Shown one piece after another: positions 1 to 43,901 of a stretch of DNA of 43,901 nt. A program made the translations under genes and the position numbers. This DNA comes from Planctomycetia bacterium. Its GTDB lineage: Bacteria; Planctomycetota; Planctomycetia; Gemmatales; HRBIN36. The stretch lies in contig JAEUIE010000004.1 of assembly GCA_016795155.1 (NCBI GenBank), positions 1-43,901 on the forward strand, in the 5' to 3' direction. Each line of letters opens with the position of its first letter. The stretch's first letter is position 1. The notes beneath the pieces are model-generated. The model was not told the DNA's origin and did not search any database. It saw only the letters and a program-made list of their open reading frames with translations.

Positions 1-603
1 GGAGCCATCATTCTGCAGGGTACGGCTCAATTGGATATCACCGGTGGAGGTAGTGATGTTCATTGTCCCAGTCGGAGCCACTACGGTGGTGCCTGTCCCT
101 GACATTATTCCGCCGTTGGTCCAATTTAACGCACCCTGAACCGTCAACGTGCCTGAACCAGTCAGGGTGCCACCGGATAGAGATACGTTACTGATAGATG
201 ATGTTCCATTGATAGTGGCGGTACCGCTACTAATTGTCAGAGTCCCTGTTCCACTGATAATGTTGGTAGTTAAAGTCGAGCCTGAAACCTGTAACTTTTC
301 TGCAGTTGAAATGCTATTCAGCGAAACCGAGCCACTGCTGTAGGTAATCGTCAGGTCTTCTCCAATTGCACCAAGATCTGGAATGATCACATCATCGCCG
401 TTTGCAGGAATAGTTCCTGTATTCCAGTTAGTTGCTGTATTCCAGTTTCCACTTCCACCAATCCAGGTGATTATTGCTGGTAAATTGCGGTCTTCCAGAA
501 TTTCCAGCATCGGCTTGAAGGACCGAGCTCTGCGATTCCTGTCTTGAAACGACTGCATTGAATTATTATTTGATTGAATATTAATTGTTTTTTTCAGACG
601 CAT
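1..603 (-). CDS. Planctomycete giant-type surface/secreted protein, N-terminal part (partial)
   Basis: An open frame starts at ATG 603-601 and runs off the left edge of the window, giving 201 codons without a stop. The start is preceded by an AAGGAG ribosome site 8 bases upstream. Residues about 24-43 carry a basic stretch followed by 'LEILEDRNLPA', the N-terminal motif typical of large planctomycete extracellular proteins (often written LEDRxxPA). Next comes a 'TWIGGSGNWNTATNWNTG' segment, as seen at the start of autotransporter-like beta-helix proteins, then low-complexity Ser/Thr/Gly-rich strands (TLTISSGTATINGTSSISN and similar) that look like a right-handed beta-helix. I infer a secreted or cell-surface adhesin-like protein. 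Its stop-free start lies 5 bases after the stop of the upstream ECF sigma factor gene, so the two are probably co-transcribed. The total length and C-terminus are unknown. Confidence 0.8.
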   Translation of the reverse strand, partial: MRLKKTINIQSNNNSMQSFQDRNRRARSFKPMLEILEDRNLPAIITWIGGSGNWNTATNWNTGTIPANGDDVIIPDLGAIGEDLTITYSSGSVSLNSISTAEKLQVSGSTLTTNIISGTGTLTISSGTATINGTSSISNVSLSGGTLTGSGTLTVQGALNWTNGGIMSGTGTTVVAPTGTMNITTSTGDIQLSRTLQNDGS

Positions 604-608
604 TACTC

Positions 609-2189
609 TTACTCCTTGATTGACGATTCTGCTTTCGGTTTTCTTCTGATGGCCCACCAGGATTTATCACCAGTTCGGAGTTTGCTTCCGTTATCCTCAA
701 GCACCAAGGGGATACTCCAAAGACTCAGTGTGACTTTGCCATCCTGATAACTGGGATTGGTGTCCTGGATGCGTCCATCAGGTTCAATGCAGAGAACCTT
801 GCCTTGCATATTCACCAGAAATCTGGTTTCAGCCTGAGAGTTAGGATCATCTGGAAACCATGATCCCAGGTACGGAACAACTAACTTATACTTCTCGTCG
901 TTACTGAATTCATGAGGAAGCAAATCCCAAGGTTCTTCCTTAAGTGGTTGAAATGCTTCGTAACTTTTCGACAGTGCAGACAGTCGCATCCGGATGGGTT
1001 TGGGGCTCAACTTGGTATAGATCGTGAGATAATCTTCACGAATGGCTTCCCATTTTCCATCAGCCTTTGGATCAAAGAGTGCATGAACCTTTTGGGTGAC
1101 CGTGTTGTAAATCCATTCTGTTCTCGATGTCATCCAGTTCTTCGGCGGGTCACCGCTAACGGACTTGAGTTCGATCAGTACTGAGATATGCATTTCATCC
1201 GACTTTACCTCAATTACCTTCAGTTGGTTCCAGACAGGAATTGTCTGAAGTGCTGCACTAAGTTTTGGGATGACTTCCCCTTGTAGAATTTCCAGATTCT
1301 CGTTTCTGATGATAGCACGGCGTGCAGCAAGATTCATTGCTGCATTTCCATGAACTGGTTCAGGAGTAACCTGCTTTTTCAGCCCAATAAAGAATAGACT
1401 ACCAGTAAGAACACCGACTCCCACAATTAGGAGATACATCGGCCAGAACGAAATAAAGTAACTCCATACAAGAGTGTGTACAAAATGTGACTTGATGGTT
1501 GAACTGCCAACCAAGGCAAGTGTTGAGTGAATCAGCCCTGGTGGAACTGCATCGATATTGGAAGCAATAATTGATTGGATTAGTAACGTCGATACAGTTA
1601 TTCCTCGTTGTGCTAATTGCTTGCGAACCAACTTTAATCCACGTTGAGACCAAGTATCAACTGTCCCCAGTGGAATGTTGAGTTTTCTAGCAACAGCTTC
1701 GTGAGTCATTCCATCGAAGAAACAATGAATAAGCACTTTACGATACTTTTCAGGAAGGTGCAGCAGTGCAACTTCAACGGCCGCCTTTCTCTCGAGTTGA
1801 TCCAGTTTGGCTTGCTCGTCGAAGTACACTTGTGTTGCAATCCTCTTAACGACGTTTTCTGTTTTCATTTGTCGGCGACGAATGTTAAACGACTTTCGTT
1901 GTGCCGTTCTTGCTAACCACGCTCCTATTCTTTCGTGGTCTCGAATAGTGTGTCCTTTCTGAATCAAAGCGATGAATGTCTCCTGAAACGCTTCGGCAGA
2001 TAGGTCGTCGCTGCGGAGAATTGACTTGCACTGCAGATAAACAACTGAACTATACCTGCTGAGAATCTCCCGGAAGTATGATTCCTGTCGCTCAGCAAGA
2101 TAACGGCGCAGCAGCTCTCCACTTCTGATTTTCTGAAATTCAGAATGTACGTGCTTATCCCAGAACGTTAATATGGATTTCCATGACAT
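609..2189 (-). CDS. ECF-type RNA polymerase sigma factor with membrane anchor and C-terminal extension
   Basis: This 526-aa protein has a sigma-70 region 2 at residues about 40-105 (DDLSAEAFQETFIAL, then ERIGAWLARTAQRKSFN) and a region 4 helix-turn-helix at about 140-192 (LPEKYRKVLIHCFFDGMTHEAVARKL in overlapping pieces, then GTVDTWSQRGLKLVRKQL). Residues about 242-270 form one strong transmembrane segment (YFISFWPMYLLIVGVGVL). About 255 further residues would lie outside the cytoplasm if the N-terminal sigma domain is inside. Planctomycetes are known for ECF factors with long membrane-linked C-terminal extensions. The extension may act as its own anti-sigma or sensor module; this is inference. 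It begins at an ATG with only a weak ribosome site. The downstream surface protein gene is its likely target or operon partner. Confidence 0.8.
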   Translation of the reverse strand: MSWKSILTFWDKHVHSEFQKIRSGELLRRYLAERQESYFREILSRYSSVVYLQCKSILRSDDLSAEAFQETFIALIQKGHTIRDHERIGAWLARTAQRKSFNIRRRQMKTENVVKRIATQVYFDEQAKLDQLERKAAVEVALLHLPEKYRKVLIHCFFDGMTHEAVARKLNIPLGTVDTWSQRGLKLVRKQLAQRGITVSTLLIQSIIASNIDAVPPGLIHSTLALVGSSTIKSHFVHTLVWSYFISFWPMYLLIVGVGVLTGSLFFIGLKKQVTPEPVHGNAAMNLAARRAIIRNENLEILQGEVIPKLSAALQTIPVWNQLKVIEVKSDEMHISVLIELKSVSGDPPKNWMTSRTEWIYNTVTQKVHALFDPKADGKWEAIREDYLTIYTKLSPKPIRMRLSALSKSYEAFQPLKEEPWDLLPHEFSNDEKYKLVVPYLGSWFPDDPNSQAETRFLVNMQGKVLCIEPDGRIQDTNPSYQDGKVTLSLWSIPLVLEDNGSKLRTGDKSWWAIRRKPKAESSIKE

Positions 2190-2525
2190 TGTTCTGATGC
2201 CTTAATGGACACACTTCTGTGCTTTACACTTTCAAGAATTATTGGAATTTTCAATTAAATAATTTCAGATAAGGAATTCATAGTGAACTACCATGAGATG
2301 ACGCTTAAGTTCCGCCCAGTGCTGGTAGCGTACTAGGCCAGCTTCATGATTTTGCACAAGCCTACTTCGTCAGCGAGAATACTCCATCAAATAGATGGCG
2401 AACGAAACGCAAACCAGATTGCTTCGATTTGGGTGCATTGAAATTGAAACGGAACCAACGTCGCCACCAGAACCAACGGACGCCGCGGTTGTGGCACCAT
2501 CTTCGGACGATGGCGTGATTGACCG

Positions 2526-2615
2526 GAGCGGGAGAACGCCCGACTGAAGAAACTGCTGGCGGAAGCGGAGTTGGATAAGGCGATCTTACGGGAGGCAGCC
2601 TCGGGAAACTTCTAA
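2526..2615 (+). pseudogene. IS3-family orfA transposase C-terminal fragment
   Basis: A 29-codon frame ending in TAA reads ERENARLKKLLAEAEL followed by DKAILREAASGNF. This is the usual C-terminal leucine-zipper end of IS3/IS911-type OrfA transposases (ENxRLKKLxAExxLDKxxLxE). No N-terminal helix-turn-helix is readable upstream in the same frame, and no orfB follows, so this is an IS scar. The surrounding bases 2190-2525 contain no gene I can support. Confidence 0.6.
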
Positions 2616-2634
2616 GCCCGACGAAGCGTCGGGC
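2616..2634. repeat. Perfect 8-bp stem hairpin
   Basis: GCCCGACG and CGTCGGGC pair perfectly around a 3-base AAG loop, immediately after the stop codon of the IS3 orfA fragment. There is no T-tract, so a rho-independent terminator is doubtful. It could belong to the IS remnant or be a short dispersed palindrome. Confidence 0.5.
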
Positions 2635-2645
2635 GTACAGGTAAA

Positions 2646-2846
2646 TTACCAGTTGTTGCTAAGCATGGTATCGTAGAACTGCATGTTGGCCAAGAACTCA
2701 GCAGTGGTTAGGGTAATTATTCCTGAAATCTTGCGGCCAGCGAGATCAAGTGAATATCCTTTACCTATTGAGGCGATCAGATTGAAGCTTCCACCCCTAG
2801 CCTGGTTATAGGAAAGTACAGTGTAACCTCGGCTGATTGCTACCAT
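2646..2846 (-). CDS. Small hypothetical protein or gene fragment (66 aa)
   Basis: An ATG-started frame of 66 codons reads like globular protein (GRKISGIITLTTAEFL, then NMQFYDTMLSNNW at the end). I do not recognise it. The nearest purine-rich ribosome site is too far upstream to be convincing. It lies between an IS3 scar and the start of the cytochrome-like gene, so it may be the broken end of a displaced gene. Confidence 0.25.
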   Translation of the reverse strand: MVAISRGYTVLSYNQARGGSFNLIASIGKGYSLDLAGRKISGIITLTTAEFLANMQFYDTMLSNNW

Positions 2847-2976
2847 TGGCGTTACTGACTACTCCACAGTTGGGTGGATAGTTGGAACGGGATGGTGCAG
2901 AGAGACGCCTGAAGGCGGTTCGGTTCCCGATGCGGCATGGCGCACCTAAACGAATCGTTTGCTAACCAACCAGATA

Positions 2977-5778
2977 ATGAGCATAATAGGAGCAAGTCAT
3001 TCTCCATCAGGGGCGATACAGTTGAATTGTTGGTTTTCATTCGCACTGTTATTCCTCCTGGTTTCGAGCAGCTATGCTGACGATGGCGTGGCTTACTTTG
3101 AAAAGCATATCCGTCCGGTATTGATTGAGCGGTGTTACAGTTGTCATTCGTCGCAATCGAAGTCGGTGAAGGGTGGGTTGCTGCTTGATAGCAAAGCAGG
3201 TCTGCTCAGGGGTGGGGATTCGGGTTCAGCACTGAATCTACAGGAGCCATCCAAAAGCCTGCTGCTGGCAGTGCTCAAGTACGATGGCGACATTAAGATG
3301 CCTCCGAAGGGGAAGTTGCCTGAACAGACCATCAAGCATTTTGAGACCTGGTTGAAGAACGGGGCGGTTGATCCACTAACGGCACCAGTGAACAGTACCA
3401 AAGGCATTGATCTGGCGAAAGGCAAACAGTGGTGGTCGTATCAACCACTCAAGGTGATAGCTCCACCGAGGGTGCGGGATAAGAGTTGGCCTCGGGGAGT
3501 GATTGATCAGCATATCTTGCACAAGATCGAAGCAAGGGGACTGAGTCCTGCCGAGGATGCTGATCGCCGAACGCTGATACATCGTTTATCGTTCGATCTT
3601 ACGGGGTTGCCTCCTTCGCTTGAAGCGGTGGATGCCTTCGTGAAAGAAGCAAGCCCACAGTCAGTAGAGAAACTGGTGGATAAGTTGCTGGCATCACCCC
3701 GCTTCGGTGAACACTGGGGCAGGCATTGGCTTGACATCATACGGTTCGGGGAATCGTTGACACTGCGAGGGTTCGTCCTCAAAGATGCCTGGCGGTATCG
3801 GCAGTATGTGATTGATGCGATGAACCATGATATGCCTTATGATCAGTTCCTGCGTGAACAGCTTGCTGGTGATTTGCTTCCTGCATCGAACACAACTGAA
3901 AAGCAACGGCTCAGCGTCGCCACCACGTTCCTGGCCTTAGGCAATTACAATCTCGAAGAGCAGGACAAGAAGCAGTTGGAGATGGACATCGTCGATGAAC
4001 AACTCGATGTCATCACGCGTGGCTTACTGGGACAAACTGTCACCTGTGCCCGTTGTCACGATCACAAGTTCGATCCAATACCTACCAAAGATTACTATGC
4101 CCTGGCGGGGATTCTGAAGAATGTACAAACCGTGGAGCATGCCAACGTCTCGAAGTGGCTCGAACTTCCGATGGCACAGGAAGCTGTTGAAGAAGCAAAG
4201 TATGTACAACTGGAAAAGGAACTAAATGACCTGCAAGCCCGGATCAAGAAACTGAAAGGCAACAAGACGCTGCCCGCAGAGGCGTTCAAGAGCAGCGATC
4301 TGCCGGGCATCATCGTCGATGACAGCAGGGCGAAGAAGGTGGGGGCCTGGAAGTCGTCGATCAGCGTGAAGCCTTTCGTGGATGCAGGCTACCTGCATGA
4401 TGATAACAAGGAGAAAGGGAACAAGACCGTCACCTTCACGCCCGAGCTTCCACACGATGGCAAGTATGAGGTGAGACTGTCGTACACGCCTGACCGCAAC
4501 CGCAGCAAAGCGGTGCCGGTGACGATCTTCGGAGCGGATGGCGAGGTGGAAAAGAAGATCAACCAGCAGGAACCCCCGACGCTCGAAGGCGGGTTCGTTT
4601 CGTTGGGGGTGCATCGTTTTGAAAAGGCCGGGCAGTCGTTTGTGATCGTAGCCAACGAAGGCACCACCGGCCATGTGATTGCGGATGCAGTGCAGTTTCT
4701 GCCCGTTGAGGGTGCTGCACCGGTGAAGGAGAAGAAGGTTACGAAGATCGATCTTGAACTTAAGCTGATGGAAGCCCATCAGAAAGTGCTGCAACAGCAA
4801 CTCAGCAGAAGGCCGACACGAATGGGTGTGAGGGAGCAGAAGAGTTGCATTGATTGCAAAGTCCATATCCGCGGACTGGTCAGCAACCAGGGGGAGGTGG
4901 TACCACGTGGGTTCCTGCAAGCAGCAGTGTTTCCGCACGGGCTTGTGTTTAGTTCAAGAGAAAGTGGCAGGCGCGAGTTGGCAGAGTGGATCACGAACCA
5001 GCAGAACCCGCTCACTGCTCGTGTGATCGTCAACCGCACCTGGCTGTGGCTATTTGGGCATGGGCTGTGCCCCACCCCAGACAATTTCGGCACCACAGGC
5101 GAGAAGCCTACACATCCCGAACTGCTGGATGCCCTCGCGGTCGAATTCATGAACGATGGCTGGTCAATCAAGCGGCTGATTCGACGCATCGTTCTTTCGA
5201 GAACATATCAACTAGGAAAGAGCCGAGAGGCATTAGCCCCCGGAGCAGAGCACCTTTACACTCAACACACCAGGCGAAGACTCGAAGCGGAAGCGTTTCG
5301 AGATAGACTACTCGTGTTGAGTGGCACCCTTGATCTGAATCCACCCAGATATGATGCACTCGCCTCACTCAATTCCGACTACGCCTACCAGCATCAATGG
5401 AATTGTCGTAGCGTCTATTTACCAGCTTTCCGCAATAGCCCAGAGGAACTTATCGAAGCTTTCGACCGGGCTGATCCGAGTACTGTTGTCGGTCAGCGAA
5501 ACGTCAGCACCGTGGCTCCGCAGGCGCTCTACCTGATGAACCATCCGCAGGTACATCGGCTAACCAAGATAGCAGCAGAACGCTTGCTTACGGAAGTGTC
5601 CAGCGATGACGCAAAACTGATTGAGCATGCCTATCGGATGACTCTTGGTCGAGAGCCAACGGCAAAGGAAACGGTACTTCTGAAGCAGACAATCGACCTG
5701 CGAGGCAACTCCGTTGAAACATGGGCGAAGATTATCCATGCTCTCGTCTGTTCTCTCGAATTCCGGTATGTGGAGTAG
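2977..5778 (+). CDS. PSCyt1/DUF1549/DUF1553 cytochrome-like exported protein
   Basis: The frame stays open back to a TTG at 2959, but the ATG at 2977 gives a sensible signal peptide (hydrophobic core FSFALLFLLVSSS, cleavage near YA-DD), so I take that start (933 aa). Near residues 40-110 is a PSCyt1 module with a CYSCHS haem-c-type CxxCH motif and the PSCyt1-typical GGLLLDS...GG. DUF1549 (PSCyt2) follows at about 160-390 with LSFDLTGLPP, HWLDIIRFGES and a second CARCHDHKFDPI motif (CxxCH). The C-terminal third is DUF1553 (PSD1), with TARVIVNRTWLWLFG, HPELLDALAVEFM, SRTYQ and QALYLMN motifs. A beta-rich insert (about 440-590) of carbohydrate-binding type sits between them. Such proteins are abundant in planctomycetes and are thought to act in periplasmic polysaccharide or sulfatase-linked metabolism, but no reaction is established. 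The stop is 2 bases before the DUF1501 partner. Confidence 0.9.
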   Translation: MSIIGASHSPSGAIQLNCWFSFALLFLLVSSSYADDGVAYFEKHIRPVLIERCYSCHSSQSKSVKGGLLLDSKAGLLRGGDSGSALNLQEPSKSLLLAVLKYDGDIKMPPKGKLPEQTIKHFETWLKNGAVDPLTAPVNSTKGIDLAKGKQWWSYQPLKVIAPPRVRDKSWPRGVIDQHILHKIEARGLSPAEDADRRTLIHRLSFDLTGLPPSLEAVDAFVKEASPQSVEKLVDKLLASPRFGEHWGRHWLDIIRFGESLTLRGFVLKDAWRYRQYVIDAMNHDMPYDQFLREQLAGDLLPASNTTEKQRLSVATTFLALGNYNLEEQDKKQLEMDIVDEQLDVITRGLLGQTVTCARCHDHKFDPIPTKDYYALAGILKNVQTVEHANVSKWLELPMAQEAVEEAKYVQLEKELNDLQARIKKLKGNKTLPAEAFKSSDLPGIIVDDSRAKKVGAWKSSISVKPFVDAGYLHDDNKEKGNKTVTFTPELPHDGKYEVRLSYTPDRNRSKAVPVTIFGADGEVEKKINQQEPPTLEGGFVSLGVHRFEKAGQSFVIVANEGTTGHVIADAVQFLPVEGAAPVKEKKVTKIDLELKLMEAHQKVLQQQLSRRPTRMGVREQKSCIDCKVHIRGLVSNQGEVVPRGFLQAAVFPHGLVFSSRESGRRELAEWITNQQNPLTARVIVNRTWLWLFGHGLCPTPDNFGTTGEKPTHPELLDALAVEFMNDGWSIKRLIRRIVLSRTYQLGKSREALAPGAEHLYTQHTRRRLEAEAFRDRLLVLSGTLDLNPPRYDALASLNSDYAYQHQWNCRSVYLPAFRNSPEELIEAFDRADPSTVVGQRNVSTVAPQALYLMNHPQVHRLTKIAAERLLTEVSSDDAKLIEHAYRMTLGREPTAKETVLLKQTIDLRGNSVETWAKIIHALVCSLEFRYVE

Positions 5779-5780
5779 TC

Positions 5781-7229
5781 ATGTTCTTCAGCAGACGACA
5801 GGCACTCAAGACAGCTGGTTGCGGGTTTGGCTACCTTGCTCTCGCGGGGTTAGCCCAGGCTTCGAACTCTCACGTAAACCCTCTCACCCCCAACCCCTCT
5901 TCCCGGAGGGGAGACCCACTCGCACCAAAGACTCCGCACCATGCACCCAAAGCGAAGCGGATCATCTTTCTCTTCATGCAGGGTGGGCCGAGTCAGGTCG
6001 ATTCGTTTGACTACAAGCCTGCCCTGGCCCAGTGTGATGGGCAGCAGATGCCATTCGATGATGCCCGCACGATTGCCAACACGGGGCAGAGGCAATCGTC
6101 GCAGCGCATCATGAAGAACATGTGGAAGTTCAGCCAGCATGGAAAGAGTGGCCGCTGGGCTTCGTCGCTCTTCCCGCAGGTGGCCCAGCATGTTGATGAT
6201 CTCTGCTTCGTTCACAGCATGCACACCGAAGGGGTTGCCCACGGGCCAGCGACACTCTTCCTGCATACGGGCTCTACGAACATGGTCCGCCCATCCATGG
6301 GCTCGTGGATTACTTACGGCCTGGGGACGGAGAACACCAATCTGCCTGGTTTTGTGACCATTGCCCCTTCGCCAGGCAACGGCGGCGCTCGCAACTATGG
6401 CCATGCCTTCCTGCCTTCGGTCTACCAGGGGACAGCACTGGGCACTGCTGGTGGGCCGACCGAGAAGATGAGCATTCGGCATCTGAAGAACAGCAAGTAT
6501 AGTGTGGGCGAACAAGAACAGTTCATGGAGCTCTTGAACAAGATCAACGTGGAGCAGTTGGCTAAGAGCCCGGGCGACAAGGAACTCGAAGCAGTGGCTC
6601 AGTCGTATGAGCTCGCGTGGCGGACTCAGCAGCAGGCACCCGATGTGCTGGATCTCGCGAAGGAGAAGCCTGAAACGCTTGCGATGTATGGCATCGGGCA
6701 AAAGGAGACGGACGACTTCGGCAAGCAGTGCCTGATGGCTCGTCGGCTGTGTGAAGCAGGCGTGCGGTTTATTCAGATCACGCATGGCGATGCAAGTGCG
6801 AACCCGAAGTGGGATCAGCACTCGAACCTGGCCAAGCATGCTGAGCATGCCAAAAGTGTTGATCAGCCGATTGCAGCACTGCTGACTGATCTGAAGCGAC
6901 GAGGCTTGCTCAAAGACACCCTCATCTGGTGGGGTGGCGAGTTTGGCCGTACGCCTTATGCCGAGAAGAACGGTTCGGGCCGTGATCACAACCCGGGTGG
7001 CTTCACAGTTTGGCTCGCTGGTGCTGGCGTAAAGCCCGGCTTCGCTTATGGTGCCACCGATGAATTTGGCCATCATGCGATACAGGACAAGGTCCACATG
7101 CACGATCTGCACGCGACTATCCTGCACCTGATGGGTCTCGATCACGAGAAGCTGACCTTCCAGTACGCTGGCAGACCGTTCCGCTTGACCGATGTGGACG
7201 GGCGAGTGGTGAAGGAGATATTGAGCTAA
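5781..7229 (+). CDS. DUF1501 family protein with Tat signal (sulfatase-like fold)
   Basis: The chosen start (ATG 5781) gives a twin-arginine signal: SRRQALKTAG followed by a hydrophobic stretch ending in LAQA. Upstream in-frame codons overlap the previous gene and would bury this signal. The mature 482-aa protein shows DUF1501 hallmarks: RIIFLFMQGGPSQVDSFDY near the N-terminus, RDHNPGGFTVWLAGAGVK, and HDLHATILHLMGLDHEKLT near the end. The family resembles alkaline phosphatase/sulfatase proteins and is nearly always paired with DUF1553 genes in planctomycetes, as here. Residues about 32-50 (NPLTPNPSSRRGDP) are not part of the family fold; they are the translation of an inserted dispersed repeat (see separate entry). 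The insertion lies in the linker after the signal peptide and keeps the frame. Confidence 0.9.
   Translation: MFFSRRQALKTAGCGFGYLALAGLAQASNSHVNPLTPNPSSRRGDPLAPKTPHHAPKAKRIIFLFMQGGPSQVDSFDYKPALAQCDGQQMPFDDARTIANTGQRQSSQRIMKNMWKFSQHGKSGRWASSLFPQVAQHVDDLCFVHSMHTEGVAHGPATLFLHTGSTNMVRPSMGSWITYGLGTENTNLPGFVTIAPSPGNGGARNYGHAFLPSVYQGTALGTAGGPTEKMSIRHLKNSKYSVGEQEQFMELLNKINVEQLAKSPGDKELEAVAQSYELAWRTQQQAPDVLDLAKEKPETLAMYGIGQKETDDFGKQCLMARRLCEAGVRFIQITHGDASANPKWDQHSNLAKHAEHAKSVDQPIAALLTDLKRRGLLKDTLIWWGGEFGRTPYAEKNGSGRDHNPGGFTVWLAGAGVKPGFAYGATDEFGHHAIQDKVHMHDLHATILHLMGLDHEKLTFQYAGRPFRLTDVDGRVVKEILS
5876..5928 (+). repeat. In-frame 'PLTPNPSP'-type dispersed repeat inside DUF1501 gene
   Basis: The bases AACCCTCTCACCCCCAACC, continuing CCTCTTCCCGGAGGGGAGA, form a partly palindromic element (CCCCTCttcccGGAGGGG). 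Its translation (NPLTPNPSxxRG) is familiar from many unrelated bacterial proteins where a mobile palindromic repeat has been read through. Here it sits just after the Tat signal of the DUF1501 protein and preserves the frame. One copy only was seen in the window. Confidence 0.6.
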
Positions 7230-7282
7230 TTTTAGACTCCAGCCTTCAGGCGGTCTGGTCACGATGATCTGGCCAGGAAATT

Positions 7283-7399
7283 ATGGATTATGATGCCATG
7301 TGGGGCAGATACAGAATTCGACTTACCAAAGGAGATTTAGACAACCACAAACAATTTATCACAGAACTCTTGAAGAAAGCTTTCGAGAAGTCCAAGTGA
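7283..7399 (+). CDS. Small hypothetical protein (38 aa)
   Basis: ATG 7283 is preceded by CAGGAAATT, a reasonable ribosome site. The 38-residue product (MDYDAMWGRYRIRLTKGDLD, then HKQFITELLKKAFEKSK) reads like real protein. Its stop overlaps a GTG start of the next small frame in a GTGA junction. Either these are two coupled small genes, or one small gene has suffered a frameshift near 7396. No function is recognised. Confidence 0.4.
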   Translation: MDYDAMWGRYRIRLTKGDLDNHKQFITELLKKAFEKSK

Positions 7400-7614
7400 G
7401 GTTCACGATTGCACCCACACTTGAAGAACTGATGGATCTGCTCACCAGCCTTGGCTGGAGTATCGGAGATACTGCAATAGATGGCGAGTGGGCCGTACTT
7501 TGCAGTCGAGGCGTTCAATCGCTCCGGACCAATCATTCAGATCGCACGCGGGCCTGGGCAATGGCAGTGGAGCAGGCGAGACTACTGGAATCTGTTAAAA
7601 TAAGCGGTAACTAA
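7396..7614 (+). CDS. Small hypothetical protein (72 aa), coupled to the preceding frame
   Basis: The frame starts at GTG 7396, overlapping the TGA of the preceding 38-aa frame. It encodes VRFTIAPTLEELMDLLTSLG, then WSIGDTAIDGEW and a helical tail (RAWAMAVEQARLLESV). The same frame is open back to a GTG at 7300, giving 104 aa, but the upstream part looks non-coding compared with the 7283 frame. The function is unknown. It is followed by a hairpin at 7625. Confidence 0.4.
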   Translation: MRFTIAPTLEELMDLLTSLGWSIGDTAIDGEWAVLCSRGVQSLRTNHSDRTRAWAMAVEQARLLESVKISGN

Positions 7615-7624
7615 ACACAAACGC

Positions 7625-7652
7625 AACAGCCTCCCATTGCTGAGAGGCTGTT
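7625..7652. terminator. Perfect 9-bp inverted repeat, possible terminator
   Basis: AACAGCCTC and GAGGCTGTT pair perfectly around a 10-base loop, starting 10 bases after the stop of the small gene at 7614. There is no strong U-tract (TTACTAACCC follows), so termination may be weak or factor-assisted. Confidence 0.45.
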
Positions 7653-7719
7653 ACTAACCCATCATTCTTTGGAGAATGATAAGCAATTCTTCCTCAAGAT
7701 TTGCACGCCGTCAAGGACC

Positions 7720-7884
7720 CTAACCAGATTGATAGCTTCGCAAGTCTTGGCTGGCTTTCTGCAACAGCACTCTTCCACTGCTAAGAATTCCCTGCAACCC
7801 ACCAATTAGCTGCTCAAGCTGAAAGATTGCCTCCTCAGCACAGTGCAGTTCAGCAATTCGTTTGATGACTGGGTATTCTTTCAA
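7720..7884 (-). CDS. Possible small helical protein or gene remnant (54 aa)
   Basis: A minus-strand frame from TTG 7884 to TAG 7720 reads LKEYPVIKRIAELHCAEEA, then IFQLEQLIGGLQGIL and VLLQKASQDLRSYQSG. It is a heptad-like helical sequence that looks more like coding than chance. It has a non-ATG start, no clear ribosome site and an in-frame TGA just upstream, so it may be a truncated gene. The rest of 7653-7935 holds nothing else I can support. Confidence 0.22.
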   Translation of the reverse strand: MKEYPVIKRIAELHCAEEAIFQLEQLIGGLQGILSSGRVLLQKASQDLRSYQSG

Positions 7885-7935
7885 TGATCTGGTAGCATTT
7901 CAACATTATTCCAAAAACAATCAGGGGATACTCCG

Positions 7936-8160
7936 ATGACCACAAACACACATAAAGGTGAAGTTCGCATCACGCCTGATGGCGTGTTCACCCAAGATGG
8001 CATTAAGCTAGCGATCCCCGGCACAGTATCGGCTAACATCACCTGGTCATGCCCGACCTGTACTCAAATGAACACCAGCAACTTCACGGCGGATAAGATC
8101 ATCCTGAAATGTTGTCGAGTGGAGTGCAGTACGTCAATTGTCATTGCTTTATGGTCTTGA
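7936..8160 (+). CDS. Small hypothetical protein with Cys cluster (74 aa)
   Basis: ATG 7936 follows an AGGGGA ribosome site 8 bases upstream. The N-terminal half is polar with a beta-hairpin look (EVRITPDGVFTQDGIKLAIP). The C-terminal half has WSCPTCTQM and LKCCRVECS, a C-x2-C ... C-x4-C arrangement that could bind one zinc ion. I do not recognise a family. Bases 8161-8372 downstream contain nothing I can support. Confidence 0.45.
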   Translation: MTTNTHKGEVRITPDGVFTQDGIKLAIPGTVSANITWSCPTCTQMNTSNFTADKIILKCCRVECSTSIVIALWS

Positions 8161-8372
8161 GATGCACACTAGCGTTTCTGGGCCCGAGACCAAACTAATC
8201 TCTACTGGTTCTGCTATTCCGCGCTTCCGTATACGCGTGGCACTCGTGAGCTGTGAAGTTTTAAGTACTAACCGCAAGCCTTTCCAATTGCTCAAGATGA
8301 TTTGCCAACTTTGTAATTCTTTGTTCATCGACAGGTACGCTAACTTGCGTTCGGATAAGGCTTTATGTCAAA

Positions 8373-8416
8373 TAGCGGCGAGTGGATTTGAACCACAGAC
8401 ACGCGGCTTATGAAGA
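8373..8416 (-). other. tRNA 3'-half fragment, possible attachment-site remnant
   Basis: Read on the minus strand, the segment runs from an anticodon-loop-like CTTCATAA through a T-arm (GTGG TTCAAAT CCAC) to an acceptor-like TCGCCGCTA end. The matching 5' half (a GCGGCGA start and D-arm) is not present upstream, so this is not a working tRNA gene. A tRNA 3' half standing alone is what integrases leave at the far end of an integrated element. It lies at the left side of the zone with IS scars that precedes the defence-like genes. Confidence 0.4.
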
Positions 8417-8545
8417 CAATCCGAATAACCGCAAAGCGAAGCAGAAAACTAGCTAATTCATTGCGTTTTCAGCAGTTTATTCCATTTGCGAAAGAGTGCA
8501 AGTCTCAGCGAAAAAAAGCGAAAAGGATGTGTATTGAGAGCTTAA

Positions 8546-8857
8546 TTGTGTAGTAAGTGTGTATTCAACCTGCCCACGCCCGTCACCATCGCTGCCCTCG
8601 GCACAGATGGCCCGCCTGCCAAACGCAGCGAAGGACGCTATCGCTTCCTTTGCCCGCACTGCCAGGAAATGCTCGCCACCGTCAACCCACGCAACAACCT
8701 CGCCCACTGCTTCGGCTGCAGCAAGAATCTCAACAACATCGACCTGCTCATAATCCTCGGCTACGACTTCAAAACCGCCGACAGCATCCTGACGCGGATG
8801 TATGAGCAGCACTGTTCGCGGTTGCCACATGCGGAAGTGCCAGCAGCATCAAAATAG
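8546..8857 (+). CDS. CHC2-type zinc-finger protein (primase-like), probably truncated
   Basis: The frame opens at TTG 8546, immediately after an in-frame stop, and has no ribosome site. The central part RYRFLCPHCQEML, then NNLAHCFGCSKNLNNIDLL is a C-x2-C ... C-x2-C zinc ribbon with the DxL helix that follows the CHC2 finger of DnaG-type primases. About 100 aa remain. The lack of a normal start and the neighbouring scars suggest a fragment of a mobile element gene. A stand-alone zinc-finger accessory protein is the alternative. Confidence 0.5.
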   Translation: MCSKCVFNLPTPVTIAALGTDGPPAKRSEGRYRFLCPHCQEMLATVNPRNNLAHCFGCSKNLNNIDLLIILGYDFKTADSILTRMYEQHCSRLPHAEVPAASK

Positions 8858-9237
8858 AAAGACTGTTCTTCCACCCTGTCTCTGGGACCGTACCACCATG
8901 CTTACTCTTCACCAACTGACCAGCACCGTCGCAGACACCTTCTCCAGTTCGCGCAACAATTCGGGAATCGAGGCATTTTTGGACCGAAATCTATACAGCG
9001 TTTATTTGGCAAGAACTCTGATCACAATTTGGTCGGTAACAGTTGCCAAGGGTATATAACTGTTGTTTTTCAATGTTCGTGATGTCATCTTTTCTGAAAA
9101 AATGATATTCTCCCGTAGCCAATGTTGGCGAGAGCCAAGTTCGATCTGCTCAAAGCAAAAGTTCTCAGTGCCTAATTGAAGTAATTGAGTAAGGTGGCGA
9201 AGACAGTTGGTTGCAACAGACCTGCGGGTGAACCATT
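8858..9237. other. Gene-free stretch
   Basis: I see no frame with coding character, no RNA gene and no clear repeat here. Confidence 0.5.
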
Positions 9238-10521
9238 TTAATTTCCATTGATTCGGGCAACAGCCTGTCGTCTAAACCATCGTGGTCGAATACTCAGCCA
9301 TGCACCCGCCATTGTCAAAAAGCCTGCGCCCAGCCATCGCATGATTCCCCTCCCGCTGTCATGCTCCCAAACCCATATGGCATGAGTATCGTTATTGGTA
9401 ATAATCCGACCGCTTTCGGAAACTACGAGTTGATTTTGTGTTCCTGGCATGACCATGAATGGGTGTGTGTATGCAATGATTGATAAACTCTGTTCCATAA
9501 TAGGTTTTTTGGTGATGATATCATAACCTCTCAACTTCACGGTGATAGACCCCTTGGAGAACCAATCAACCCATTGTCGTTGGATCCAATCCGGGACCCA
9601 GGCGGGTAGATTAGTTTGGTAAGGTATCAATCCCGCAGAGTCAGTTACTGTGTAATAACAACGTGAATTGGTACTGACCGCCACTTCTGTAGGTGGCAAG
9701 GGGACGGGGCCTTCTTCAGTGGTGACATATTCCTCACCAATCGCATAGTATGCGGCATGTTTTTTTTCTCCGCGTCGTGGCAATACGGCTAGTCGGGAGG
9801 TACTCACAAAGCGAGGAATTCCGAATTGAGGAACCTGACCCACTAAATATTTCTTTTGGAGGTGATAAACAGCGATGCCCTTGCCTTGACCACTGATTGC
9901 CAAAAGGCAATTATCAGAACTTATAGACATGTTTTGCATCATATTGGACCCTAAGTAATTATCGTTTTGCGTTGTCTGCGGAGGAACGAATTTGCAATGG
10001 AGTTGTCCGTTAGTGAGATTCCAAACGTGGATTTCCTCAGCTAATTGCACGGCCAGAACCGATCCATCGGGCGAAAATGTTACAGAACTAGGTATCATGA
10101 GGGGGCTCAATTCCAGTCTGATTCGAAAGCATGGACTAGTACCGAGAGCCTTGTAGATAACAATCTCGGGTTTTTCAGTTGACCATACGGCGTATAGAGA
10201 TCTATCTTCAGAGAATTGAACTTGAGGTCGCCATCTTCCTGAATTATCCGAGAGCAATGGAAAGCTTTGGGGCATTCCGGTCAGGCAGTCATAAGATCGC
10301 AATTCTATTTCCCAATTTGATGTGGTTGCATCTTGGGTACCTTGCGTGTGTACAGTCATGAGTAGCCGCCGATGTTCATCAAGCCAGAGGATACGATCTT
10401 CTGAACGGCCGCTTTGTTGGAGCATAGACCAGGACAAATGGCTGACCGGCCAAAATAAAATCATCAGTGCAATCGTGACGAGAATAATCCCAGCAGTGAA
10501 TCGCAACAATGATCGAATCAT
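9238..10521 (-). CDS. Membrane-anchored WD40-like beta-propeller protein
   Basis: ATG 10521 begins MIRSLLRF followed at once by a transmembrane helix (AGIILVTIALMILFWPV). A longer frame from 10611 would overlap the upstream gene and hide this helix. The 427-aa product has WD40-like blades: VTFSPDGSVLAVQL, EIHVWNLTNGQLHCKF, SISSDNCLLAISGQGKGIAV and HAIWVWEHDSGRG. A second hydrophobic helix (WLGAGFLTMAGAWLSI) and a basic tail end the protein, so both ends are probably in the membrane with the propeller between them. It sits 62 bases after a second propeller-like gene and is probably in one operon with it. The function is unknown. Confidence 0.65.
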   Translation of the reverse strand: MIRSLLRFTAGIILVTIALMILFWPVSHLSWSMLQQSGRSEDRILWLDEHRRLLMTVHTQGTQDATTSNWEIELRSYDCLTGMPQSFPLLSDNSGRWRPQVQFSEDRSLYAVWSTEKPEIVIYKALGTSPCFRIRLELSPLMIPSSVTFSPDGSVLAVQLAEEIHVWNLTNGQLHCKFVPPQTTQNDNYLGSNMMQNMSISSDNCLLAISGQGKGIAVYHLQKKYLVGQVPQFGIPRFVSTSRLAVLPRRGEKKHAAYYAIGEEYVTTEEGPVPLPPTEVAVSTNSRCYYTVTDSAGLIPYQTNLPAWVPDWIQRQWVDWFSKGSITVKLRGYDIITKKPIMEQSLSIIAYTHPFMVMPGTQNQLVVSESGRIITNNDTHAIWVWEHDSGRGIMRWLGAGFLTMAGAWLSIRPRWFRRQAVARINGN

Positions 10522-10583
10522 GTTCAAAGTGGTCCATTTTTCGAGACGATTGACGACATTGGCAAAATATGTCAAACCTACGT

Positions 10584-12356
10584 CTACGGAGCAGAAAAGG
10601 CAGGAATGCAAAAACCAGGTAAGTTCGCTTCTTGGGTCAGCATCCCCGACTTTGCCGCAGCCCGCAATTCCAATATTGTTGCTGTATCTATCCAGGACTT
10701 CAACAAGCTTTTGGCTTCTGCTGAGTTCAGCAGAACGAGCAACTCCACCGCACGCTGATGACGGAGATGTTCCATTTGTAAAGTAGGAAAATGCATGAGC
10801 ACCGATTGTGCACTTCTTTGAAGCACGGACTGGTTATTTTGGCTCTGGATTCGCAATTCCTTCCTCGCATTGTCCCCAGCAAGTAGTAATCGTTCAATCG
10901 CAACATCGCGCTTTTCTGAATCGGCAAGTTGATTGATCCATTGATGAAGACTGGCTTGCGAGGGAGGCGTGTAGCGTTCCTTGAGGAACTCCACGCAACC
11001 TTGTCTGTCCTCTAACATGCTATATGCGGCCTGCCAAGCAATGGCAGCATTTTCGGAAGCCAAGTCATTCCATGCACGAATCATTACGGAACGCGGTTTT
11101 ATCTTGGTTGCTGGGGGTGTTGATCGAATATTCCACAAAACAATCAGTGCATCCTTGGCTGAAAATGCTCCGAACCATTGGCCATCAGGGGATAGTTCCA
11201 TCAGAAGCAATTCAGGAACCTTTGGATCTAGCATAACTAGACGCGTTCTGGCGCCAGGCCATTCGCACCACGCAAAGCGTGCGTGTTGATCACCGTTGTG
11301 GCCCAAACTCAGAAACGCCACATAGCTCATTCGATTTGGAGCAATTGCCAAAGGACCAGCAGTTATTGTCAATGGACGGACCTCGCCAGCTTTCAAATCG
11401 GTGTTTGATTGACGCAATTTAGTGCAATTCGGCATTTCTAATTCCTGAGTTAACCTCCCATCCGACAGAAACAAGCTTCGATGATCACTACTGAGGTGAA
11501 AGCGTGGGCCTGGTTTGAGTGGAACATCGGCTTGACGTTCTCCAGTGAGGAGATGACGAGTCTGTTGAAAGAAGATGACGCTTTGTGTTTCTGAAGGGAA
11601 AATGGCTTGCGCATACTGGTAAGTTGGCGGAATTTCGATGGTTTTCTCCCACCGTAATTTTCCAGAGGCTGTATCCCACATTTGAATACGGCTGGTGTTG
11701 ACACGAAAAGGGGGAGAAGTCGGACGCACGGGAAACAATTGCAAAAACAGCGAGCCTTCATCTGGCGAGAAATGATCGATGATGTGGCCAATTTCGCTAA
11801 TCTCGCCGCCCAAAGGCAGCTCTTTGTGTGATCCGTTTGACAAATCGTATAAGACAAGGTGATCCTTGAAATTGTCCTGTATTAGGTATCGGCACTTGGA
11901 TGAAAGTCGGTGAACTAGTGTGACTTGGGGATAGACGGTTTCGATCCGGGCATTCCGTTTTTTGTGGTGTTCAGTTGCCACCTTGCACTCCACGACTTTA
12001 TCCAGGTTCCCCGTTTGCAAATTCCAGTTGCACACACGTCCTCGTCGATCCACGGTGACAACCGCCTTGCCATCCGGTGTAAACCGCAAGGATTCAATCA
12101 TTGAATTCATGAAATCCTTGTACGGATGTCCCGTAGTGATTGGGATGCGTTTTGTAGGATTTACGGTCGCCAGGTCTTTCCAATCAATCGTTCCATTATC
12201 TTGAGCCGCGGATCGCTGCATGATCCCAAGTAATAGAATCAAATACCAAATTGCTCGACTGTGAGTTTGAGAGCACTGCAATCGTTTCCCAGCTACAATA
12301 ATTTTTTTGATTGTGCCGATTCGATTGTAAAGCAGAGGGTAAGCAAATGTGCACAT
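10584..12356 (-). CDS. Secreted WD40-like protein with C-terminal helical region
   Basis: The frame is open from a TTG at 12377; the first ATG is at 12356, which I use (590 aa). A hydrophobic segment (AIWYLILLLGIM, then QRSAAQ-DN) acts as a late signal peptide or anchor near residues 35-55. Propeller-type blades follow: LRFTPDGKAVVTVDRRGRV, CNWNLQTGNL, IQMWDTASGKLRWEKTIEI and MELSPDGQWFGAFSAKD, then LIVLWNIR. The last 170 residues (from WNDLASENAAIAWQAAYSML) are helical and contain HEAT-like units, as in many planctomycete WD40 proteins with an 'A(W)DDLAxxDAxxAYxAxxxL' module. No function can be assigned. Confidence 0.65.
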   Translation of the reverse strand: MCTFAYPLLYNRIGTIKKIIVAGKRLQCSQTHSRAIWYLILLLGIMQRSAAQDNGTIDWKDLATVNPTKRIPITTGHPYKDFMNSMIESLRFTPDGKAVVTVDRRGRVCNWNLQTGNLDKVVECKVATEHHKKRNARIETVYPQVTLVHRLSSKCRYLIQDNFKDHLVLYDLSNGSHKELPLGGEISEIGHIIDHFSPDEGSLFLQLFPVRPTSPPFRVNTSRIQMWDTASGKLRWEKTIEIPPTYQYAQAIFPSETQSVIFFQQTRHLLTGERQADVPLKPGPRFHLSSDHRSLFLSDGRLTQELEMPNCTKLRQSNTDLKAGEVRPLTITAGPLAIAPNRMSYVAFLSLGHNGDQHARFAWCEWPGARTRLVMLDPKVPELLLMELSPDGQWFGAFSAKDALIVLWNIRSTPPATKIKPRSVMIRAWNDLASENAAIAWQAAYSMLEDRQGCVEFLKERYTPPSQASLHQWINQLADSEKRDVAIERLLLAGDNARKELRIQSQNNQSVLQRSAQSVLMHFPTLQMEHLRHQRAVELLVLLNSAEAKSLLKSWIDTATILELRAAAKSGMLTQEANLPGFCIPAFSAP

Positions 12357-12377
12357 GTTTGTTCTCAGTCGATTCAA

Positions 12378-12692
12378 GGGAGATAGATTCTATTCTTGTT
12401 TACGATGCAGAGTGCGATTGAGGCAGTTATATATTTTACCGCCCTATCGCGGTCTATCAAAGCCTTGGGCAAGGTGTCGCCGTTTCGGAAGGTGGAAAGG
12501 GAGGTTAATGGAAAGAGAGTGATGAAGAAGTAATTGGAAGTTCTCGCCGACGTCAAGTTGACCTATCGAGTCCGTGCAATTCTTGGAATCATAGACAATG
12601 TGCTTCATGAAGGTCTACCGGGGAACCATCGCTGGACCAATTTCTCAGGCAACCAGCTAAGCGCCTCCAGTGCTGTCAACTTGCACATAAAA
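12378..12692. other. Gene-free stretch upstream of the ISL3 scar
   Basis: Short frames exist on both strands, but none has a ribosome site or a recognisable product. The region lies between the propeller genes and IS debris and may contain more decayed IS sequence. Confidence 0.4.
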
Positions 12693-12907
12693 GGGTTCAT
12701 CCGCACATTTGGTGAGAGCCTTTCCCCAACCCAACATCATGAATGTAACTTGAGGAGGGATTAGGCTGCTGCGAGGAAGCGAATTCGTAACAAATCGAAG
12801 TTGCCTCGGCCGTACATCTGTCGCTTGATCAGTTTCAGTCGGTTTATCTGTCCTTCCAGTTGTCCATTACTCCACGGAAGCGCAATGTCAGCTTGCACCC
12901 CTATTAG
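12693..12907 (-). mobile_element. ISL3-family insertion sequence remnant (transposase 3' end plus terminal repeat)
   Basis: On the minus strand, codons down to TAA 12763-12761 encode ADIALPWSNGQLEGQINRLK, then LIKRQMYGRGNFDLLRIRFL. This is the conserved C-terminal end of ISL3-family DDE transposases (SNGxxEGxxNxLKxxKRxxYGRxxFxLLRxR). About 45 bases past the stop, GGGTTCATCCGCACATTTGG (plus strand, 12693 onward) resembles the ISL3 terminal inverted repeat. The frame is lost upstream of about 12907, so only one end of the element survives. Confidence 0.7.
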
Positions 12908-12957
12908 GCCAGCATCTTGCACCCCAGCTATGCCAAGCTGCTGGAAAAGGTCGAAGA

Positions 12958-13015
12958 TTGTTTCTCACCATAAGTCCCTCAGCCTCTTGGTGAAGGGACT
13001 TATGGCGAGAAACAA
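12958..13015. repeat. Long inverted repeat (22-bp arms, one mismatch, 14-base loop)
   Basis: TTGTTTCTCACCATAAGTCC (continuing CT) at 12958-12979 pairs with the reverse complement at 12994-13015, with a single mismatch. It lies about 70 bases beyond the stop codon of the giant helicase. It could be two IS ends left abutting after an internal deletion, a miniature element, or a strong bidirectional transcription barrier. No T-tract follows. Confidence 0.7.
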
Positions 13016-13086
13016 TGCGATCAGGAATGGCCTATGCCAGTGGAGCAAGTAAGTGGCCTAATTAGAGGTGCAGGATGACAGTTCCA

Positions 13087-16000
13087 TCATTTGTTCACCA
13101 ACAAAATGCTTCGTAACTCTCTTGGGATATTATCAAACTCCAAAATGTAGCTATTAGATCGCGCGGCCTTACTGATTGGATCAATAATATCTAGTCCACG
13201 TTCGAGCACGTACAAATTTTCTCCATTAGTAACACTGAAGTACGCATAGCGCATGTGGATTGGTGAGTAATATGCAGAGAGAATGTCCACATTACCAGTT
13301 ACGCTTGGAACAACGTTGAGACATGCTTCAATTTTCTTCTTCTGATCTATTGCGTTAAATTGATCGCCTTTTGAGATGTCAGCGATTTGAGTCACAATTG
13401 TCACTTTGACTGGTTGGCCTCGTGTCCATGGAATCGAGGTAAGAAACTGTAATAACGCATTGATTTGATGATTTTTACGCAGATAAGGATCTTGAATAAC
13501 CAGTTCAGTAATGTTCTGATCCTCAAGTCGCGTGAGCACCTTCTTAAAATCCACCTTTTCACCCTTGTGAATTGGATGGACTTTGCAGCCTGGTTGAGCA
13601 CGGAAGAGTTTTTCAAGTGGTAATGGCTCGGCATAGGAGGCGAACCAGTCATCCAGAGCAGATACTGCGAGATTCAGCTGATTGGAGGATCTTGTATGCC
13701 AGAGTGGTTGTCGGTGAGTAATCGAATTGAACACAGTTGTTCGGTTATCACCCCAATGAAACCCAACAGACTTCGGTCCTATTTGGTTGGGGTGATCGAG
13801 TGAAAGAAGAGCCATGGGTGGCATCGGAGCACTCGGTTTCACACGGAATAGCTCGACTCCTGCCTGGGCGAGTGCAAGCAAATGAGCTGGTGGAACGGTG
13901 CTTGATGTATCCCATTCCCGTATAGCAATTCGGACACGATGGCCACTACGGAAGGCGGCTTCAACGACAGGCAAGTGCCACGGTCCAAATTCTGGTGGAC
14001 CATCATATTCGAATCGTTCCACGACGAGGTCGAGACGTACAGCATTGCAAATGGCTGTGCGTAGTGCGTTCCCTGCATCAGGTAGATCGTAAGGTCGCAC
14101 ACTGTCGGTTTCGTACAGTGAGAGAAAGGAAGCAAGATATTCGGCTACGGGACCGCGAGTAAGTTGTTCGTGACAAAATTGGTTGCGATAACTTCGTAGA
14201 CACGCGTAGCACGATGCAGATTCACTGCATGTACAGTTCGCCACCCTTGCATGAGCGGCTTCCAGAACTCGCTTGAGTTCATCTTCATCGGCGAGTCGTA
14301 GACAGTGTCCAGCACCACCTGGTACATCATCGAAAATAACCACTTCTTGCGCTCCTCCGGCTGGAAGCGGACGAATCACGCCATTGATATCGTTCGCTTC
14401 GATTCCGAGCGCATCGGTCATTCCACCCAGAATGGCAAATTGCAAACTGTACCAGAACCCCAAATTGTTGCGATCGTACCCACTTCCGGAGAAAACTAAT
14501 CTTGTAGCAGAAGAACGAAACTCATGGGCGAGATGAACCATGTCATAATTCTTGCCATTACATGGCTGACCGTACGGAGTGTGATGACTTTCTACTTCTT
14601 TAATTGCGTTTTTACCTCTACCACTAGTTTTCAACTTGACTTCCCGCATGCAGTATTTGCACAAGAGAAACCCTACACCTCTATCATCATCCCCTGCGTT
14701 AAAGACGAAGAAATCAGCTTGCTCTGTTGTGCGAACCGTAACACTCCGGCTGGCATTTCCCAATTTACAACGCACGGGGTCTTCGAGTTCCTTTTGGGGA
14801 TCGAACAACACTTGGGATGACCGAATCCGATGTGGTTTGTCGAACGACAGGTCATCGCCATTTTGCATTAGATCCGTAGTGAAGCCGTATTCAGGGACTC
14901 GGTATAAATGTCTACGGGAGATAGGTTCATTACAAACAGGGCAGAAATCGCCTGGGAATACTTCTTCAGGATTCAAACTTCTCATAACGTGGCTACATAC
15001 TTTGCATTTGGCATACCATTTTTCCTCAAATTCCTTGTGTCGCGGTTTCTTGATGCCAATACTTCTCCACAACTTGCCACGGGCAACAATTTCAGATCCC
15101 GGCACATACTCAGAGAGTGCAAGTCGTAAATCACGCTCCAGTTTTAGTCCGCGATCAGCTGTGTCAAGTGACACGTTGTATATAGGAAATGCGTAACTCG
15201 GTAGTACCACGCGATCGCTGAAGAACGATACCCAGTCGGTTTTCTCGAAACCCTCAAGGCGTCCTTCAAGGCGGTATGCCTGCCTGGAAATAGATTCAGC
15301 TCGCTGGCTCTGTTTCTCTTTCCTTGCTTTCAACTCATCGTTACGTAAAGCGTCGATAGCTTCGCGATAGGATTCCACTTCCGAAGAGTAGTACTCACGA
15401 GCTTTACGAATGCTTTCGGTGATCTTTTCCGCGATCCGGTTCGGCTCGAACATTCCATTGGGAACAAGTTTATGGATTGTGTCAGCATTTCGTGAGATGG
15501 CTTTCGGCAGGTCAGCTAAAAAGGTATCAGTCGGCGTTGGCTGCTGATTCGGAAAGAAATGCTGTATCTGTGACAACACCTTACCATTAGAAGCACTATT
15601 CCTCACAAATTCCGCCAGGAGTACGGCAGCGATGTGCCTTTGGTAAATCAACTCGTTCCGCAACCCTACTCGTGGTGGCCGTGCCACTGCTTCGATGAGT
15701 AATGGCGGATTGGAATAATGATGTTCATCGTGCGACCTAGATTGAACGAAGGTTACAACCATGGCAGCTGTACCCACACCTCGCCCCGCCCGACCTGCAC
15801 GCTGTTGATAGTTCACAACCGAGGGTGGTACATTTCTCAGTAAGACCGCTTCGAGGTCTCCTAGGTCAACCCCCAGTTCGAAGGTGGTTGAACTACTTAG
15901 CACATTGATTTGGCCTACCTCCGGATGATGACCATCCTGAAACGCAGTCTGATGGTTAGTGGCAAGTTGAGGACCGAGTTGGGCGGTGTGTTCCCGTGCC

Positions 16001-18858
16001 ACGAGAGGGATAGGGCCACGTTCGGTTGAAACAAACCAGGTTCTATAGAAATGATCGGCAAGACTATCCTCGGGATTGGTGAAGATCAAATGTCCGGTAC
16101 AACGGAAGCTCGAACAAACGTCGTATACATTGTTGACGGACCACTGACGGCATTTGCTGCATTTATTCCACGCTACTGATGATCGCAGCCGCAAGTTGTT
16201 CCAGTGAAGTCGGAAACCAGTCGTACCCTTGTCCAGTGTTGACCGGCTCAGTATCGGGAATGCACCGGTTGTAAGTGATTTCCAGATCTCGTCTAGCAAG
16301 GTGGTAATCTCATCGTCCGCGGGAGCGGGAATCCCTTTCCGCTGAGAGGCTGCAAATAACACATTCTTCAAGTAGGCGGCCCGCTTTTGCAGATGTGGTC
16401 GTACCTCGGGCGCCCAACCATGCAGGGTAAATCGACCCGCAACTTTTTCACTGCCTTGTGCAATAAATGCATGTTGGCCTTTTGCAAACCCGAATGCAGG
16501 GTCTTCGGGCGTGATCTCGTCTGGGAACTCCATGGCGAGAGTTTGGCGGAAGGATGATAGCAGTACTTGCACCGTAGTAGTTAGATCGTCTTCGGATAGC
16601 CATTTCAAGAGAGCACTAGGCTTGGCCCATTTGGAGAGATCGACTTGACAGGCTATGAGACCGATTGCTTCGAGTGATTCTCGTCGACTGGCTCGCCCAC
16701 AGAACTCTAAGGCTGCCGCCAAAGTACATTTCTTCCGCTTCTGCCCTGGTGGTTCATCTGGCTTGAACAATCCTGCATCGTTTCCAATCCTCACCATACG
16801 GTCGATTACTGAATCGGCATCGGTTTCGCCATTAGATGCAGATCGCCGAAACGCCTGGTATACAAGCCATCGGTACACATTGCCGTCGTTATTGTTTTCC
16901 AGATACGGGGCAAAATACGCAGCCGACTGGCGGCTGTCGGCAAATGTGAGAAGCTTTCGCCCTCGGCCGGGATAACAAAGGGCATCTTCGTTCATCGATT
17001 CCGGCAGGCAGCAGTAGAATACTGAGGTCAATACGGCCTGTGCCGCATCGGAGTCTGCACGAATGCCAGTAACGGAATCCTTGCCACCACAACACACGCA
17101 CTTGTCAAGTTCATCTTTTTCACAAGCCAAATCCCACAGCTTGATCTCTTCCGGATTAGGTGATTCCTGACGCAACTCGCGGTATTTTCCATTTGTGATG
17201 TGCCAGCCGCAGAGTATGAAATCGGTATTTTCTTCTTCAACCTCGTCGGATTCATCGTTAGAGTTTTGTACAGGTTCGGCCCATGTCATCCATGCCCATC
17301 GGCTACCTGTGTTCCACCCTCCAGGCAATAACATCCGCCCCTTAACATCCTCAGCAATTCGTCCTCGCAGATAGGGTTGACCGCATTTACGGCAGGCATA
17401 CAGTTCCAACGCTAACCGGCCATCGTCAGTCTTTCTCGTTGGGTCAAGGTGGAGCATTGGGACTGCGTTGCCCGTGACGGATTCAAATGAAACGCTTGCC
17501 CCGCTCAATCCACGAACGAAAAGGTGATATCGGCACGGCGCCAATCGGACATCGCTGTCAGGCACCTTAGCCTTTGTCGCTACCCGTACAATCCCGCAAA
17601 GTTGATCGATGGCTTCCGGCGTATCTGAACCGATCACTGCCTTTGCCGCGGTTGCCAAATCCGACGGATGTTCAGCGATATCTCGGAGCAAATGGATTCG
17701 CTTGTCATGCTGAAAGACCAGGAATAGTCCTTCCTCGATGTTAACTGCACCGACCTTGGCCGCTTCATCAACAAGCTTTATCGGAAAGCCGCTAGCCACA
17801 AGTACGCTTGTCAACTGGGGAGTCCACTTCGCTCGTGGTTCTGTGGCTTGTTTTACAGCCGGATGAACATATACCGTCGATTGCGGTGTGATGCTTCCTG
17901 AGATACTAGCGTGTTCTCGCTGCGCGGCGATCAGGTCACCTGAATCGAAATGTGCATTAAACAAGTCGCGGGCGAATTGAAGCACATCTTCCCGGCGTTT
18001 AGGATCACTGGTGCCGAGGCTTGCACTGGTTGCAATGTACTGTGGCGGCTTCTGATCAGCAGTCTTTACCCTAGCCACCAGGCGTCGCAGTAACAAGGCC
18101 ACCTCGCCCCCTTTGGTTCCACTATAGGAGTGGGCTTCATCTACCACTACAAATCGCCAGGGTCCGTTAAATAACGGTGAGTCATCTGCTCGGAGGAGCA
18201 AATACTCCAGCATGGCGTAATTGGTAATTAGTACATGGGGTGGATTCTTGCGAAATATCTCTCGGGAAATTACTTCGTTTGGTAAGGCATCTGGATAGAG
18301 TCTTTCGGCGCTCTTTTGTGATTCCGGAGTGACCTCACTGTTGATGTAGCGGCCAAATCGAATACTTGGTGTGTGCTGCAATATCCGCCGGAGGTTTTTC
18401 AATTGATCATTCACCAGCGCGTTCATTGGATAGAGCAACAACGCGTGAATACCCGGTTCTGGATTCTTAATGATCGACGATAGAATAGGTGCGAGAAATG
18501 CGAGCGTTTTACCGCTACCTGTTCCGCTCGAAACAATAACGTTCCGGCCAGATATACATCGTTCGATAGCCTGTACCTGATGCTGATAAAGTGGTCGATC
18601 GGCAGGAACAAGTGGCAGTTCTTTCAGTTTTTCTGGTAGTAGTCCTCGTTTGACCAGATCCGCCACGCTTGCACCCAGTACATAGGGTGCAAGACCGTGC
18701 AGATACGGTCCACGAAACAATCGCCCTGGTTCTTCGAGACGTTGCCGAAATTGCAATCGCAGATTTGCATACTCTTCTGGAAAATCAAACGCCGTACGGA
18801 GATATTGCCGGAATCGCGTCTTGATCGTTTCGGCTGTCTGGATAGGGTCGATCGCCAT
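13087..18858 (-). CDS. Giant MrfA/YprA-like SF2 helicase with DUF1998-type Cys cluster and PLD-like C-terminal domain
   Basis: This 1923-aa protein starts at ATG 18858, with GGAG 9 bases upstream. A superfamily 2 helicase core is split by a long insert. Motif Q-like YQHQVQAIERC (about 91-101), Walker A GTGSGKT (112-118) and DEAH (240-243) are in the first RecA domain. TTFELGVDLGDLEAV and QQRAGRAGRG (about 980-1020) are in the second. The insert carries CRKCGQPYLRGR and CVCCGG zinc-type pairs. Near residue 1550 a cluster CTCSESASCYACLRSYRNQF (continuing C) matches the DUF1998/MZB zinc site of MrfA (YprA) repair helicases. The last ~210 residues hold LVIQDPYLR and HMRYAYFSV...ERGLD, resembling a phospholipase D-like fold with an altered HxK motif (HMR). 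Size and domains recall DruE and DrmA/DrmB-type defence helicases. It is the last gene of a five-gene minus-strand cluster. Confidence 0.85.
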   Translation of the reverse strand: MAIDPIQTAETIKTRFRQYLRTAFDFPEEYANLRLQFRQRLEEPGRLFRGPYLHGLAPYVLGASVADLVKRGLLPEKLKELPLVPADRPLYQHQVQAIERCISGRNVIVSSGTGSGKTLAFLAPILSSIIKNPEPGIHALLLYPMNALVNDQLKNLRRILQHTPSIRFGRYINSEVTPESQKSAERLYPDALPNEVISREIFRKNPPHVLITNYAMLEYLLLRADDSPLFNGPWRFVVVDEAHSYSGTKGGEVALLLRRLVARVKTADQKPPQYIATSASLGTSDPKRREDVLQFARDLFNAHFDSGDLIAAQREHASISGSITPQSTVYVHPAVKQATEPRAKWTPQLTSVLVASGFPIKLVDEAAKVGAVNIEEGLFLVFQHDKRIHLLRDIAEHPSDLATAAKAVIGSDTPEAIDQLCGIVRVATKAKVPDSDVRLAPCRYHLFVRGLSGASVSFESVTGNAVPMLHLDPTRKTDDGRLALELYACRKCGQPYLRGRIAEDVKGRMLLPGGWNTGSRWAWMTWAEPVQNSNDESDEVEEENTDFILCGWHITNGKYRELRQESPNPEEIKLWDLACEKDELDKCVCCGGKDSVTGIRADSDAAQAVLTSVFYCCLPESMNEDALCYPGRGRKLLTFADSRQSAAYFAPYLENNNDGNVYRWLVYQAFRRSASNGETDADSVIDRMVRIGNDAGLFKPDEPPGQKRKKCTLAAALEFCGRASRRESLEAIGLIACQVDLSKWAKPSALLKWLSEDDLTTTVQVLLSSFRQTLAMEFPDEITPEDPAFGFAKGQHAFIAQGSEKVAGRFTLHGWAPEVRPHLQKRAAYLKNVLFAASQRKGIPAPADDEITTLLDEIWKSLTTGAFPILSRSTLDKGTTGFRLHWNNLRLRSSVAWNKCSKCRQWSVNNVYDVCSSFRCTGHLIFTNPEDSLADHFYRTWFVSTERGPIPLVAREHTAQLGPQLATNHQTAFQDGHHPEVGQINVLSSSTTFELGVDLGDLEAVLLRNVPPSVVNYQQRAGRAGRGVGTAAMVVTFVQSRSHDEHHYSNPPLLIEAVARPPRVGLRNELIYQRHIAAVLLAEFVRNSASNGKVLSQIQHFFPNQQPTPTDTFLADLPKAISRNADTIHKLVPNGMFEPNRIAEKITESIRKAREYYSSEVESYREAIDALRNDELKARKEKQSQRAESISRQAYRLEGRLEGFEKTDWVSFFSDRVVLPSYAFPIYNVSLDTADRGLKLERDLRLALSEYVPGSEIVARGKLWRSIGIKKPRHKEFEEKWYAKCKVCSHVMRSLNPEEVFPGDFCPVCNEPISRRHLYRVPEYGFTTDLMQNGDDLSFDKPHRIRSSQVLFDPQKELEDPVRCKLGNASRSVTVRTTEQADFFVFNAGDDDRGVGFLLCKYCMREVKLKTSGRGKNAIKEVESHHTPYGQPCNGKNYDMVHLAHEFRSSATRLVFSGSGYDRNNLGFWYSLQFAILGGMTDALGIEANDINGVIRPLPAGGAQEVVIFDDVPGGAGHCLRLADEDELKRVLEAAHARVANCTCSESASCYACLRSYRNQFCHEQLTRGPVAEYLASFLSLYETDSVRPYDLPDAGNALRTAICNAVRLDLVVERFEYDGPPEFGPWHLPVVEAAFRSGHRVRIAIREWDTSSTVPPAHLLALAQAGVELFRVKPSAPMPPMALLSLDHPNQIGPKSVGFHWGDNRTTVFNSITHRQPLWHTRSSNQLNLAVSALDDWFASYAEPLPLEKLFRAQPGCKVHPIHKGEKVDFKKVLTRLEDQNITELVIQDPYLRKNHQINALLQFLTSIPWTRGQPVKVTIVTQIADISKGDQFNAIDQKKKIEACLNVVPSVTGNVDILSAYYSPIHMRYAYFSVTNGENLYVLERGLDIIDPISKAARSNSYILEFDNIPRELRSILLVNK

Positions 18859-18914
18859 GTATAATTACTCCAACGATCAATGTGGCTGAAGCAGTGTTAA
18901 CGTCTAATGATCGC

Positions 18915-19394
18915 TTAACATTCCACTTTATTTGATGCGATCAGCATCGCTCTCTGTTCGATCAGTTCTCTCGTGAGTTTAAACTCGTGGCGGCATAATA
19001 CCCTCAGGATCCGTTCATACCAGGTGGCAGCTTCTGCCTTACCAGATTCCTCAATTCTTGAGTGGAGTAATTGCTGTGCTATCAGAAGCAATTCGAACGC
19101 CTCTTCTTCTGATGGTCGTTCTTCAAGGCCGGTAAGCCATTCTGGAAGCACTTCTGCGAATTCCTCCGCCCAGTTGTCATTGTGTTTAGGTGGAGGAGAA
19201 TCACCCCATTGCAACATTTCTGTCCATTCATTTTTTTGTTTGTCAGGAAGTGAATGAAGATCGAATAAATTAGGAAAACGACTTCTAATATTCCGCAGGT
19301 CGAGTACTGGCAACTTATACATTTCCTGCTGATATGTCTCAAAGGAAAGGAGATTGCTACTGATACGCAAATTACTGAGGGCATACTGTTTCAT
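18915..19394 (-). CDS. Small acidic helical protein between Hsp70 and helicase (159 aa)
   Basis: ATG 19394 has AAGGA 9 bases upstream. An upstream TTG start (19454) would overlap the Hsp70 gene and lacks such a site. The product begins MKQYALSNLRISSNLLSFET and continues with acidic, Trp-rich helices (WAEEFAEVLPEWLTGLEERP, EEEAFELLLIAQQLLHSRIE, KLTRELIEQRAMLIASNK). I recognise no family. It lies 25 bases after the Hsp70 stop and 56 bases before the helicase start, so it is a member of the same operon. It may be an adaptor or client-binding subunit; that is a guess from position only. Confidence 0.6.
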   Translation of the reverse strand: MKQYALSNLRISSNLLSFETYQQEMYKLPVLDLRNIRSRFPNLFDLHSLPDKQKNEWTEMLQWGDSPPPKHNDNWAEEFAEVLPEWLTGLEERPSEEEAFELLLIAQQLLHSRIEESGKAEAATWYERILRVLCRHEFKLTRELIEQRAMLIASNKVEC

Positions 19395-19419
19395 GGGATC
19401 ATTCCTTAAATGGAAAGTA

Positions 19420-20976
19420 TCATTGAGCAGTAAGGGTTGGTAGGACAAATCCAAGTTTGAGTGACTGAACCCACTCGGTCACCGTTGGTTCTTGTGCTTC
19501 TGGCGGCAAATGTATTTTCAATTGCTTCGCACCAGCCGCTTTGATTTCCAACGTAAGATGTCGATTAACCTTGAGCTGCACCCAAAGATACTTATCATTT
19601 GAATCGATCGGAATGGTAATGAGGCGAAGCAAACGCCCCGCCGGATGGGTGACATGGTCGGTTTGGTCGCAAATAAGAAGTCGGGCAACCATCGAGGAGG
19701 TGTTCGTCACTAACAGGTCAATACTCTCCGGTTTGTCAAACTGAACTCGATCGCCTCTCTTAAACACTGGCAGAAACTTTCCATCACTATGGCCATCGGC
19801 CAACCGAATGCCGATATCCGCCGAATACGTTGCCTGGGCTCGATGGCCTGCGAGCATGGCTGCACCTATGGCCGTTGCATTACCGATGTCATCCAACCCC
19901 CCACTAGCAGATGGTGCTTTCAACATTTTCGGCAATTGGAGTGTATTGGTGAGCCTGTCACCATAGTCACTCGCCAAGCGATTTTGAATTTCCTGAATGT
20001 TACAAGTCCCGCCCGAAAGAAAGAGCCTCGCAAGTGTTCGTGGGGTTACCAAACTGGAATTCAAAACTCGGTCGAGTCGATCCATGCTGCCATGGAGATC
20101 AGGACCGATCAATTCAGTAAAGTGATGTTTAGTGAGTTCGTATTCCAGGAGCCATTGATCGTAAAAATCAAGCACGCTGATAAGACTCGAATTATTGTTA
20201 CTAAGCTGTTCTTTGGCGAGATTGGATTGACTCAGCAATAACAACCCCCATGGAGGTCGATCAAGGATCTGATCAGCCGTTAATCTCAACAATGCAGGTT
20301 CATCATAATGTTGAGATAAAAATGCATTCGTTGCTTGTTCGGCAATTAAACGGTCAAAGTGCGTTCCGCCACGATGCCAGCCGACCACTTCGCGGGTTTG
20401 TGCAATGCCGTTTCGTACTTCCACCGCCGCAATATCAAGGCTTCCACCACCCCAATCGAACACGGCTGCTACTCCACTTACCGGCTGCGCTATTAATCCT
20501 GCATAGATGGCGGCTATCGGTTCAAAATAGAAGTGCGTTATTTCAACGCCTGCCTGTTTAAATGCACGCAGTAATCGCTGGCGAGCGAGAAGTGGAAAAT
20601 TCACTGGAATGGTAACTGCTGCTTGGTTCAGTGGTATTTTTGGTAAGTGTTTACGTGTTTCTTGTACGATACTATTCACAAAATCGGTGACTGCCTCTTC
20701 TGGCGTTCTGCCATATCCATTGCCCAGGTCTACTTCCTGTTCCGATGTGAGCGACCATTTCAACGATTTCGGAAATCGAACAAGCGGTGACTTGCAATCA
20801 ATCGCAGCGAATCCGATCGTGGCAGGTACTGAACCTCGATACGCTACCGTGGTTGGAATCTGATAGGCCAATTCGTTGTGGCGTCCAGGAAAGGGCACCA
20901 TTTGGATGGTCGAGCCATTGAAATATGCAACGCGAGTATTGGTGGTACCGAAATCTATGCCAAAAGCGGGCTGCAT
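19420..20976 (-). CDS. Divergent Hsp70 (DnaK-like) ATPase
   Basis: This is a 518-aa actin-fold ATPase of the Hsp70 family. Phosphate-1 motif GIDFGTTNTRVAYF is at residues 6-19. The connect-1 region has YFEPIAAIYAGL and the phosphate-2 loop is VFDWGGGSLDIAAVEV, where normal DnaK has DLGGGTFD. The adenosine motif is LFLSGGTCNIQEIQ near 345, followed by ATAIGAAMLAG. About 130 residues remain for a beta-rich substrate-binding domain (SADIGIRL ... LLVTNTSSMVARLLICDQ). The long helical lid of DnaK is missing, and DnaK itself is about 640 aa. It lies between a coiled-coil gene (21-base gap) and a small acidic protein gene. In this setting I infer an ATP-driven switch controlling the neighbouring proteins rather than general protein folding. 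Confidence 0.85.
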   Translation of the reverse strand: MQPAFGIDFGTTNTRVAYFNGSTIQMVPFPGRHNELAYQIPTTVAYRGSVPATIGFAAIDCKSPLVRFPKSLKWSLTSEQEVDLGNGYGRTPEEAVTDFVNSIVQETRKHLPKIPLNQAAVTIPVNFPLLARQRLLRAFKQAGVEITHFYFEPIAAIYAGLIAQPVSGVAAVFDWGGGSLDIAAVEVRNGIAQTREVVGWHRGGTHFDRLIAEQATNAFLSQHYDEPALLRLTADQILDRPPWGLLLLSQSNLAKEQLSNNNSSLISVLDFYDQWLLEYELTKHHFTELIGPDLHGSMDRLDRVLNSSLVTPRTLARLFLSGGTCNIQEIQNRLASDYGDRLTNTLQLPKMLKAPSASGGLDDIGNATAIGAAMLAGHRAQATYSADIGIRLADGHSDGKFLPVFKRGDRVQFDKPESIDLLVTNTSSMVARLLICDQTDHVTHPAGRLLRLITIPIDSNDKYLWVQLKVNRHLTLEIKAAGAKQLKIHLPPEAQEPTVTEWVQSLKLGFVLPTLTAQ

Positions 20977-20997
20977 GTCACTAATACCTGACAGGTC

Positions 20998-22242
20998 TCA
21001 GTTGTTTAGAATCGGAATGACTTCGGTTTCTTGAAGAATAAGGTAAATATCACGTAACCGTCTCCGAACTGTTTTTTCTTCGGGGGTCTTTGCCTTATCA
21101 GGAAACCCTGGCTCCGCTGCTTCTGCAATGCGTGGCTGAATCTTCCGACACAGTTCTGCGCGAAATGCATTTACTGCTGCTTCAGCTTGTCGTTGGCACT
21201 GATGTAAGTCCTGCTCAGCTTGCACTTGAATCTGCAGGAGTTTTGCATTTGTTTTTTCATGTTCTTGCTTTGCCAACTCGAGCTGATCCAGTGCTGCGTA
21301 CAACTCGCTTTCCAGTTCCGTAACTCGATGACGTGCATCGTCACGCTGCCTCTCGACGTCCCCCAGTTTCTCCTCCAGTCGAAGAACTTTGTCGGGGTCT
21401 ATGTAATGCTGCTCCAGTTTGGTCAGGCGTTTTTCGTGACTTTGCAGTTGTCCTTGATAATCCACACATTTCTTCAGAAATTGATTCATACTATCTATCA
21501 AGGGGATAATCGATTCATTGTTTGAATCTACCTTGGAACCGGTTTCCATCCAAGTATCTGTTGTTGACCTTTGTTCTGTTGCCTGAGCCTCCGATGATCC
21601 TTCTTCTGTTAACTCGACGCTGACTTCTGCCGGCTTGGAACTGGAGGCAGGCAACCTCAGTTGTTCCATAAATTGTTTTGCCTGAGTCTGGAGTTCCTCC
21701 GACCAACGACCTTTTACAGCATCCAAAAGATCTATTTGCTCATCCTTGTTCAGGGCTTTCCAGCCTGCATGGTTGACTATTTTGGTCCGCAGGTTTGGTG
21801 TTTGTATTCCGGCAAGTTCCCGGAGTTTCTTTCCAACAGTATCATGGATGCGGATATCCTTTGTTCGACACCATGCCACCCAGGTTTTCCAGAGCAACTT
21901 ATCACGTTCTGCGAAAGTATTTTTTTTTGAGATTCGTTGCTCGAGGTTAAACAATAATTCCTGCTGTTGTTGATTTTCCCAACCATCGAAACTCTTAGGG
22001 TCACTTACAAGCAAAACCGCAGCCTGCAGAAAGTTCTTTCTTACATTGAGATCATCCTGTTGAGCTAGTTTGGATATGAAAACTGTTCGTGAATCCGGTG
22101 ATGCCATCAACTCGGTTACTAGTTGACTTGCCTCTTCCAGTGATAGAGCCGAATCCATTTTTTCTGTTTTTTTCTTGTCATGGCCTTCGCCTGCCTTTTG
22201 AACTTTTGCAAGCATTTCCAGCCATCGATCTTCGATTGTCAT
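20998..22242 (-). CDS. Coiled-coil protein, possible Hsp70 partner (GrpE-like role)
   Basis: The 414-aa product has an N-terminal helical domain (about 1-200), a Ser/Glu-rich linker (about 200-250), then a long coiled coil (YQGQLQSHEKRLTKLEQHYI, LEEKLGDVERQRDDARHRVT, ELESELYAALDQLELAKQEH). The tail is AEAAVNAFRAELCRKIQPRI ... VRRRLRDIYLIL. A long coiled coil followed by a short folded tail directly upstream of an Hsp70 gene suggests a nucleotide-exchange-type partner. The sequence is not a clear GrpE match by eye, so this rests mainly on context. Its start overlaps the stop of the 979-aa gene in an ATGA junction. Confidence 0.55.
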   Translation of the reverse strand: MTIEDRWLEMLAKVQKAGEGHDKKKTEKMDSALSLEEASQLVTELMASPDSRTVFISKLAQQDDLNVRKNFLQAAVLLVSDPKSFDGWENQQQQELLFNLEQRISKKNTFAERDKLLWKTWVAWCRTKDIRIHDTVGKKLRELAGIQTPNLRTKIVNHAGWKALNKDEQIDLLDAVKGRWSEELQTQAKQFMEQLRLPASSSKPAEVSVELTEEGSSEAQATEQRSTTDTWMETGSKVDSNNESIIPLIDSMNQFLKKCVDYQGQLQSHEKRLTKLEQHYIDPDKVLRLEEKLGDVERQRDDARHRVTELESELYAALDQLELAKQEHEKTNAKLLQIQVQAEQDLHQCQRQAEAAVNAFRAELCRKIQPRIAEAAEPGFPDKAKTPEEKTVRRRLRDIYLILQETEVIPILNN

Positions 22243-25178
22243 TGTGATTCTTCCGTTCGTTCGCTGGTTTTGGGGAACTCGGCAATAATTACACCTAGCA
22301 TCCAGTCCGGTCCCTCGTGAAGGACAGCATCCTGTGCCAATCTGTAATCATTCTGCATTCTTGTCAAACGTGCTCTTAGCAATGGTAGAGCAGTATGGAA
22401 ACCACGTCCACCGGATAGAATCTGATCTCCTGCTTGAACATGCAAATCGCCACCTGCCATCCTCAAAATAACACGTACCAGTTCTGCATCTCTAGCACAA
22501 ATCAGCGGTGGTACGGGGTCGAGCAAAGAAAAGTGTATTTGTTCCCATTTCGTCACAGGCGTTCTCAAATACCTGCCTGCCAGCCGTAATCCCTCAGCCC
22601 AACGTCGTTGCATTGGCATCAGATCTGCTCGAAGCGATTCGGCGAGTTCTTCAGTCTGCAGGAATCCGATCAATTCTCGTAGCAAAACCGCTTCTGACCT
22701 TGCAAACCAATCAGGATTTGTTCGAAGGTAATCGAGAATTTGCTTCTGCGCTGAGGAAAGCGCTTCAGCTAGATGTGTTGGACGGTAGAGATTATTCCGA
22801 GCAAAACGATACCAACACTCTGCCAACACAGCTTTAAAATCTGGATGCTCATTTCCTCGAGCTCTTATTGCATTAACGCGTTCTAAATCCCATATACCTC
22901 CACGTCGGATGTCAATCAGTTCTGCAAGCGGCGTTGCTCCAGGGATATCGCCACGAAGGGCGAGTTTGTGAACCTCCTCGGTGATAAGAGTTGGAAGATC
23001 AGAACTCGTTAATAGGGTTGTTCGTGCTGCAGTAAGCAGAAGTCGATCTGCCCACTTGGCTTTCTGATACTCGTTCCAACATTCAGCGACAATAGCCGAA
23101 GTGTTATGTTCATTATGTGAAGTCTCCTCAAGTCGTTTGAATAGTTCGTCAACTCGAGTTGACTTTGTTGGCCTCGGCAGGTCTGGAGCAGGATCAGGCG
23201 TTATTACTGGAGAAGGGGGTGTTGGAGCTGCACCTTGCAATTCAGCAACTGTTATCCACCTGCCACTCAGGAACACTTGGACTTTGCCGCCACATTGCCC
23301 CCAAACATCCCGCCATCGATGAAGTGGAATTTCAAATAATTGCGATGGGTTGCCCCCATCGACTTTAATGAAGACTTCTCGTCCATTTTCGAGTCGTATT
23401 ATTAAACGATCACGATCCATCTGTGGCGGTGTCAGGAACTCCAACTGAATCCGCTCGTTCAGTCCAATCGCATCCAGATCAATTCCTTGAAGAGGAAACA
23501 ACTGCCATTCGGACATTTGACTCGTAGGTAAAATCATTCGCCCTCTATTTACAGCAACCCTTACTCTGATTTCCCATCCGTCTGGATGTCGAGCAATTAC
23601 ACCAGGAGATCTTGTGGGATTCGTTGTCCGTAGTATCCAATCACCTTTGTTAGGTCGAATATCAGAATCTTCCCCAGATATATATTTTCCGCCGTCGACT
23701 CCTTTCACACAAACCGCCATCGCCTTATCTGGTTGAATAGGATCATGGATGTATTCCAAATTCATCTGCGGTAATCGAGTAAAAGTCCGAGTCGGCAAGC
23801 GTCGGTCGGGAATGTCTGGCCAGATCACAGAAAGTGAGAAACGACCGTAACTATTTGTGAGTGTGGGGATCGTGTTCAAATCAATTGGTTCTGTACTTGT
23901 AATTCTCTTATTAACATCAATTCTGCGCGTCACATCACTGATACGGAGAATTGCATCAGCAGGTTGAATATGCACCTTAGGCCAGGATCCGAGATAAACG
24001 GGGTAAGAATCGGCCCAGCGTATTGGTACGGTGGGCGCTTCGGACAGTTCCCAGACACATTCTTGGTTTGATAACACTTGGTAACCAGGGATACACGAAC
24101 CTGGTTTCACGGTGATGCGTCGACCTTCCCATCCAGTCCAGAGCATTGGTCTCTGGAACGAGTGTTCTAGTGGAATGACGCCATCAAACGATTGACCTTG
24201 ATGGATCAGCGCGAGGTACTCACCGGGTAACAAGCGATCTGATTCGGTGTCATTGATAAGCTCACCGTTCAGGTGAAATAGAACAATCGAAGGTTTGTTG
24301 GTGGGTAGATAGAAGGACCATGCAGTGGTATTTTCACCAATAAATAACAGAATGTGGTAAGAATTTAATGGCGGAAGTGATTTACTTGTCTGCTTTGGAG
24401 CTACTCCCCTACTTGCAGAGAGTGGAATGGTTTGGCCGTTGACGTCCCAACGTATACGACCAATATTCGATGGGAAATTCTGTTCGGGTAGGACAGCTAC
24501 AACTTGCTGGAGTTCTGTATCCCAGACGATGTTGGGGGCACGCAACTTTAGTGTAGTTTCAACTAAAGGAACAGGTGGTGGTGGTTCGGCATCAAGCCAT
24601 TCTTTCAGCCATTTCAGAAATGGGCGATCCTCGATGTCTAGAGAAGCCATGCCGACCACTTGAGCTAACCGCCAAAGAACGACGTCCTTTCCCCGTTGGT
24701 AGAGATAATCGTGGAATGAATCGCGTTTAAAACTGCCGATGTGTTCCTTCGTGAGTCGTTCAAATTCAACTTGTGAAATATTAGCCAACCAATTTAAATC
24801 AGAGATTGTGTTTATTTTTTTGAGTCGGTGAAGGAACTCACGAGCGAAAACCAATTTTCTTTTACCTTCGTCGTGGAGGATTGAATTAAGACCAGTAACT
24901 CCAGCTTTTACTGCCCACTGCGATAATCGAAAAACGATTTCCTCAAAATTACGCTTTACCGGTGTTTCTATACCACTACCACCGGTATAGATCCATCCTT
25001 TGTTTTTGAGTTGCAGCAATAGATTCTGCGGAACTTCCTTCCCATCTTTTTGCAGATGATATTCGTTAAGGTATTCCAAGCCTTCACGACGAATTTGCCA
25101 TGTACAGAACCCTTCTCCAAAAAGTGATCCCTTAATGTACCAATGGCCGTCATCTTCACTTTGATGCAATATTGGCAT
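22239..25178 (-). CDS. Large protein of unknown function, first gene of the Hsp70-helicase cluster (979 aa)
   Basis: I do not recognise this protein. It starts at ATG 25178 and opens with HWYIKGSLFGEGFCTWQI, then helical segments to about residue 200. A long beta-rich middle follows (about 215-640; for example SYGRFSLSVIWPDIPDRRL, GDWILRTTNPTRSPGVIARH and REVFIKVDGGNPSQLFEIPL), suggesting several Ig-like or carbohydrate-binding-type domains. A proline linker (PTPPSPVITPDPAPDLP) near 655 leads to a helical C-terminal domain rich in Arg/Leu (about 690-979). No transmembrane segment or nuclease motif is visible. The 4-base overlap with the next gene indicates translational coupling. It may be the sensor or target-recognition subunit of the cluster; that is inference. 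Confidence 0.6.
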   Translation of the reverse strand: MPILHQSEDDGHWYIKGSLFGEGFCTWQIRREGLEYLNEYHLQKDGKEVPQNLLLQLKNKGWIYTGGSGIETPVKRNFEEIVFRLSQWAVKAGVTGLNSILHDEGKRKLVFAREFLHRLKKINTISDLNWLANISQVEFERLTKEHIGSFKRDSFHDYLYQRGKDVVLWRLAQVVGMASLDIEDRPFLKWLKEWLDAEPPPPVPLVETTLKLRAPNIVWDTELQQVVAVLPEQNFPSNIGRIRWDVNGQTIPLSASRGVAPKQTSKSLPPLNSYHILLFIGENTTAWSFYLPTNKPSIVLFHLNGELINDTESDRLLPGEYLALIHQGQSFDGVIPLEHSFQRPMLWTGWEGRRITVKPGSCIPGYQVLSNQECVWELSEAPTVPIRWADSYPVYLGSWPKVHIQPADAILRISDVTRRIDVNKRITSTEPIDLNTIPTLTNSYGRFSLSVIWPDIPDRRLPTRTFTRLPQMNLEYIHDPIQPDKAMAVCVKGVDGGKYISGEDSDIRPNKGDWILRTTNPTRSPGVIARHPDGWEIRVRVAVNRGRMILPTSQMSEWQLFPLQGIDLDAIGLNERIQLEFLTPPQMDRDRLIIRLENGREVFIKVDGGNPSQLFEIPLHRWRDVWGQCGGKVQVFLSGRWITVAELQGAAPTPPSPVITPDPAPDLPRPTKSTRVDELFKRLEETSHNEHNTSAIVAECWNEYQKAKWADRLLLTAARTTLLTSSDLPTLITEEVHKLALRGDIPGATPLAELIDIRRGGIWDLERVNAIRARGNEHPDFKAVLAECWYRFARNNLYRPTHLAEALSSAQKQILDYLRTNPDWFARSEAVLLRELIGFLQTEELAESLRADLMPMQRRWAEGLRLAGRYLRTPVTKWEQIHFSLLDPVPPLICARDAELVRVILRMAGGDLHVQAGDQILSGGRGFHTALPLLRARLTRMQNDYRLAQDAVLHEGPDWMLGVIIAEFPKTSERTEESQ

Positions 25179-25229
25179 AAGTGCGAAAACCTAAAGTGAA
25201 TAATTCGCGTCCTGCATCAAACTACTAAC

Positions 25230-25258
25230 ACCATATGCTATCGCATGATCGCATGCAA
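25230..25258 (-). promoter_or_regulatory. Possible sigma-70-type promoter with tandem 8-bp repeat
   Basis: On the minus strand, TTGCAT (25258-25253) and TATGGT (25235-25230) are separated by 17 bases, with the 979-aa gene start about 50 bases downstream. The spacer and -35 region contain ATCGCATG twice in tandem (plus-strand reading, about 25239-25254), which could be an operator. The hexamers match the consensus at four of six bases each, so this is only a candidate. Confidence 0.33.
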
Positions 25259-25366
25259 ATAAGTGTTACATGGCCTTTTTTGGTTCCTCCCATGGAATGG
25301 ATTACTTTAATTAACCCATTTCCAGAAAGGAACCTTCTTTAGCTAATTGTTGTGAATGCTATAGCT

Positions 25367-26683
25367 TCAGCTTTTCTGCAACAACTTCAGCGTTGCAGCC
25401 ACACGAGCATCAAGATCCAGTTTCAGATCATTCGCACACTGCTCGATGAGTTTCCCACTGCTCTGGATGGTACGTGCCTTGGTCGCCATATCGGCAATCC
25501 TGTCCGACCAGGCACCCAGAGCGTCAAGATGGTCCTGGATCTGCTGTAAATCAAGCTCTCCCGCTTCCTCTTTCCGACTCGCAGCAACTGCCAGGGCCCG
25601 TGCGATTTTGTACGCACAATCCAGGAACATGGGCTGTTTGCCAGTGGCTATCTCCGCTTTGTCAACCGTAACATAGAAATCTTCGCCAATACGTCGGAAG
25701 TCACCAACTTCTGCAGGCTCATTTCCACGAGTGTAGACATAAATACCACTGACAGCATCCCGGTTCTTCTTGGCCTCCTGAAGCTCGTCGATCGCGTCTT
25801 TCAGTCGCAGGGATTGATCTTTGACTTCCACGACGATACGCAACCCAGGAGCTCCACTGGTCTCACCCAGCGTAGCCACGTAATCCCCCTTCTTGCAGCG
25901 ACTAATAGCGCCAACCGTTCCACGTACCAACTCCGTGTCATCACCCAACTGGCTGCCGGCTTCAGCGAACACTCCGTACAGGTCTTCCTCGAAGACTATA
26001 CCCTTTACGTGCCCTTTCTCAGCCTCCGCTTCCGTCGCAGCCTTGATGCCCAGCGATTGATTAAGCTGGGCATAGAAATCGGACAGCATTTCCTTGAGTC
26101 GGCTCATAGCAGAACCGTCTGTATCGAGAGAAAACTGCTTTAGGACCTCGTTGAGCTTGGCTTCCACCAGTTCCTGAACGCGGGTTTCTATCATGGCAAT
26201 AACTCCAGACTTGTTCTGCGGGTCAAGAGCTTTGCCAAACGTGCTCTGCGGCCCGATCTGGGCCTGCATCAACCGTGACAGTTTTCCTTCAGTTGGATCG
26301 AAGTAGGTCTGAAATGTCCGTGTGATTGCCCCCTTGTCGCCAAACACCACGTCTATCGATCGCGGCACCACGCCATCATTCTCGGCGAAGTAACGCACGA
26401 GATCGTCACTTACTTTCTTTTGAAACTCGCCCATCTGTTCCTTCATGCGGGTTTCCACTTCGGCAAACTTTGCCTGGACAACCTGCGTATCCAAAGTCGG
26501 GCTGGCTGACTGAATCGCGATCACGCCAACTTTAATCGCTTCCAACGCTTTTTCGCACTGAACTTCCTCGTCCTCGAACTGTGCCAGGTACGCCAGGATA
26601 TTGCGGTCATTTATGATCAGGTGCAGGTCAAGACTGGAAAGGACATCGGACTTGAGGACATGATTGTTAATTGCGGTGTGCAT
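25367..26683 (-). CDS. PD-(D/E)XK nuclease-like protein with coiled-coil N-terminus
   Basis: ATG 26683, with GGAA 9 bases upstream, begins MHTAINNHVLKSDVLSSLDL. A longer frame from a GTG at 26806 adds 41 residues of poor coding character and is not used. The 438-aa product has a long helical N-terminal part (EVETRMKEQMGEFQKKVSDD; SRLKEMLSDFYAQLNQSLG). Near residues 265-300 is KKGDYVATLGETSGAPGLRI, then VVEVKDQ. This is the spacing of a PD-(D/E)XK active site (D ... E-x-K), with a following helix SLRLKDAIDELQEAKKNR. The C-terminus is helical. I infer a DNA-cleaving or DNA-binding accessory protein. It stands alone between intergenic gaps of about 190 and 230 bases. Confidence 0.6.
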   Translation of the reverse strand: MHTAINNHVLKSDVLSSLDLHLIINDRNILAYLAQFEDEEVQCEKALEAIKVGVIAIQSASPTLDTQVVQAKFAEVETRMKEQMGEFQKKVSDDLVRYFAENDGVVPRSIDVVFGDKGAITRTFQTYFDPTEGKLSRLMQAQIGPQSTFGKALDPQNKSGVIAMIETRVQELVEAKLNEVLKQFSLDTDGSAMSRLKEMLSDFYAQLNQSLGIKAATEAEAEKGHVKGIVFEEDLYGVFAEAGSQLGDDTELVRGTVGAISRCKKGDYVATLGETSGAPGLRIVVEVKDQSLRLKDAIDELQEAKKNRDAVSGIYVYTRGNEPAEVGDFRRIGEDFYVTVDKAEIATGKQPMFLDCAYKIARALAVAASRKEEAGELDLQQIQDHLDALGAWSDRIADMATKARTIQSSGKLIEQCANDLKLDLDARVAATLKLLQKS

Positions 26684-26913
26684 AGCGTGATTTCCATAGA
26701 GAGTGGTGGGTGTTGTTGGAATGGAATAATTGCAGTCGGTGTGCCAAAGATGCGTCAACAACAATGCAGGAAGCGCAACTACCATAAGAGCAATCAGTTG
26801 CGACACAAGAATTTCGATTTATCGTCAGTTTGCCGAACCGCCCTAGTACAACGTCAGTTATGTTGAAACAAATCTAGTTGTTAAGTTCCTACAAGGTACC
26901 AACGCACCAATGG

Positions 26914-27822
26914 CTACCTGAGTCTACCTGCAATCCTTATGAGCTTTGTCTTGTCGTTTTGTCGAACTGAATCATACCGATTGAGGAGAGCGTCACTGTC
27001 ATTTTGCGACAGCAGAGTTAAAGTATCCTGATTTCTGCTTGAACGCTCATTTGCTTCATCCAGGCCTTCTCCGAGTTGAACTCCTCCTCGGTCAGTCAGT
27101 ATGTATCGATTGTGAAGTTCCTCGTGATTCCATCGAACGATAGTCAACATCATTCCCTCGGGTATCACATTTTCTAGATGTGCTTGGCAGGCAATACCAA
27201 AATTAGTAGCACTCGCCAGGACTCTATGGCTTAGATGAAGTTCGATGTCAACTGACCGCACCCTGCCGTATTGGTCGAGAAAGCAATTCAATATCTCCCG
27301 TAAGGGTTCACGAAAGCGCATAATATCAGGAGAGAAATTACGATCCACGATCACAATTTTCTTGGATATCTGAAGAAGCAAACGGATGGATCGTGCCATC
27401 TCTACCGCTGTTCTGACAACTATTTTGGAAGGGCCCGCTCTTAAGGGAATTGGAAGTGCTGTCACATCTAAAGCATTACCATCAATTACTTCAGAATGTC
27501 CGGCAACCTCACTATTGGCAAGAATTGCTTCAAACGGTTTGCGTCTGTGTTCACTCAGTACATTAGTCAGCCAGGTCGATGCATCCTGCCACATTCCTTG
27601 CTCCCGTGACAGCAGAACTGACTTAGCCGCACGGGCTAATGCTTCTATTATTCTGTGTCTTTCCACTTCGCCACATGTCAGATTCTCGAGAACAAGAAGC
27701 TGCCATTTTTTTGGAAACCTGGAAATTAAACGACCATTTGGAACACCAAACAAGCTGATGTATCTCTGGAATCTGTCCCAGTTACTAAGTAGTGATGGCT
27801 CCAGTGCGTATTCTTTGATCAT
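26914..27822 (-). CDS. PLD-like (HKD-type) protein paired with the AAA ATPase
   Basis: This 302-aa protein overlaps the upstream ATPase gene by 4 bases (ATGA). The middle has KKIVIVDRNFSPDIMRFREP, a strand-helix pattern. Near residues 235-255 is EELHNRYILTDRGGVQLGEG, then LDEANERSS. This 'HxRYxLTD...GLD' arrangement is common in phospholipase D-like domains of bacterial conflict systems, with H and D kept and K replaced by R. The N-terminal 150 residues are helical. I infer a nuclease or sensor effector activated by the ATPase. ATPase plus PLD-type pairs are a frequent layout in defence islands, but I cannot name this exact pair. Confidence 0.6.
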   Translation of the reverse strand: MIKEYALEPSLLSNWDRFQRYISLFGVPNGRLISRFPKKWQLLVLENLTCGEVERHRIIEALARAAKSVLLSREQGMWQDASTWLTNVLSEHRRKPFEAILANSEVAGHSEVIDGNALDVTALPIPLRAGPSKIVVRTAVEMARSIRLLLQISKKIVIVDRNFSPDIMRFREPLREILNCFLDQYGRVRSVDIELHLSHRVLASATNFGIACQAHLENVIPEGMMLTIVRWNHEELHNRYILTDRGGVQLGEGLDEANERSSRNQDTLTLLSQNDSDALLNRYDSVRQNDKTKLIRIAGRLR

Positions 27823-29558
27823 GAAAAGAGCTCCTTTGCCCTTTCCTCAAAGAAGCCCTGTGGCCACCTATCCAGAAATTCTCCCTGTTCATCGATCCTG
27901 AGATTTCTAACGACAGTGCCAGAGGGGGTAGCCTCAACATAGTTCACGGCTACATCATCAGGCGTTAATCTCAAAACTCCATCTGAAATAGTGCTTTCAT
28001 TCGTTTCTCGAATACGCCGCAGTAGCCGTAAAATCAGATGTTCGCTGTGTGTCTCAATCAAGTACTCGTGACCACGGCTTTCCTTTCCCAGTGCTGTTTC
28101 AATAAACAAATCTCCTAATGCTGCCTGAATTCTCGGATGCACATGAAGTTCTGGCTGTTCCATCATTATCAATCGGTGCTGCTCACCCATCGCTGCTGCA
28201 ATGACAGGCAAAATCTGGGAAATACCGATTCCCACATCACTGGGAAGCAACTCCATTTCTTTTGTTTCCGAGATAATTATCAATTGTGATTCAGTGGGAA
28301 TGTTCTGAAGATCAAACTTGGCATTTTCCACTTCATCAAATGCCCTGCCCGTTATCAATGAGATCATCAGTGGATGACTGAGATCCAGCTTCTTGTACTG
28401 CTTACGTTCCAACCGATAACCGGTATTCAACCGTTCAGGTTGCGACATCCAATCACTGACCTGCTGAACATACTTTCCCGGACCGGTGCTCAGCATGTCC
28501 CATGCAGCAAGTCCGGAAGCCCATCGATCAGGCGCTGGAAAATTGGGAGGAGAGTAATTACGTGACGGAGTCTCACGAATGGGCCCAAGGTATCGGGAAT
28601 TTTGCAAGCATTTCAGCAGGATTTCACCAGGTCCAACAATCAACTGACTCATTATCGGATTGAAATCTTCCAGCAACGAAATCATGGATTCAGAAATATC
28701 ATTTTTAGCATCCTTCAAATCATCGAAACTGGCCACTGTGCCAAGCGGTAGACATTGTCCCCAGGCTGGCAGGGAATCATGTTGTCCCTCTAAAGCAATC
28801 TCATCGAAATAAATCCCATGTTTTTCTACTAATCGGGCGTGATCTCTTATCACTACATCTGCCAGGGCGCTCATTATCTCCCAGTTTGCAAAAATGGGGT
28901 GGTGATAATTGATGTCATACAAAAACGTACCTGATCGCAGTGTTGGAGTATTGATCCTGGCAAGTGGCTGACCATTTATTTCCACTGCATATTCGATAAC
29001 CAGAAATCGAACCTCGTCACGAAATTGTTTTCTCGCCACGCTCAGGCTAATCTTGGCCGTCTCGATCTGATCAGCGAAACCAAGTTCCTCGTAATCAACT
29101 ACCTTGCGTGAACCTCCCGGGTTGTAATAGCTTGGCAAGATCGAATCGTGCAAATCCAATTCAAAACCCAGCTTGATCTCCCGTAAGGGATCATGCTGAT
29201 GAACCATGTTCAAAAAGCCACCCAGGTCAACATATTTGCCTCCAGCTATGGTCCGATCTGGATTGAGATTGTGACGTTCAAGAATTTCTCGTGCATAGTG
29301 CAAGGCGTGTAAAATGGTACTTTTCCCAGCACTGTTACCTCCAAACAGTAAAGTAATGGGTTTTAACTCAAGGCGAACTCGCTCACCAATGCCTTTGAAA
29401 TTTTCCAGCTCAACAGCCTTCAATAGATTTCGTGTTTTACGATTTTCTCTTACCTCGAATTCCTTCATCTGCTTTTGGTGAACTTCAAGGAGTTGTTTAA
29501 TCTCTTCCCTAGATATTAGATGATCGGGACCTGGCATGGGAGCTTGTTCTTCAGGCAT
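27819..29558 (-). CDS. AAA/ABC-type ATPase, DUF3696-like (OLD/SMC-type head)
   Basis: The 579-aa product starts at ATG 29558, with AGAGGA 8 bases upstream. After a short coiled coil, LKAVELENFKGIGERVRLEL leads to Walker A GGNSAGKS (73-80). A signature-like SDVGIGISQILPVIAAAM is near 440, Walker B with D-loop LIMMEQPELHVHPRIQAALG near 460-480, and a switch region EYLIETHSEHLILRLLRRI near 500. This is the RecF/OLD/SMC-like head arrangement, and the C-terminal layout (ETHSEHLILRL, then a small beta domain) is typical of DUF3696 ATPases. No TOPRIM domain is visible, so it is not a full OLD nuclease. The downstream PLD-like gene is translationally coupled to it. Such ATPases usually sense DNA ends or phage proteins and license a nuclease; that role is inferred here. 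Confidence 0.75.
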   Translation of the reverse strand: MPEEQAPMPGPDHLISREEIKQLLEVHQKQMKEFEVRENRKTRNLLKAVELENFKGIGERVRLELKPITLLFGGNSAGKSTILHALHYAREILERHNLNPDRTIAGGKYVDLGGFLNMVHQHDPLREIKLGFELDLHDSILPSYYNPGGSRKVVDYEELGFADQIETAKISLSVARKQFRDEVRFLVIEYAVEINGQPLARINTPTLRSGTFLYDINYHHPIFANWEIMSALADVVIRDHARLVEKHGIYFDEIALEGQHDSLPAWGQCLPLGTVASFDDLKDAKNDISESMISLLEDFNPIMSQLIVGPGEILLKCLQNSRYLGPIRETPSRNYSPPNFPAPDRWASGLAAWDMLSTGPGKYVQQVSDWMSQPERLNTGYRLERKQYKKLDLSHPLMISLITGRAFDEVENAKFDLQNIPTESQLIIISETKEMELLPSDVGIGISQILPVIAAAMGEQHRLIMMEQPELHVHPRIQAALGDLFIETALGKESRGHEYLIETHSEHLILRLLRRIRETNESTISDGVLRLTPDDVAVNYVEATPSGTVVRNLRIDEQGEFLDRWPQGFFEERAKELFS

Positions 29559-29598
29559 CGGTGATCCTCTGCATTAGGGAATCGACTATCAACTAAGC

Positions 29599-29964
29599 TC
29601 ACTTTCCAAACGGCCGAAACCAGACGGGTTGAGCTTTGAACTTCGGCTTTACCGGTTTTGGAAATCGTTTGGGCTTGCCTAACATCCATTCGTAGTCGTC
29701 GTTTTTCCGGTTGTAAATGCAATCTACAATCTCGACGGTTCCCACGATCACACCACGAGGTAATGGATCAAGGTCATACCCAACATCATCAGAAAACTCT
29801 GCTTCCAATGTCTTCGAGTATCTGCCCAGGCTGGCATAAAGATAAACTCGGCCCCGGATGTTCGTGGGTATGCTGCGATACTCGATCTTTTTCTTGCCTC
29901 GCATGACCTCCTCTGCCCAAGGTTGACGGAGAGATAAGGCAGGCAACTTTTCCGGTTTGTTCAT
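29599..29964 (-). CDS. ASCH domain protein
   Basis: ATG 29964 is preceded by AAGGAG 10 bases upstream, which decides the start over a longer frame. The 121-aa protein begins with a basic leader and PALSLRQPWAEEVMRGKKKI, then EYRSIPTNIRGRVYLYAS. This is the ASCH hallmark, with a conserved K/E-R-S pocket on a PUA-like barrel, followed by PLPRGVIVGTVEIVDC. ASCH proteins bind or hydrolyse modified nucleosides or act on RNA; some are N4-acetylcytidine amidohydrolases. The stop lies 40 bases before the AAA ATPase start, so it may be the first gene of that operon. A role in recognising modified nucleic acid would fit the context but is not shown. Confidence 0.75.
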   Translation of the reverse strand: MNKPEKLPALSLRQPWAEEVMRGKKKIEYRSIPTNIRGRVYLYASLGRYSKTLEAEFSDDVGYDLDPLPRGVIVGTVEIVDCIYNRKNDDYEWMLGKPKRFPKPVKPKFKAQPVWFRPFGK

Positions 29965-30115
29965 CTTGAAGAGTCTCCTTATCAAGAAAAATGCGATCGT
30001 AAACAAAGTGAACAATAGCACATCAATCAGTTACGACCATACCCACATGTGTAAGGTTGTTCAATTTCCATCCGCTCGCGAATGCCTGAAAAGGTCTCGA
30101 AGAATTTGACCGTGA

Positions 30116-31882
30116 TCACAATTCGTTTCTCCTAACTGTATTGTCTGGAATACGTCCAAGGGCAAGGTACTCATTAAGACGTATCGCTATCAACTTTCGT
30201 CGCTCATTCAGAAATTCCAGATAATTCTCGATCTGCCATAGTCGGGGCTCAGTGGGAATGCACTGTGCCCGAAGAGCATGCTCACCTTGTTTCTCAATGA
30301 CGCTAGGCAAGTAATCAATCGGCGGCTTGCTACTAATGCGTCGATTGGTTTTGCCACCGATAAATGCGAGATTGGCAATGTCATTGATGATGTGCGGCCG
30401 ATGCATGTCGCGCAGAACAGCTCGTGGAAAGATGTGATGAAACTGAAGCTTGTGTTGTTTCCCTGAATGGGACAGCGAAATCGCCAGGTTCGATGTCCAA
30501 TCTTTCGCTCCGTCCTTCCGGAACGCCAGGAACATCGTCTTGAAGAAGGCACTTCGTGCATTTCGGCTCTCAAGTTCGCCTGGAACAATGTCTAGCCGAC
30601 CGAATTGTAACTGGATTGTTTCGATTAGGCCTGCTACATTGCCATCTTGCCTTATCCGAGACAGGTCTTGATCCAAGATTGTTTCGGAGGATCCTCGCGA
30701 GTATCGCCCCTTGGTGTTTGCCGTCAGCACCCAGTACCGAAGGTCTGCCTCTTCTAATGCAGTTAGATGATATTTCTTATGATGCCCCAGGTAGCCGAGG
30801 GCAATCAACAAAAATTCGGACGAGAGCAAGGCTGGACTCTCGATACCGACGTTACTTTTCAGGAAATTGATCGCGAAGTGCATCCCTTCTTTGGCATCGG
30901 TCCAACCTTCCTGAAGCTTATCCACCAGTAATCTGCCAACAGTGTGGAATCGTGACTGGCCAGTCGTGTGTGATACCAGGTTCTTGACGTGTATACCTAA
31001 ATCCACGTCAAATCCCAACTCTGAACAATCCTCTTGGAATTTCTCAAATATTTTCAGCGATTCCCGCCACTTGGCAGTAATCTGAGCCATGGCCAGATCG
31101 GAGCTTCGCAGTTTAGCCCCAAGGGAATTCACTCGCACGAAGATTTCGGTCACTTCTTCATAGGAAAGATTTCGTTCCAGGATGTCCATTCGGTAGTGAT
31201 ACTTCCGTATCCCACGCAACTTGTTGAGACGTTGACTGTATTTTTCGCATCGTGGATCATCCAGGTTCGTGACGCCCGCTTTCTTGAGAAAGGGGGTATT
31301 ATCCGACGTACGGAACACATCACTTACCTTTACCCAGGTGGGCATCGCTTCTATCTTCTTTGTCGAGACCAGAAATGTCATCTGATTGAATCGCCGGAGC
31401 AGTTCATCCTCGCTGGCATCGGGAGTTTCTTCGTCGGCATCTTCGTCGGATTCCAGATCGCTATCCACTTCGAGTTCTTCGTCGAGGTCGTTCTCGTCTG
31501 ACGCTTCTGTAATAAGGGTCAACTGGTCGGGGTGTTCCAGGTTGAAGAGCAATTCGATCGGCCGCTTTCTTCCACGGACCTTGATCGGCTCGGCTCGCAG
31601 GACAGCCGACAGGGACGTGAGCCGCTGCTGGCCGTCGAGGAGCAGCTTCGTGGTGGCGTAGGGATTCTGCTGTTGCTGCACGGCGAAGTCGCGGAGCGGG
31701 ACGGCCTCGTCGGTCTCCCAGATGAGGATCGCCCCCGACGGGTAGCCGCGGTAGAGCGAGTCCATCAAGTCGCGGACGCGAGTCGCCTGCCAGACGTACT
31801 GCCGCTGCATCTCGGGAAGGCGGAGTTCACCCCGCTCCACCATGGAGACCAGGTCTTCGACGGTCGCTTCTGCCTTGGCCAT
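30116..31882 (-). CDS. DUF262 (GmrSD-type) protein with C-terminal HNH-like domain
   Basis: I take ATG 31882 (MAKAEATVEDLVSMVERGEL), 13 bases after the stop of the previous gene; the longer frame from 31921 overlaps that gene. The 588-aa protein has the DUF262 pattern: LRLPEMQRQYVWQATRVRDL, SLYRGYPSGAILIW, and the DGQQR motif in LLLDGQQRLTSLSAVL. An acidic insert (about 140-165) follows. Near residues 500-550 is KLQFHHIFPRAVLRD, then NDIANLAFIGGKTNRRISSK, an HNH/DUF1524-like segment. In GmrSD type IV enzymes these two domains cut glucosylated or otherwise modified phage DNA. Here they are fused, as in many single-chain versions. Base composition shifts within the gene: the N-terminal ~350 bases are clearly more GC-rich than the rest. 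Confidence 0.8.
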   Translation of the reverse strand: MAKAEATVEDLVSMVERGELRLPEMQRQYVWQATRVRDLMDSLYRGYPSGAILIWETDEAVPLRDFAVQQQQNPYATTKLLLDGQQRLTSLSAVLRAEPIKVRGRKRPIELLFNLEHPDQLTLITEASDENDLDEELEVDSDLESDEDADEETPDASEDELLRRFNQMTFLVSTKKIEAMPTWVKVSDVFRTSDNTPFLKKAGVTNLDDPRCEKYSQRLNKLRGIRKYHYRMDILERNLSYEEVTEIFVRVNSLGAKLRSSDLAMAQITAKWRESLKIFEKFQEDCSELGFDVDLGIHVKNLVSHTTGQSRFHTVGRLLVDKLQEGWTDAKEGMHFAINFLKSNVGIESPALLSSEFLLIALGYLGHHKKYHLTALEEADLRYWVLTANTKGRYSRGSSETILDQDLSRIRQDGNVAGLIETIQLQFGRLDIVPGELESRNARSAFFKTMFLAFRKDGAKDWTSNLAISLSHSGKQHKLQFHHIFPRAVLRDMHRPHIINDIANLAFIGGKTNRRISSKPPIDYLPSVIEKQGEHALRAQCIPTEPRLWQIENYLEFLNERRKLIAIRLNEYLALGRIPDNTVRRNEL

Positions 31883-31895
31883 GATTCTGCCCCCG

Positions 31896-33086
31896 TTATG
31901 TTGCCGTGAACCCGGCGGCAATCCACTCCTTCAGCGTCTTGCTTTGCTCGGCAATCGAGAAGTTGAGCGTCAACTGCTGCTCGAACGGCTGCTTCAAGTT
32001 GTCCGCGTAGAGGCGGCATTTGAGAACCAGTCGATCGGCAGACGTGCCGAGGTACACACAGGTGGACCAGGCGGTCCTCTTGGCCTGGATGTTCTCAAGT
32101 TCCGCCCGGATGATGGTGCGGTCCGCCCCTTGCTTGAGTTGTGCGACGTTCCGTCGGTTCTGTCGCTCCAGGAGGGCGGGCAGGCCACCTCTGAAGATGG
32201 ACTTGTCGGGCACATCGGGGAAGGAGTCAGCGTCGAAGGCAAGAAGCTCAGACTCGGGTGATTCGATGACGACTTCGAGCCGTGGCGAGAGCAGTGTCTT
32301 ATCCGATCGGTTGAGCACGGCGAACGCGAATCGGTGGGTCAAGTTTCGCTGGATCGTGTACTCGGCGACGTCTCGGTAGTAGTTGCTGTTCGCCCCGGGT
32401 TCTCGCAGTTGCAGGCCAGGACCGGCAGAACTGTACTGCTCGTATAGCGGGAACTTGCCATCGGGATAGTCGGAGAACACGCAGCGGACCAAGCGGCAGT
32501 TGTGCTCGTGCCCGAACAATTCCTCGGTGTCGGGGTCGCCGACATGGATGTCCAGGATCGACTCCCGGCTCAGCTTCAGGATCTCCTTCAGGCGGAGCTT
32601 AAAGATTGCGGTCAGTTTCTCCTTGGCGGCTGTGATCTCTTCCGGCGTCGGATTCTCCGAGAGGGTGAACGGAATCACTCGACGATCCGGGATGTCGAAG
32701 GGCAACTTGTCGATGGCTCCGAAATACTCGTTGCACACCGGGAGGATTCGGTCCCACCCACAGGCCTTCACCGCGTAACCCAGCTCGATGGCGACGTTGG
32801 GGTTCGGGGTCGGCCGCGACGAGTCGCCGGAGTTGATGATCGAGACGTCCGCGACAAAGGCCGAGCAGTTGTCGATCTTCTCCAGAATCGCGTCCAGGAT
32901 GACCGGCGAGCCACTGACTCCTCGCGTGTCGCGGTCGAGACTCGGATCGACATCAACGTCGTCATCACGGCCGAGTTGCTGGATGGCCTTGTTCAGGCAA
33001 CCCTCGATGAGATTGCGGGTCGTCTTCGCCGGGAGGTCCGACTCCCACGAATAGAACACCGTTGCGTTGGCAAGGTCTTCAGCCAT
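31896..33086 (-). CDS. TIR-like nucleotide-binding protein with C-terminal beta domain
   Basis: ATG 33086 has GGGAG 8 bases upstream and begins MAEDLANATVFYSWESDLPA. The frame is open to 33308, but that region belongs to the preceding gene. The 396-aa protein opens with VFYSWESDLPAKTTRNLIEG, then SGSPVILDAILEKIDNCSAF, VADVSIIN, and PNPNVAIELGYAVKACGWDR. This TIR-like flavodoxin-type fold is common in bacterial immunity loci; the glutamate of ELGYA is the conserved acidic residue. The remaining ~220 residues are beta-rich with no family I can name. The start overlaps the stop of the 5'-nucleotidase gene by 8 bases. I infer a nucleotide-cleaving effector or a nucleotide-signal sensor. Confidence 0.65.
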   Translation of the reverse strand: MAEDLANATVFYSWESDLPAKTTRNLIEGCLNKAIQQLGRDDDVDVDPSLDRDTRGVSGSPVILDAILEKIDNCSAFVADVSIINSGDSSRPTPNPNVAIELGYAVKACGWDRILPVCNEYFGAIDKLPFDIPDRRVIPFTLSENPTPEEITAAKEKLTAIFKLRLKEILKLSRESILDIHVGDPDTEELFGHEHNCRLVRCVFSDYPDGKFPLYEQYSSAGPGLQLREPGANSNYYRDVAEYTIQRNLTHRFAFAVLNRSDKTLLSPRLEVVIESPESELLAFDADSFPDVPDKSIFRGGLPALLERQNRRNVAQLKQGADRTIIRAELENIQAKRTAWSTCVYLGTSADRLVLKCRLYADNLKQPFEQQLTLNFSIAEQSKTLKEWIAAGFTAT

Positions 33087-34080
33087 TGGCGGTACTCCCG
33101 GACAGTTCGCTGGCGACTGCCACCGTCTGGGAGCTGCAAGCGAGAGTGCTCGCCTCGGCCTCTCGTGTAATCGGCACACGTGCCGTCGATACGACCTGTG
33201 AGGCACTCCGACAGTGCCCATCTTGGTCGTCAAAGAAAATGTGCGGCTGGAATGCCGAGAGAATAGCCGACTTGTCAACGCCGCCCATGAAAAAGGCCTC
33301 GTCAACATGAATTCCCCACGCCCGAAACGTGTTTAACACCCGCAAGTGCGTCGGCAGGCTGCGGGCCGTCACGAGTGCGGTACGAATCGGGGGATTCTCG
33401 AAACCTGGGTCCTTCTGCAGCACCGCCAGCGTTCGCAATAACTTGGCGAACGGCCCGTCTCCAAGCGGCCGCTTGGAGTGAGTGACTTCGTGCTTGACAA
33501 AGCCCTCCAGTTTCTCACGTTGGAAGACGTCTTCTGCTTCGCTGTTGAAAAGCACGTTGTCGCCGTCAAACGCAAATCGCAACTCCTTTACCGGGTCAAT
33601 TGATGAAATCGCCGAAGGCTCCTGCGTGGTTCCGCTTGTATAGATGACCCCAGCAGCAATGCCTGCATTGATCGCTTCTTCAACGTCACTCTCGTAGGCA
33701 GATAGATAAAGATCCACGCAGAACGACTTCAAATAGCGAGCGACTGGAGTGCCTCCCGTGAGAATAGCTCGCTGAATATCCAAATCATGGTGGCTGATCG
33801 AATTGAATAGCCGCATCGATGTTGCAGGGCTGTTGCGAGATGTAACAACAACTTCGGCCTTGCGAACACCCTTCTCGCGGATGCGGCTGTTCAATCCCAG
33901 GATTGCCTGGACGAGCCGGAAGCCGATCCCGGGCTTGAGCGGTTCATCCTTCCGCTCTTCCTGATACTTCGCATATGCCGCTTCGCCGTCAGTCTCGAAG
34001 ACTTTGTTTGACTCTTCCAGGTCGAACAAGGCCCGCGACGAGATGCCGATAACCAAGCTTTTGGAAAGGTCCACTGGCAT
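33079..34080 (-). CDS. Cytosolic 5'-nucleotidase, cN-I family (PF06189-type)
   Basis: The 333-aa product follows this family closely from the N-terminus: KSLVIGISSRALFDLEESNK, VRKAEVVVTSRNSPATSMRL, DIQRAILTGGTPVARYLKSF, and LRFAFDGDNVLFNSEAEDVF (HAD-type DxD site near 170-190). It continues with PIRTALVTARSLPTHLRVLN and DEAFFMGGVDKSAIL, and ends with HIFFDDQDGHC. Members remove phosphate from nucleoside monophosphates such as AMP, IMP or dNMPs. The gene starts in a TAATG overlap with hsdS and ends overlapping the TIR-like gene, so it is built into a restriction operon. It could deplete nucleotides or destroy a nucleotide signal during infection; this is inference. The last ~25 residues extend past the usual family end. 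Confidence 0.9.
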   Translation of the reverse strand: MPVDLSKSLVIGISSRALFDLEESNKVFETDGEAAYAKYQEERKDEPLKPGIGFRLVQAILGLNSRIREKGVRKAEVVVTSRNSPATSMRLFNSISHHDLDIQRAILTGGTPVARYLKSFCVDLYLSAYESDVEEAINAGIAAGVIYTSGTTQEPSAISSIDPVKELRFAFDGDNVLFNSEAEDVFQREKLEGFVKHEVTHSKRPLGDGPFAKLLRTLAVLQKDPGFENPPIRTALVTARSLPTHLRVLNTFRAWGIHVDEAFFMGGVDKSAILSAFQPHIFFDDQDGHCRSASQVVSTARVPITREAEASTLACSSQTVAVASELSGSTANG

Positions 34081-35279
34081 TACACCCCCCCTCGGAAGGC
34101 TCGCTGGACAAGGGAGTTGAAAAGCGACTCGGATTCACACGCCGAACCGGAATACTTTTCGCGTAGTCGATGGGTACCGGAAAGTTGGTTCGCAAACGCG
34201 GCTTGCTCTTTTAGTTCGGGAACGTAAAGCGTAAGCCTCCGCTGTGCAGTGATCGGAACTTGGTTTCGCGTCGTCTGCGACATTTCCTTTTCAAGCTGTT
34301 GCTGGAAGTGTGAACCTCGCAATGCAGCAAAGAGGAATTCAGAAGTCAGCAACTTTGGGTTGGGACGAAAGCACGTTAGAGACGTGCCGATTAGTGCCTC
34401 TGGAAAGTCGCCTCGATAGAGAGCCACAGGTCCTACTGTTGCATTGTGTGCCAGTAGAACATCGCCTTGCTCGATCCAACCAAACGTAAGGGTTCTGGCC
34501 TTTTCCTCATTTAGGCGAGGTACATCATCCAAGACAAGCGTGCCGTCGGCCGCCACGTGCTTGGCAGACAAGAACGGAATGCCGACGGAACCAAATTCGT
34601 GTTTCCGAGGGTAACTACCACCGTAATTCCCATCTTTGTGAACCAAGAGGACGTGCGATTCAAGCAACTCGGCAATCGTTCTCGCTTGCGTCTCAGCTCC
34701 ATCAGAGAACTGACGAAAAAGCGAATCTGAAAGAGCTTCAAGGCTCTGGACTGCCTCCCGCCGTTTTCGCCGGATTTCGTCGGCCTTGTCGAGGATGTCG
34801 GCGATCCGCTTCTGCTCCGGCAGCGGCGGCAGGGGAAATCTTGATTCCTTGATGATCCGATCGCTGACTGCTGGGTAACTTGCACCCGTAGCTTGTCGCA
34901 CCATGTCCGCGACGAACAGCTCCGTCCGAACCCAGTGAAAGAGGTAGCGGTAATCTAGCTTATTGGGATGGCAGCGAAGGACGCAGAAGCCGGTCGAGGC
35001 AATGGCATCGGTCAAATGCTCTGGCACGAGAGCCACAGCATTGAGATTTGGCCTAACAGTCGAGACGAGTACGTCGTTCGATTTCACTATTTGCCGAGCA
35101 CGACTTGGTGCTTCACTGGCTGAGATGCGGCTGGTACCGATGATCGTCTTCGTGTCACGATCCACCGAAGCGATATCTATGTAATCGAATTCATCCTCCG
35201 GTACGGCGTACTGCGGGCTCCAAGTGTCGATATCGACGACGTTCGGCTTTATCGGCGAATAGTCAATGGTAAGGGTCAT
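34080..35279 (-). CDS. hsdS: Type I restriction-modification specificity subunit HsdS
   Basis: The 399-aa protein has the two-TRD layout of HsdS. TRD1 (about 1-145) ends with SDRIIKESRFPLPPLPEQKR, followed by the conserved helix IADILDKADEIRRKRREAVQ. TRD2 (about 205-365) ends with ITAQRRLTLYVPELKEQAAF, followed by a second helix. The F-PLPPLPEQKRIA motif is the standard end of a TRD. Together they fix the two half-sites of the DNA target. The ATG overlaps the stop of a short duplicated piece of the hsdM tail (ATGA), and the stop overlaps the 5'-nucleotidase start (TAATG). Confidence 0.92.
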   Translation of the reverse strand: MTLTIDYSPIKPNVVDIDTWSPQYAVPEDEFDYIDIASVDRDTKTIIGTSRISASEAPSRARQIVKSNDVLVSTVRPNLNAVALVPEHLTDAIASTGFCVLRCHPNKLDYRYLFHWVRTELFVADMVRQATGASYPAVSDRIIKESRFPLPPLPEQKRIADILDKADEIRRKRREAVQSLEALSDSLFRQFSDGAETQARTIAELLESHVLLVHKDGNYGGSYPRKHEFGSVGIPFLSAKHVAADGTLVLDDVPRLNEEKARTLTFGWIEQGDVLLAHNATVGPVALYRGDFPEALIGTSLTCFRPNPKLLTSEFLFAALRGSHFQQQLEKEMSQTTRNQVPITAQRRLTLYVPELKEQAAFANQLSGTHRLREKYSGSACESESLFNSLVQRAFRGGV

Positions 35280-35346
35280 CCCAGCATCGCCTCCAGTTCT
35301 TCGAGGTCGCTGGCAATCTCGCGTTCCAGCTTCTTGAGGCGGGCCA
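35276..35346. repeat. 71-bp direct repeat, copy 1 (hsdS side)
   Basis: Matches 36516-36586 with four mismatches over 71 bases. The two copies bracket the DUF1016 gene exactly. Identity stops abruptly at both ends. Confidence 0.85.
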
Positions 35347-35347
35347 T
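35276..35347 (-). pseudogene. Duplicated hsdM 3' tail (23-codon remnant) in front of hsdS
   Basis: From ATG 35347 to TGA 35276, the frame reads MARLKKLEREIASDLEELEA, then MLG. It differs from the true HsdM C-terminus ([20 protein letters not shown], then LG) at only two residues. The TGA overlaps the hsdS ATG. The natural reading is that hsdM once ran straight into hsdS here and was separated by insertion of the DUF1016 gene, leaving its original 3' end behind. The mini-frame might still couple translation into hsdS. Confidence 0.8.
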
Positions 35348-35379
35348 GGTCTTCGCTCTTTGACTACTTATGTCTAACC

Positions 35380-36519
35380 TCATGGTTGCTCGGCCTCCAG
35401 CCGCTGCTTTTCGGTTTCTATCTGTTTCTGCAACAATTCCTTGCTGGGCAGTTCCAACTGATACTTGGAAACGAAGAGCTTGTTATCCATTCCCGCCAGG
35501 GCATACTCGACCAGGGCATGGTCTTTATCGGTACAGAGCAGGATGCCGATGGGTGGATTATCGCTGGTAGTGCGCACCTGGCGGTCGAACCAACTGACAT
35601 AGGTGTTGAGTTGGCCAATATTCTCGTGGGTAAAGCGTTCCAGCTTAAGCTCCACCAGCACATGGCACTTAAGAATTCGGTGATAAAAGACCAGGTCGAC
35701 GAAGTGGTAGGTATCGCCAATAAGGATGCGGCGCTGGCGGGCTTCGAAGCAGAAGCCCTGCCCCAGTTCCAGCAGGAAGTTCTGCAGGCGGTCGAGCAGT
35801 TGATCCTCCAGGTGTGATTCTGTCATCACCTCGCGAGGCGTGAGTCCCAGGAACTCAAAGACATACGGATCGCGAATGGTGAGGGCTGGTGAATCAGGCT
35901 CTGCCGATTTCTGTGTCTGGGCAGCCAGCTTCTGGCGATCCAGGGAAAGCTCGCTGCGTTCATAGAGCAGGCTGCTGATCTGCCGCTTGAGTTCACGGAC
36001 CGACCAGCTCCCCTGGATGCATTCCCGTTCGTAGAAGGCGCGTTTTTCAGGACTATCGATCTGCAGGAGTTCGTTGATATGGGTGAACGACAGCCGGGTG
36101 AGCAGATCTTTCCCGGAAATGGGAGTCAGTGCCTCCCGAATGGCAGTTGGTTCTAATGTGATAGCTGGCAACAGGTTATGAAAATCGGGATTCAGTGAAT
36201 CCCGAATCTGGGGATAAAGCTGGTAGAAGAGACGATAGCGGCGAAGCTCGCGTTGTTCACAGCGGCTGATGGCCTGCTCTTGTAATTGTGCTGCGAGCTT
36301 TTCCAGCAGATGTGTGCCATAGGCAGCTCGGTCGGCGCCATGCTGTTCGAATTCATGAATATGCCAGCCTATCAGCCAGTTGCGCAGGGTGAGGCCGGCA
36401 TTGATGGCCCGGGCAGCTTGCTTTTGCAGTTGATGGTGAATGGCGCAGATGGCATCCACCATGCCGGTGAAGGGCAATACCGCGGTACCTGGAAGAGTGG
36501 CTGAAGGGTTCTGTTTCAT
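35380..36519 (-). CDS. DUF1016 (YhcG-like) PD-(D/E)XK nuclease-family protein inserted in the hsd operon
   Basis: The 379-aa protein has a DUF1016 N-terminal domain (about 20-170; [73 protein letters not shown]). The C-terminal YhcG nuclease-like domain (about 220-355) has [40 protein letters not shown], then [20 protein letters not shown]. The D ... ELK spacing is a PD-(D/E)XK site. Family members are widespread near type I restriction genes and in defence islands, with no firmly known role. Its ATG overlaps the hsdM stop (ATGA). The gene is flanked by a 71-bp duplicated hsdM tail, so it arrived as cargo between hsdM and hsdS. Confidence 0.88.
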
Positions 36520-36586
36520 CCCAGCATCGCCTCCAGTTCTGCGAGGTCGCTGGCGATCTCGGCTTCCAGCTTCTTGAGGCGGGCCA
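36516..36586. repeat. 71-bp direct repeat, copy 2 (hsdM 3' end)
   Basis: This is the genuine 3' end of hsdM, including its TGA. It is repeated at 35276-35346 with four mismatches. Confidence 0.85.
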
Positions 36587-38066
36587 GAATCTTCTTCGGT
36601 GGATCGTACTTTACTTCCTCGTGGACAATCTCCTTGTAGCGGTTGAGCGACAGGTCGAACTTATTCTCGGCAATCTCGGCCTTGGGGACGAAGAACGCCT
36701 TGTCCTTGCGGTCGGTGTCCTTCTTCGGGTTCCGCTTGGCCCAGCGAACACACACGTCGGGCAGGTCGTTGGCTTCAACCGGATCGCGTTTGTCGTCGAG
36801 CGAGAAGCCATCGGCCTGCACGTCGTAGAACCAGACATCAGTGGTGCGGCCACCCTTGGTGAAGATGAGAATGGCTGTGCTGACCCCGGCATAAGGCTTG
36901 AATACACCAGCGGGAAGTTTGACCACCGCCTCAAGCTGATGTTCTTCAACGAGTAGCTTGCGTGCAGCGACGTGGGCATTGGACGAACCGAAAAGTACGC
37001 CATCCGGCACGATGACGGCACAGCGTCCGCCGAGTTTGAGCATACGGAGCATGAGTATCAGGAACAGCAGTTCGGTCTTCCTGGTCTTCACCTTGCCCGT
37101 GAGGCTGGGATGTACATCTTGCTCGTCGAGGCTTCCTTTGAAAGGCGGATTGGCCAGGATCAGGTCGAAGCATTCGCTGGCGTAACGGGGGAAGCGTTCG
37201 GGGAAGTTGTTGCTGAGCGTGTCCTGGTAATGGATGTCGGGCGTATCGACGCCGTGCAGCATCAGGTTCATGGCGGCGATGCGAAGCATGGTCACGTCGA
37301 AGTCGAAACCGTGGAACATGCCGCTCTGAATGTGCTGGCGGTACGGCTCCAAGAGGTCGCCGGTGTAGGTGACGTGCTGCTCGCCATTGGCCTTCTCGAC
37401 CATACGGCCTTCTTTCGACGTGTACTTCTTCCGCAGGTGCTCCATGACGCTGACGAGGAAGCCGCCGGTGCCACAGGCCGGGTCGCCAATGACCCAGGTG
37501 GGTTCGGGTTCCATCAGGTCCACCATCAGGCTGATGATGTGCCGGGGCGTGCGGAACTGGCCGTTGATGCCTGCCGTGGTCAGCTTGCTGAGCAGATACT
37601 CGTAGAGGTCCCCCTTCGTGTCACCCTGAGCGAGTGGCAATTCTTCGATCATGTTCACCGCCGAGACCAGCAGGCTCGGCTTCTGAATCATGAGTTGGGC
37701 GTCCTTCATGTATTCGGCGAAGGTGTTCTTCGGCTCGTCCTTGGGCTGGTGCCCGTTGTTGCCCAGCATGCGGAAGTGAGCAAAGACCTTATCGCGGACG
37801 AGATCCCGCATTTCCTCAGCACCGAGGTGGCGGAAGTTTGACCAACGAATGTCTTGTTCCTTGGAGCTGAAGAAGTAGCCTGGGAACGCCTTGCCCTTGT
37901 TGGTGCGATTCCAACGCTTTTCCTCAGTGCTCTCCCGCATGTCGAGCAGACGGGAGAACATGAGGAAGGAAATCTGTTCGATGACAGTGAGCGGGTTGGT
38001 AATCCCGCCCGTCCAGAACTCTTCCCAGAGCTTGTCAATGCGACCGCGGAGTGGTCCGGTAATCAT
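36516..38066 (-). CDS. hsdM: Type I restriction-modification DNA methyltransferase HsdM
   Basis: The 516-aa N6-adenine methyltransferase has an HsdM N-terminal helical domain ([20 protein letters not shown]). The AdoMet site is DPACGTGGF (195-203) and the catalytic motif IV is NPPF (306-309). A C-terminal coiled region interacts with Hsd[20 protein letters not shown] is the typical linker before motif I. The ATG lies 6 bases after the hsdR stop, with GAGGA about 10 bases upstream inside hsdR. It methylates the target set by HsdS and forms the R-M-S complex with the neighbouring products. Confidence 0.95.
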
Positions 38067-38072
38067 ACTGCG

Positions 38073-41000
38073 TTATTCCTCGCTTCCTTGCGGCTTGAAG
38101 GAGCCAATAATGTCTAGGAGTTCGTCGGCCAAGGGCTCGTCGAAAAGTCCGTCGAGGCTGTCCGTGTGGAGCAGCGTGAACGGCGGCTCGTAGAGGCGTT
38201 GCACTTCGATGGAACCGTATTTGGCAATGTGGTTTTGCAGAAGATCGAGGAACTTGATTTGGTGTGATGCCAGGTTCGGGTGTTCCTTGACGAACTGGGT
38301 GAATCGTTCGTGAACGGTCTTGGCGTCCATTCCGATGACGCTGCGGATCGCTTGGTCGAGATGCCCAGCAGTTTCAGGGAAGTAATCCACCAGGTCGTGC
38401 AGGTCCAGACTGGAGTCAAGCGTCAGAACCAGCGAGCAAAGAGTTTCTAGTTCCGAAGCCTCGACGGGCTGTCCCGCCTTGATCTTCTGCAAAGTCGGAT
38501 TCTCGTCGATGATATCCTGCAAGATGTGATGGACGCGGTTGCGATAGGCGACCATGTCCAACCCAGCAAGTTTGACCTTCTGCCGTTTGCGTTCAACGAG
38601 CGAGGGTTCCTCGACAATGTCGATGACCTTCGGCGGCGTGGGGCTCGGCCCGGTCTTGGGACGAAACTGCAGGATGCCACGAAGCTCGATGCGGAGTTCT
38701 TCCAGTTCCCGGACCGTTATGTGGTCCCAGAACTCGGCACTCTTGGCCTTCTCGATGATCGGCAGTTTGATCTTCACCTGGCTGAGGTTGATCGGCAGGC
38801 TGCTTACCTGGTTGACGAGTTCGTCCTTCAGGTCGTCGAAGCGGCTGGAACCCTTAATGAGGGTAACCTGCATCTGGGCGATGAGCCGGTCGAACTTGTG
38901 AGCCTCCTCGTGGCCGGCGATGTTTGCCCACTGCATAAGCGGAGCGATTTCCTGCTCCAGGGTTGCCTTGGTATTCGCGTCGAATCTCTTGAGGGTGTCG
39001 TCGCCCTTGACCGAACAGACCTGCTTCCACTTCTCCCGGACCGGAATGCTCTTGTCGGGTAAGGCGGCGATGTCCTTACCGATCAGGTCAATGACCAGGT
39101 CGAAGGCATCAGCGTTCTGTTTCTCCAACGCGGTGCGGGCCAGTTCGAGTCGTGCCTCAAAGACGTTTTGCATCAGGGACTTGGCCTGCTTCGGCTCGGC
39201 AGTTTCATAGCCCTGCTCAAAGCGGTCGAAGTTTCCCCAGTGATCGAAGATCTGAAAGTGGGTCTTGTCCTTGCCGGGACCAAAGAGGTTCTGGCATAGC
39301 CGGGTTCCGCGTCCGATCATTTGCCAGAACTTGACGAAGGAGAACACGGGCTTCGCAAAGACCAGGTTGACGATCTCCGGTACGTCGATGCCGGTATCGA
39401 GCATGTCCACGGAAACGGCAATCGTCAGATCGGGGTTGGAGCCGGTGCCCTTGAAGTCGTCGATGAGTTCCTCGGCTCGCGGGTCGTAGGTGTCGATCAC
39501 GCGGCAGAAATTGCCACCGTACTGTGGGTACATCTCATCGAAGAGATTTTGCAGTAGAACGGCGTGGTCATGGTTGCGAGCGAAGATGATCGTCTTGCCG
39601 ATCCGACTCCCGTCGGAAACTCGAACGCCGTGCTCCATCAAGTTCCGCAAGATGATCCGGTTGGTATCCTTGTTGAAGATCCGCTTGTCGACTTCGGCCT
39701 GCTCGAACTCGACCGCCTGCGGCAGACTCTCGTCTTCTTCCAATTGGCGGCGTTGTTCCTCGGACATCTGTGAATACTTGATACCCGCCCGCAGGAACGG
39801 CGTGGTGTGCGTATCCACGACGAACGGAACAAGATACGGGGGGTTGTTGTTGATCGCCTCTTCGTAGGAGTAGTTGAAGGTCGGGTCCTTCGCCCCGCAC
39901 TGGAACATGTCGAACGTGCTTTTGGCAACGTAGTCGATGGGCGTCGCGGTGAGGCCGACCTGGTAGCAGTCGAAGTAGTCGAAGAGTTGCCGATAGCGGT
40001 TGTAAAGGCTGCGGTGGGATTCATCGGCGACGATGAGGTCGAAGAAGCCAGGGTCGAACGTCTCGAAGACTTTCATCATGGCCGGATAAGTGGCCAGATA
40101 GATTCGCTTGGTGCGGTCATTGGCCGTGTCGCTTGTGACGTAAGTTCGATTCTCGGACGGCAAGAATTCCTTGAAGGCGTTGTGGGCTTGTTTGCGGAGT
40201 TCGCGACGGTCGCACAGGAAAAGGATTCGCTTGGCCCAACGAGCTTGAATCAAGGCATCGCAGAGAGCAATCGCGACGCGGGTCTTACCGGTGCCGGTCG
40301 CCTGAACGATCAAGGCTTTGCGTTTCTTTTGGGCGAAGTTCTCCACCACTCGCCGCACCGCCTCGAACTGGTACATGCGGGTGATGATGCTTTTGCTCTT
40401 GTCCGGACCCACCTGTGTGGCGGGTTTGCGTTCCTTCCGCTGGAAGTGCAAGTGCTGAAGGCTGTCTTTGGAGTAGTAGCCGTAAATCTTTCGCGGTGGC
40501 TCCCCAGCGGCGTCGTTCCAGATCCAGAGGTCGTAGCCGTTGGTGTAGAAGATTATGGGACGCTGACCGTGCTCGGCTTCCAGGCCGTCGGCGTAGCATT
40601 TGGCCTGGGTGCGACCAATTTCAGCGTTCTTCGAGGTTTTCTTCGCTTCGATCACTCCCAGGGGTTTGTCGTTGTCATCCACGAGGACGTAGTCCGCATA
40701 GCCAATCCCGGAATCCGTCGGCTGGCCGGAGACTTCCATTTCCTTCTTCACTTCGTGCGTGCTGGTCAGGTTAGGACCGACCTTCCAGCCAACGTCGGCC
40801 AGCATGAGGTCGATCAGGTAACGGCGAGTCTGCTCCTCGTTGAAGGAGAGTGGATCAACCGCTTCGACTGCGGCTGCCGCTTGTTGTCCGGCTGTGAGTG
40901 CCAGTTCCAGTTCGGATGCGGTGGCAACAGCCTGCTCAGCACGTGACCGTTCGGCTTCGAGGTCGTCGAGCAGTTTCTGCATCTGGGCTTCTTGAGCCGC

Positions 41001-41474
41001 GATGCGTTCCAGGATGGCTCGCTTTTCCTTGCGGCGTTCTACCGCTTCGGCACCGCCCTCAGGAGGCTGGGTGAACGCCGGGCAATCCTCGGCTTTACCG
41101 CCAGCAAAGGTGACGAACAGCCAACGTCCCAGGTCGTACGCTTCCTTTAGCAGGCGAAGGGCGGTCGTGGTGTCGCCACGGTTGCCGTGGACTGCATGGT
41201 TGCCCTCGATGCGGAGGGCATGCATCTTCGAGACGACGACTCGCGGGACTGCTGACTGAAAGGCAGAATCATCCAGCAGGTCGATGAGGTTGGGGCGGAA
41301 TAATCGAGGAAGGCGAAGTTCGTGGTGAACAAACTTGGCGGACTGTTCGCAGAACGCACGCAACTTCGAGATCGCACCGATGGGATCTGCATGGGCGTAC
41401 GACTCCGCAAAGCCACCGAGCCCGGACAGCTCTGGCCACTTCGGTTTCAAAAACTCGAAGTTGATCGATCGCAT
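38073..41474 (-). CDS. hsdR: Type I restriction endonuclease subunit HsdR (DUF4145-HsdR-helicase)
   Basis: I choose ATG 41474 ([20 protein letters not shown]), because HsdR proteins of this class begin this way. An open frame reaches a TTG at 41543, but that stretch contains a sigma-54 promoter match. The 1133-aa protein has a DUF4145 domain (about 1-150) and a coiled coil. The PD-(D/E)XK nuclease motif is [19 protein letters not shown]. Walker A is [13 protein letters not shown] (about 393), the DEAD-like box is VADESHRS (about 480), and GLTATP and the helicase C motif GRGTRLCQN follow. The C-terminal EcoEI-type domain binds HsdM. It translocates DNA and cuts unmethylated phage DNA. Confidence 0.93.
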
Positions 41475-41514
41475 CAGTAAGTAGTCACCAATTCCGGCCA
41501 TGGCGACTGGCAAA

Positions 41515-41530
41515 CGCGAACTGCGTGCCA
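41515..41530 (-). promoter_or_regulatory. Candidate sigma-54 (-24/-12) promoter for the hsd operon
   Basis: The minus strand reads TGGCACGCAGTTCGCG. The -24 box TGGCACG is perfect and is preceded by T, as in the consensus YTGGCACG. The GG and GC dinucleotides are exactly 10 bases apart. The -12 box is TCGC instead of TTGC. It lies in the 86-base gap between the sigma-54 activator gene and the chosen hsdR start, about 40 bases before that start. Transcription would begin near 41504. This is a single-site match read by eye. Confidence 0.5.
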
Positions 41531-41560
41531 ACTCCATCGCCAAGGGTATTTTTGTTCGCT

Positions 41561-43153
41561 TCAGGCATCCCAGTCTCCGGTCACCTGCAGCCGCTTGAGC
41601 TGGGCATCAAGCGTCTGGTAGTTCTTCATTCCGAGGAGTCGAGCGGCTTGGGCCTTGACACCCTTTGCCTCTTCCATCGCTCGTCGCAAATAATTGCGGT
41701 GTAAATCGTTAAGATACTCCTCCAGGTCGAAACCGTCGCCGATCGGTCGGTCAAAAGCTCGATTGGACGGGCGGGTTTCGTCGGGCATTTCCCCTAGTGC
41801 CGCGACCAGGTCAGACCGCTCCAGAACCTGACCTTCGGCGAGGACAGCAGCCTGAACCAAAACGTTGTAAAGCTGCCGGACATTACCTGGCCAGCCATGT
41901 CTTTTCACAAACGCGGTTGCGGGGGCAGAAAGGGATTTGTGCTGATAGTTGGGCTCCTCCGCATTGAAGTTTCGATTGATCTGGTCCAGAAGTCGTTCAG
42001 CAATTGCGGGGATATCGGCTTTCCGATCTCGGAGTGGCGGAAGAGTGATCGAGATCGCCGAGAGACGGTAATAGAGGTCTTCGCGGAACTTGCCTTCGCG
42101 AATCGCCTCATGAAGATCGCGGTTGGTTGCAGCCACGACTCGCACATCGGCCTTGCGGTCCTTGTCGTCGCCCAGTCGTCGAAGCGTGCGGATACTTGGT
42201 CCCTCACCGGGTAACGGCTGCAAGACTCGCAGGAGTTTGGCTTGGGTCTCCAGATCGCATTCTCCCACTTCGTCCAGGAAGAGCGTTCCGCCATCGGTCA
42301 GTTCGAACGCACCTTTTCGTTCTTTGTCAGCTCCGGTGAATGATCCCTTGGTGTGCCCAAACAGTTCGGATTCCAGGAGCGTTTTCGAGAGGGTCGCACA
42401 GTTGATGGCGAGGAAGGGTTTGTCCCGGCGGTGACTGGCCTTGTGGATCGCCTGGGCAAACATCTCTTTGCCCGTGCCGCTCTCGCCCAGGAGAAGAATG
42501 GTTACGCCGCGAATGGCTGCCCGCTTGGCCCGACCAACGGCATCGCGAATCGCCCTACTGTCGCCCACGATGTCACCAAAGCCCTCGATCTCACTGGGGC
42601 TCTGCGACGCAAGATGCTGCAGGTGCGAATCCGGGTTCTTGAGAATCTCCGGAATCACATCGATGGTCAGATCGAAGGGAACTTCCGTGACCCAGGATTT
42701 CCCGGCGAACGTCTCGTAGAAGGTGGCCGGATATCGCGTCTTGCCAAGCAACAACCAAACGGCAGCCATAGCCGGAGTGCCGGGGCTTAGGTGCAGGCAC
42801 AATTCGGTCTCGTCCCAATCCTTCCTGTCGCGAATCGCAGCAAGTTCACCATCGGCGATCTGAAAGATCGCCTTGTAATCCGTGGGCTTCTTCAGATCCG
42901 CAGGGACAATCTCGGCCTTTACTCCGAGCCAGTTGACGTACTTCTTGTTCCAGGTGGCGGGATAGTTGCTAAGCAGTCGAACCTCATCGAACTGCTGTGT
43001 TGAAAACAAAGTCTTGATGGGACCAAGGTCTCCCTCCCTGGGACGCTCGCCCTTGATCTGCTCCATGATCTCTTCACGCTGGGCCGCCGGAAGCGATACC
43101 GCCATCGCCCGTAGGTCGCTGTGACCAATCCACTGAACTAATAATCTTTTCAC
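41561..43153 (-). CDS. RtcR-like sigma-54 activator with N-terminal CARF-like sensor domain
   Basis: I take GTG 43153 (MKRLLVQWIGHSDLRAMAVS); TTG 43183 and GTG 43156 are alternatives. Residues 1-165 form a Rossmann-like domain: KTLFSTQQFDEVRLLSNYP, then DETELCLHLSPGTPAMAAVW, LLLGKTRYPATFYETF. This parallels the CARF domain of E. coli RtcR (YLIHITTGTHVAQICWFLL). CARF domains bind cyclic oligoadenylate or RNA-end-type nucleotide ligands. The AAA+ domain follows: Walker A GESGTGKE (223-230), the sigma-54 contact loop GSFTGA (270-275) and Walker B LFLDEVGE (291-298). A Fis-type HTH ends it (KAQAARLLGMKNYQTLDAQL). Its stop lies 86 bases before hsdR with a sigma-54 promoter between them, so it probably switches on the restriction operon. 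Confidence 0.85.
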   Translation of the reverse strand: MKRLLVQWIGHSDLRAMAVSLPAAQREEIMEQIKGERPREGDLGPIKTLFSTQQFDEVRLLSNYPATWNKKYVNWLGVKAEIVPADLKKPTDYKAIFQIADGELAAIRDRKDWDETELCLHLSPGTPAMAAVWLLLGKTRYPATFYETFAGKSWVTEVPFDLTIDVIPEILKNPDSHLQHLASQSPSEIEGFGDIVGDSRAIRDAVGRAKRAAIRGVTILLLGESGTGKEMFAQAIHKASHRRDKPFLAINCATLSKTLLESELFGHTKGSFTGADKERKGAFELTDGGTLFLDEVGECDLETQAKLLRVLQPLPGEGPSIRTLRRLGDDKDRKADVRVVAATNRDLHEAIREGKFREDLYYRLSAISITLPPLRDRKADIPAIAERLLDQINRNFNAEEPNYQHKSLSAPATAFVKRHGWPGNVRQLYNVLVQAAVLAEGQVLERSDLVAALGEMPDETRPSNRAFDRPIGDGFDLEEYLNDLHRNYLRRAMEEAKGVKAQAARLLGMKNYQTLDAQLKRLQVTGDWDA

Positions 43154-43669
43154 CACTGATATTTTCCATTTCTTCCATAACAAATCAATTTGTACCTTAG
43201 TTTCTTCGTTTTGAAAGAATGAAATCTGAATAATTTTGAATACCCATTTCCTGAGAATCGCAAGGATTCCTCAAGGGAACTTGAACTGCTTCGCGGGCTG
43301 CCTGACTAACATTGGATTTGACAGCGTTACAACTAGATCGCCTGGATACTATCCTGGACGGTCTGACGGAGCGCCAGACTCTTCTTCACTCGGCCATTCA
43401 TGCTGGGTGACATGGTACTTCCCGGGAGAAAATAGAATCATGCACTGGAGCTTGTGTCGTTTCACTGACTCTGGTCAAGCATTCGGCTTGACGGCTAACG
43501 GGCAAGGATTGATCACCAGAGATTATGTCTGAAACAGGAGAAAAGAGCGTTAGCTTAATTAGGACCATTTTTCAGTCATAATCAGGTGATATGGAATAGC
43601 CATTTCGTTATTCCTTTTCAGGTGATTCCCTTCGGATCACTTCCTTTCCCGTTCAAGTCAGGAGTAGCA
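43154..43669. promoter_or_regulatory. Divergent intergenic region between the activator and the leader/beta-grasp genes
   Basis: No convincing gene lies here. A 26-codon minus-strand frame (MSPSMNGRVKKSLALRQTVQ...) is too short to trust. On the right side the 9-base word TCAGGTGAT occurs at 43582-43590 and 43618-43626. Between the copies is a weak hairpin (GGAATA ... TATTCC), and GTGAT/ATCAC half-sites lie at 43622-43640. These could be operator elements for the plus-strand gene. Promoters for both directions must lie in this stretch, but I cannot fix their position. Confidence 0.35.
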
Positions 43670-43735
43670 ATGTCCCACGCACGTGGACCACCCACCAGGC
43701 TGCGCGCTCATTGTTTCATTCCGGGTCACTTTTAA
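43670..43735 (+). CDS. Possible 21-aa leader peptide
   Basis: ATG 43670 has AGGAG 5 bases upstream. The frame encodes MSHARGPPTRLRAHCFIPGH, then F, and stops at TAA 43733-43735. That stop sits inside the AAGGAG ribosome site of the next gene (start 43743). The tight stop/ribosome-site overlap suggests translational coupling or attenuation. The peptide itself matches nothing I know. Confidence 0.4.
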   Translation: MSHARGPPTRLRAHCFIPGHF

Positions 43736-43742
43736 GGAGCAC

Positions 43743-43901
43743 ATGATGAAGGTTTTCTATGTGAATAACGATGGCGGTGGATTTGCAGATACCATCGAGA
43801 TTTCTGATGGCCAGACGGTGCAACAGTTCTTTCTGGAACGCATGCCGAATCGGAAGGCCCAGGACTATCTCATTCGTGTCAATCGCTTGCCGGTCAGTGC
43901 C
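43743..43901 (+). CDS. MoaD/ThiS-like (ubiquitin-like beta-grasp) small protein, N-terminal part (partial)
   Basis: The frame starts at ATG 43743 (a second ATG follows directly) after AAGGAG and runs off the right edge. The 53 visible residues, KVFYVNNDGGGFADTIEISD, then GQTVQQFFLERMPNRKAQDY and LIRVNRLPVSA, have the strand-strand-helix-strand order and 'xxVNxxPV' turn of the MoaD/ThiS and bacterial ubiquitin-like beta-grasp fold. Members carry sulfur for cofactor synthesis or serve as conjugated modifiers in defence systems. The C-terminal GG and any ThiF/E1 neighbour lie outside the window, so the role cannot be decided. Confidence 0.55.
   Translation, partial: MMKVFYVNNDGGGFADTIEISDGQTVQQFFLERMPNRKAQDYLIRVNRLPVSA

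Follow-up and report, generated by a model that had tools for sequence, protein, structure and literature searches.

The window, that is, the whole stretch of 43,901 nucleotides that was analyzed, carries on its minus strand five verified open reading frames (ORFs) between positions 13087 and 25178, whose products, in order from the start, are 979, 414, 518, 179 and 1923 aa in length. The genes overlap or are closely spaced (Table 1): those for the 979- and 414-aa proteins overlap by 4 nt, the gap between the 414- and 518-aa genes is 21 nt, and 56 nt lie between the gene of the small acidic protein and that of the helicase. Read from its TTG, the ORF of 179 aa shares 35 nt with the Hsp70 ORF, but its homologues start at a position corresponding to the ATG of residue 21 (19394), and with that start the gap is ~25 nt. 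Among the three proteins encoded between the first gene and the helicase gene, hereafter the module, Hsp70 is the only recognized domain: Pfam returned no match for the 179-aa protein, nor for the 979-aa protein, and only weak coiled-coil matches for the 414-aa protein. Sites resembling promoters occurred at the frequency expected by chance, and the frequency of terminator-like sites was also near that expectation.

Table 1. Features of the Hsp70-containing operon (positions in the window)
Feature	Position	Strand	Basis or remark
Gene 1, predicted divergent DruH, 979 aa	22239..25178	-	hhalign, hmmsearch, reciprocal match
Gene 2, coiled-coil protein, 414 aa	20998..22242	-	kept at same operon position in relatives
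Gene 3, lid-less Hsp70, 518 aa	19420..20976	-	Pfam HSP70, profile versus DnaK structures, alignment, tree
Gene 4, small acidic protein, ~159 aa from ATG 19394	18915..19394	-	ORF opens at TTG 19454
Gene 5, DruE, YprA-family SF2 helicase, 1923 aa	13087..18858	-	PADLOC, PDB helicases
DruE RecA1 domain, Walker A G112-TGSGKT118, DEAH 240-243	18007..18585	-	Pfam DEAD
DruE MZB/DUF1998 zinc-binding domain	14197..14442	-	Pfam MZB
DruE C-terminal PLD-like (MIT_C) domain	13177..13551	-	Pfam MIT_C

Relatives of the operon were found by an alignment-based scan, single-protein pattern scans having given nothing. All five genes occur in the same order in a Gemmataceae MAG (L052), at identities of 34% for gene 1, 27% for gene 2, 51% for the Hsp70, 45% for gene 4 and 55% for DruE. 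In a Firmicutes MAG (UBA2203), one contig holds gene 1, a J-domain ORF, a WD40 ORF, gene 2 (24% identical to that of the window), the Hsp70 and gene 4 (35%), the J-domain (HPD) and WD40 ORFs being inserted at L144:3688-5476. After gene 4 this contig has a short frame, MAIDPVV, that is like the start of the window's DruE (MAIDPI), and then runs into unrelated sequence; the Firmicutes DruE (45% identity) opens another contig and carries an in-frame stop. In this genome DruE and the module are therefore only presumed to be linked, and rearrangement or decay may have affected the locus. Since the gene order recurs in a genome whose proteins are only 27-55% identical to these, the five-gene array is not a chance arrangement. 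The preliminary description had placed five genes at these positions and proposed that they form one operon to be sought in other genomes; the ORFs, their spacing and overlaps and the shared order in the Gemmataceae MAG agree with that proposal, with all five genes recovered there and four together on one contig of the Firmicutes MAG. We are highly confident of the identity of the parts and of the conservation of the operon.

The 1923-aa helicase was identified as DruE on the basis of its PADLOC matches to DruE1 (6.4e-171, the best match) and DruE3 (2.2e-158, matched to residue 1897), those to DISARM DrmA (7e-13) and Dpd being far weaker. Pfam detected DEAD (residues 92-284, E 8e-25), Helicase_C, MZB/DUF1998 (residues 1473-1554, E 4e-13) and the PLD-like MIT_C (residues 1770-1894, E 3.5e-8), and a search of solved structures returned 9tu7, a 2108-aa helicase (2e-73), 9wae (1970 aa; 1e-31) and MrfA/YprA. 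The earlier reading of this protein as a helicase with MZB-type cysteines and a PLD-like end was therefore correct, and the family is that of YprA. Both the helicase motifs and the zinc cysteines are invariant among relatives in the alignment, and the end of the protein has a conserved HMRYAYF...RGLD motif that a motif alignment shows to be shared with the Gemmataceae MAG and locus L031. C-terminal PLD-like domains have been described for DruE of Druantia type III (PMC12458937), and the C-terminal region here, a putative nuclease, fits that description. The PLD-like end is missing from the Firmicutes DruE (L053), which stops before that region. Elsewhere in the window (26914-27822), beside a DUF3696 ATPase, a 302-aa protein with no Pfam or PADLOC match has an HNRY...GLD motif that resembles the PLD-like end of DruE.

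At most DruE loci examined, one large gene (~700-1650 aa) precedes DruE; in M. smegmatis a DruH of 1132 aa lies beside a DruE of 1667 aa (PMC13316683). A DruH family was built from the genes directly upstream of DruE at other loci, 61 of 66 of which form a single family that corresponds to DruH in size and position. Gene 1 and its relatives, as a profile of three sequences, matched these 61 members over 381 columns (hhalign prob 98.9, E 1.6e-17), and neither reversed and shuffled gene 1 profiles nor the other three module genes gave a score against them. In the opposite direction, the DruH HMM gave E-values of 3.7e-18 for gene 1 of the window and 7.1e-31 for that of the Firmicutes MAG (hmmsearch, with the three sequences as the database), and a reverse search from gene 1 matched a DruH of Fervidibacillus (L056) at 1.9e-5. 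Because the profiles match both ways and the controls were nil, we assigned gene 1, by sequence comparison, as a divergent DruH and not as the orphan it had first been taken for. The homology is remote, with ~10% identity and mainly the middle of the protein covered: it is the beta-rich part, from about residue 204 to 634, that can be aligned with the DruH core, and the C-terminal third is predicted to be helical, being TPR/ARM-like in the Firmicutes homologue. PADLOC did not match gene 1 to DruH. The AlphaFold model of gene 1 from a two-sequence alignment was poor (pLDDT 39-40), as was that of the Hsp70, and a fold search was for that reason discarded.

With the helicase being DruE and the first gene a divergent DruH, the sequences place the locus among Druantia III-like DruH-DruE systems, the module being an addition between the two core genes, and the preliminary view that it matches no defence system did not hold. 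Druantia type III (M. smegmatis MSMEG_1253/1254; E. coli) likewise has DruH first and a DruE with MZB/DUF1998 and a PLD-like C-terminus, but it consists of these two genes, whereas here three extra conserved genes lie between them and DruH is highly divergent. Druantia types I/II (type IV CoCoNuT) are also multi-gene DruE operons, and DruE1 is the best PADLOC match of the window; however, their DruABCD/DruMFG had no PADLOC match here, where a DruH-like gene and a PLD-like end are found instead. DISARM (DrmAB/C) shares the YprA-family helicase, MZB/DUF1998 and a PLD domain, but distributes them over separate DrmA, DrmB and DrmC PLD proteins; in the window all are in one chain, the DrmA match is weak and there is no DrmB gene. 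Its family membership makes it very probable that the locus is antiviral.

The 518-aa protein matched Pfam PF00012 (HSP70) at E 4e-19 and, as a profile against DnaK structures, at 2.4e-45. Its nucleotide-binding domain (NBD) is actin-like with the catalytic residues intact (G6IDFGTTN13, K73, E152, D174-W-GGG and D181), and the phosphate, connect and catalytic residues D8, T11-T12, K73, E152, D174 and D181 are conserved in all three operon Hsp70s in the alignment, such that ATP binding and hydrolysis are plausible. The protein ends ~140 residues past the NBD, without a DnaK-type helical lid (SBD-alpha), and a VLLL-type interdomain linker, judged against that of DnaK, is absent from all three copies. 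The C-terminal part appears to be a short beta-type domain, almost only strands in the low-confidence model (pLDDT 39-40, two-sequence alignment). The lid and a DnaK-type linker are needed for the classical Hsp70 client cycle, and with both missing that cycle would be altered in the operon Hsp70s. In a tree these three proteins form one clade (support 100/99) that is separate from the DnaK proteins of their genomes; its sister, and hence the nearest Hsp70 outside it, is that of the Paenarthrobacter plasmid pA (98/94, on a long branch). A divergent Hsp70 lacking the DnaK lid and distinct from the housekeeping chaperones, with which clustering was not seen, had been anticipated from the window and is what we found. 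As for the module's coiled-coil protein, its C-terminal helices are conserved; it may be a GrpE-like exchange factor, but the match is weak (prob 43-52% over just 31 columns) and the identification was not accepted.

The DruEs of the three module-bearing genomes group in a single clade (support 1.0) within the DruH-DruE (type III) family, and all three genomes of this subclade have the Hsp70. Outside it, DruE has no Hsp70 next to it at ~95 other loci, the exceptions being two actinobacteria. Helicase homologues without an Hsp70, named in advance as evidence against the association, are hence the rule in the family as a whole, while within the window's own subclade the association is complete. 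These data bear on the alternative that the module acts independently and shares no more than a defence island with the Druantia genes beside it. In its favour, the Hsp70 of Paenarthrobacter pA is flanked by predicted coiled-coil proteins, and no DruE is annotated in the 21 kb examined around it. The complete copies, however, have the module between DruH and DruE, other DruE loci lack it and the DruEs that have it are monophyletic, and we consider independence very improbable. In its own right, the plasmid locus (L008:8859-13103) encodes a predicted coiled-coil protein on either side of the Hsp70, and a methyltransferase-helicase-GIY-YIG cluster is nearby. Other plasmid Hsp70 matches were rejected as operon relatives, being DnaK-like or in other operons.

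The same distribution bears on the main rival explanation, that of a plain private chaperone which only folds or assembles very large proteins and has no role in sensing or control. Potential clients of great size (979-1065 aa and 1923-1947 aa) are encoded in the same operon, and the intact ATPase residues together with a J-domain ORF, which was seen with its HPD in the operon of the Firmicutes copy only, suggest a working chaperone cycle. Conversely, the ~95 loci without an adjacent Hsp70 encode DruH and DruE that are equally large, and the lid and DnaK-type linker are missing in all three copies. On balance we regard a purely folding role as rather unlikely.

A second type of Hsp70 module was found in the two actinobacteria, in which proteins of ~555 aa and ~265 aa accompany a fusion of Hsp70 with an NYN RNase domain. 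It lies between DruH and DruE in Microbispora (L106:5433-9972) and after DruE in Nonomuraea (L103:14650-19059). The likeness to the window is that an Hsp70 and two companions sit beside DruH-DruE; in contrast, the window Hsp70 is unfused and hhalign detected no homology between the actinobacterial companions and the window's module partners. As the actinobacterial Hsp70s and DruEs both fall in clades separate from those of the window, the two associations with Druantia look separate and the modules unrelated. Both are rare. The plain-Hsp70 module is known from three genomes only, which are distantly related and include MAGs: no further copy was found in 392 genomes of the window's phylum, 102 genomes of its order yielded only the Gemmataceae copy already found, 329 genomes of the phylum of UBA2203 gave no additional copy, and the viral contigs searched had no such Hsp70. 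Among 296 genomes of its phylum, Hsp70-NYN occurred in Microbispora itself only.

The operon is part of one co-directional defence array on the minus strand of the window, from ~12.4 to 43.2 kb. The remainder of the array (25367-43183) comprises an RtcR-like CARF-AAA-HTH activator, which leads it (PADLOC RtcR_PspF2, 1.7e-158), HsdR, HsdM, a YhcG nuclease, HsdS, GmrSD/HEC-05, ASCH and the DUF3696 ATPase (NsnB-like). The GC3 of the Druantia-Hsp70 genes is 38-47% versus 65-74% for the restriction-modification (RM) genes sampled, a difference in composition that suggests separate acquisition of the two. Just 3' of DruE (12800-12950, minus strand) is a broken frame that by eye resembles the C-terminus of an ISL3-type transposase, a possible mark of the island edge, and two proteins encoded downstream of DruE (9238-12377; 597 and 457 aa) weakly match WD40/beta-propeller domains.

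CoCoNuT superoperons that are led by RtcR and contain type I RM as well as Druantia III have been described, and in CoCoNuT type III an Hsp70-like protein, CnuD, occurs with coiled coils in such a restriction array (PMC11090510). This likeness of neighbourhood and of subunits raises the alternative that the window Hsp70 serves as an adaptor that binds nucleic acid or ribosomes, the role proposed for CnuD. CoCoNuT type III, however, has a McrB GTPase/HEPN, neither of which was found here, where the helicase is DruE; specifically, no match to a McrB-type GTPase (CnuB) was obtained among the window ORFs scanned. In addition, the Walker-A-like/ATPase motifs of CnuD Hsp70s are reported to be degenerate (PMC11090510), whereas those of the window Hsp70 are intact. 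An adaptor role is accordingly quite improbable. In the literature searched, only the CoCoNuT papers associate Hsp70/DnaK with Druantia or defence islands, and the combination seen here is undescribed there; the YprA paper makes no mention of Hsp70.

Hsp70s bind exposed peptides, and an Hsp70 could in principle serve as the infection sensor, binding free phage structural proteins or phage-damaged proteins and handing them to DruH or releasing it. Type III DruH-DruE is activated by a phage minor tail protein, and DruH and DruE interact (PMC13316683); DruH, which associates weakly with a baseplate protein, is considered a likely sensor of late phage structural proteins, with DruE the helicase-nuclease (PMC13192584). 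The nature of these triggers suits a sensing Hsp70, but the DruH-like gene has been retained and could sense alone, and the Hsp70 has no lid, so that this role seems improbable.

The explanation that we prefer as a whole, and to which we give about an even chance, is that of a chaperone-equipped Druantia III variant whose module controls DruH/DruE. The DruH-like protein would be the infection sensor, and DruE, with its PLD-like end, would attack phage DNA intermediates. The ATP-competent lid-less Hsp70, the coiled-coil partner and the small protein would bind DruH and/or DruE, and the nucleotide state of the Hsp70 might keep this machine inactive or assembly-ready until phage proteins appear, at which point the module would release it. 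That the Hsp70 gates DruH and DruE rather than merely folding them, in the sense of the preliminary idea of an ATP-switching chaperone in control of a nucleic-acid machine, is a tentative proposal, against which it must be set that Druantia III mostly functions with no Hsp70. We speculate further, as an unlikely idea, that the lid-less Hsp70 and its partners are an ATP-driven safety catch on DruH-DruE as a machine that destroys DNA, and that unrelated Druantia lineages gained their Hsp70 modules, with plain Hsp70 or Hsp70-NYN, separately to this end.

The DruH-DruE backbone was already known, and it is the embedded, conserved Hsp70 module that makes this locus a new Druantia III-like variant. 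Its gene 1 widens DruH to include highly divergent members that go undetected by PADLOC. With a conserved Hsp70 encoded between sensor and effector, ATPase mutants offer a genetic handle on how Druantia stays silent until infection, and the finding of two separate associations of Hsp70 with DruH-DruE suggests that chaperones are linked to this family of defence systems more generally.
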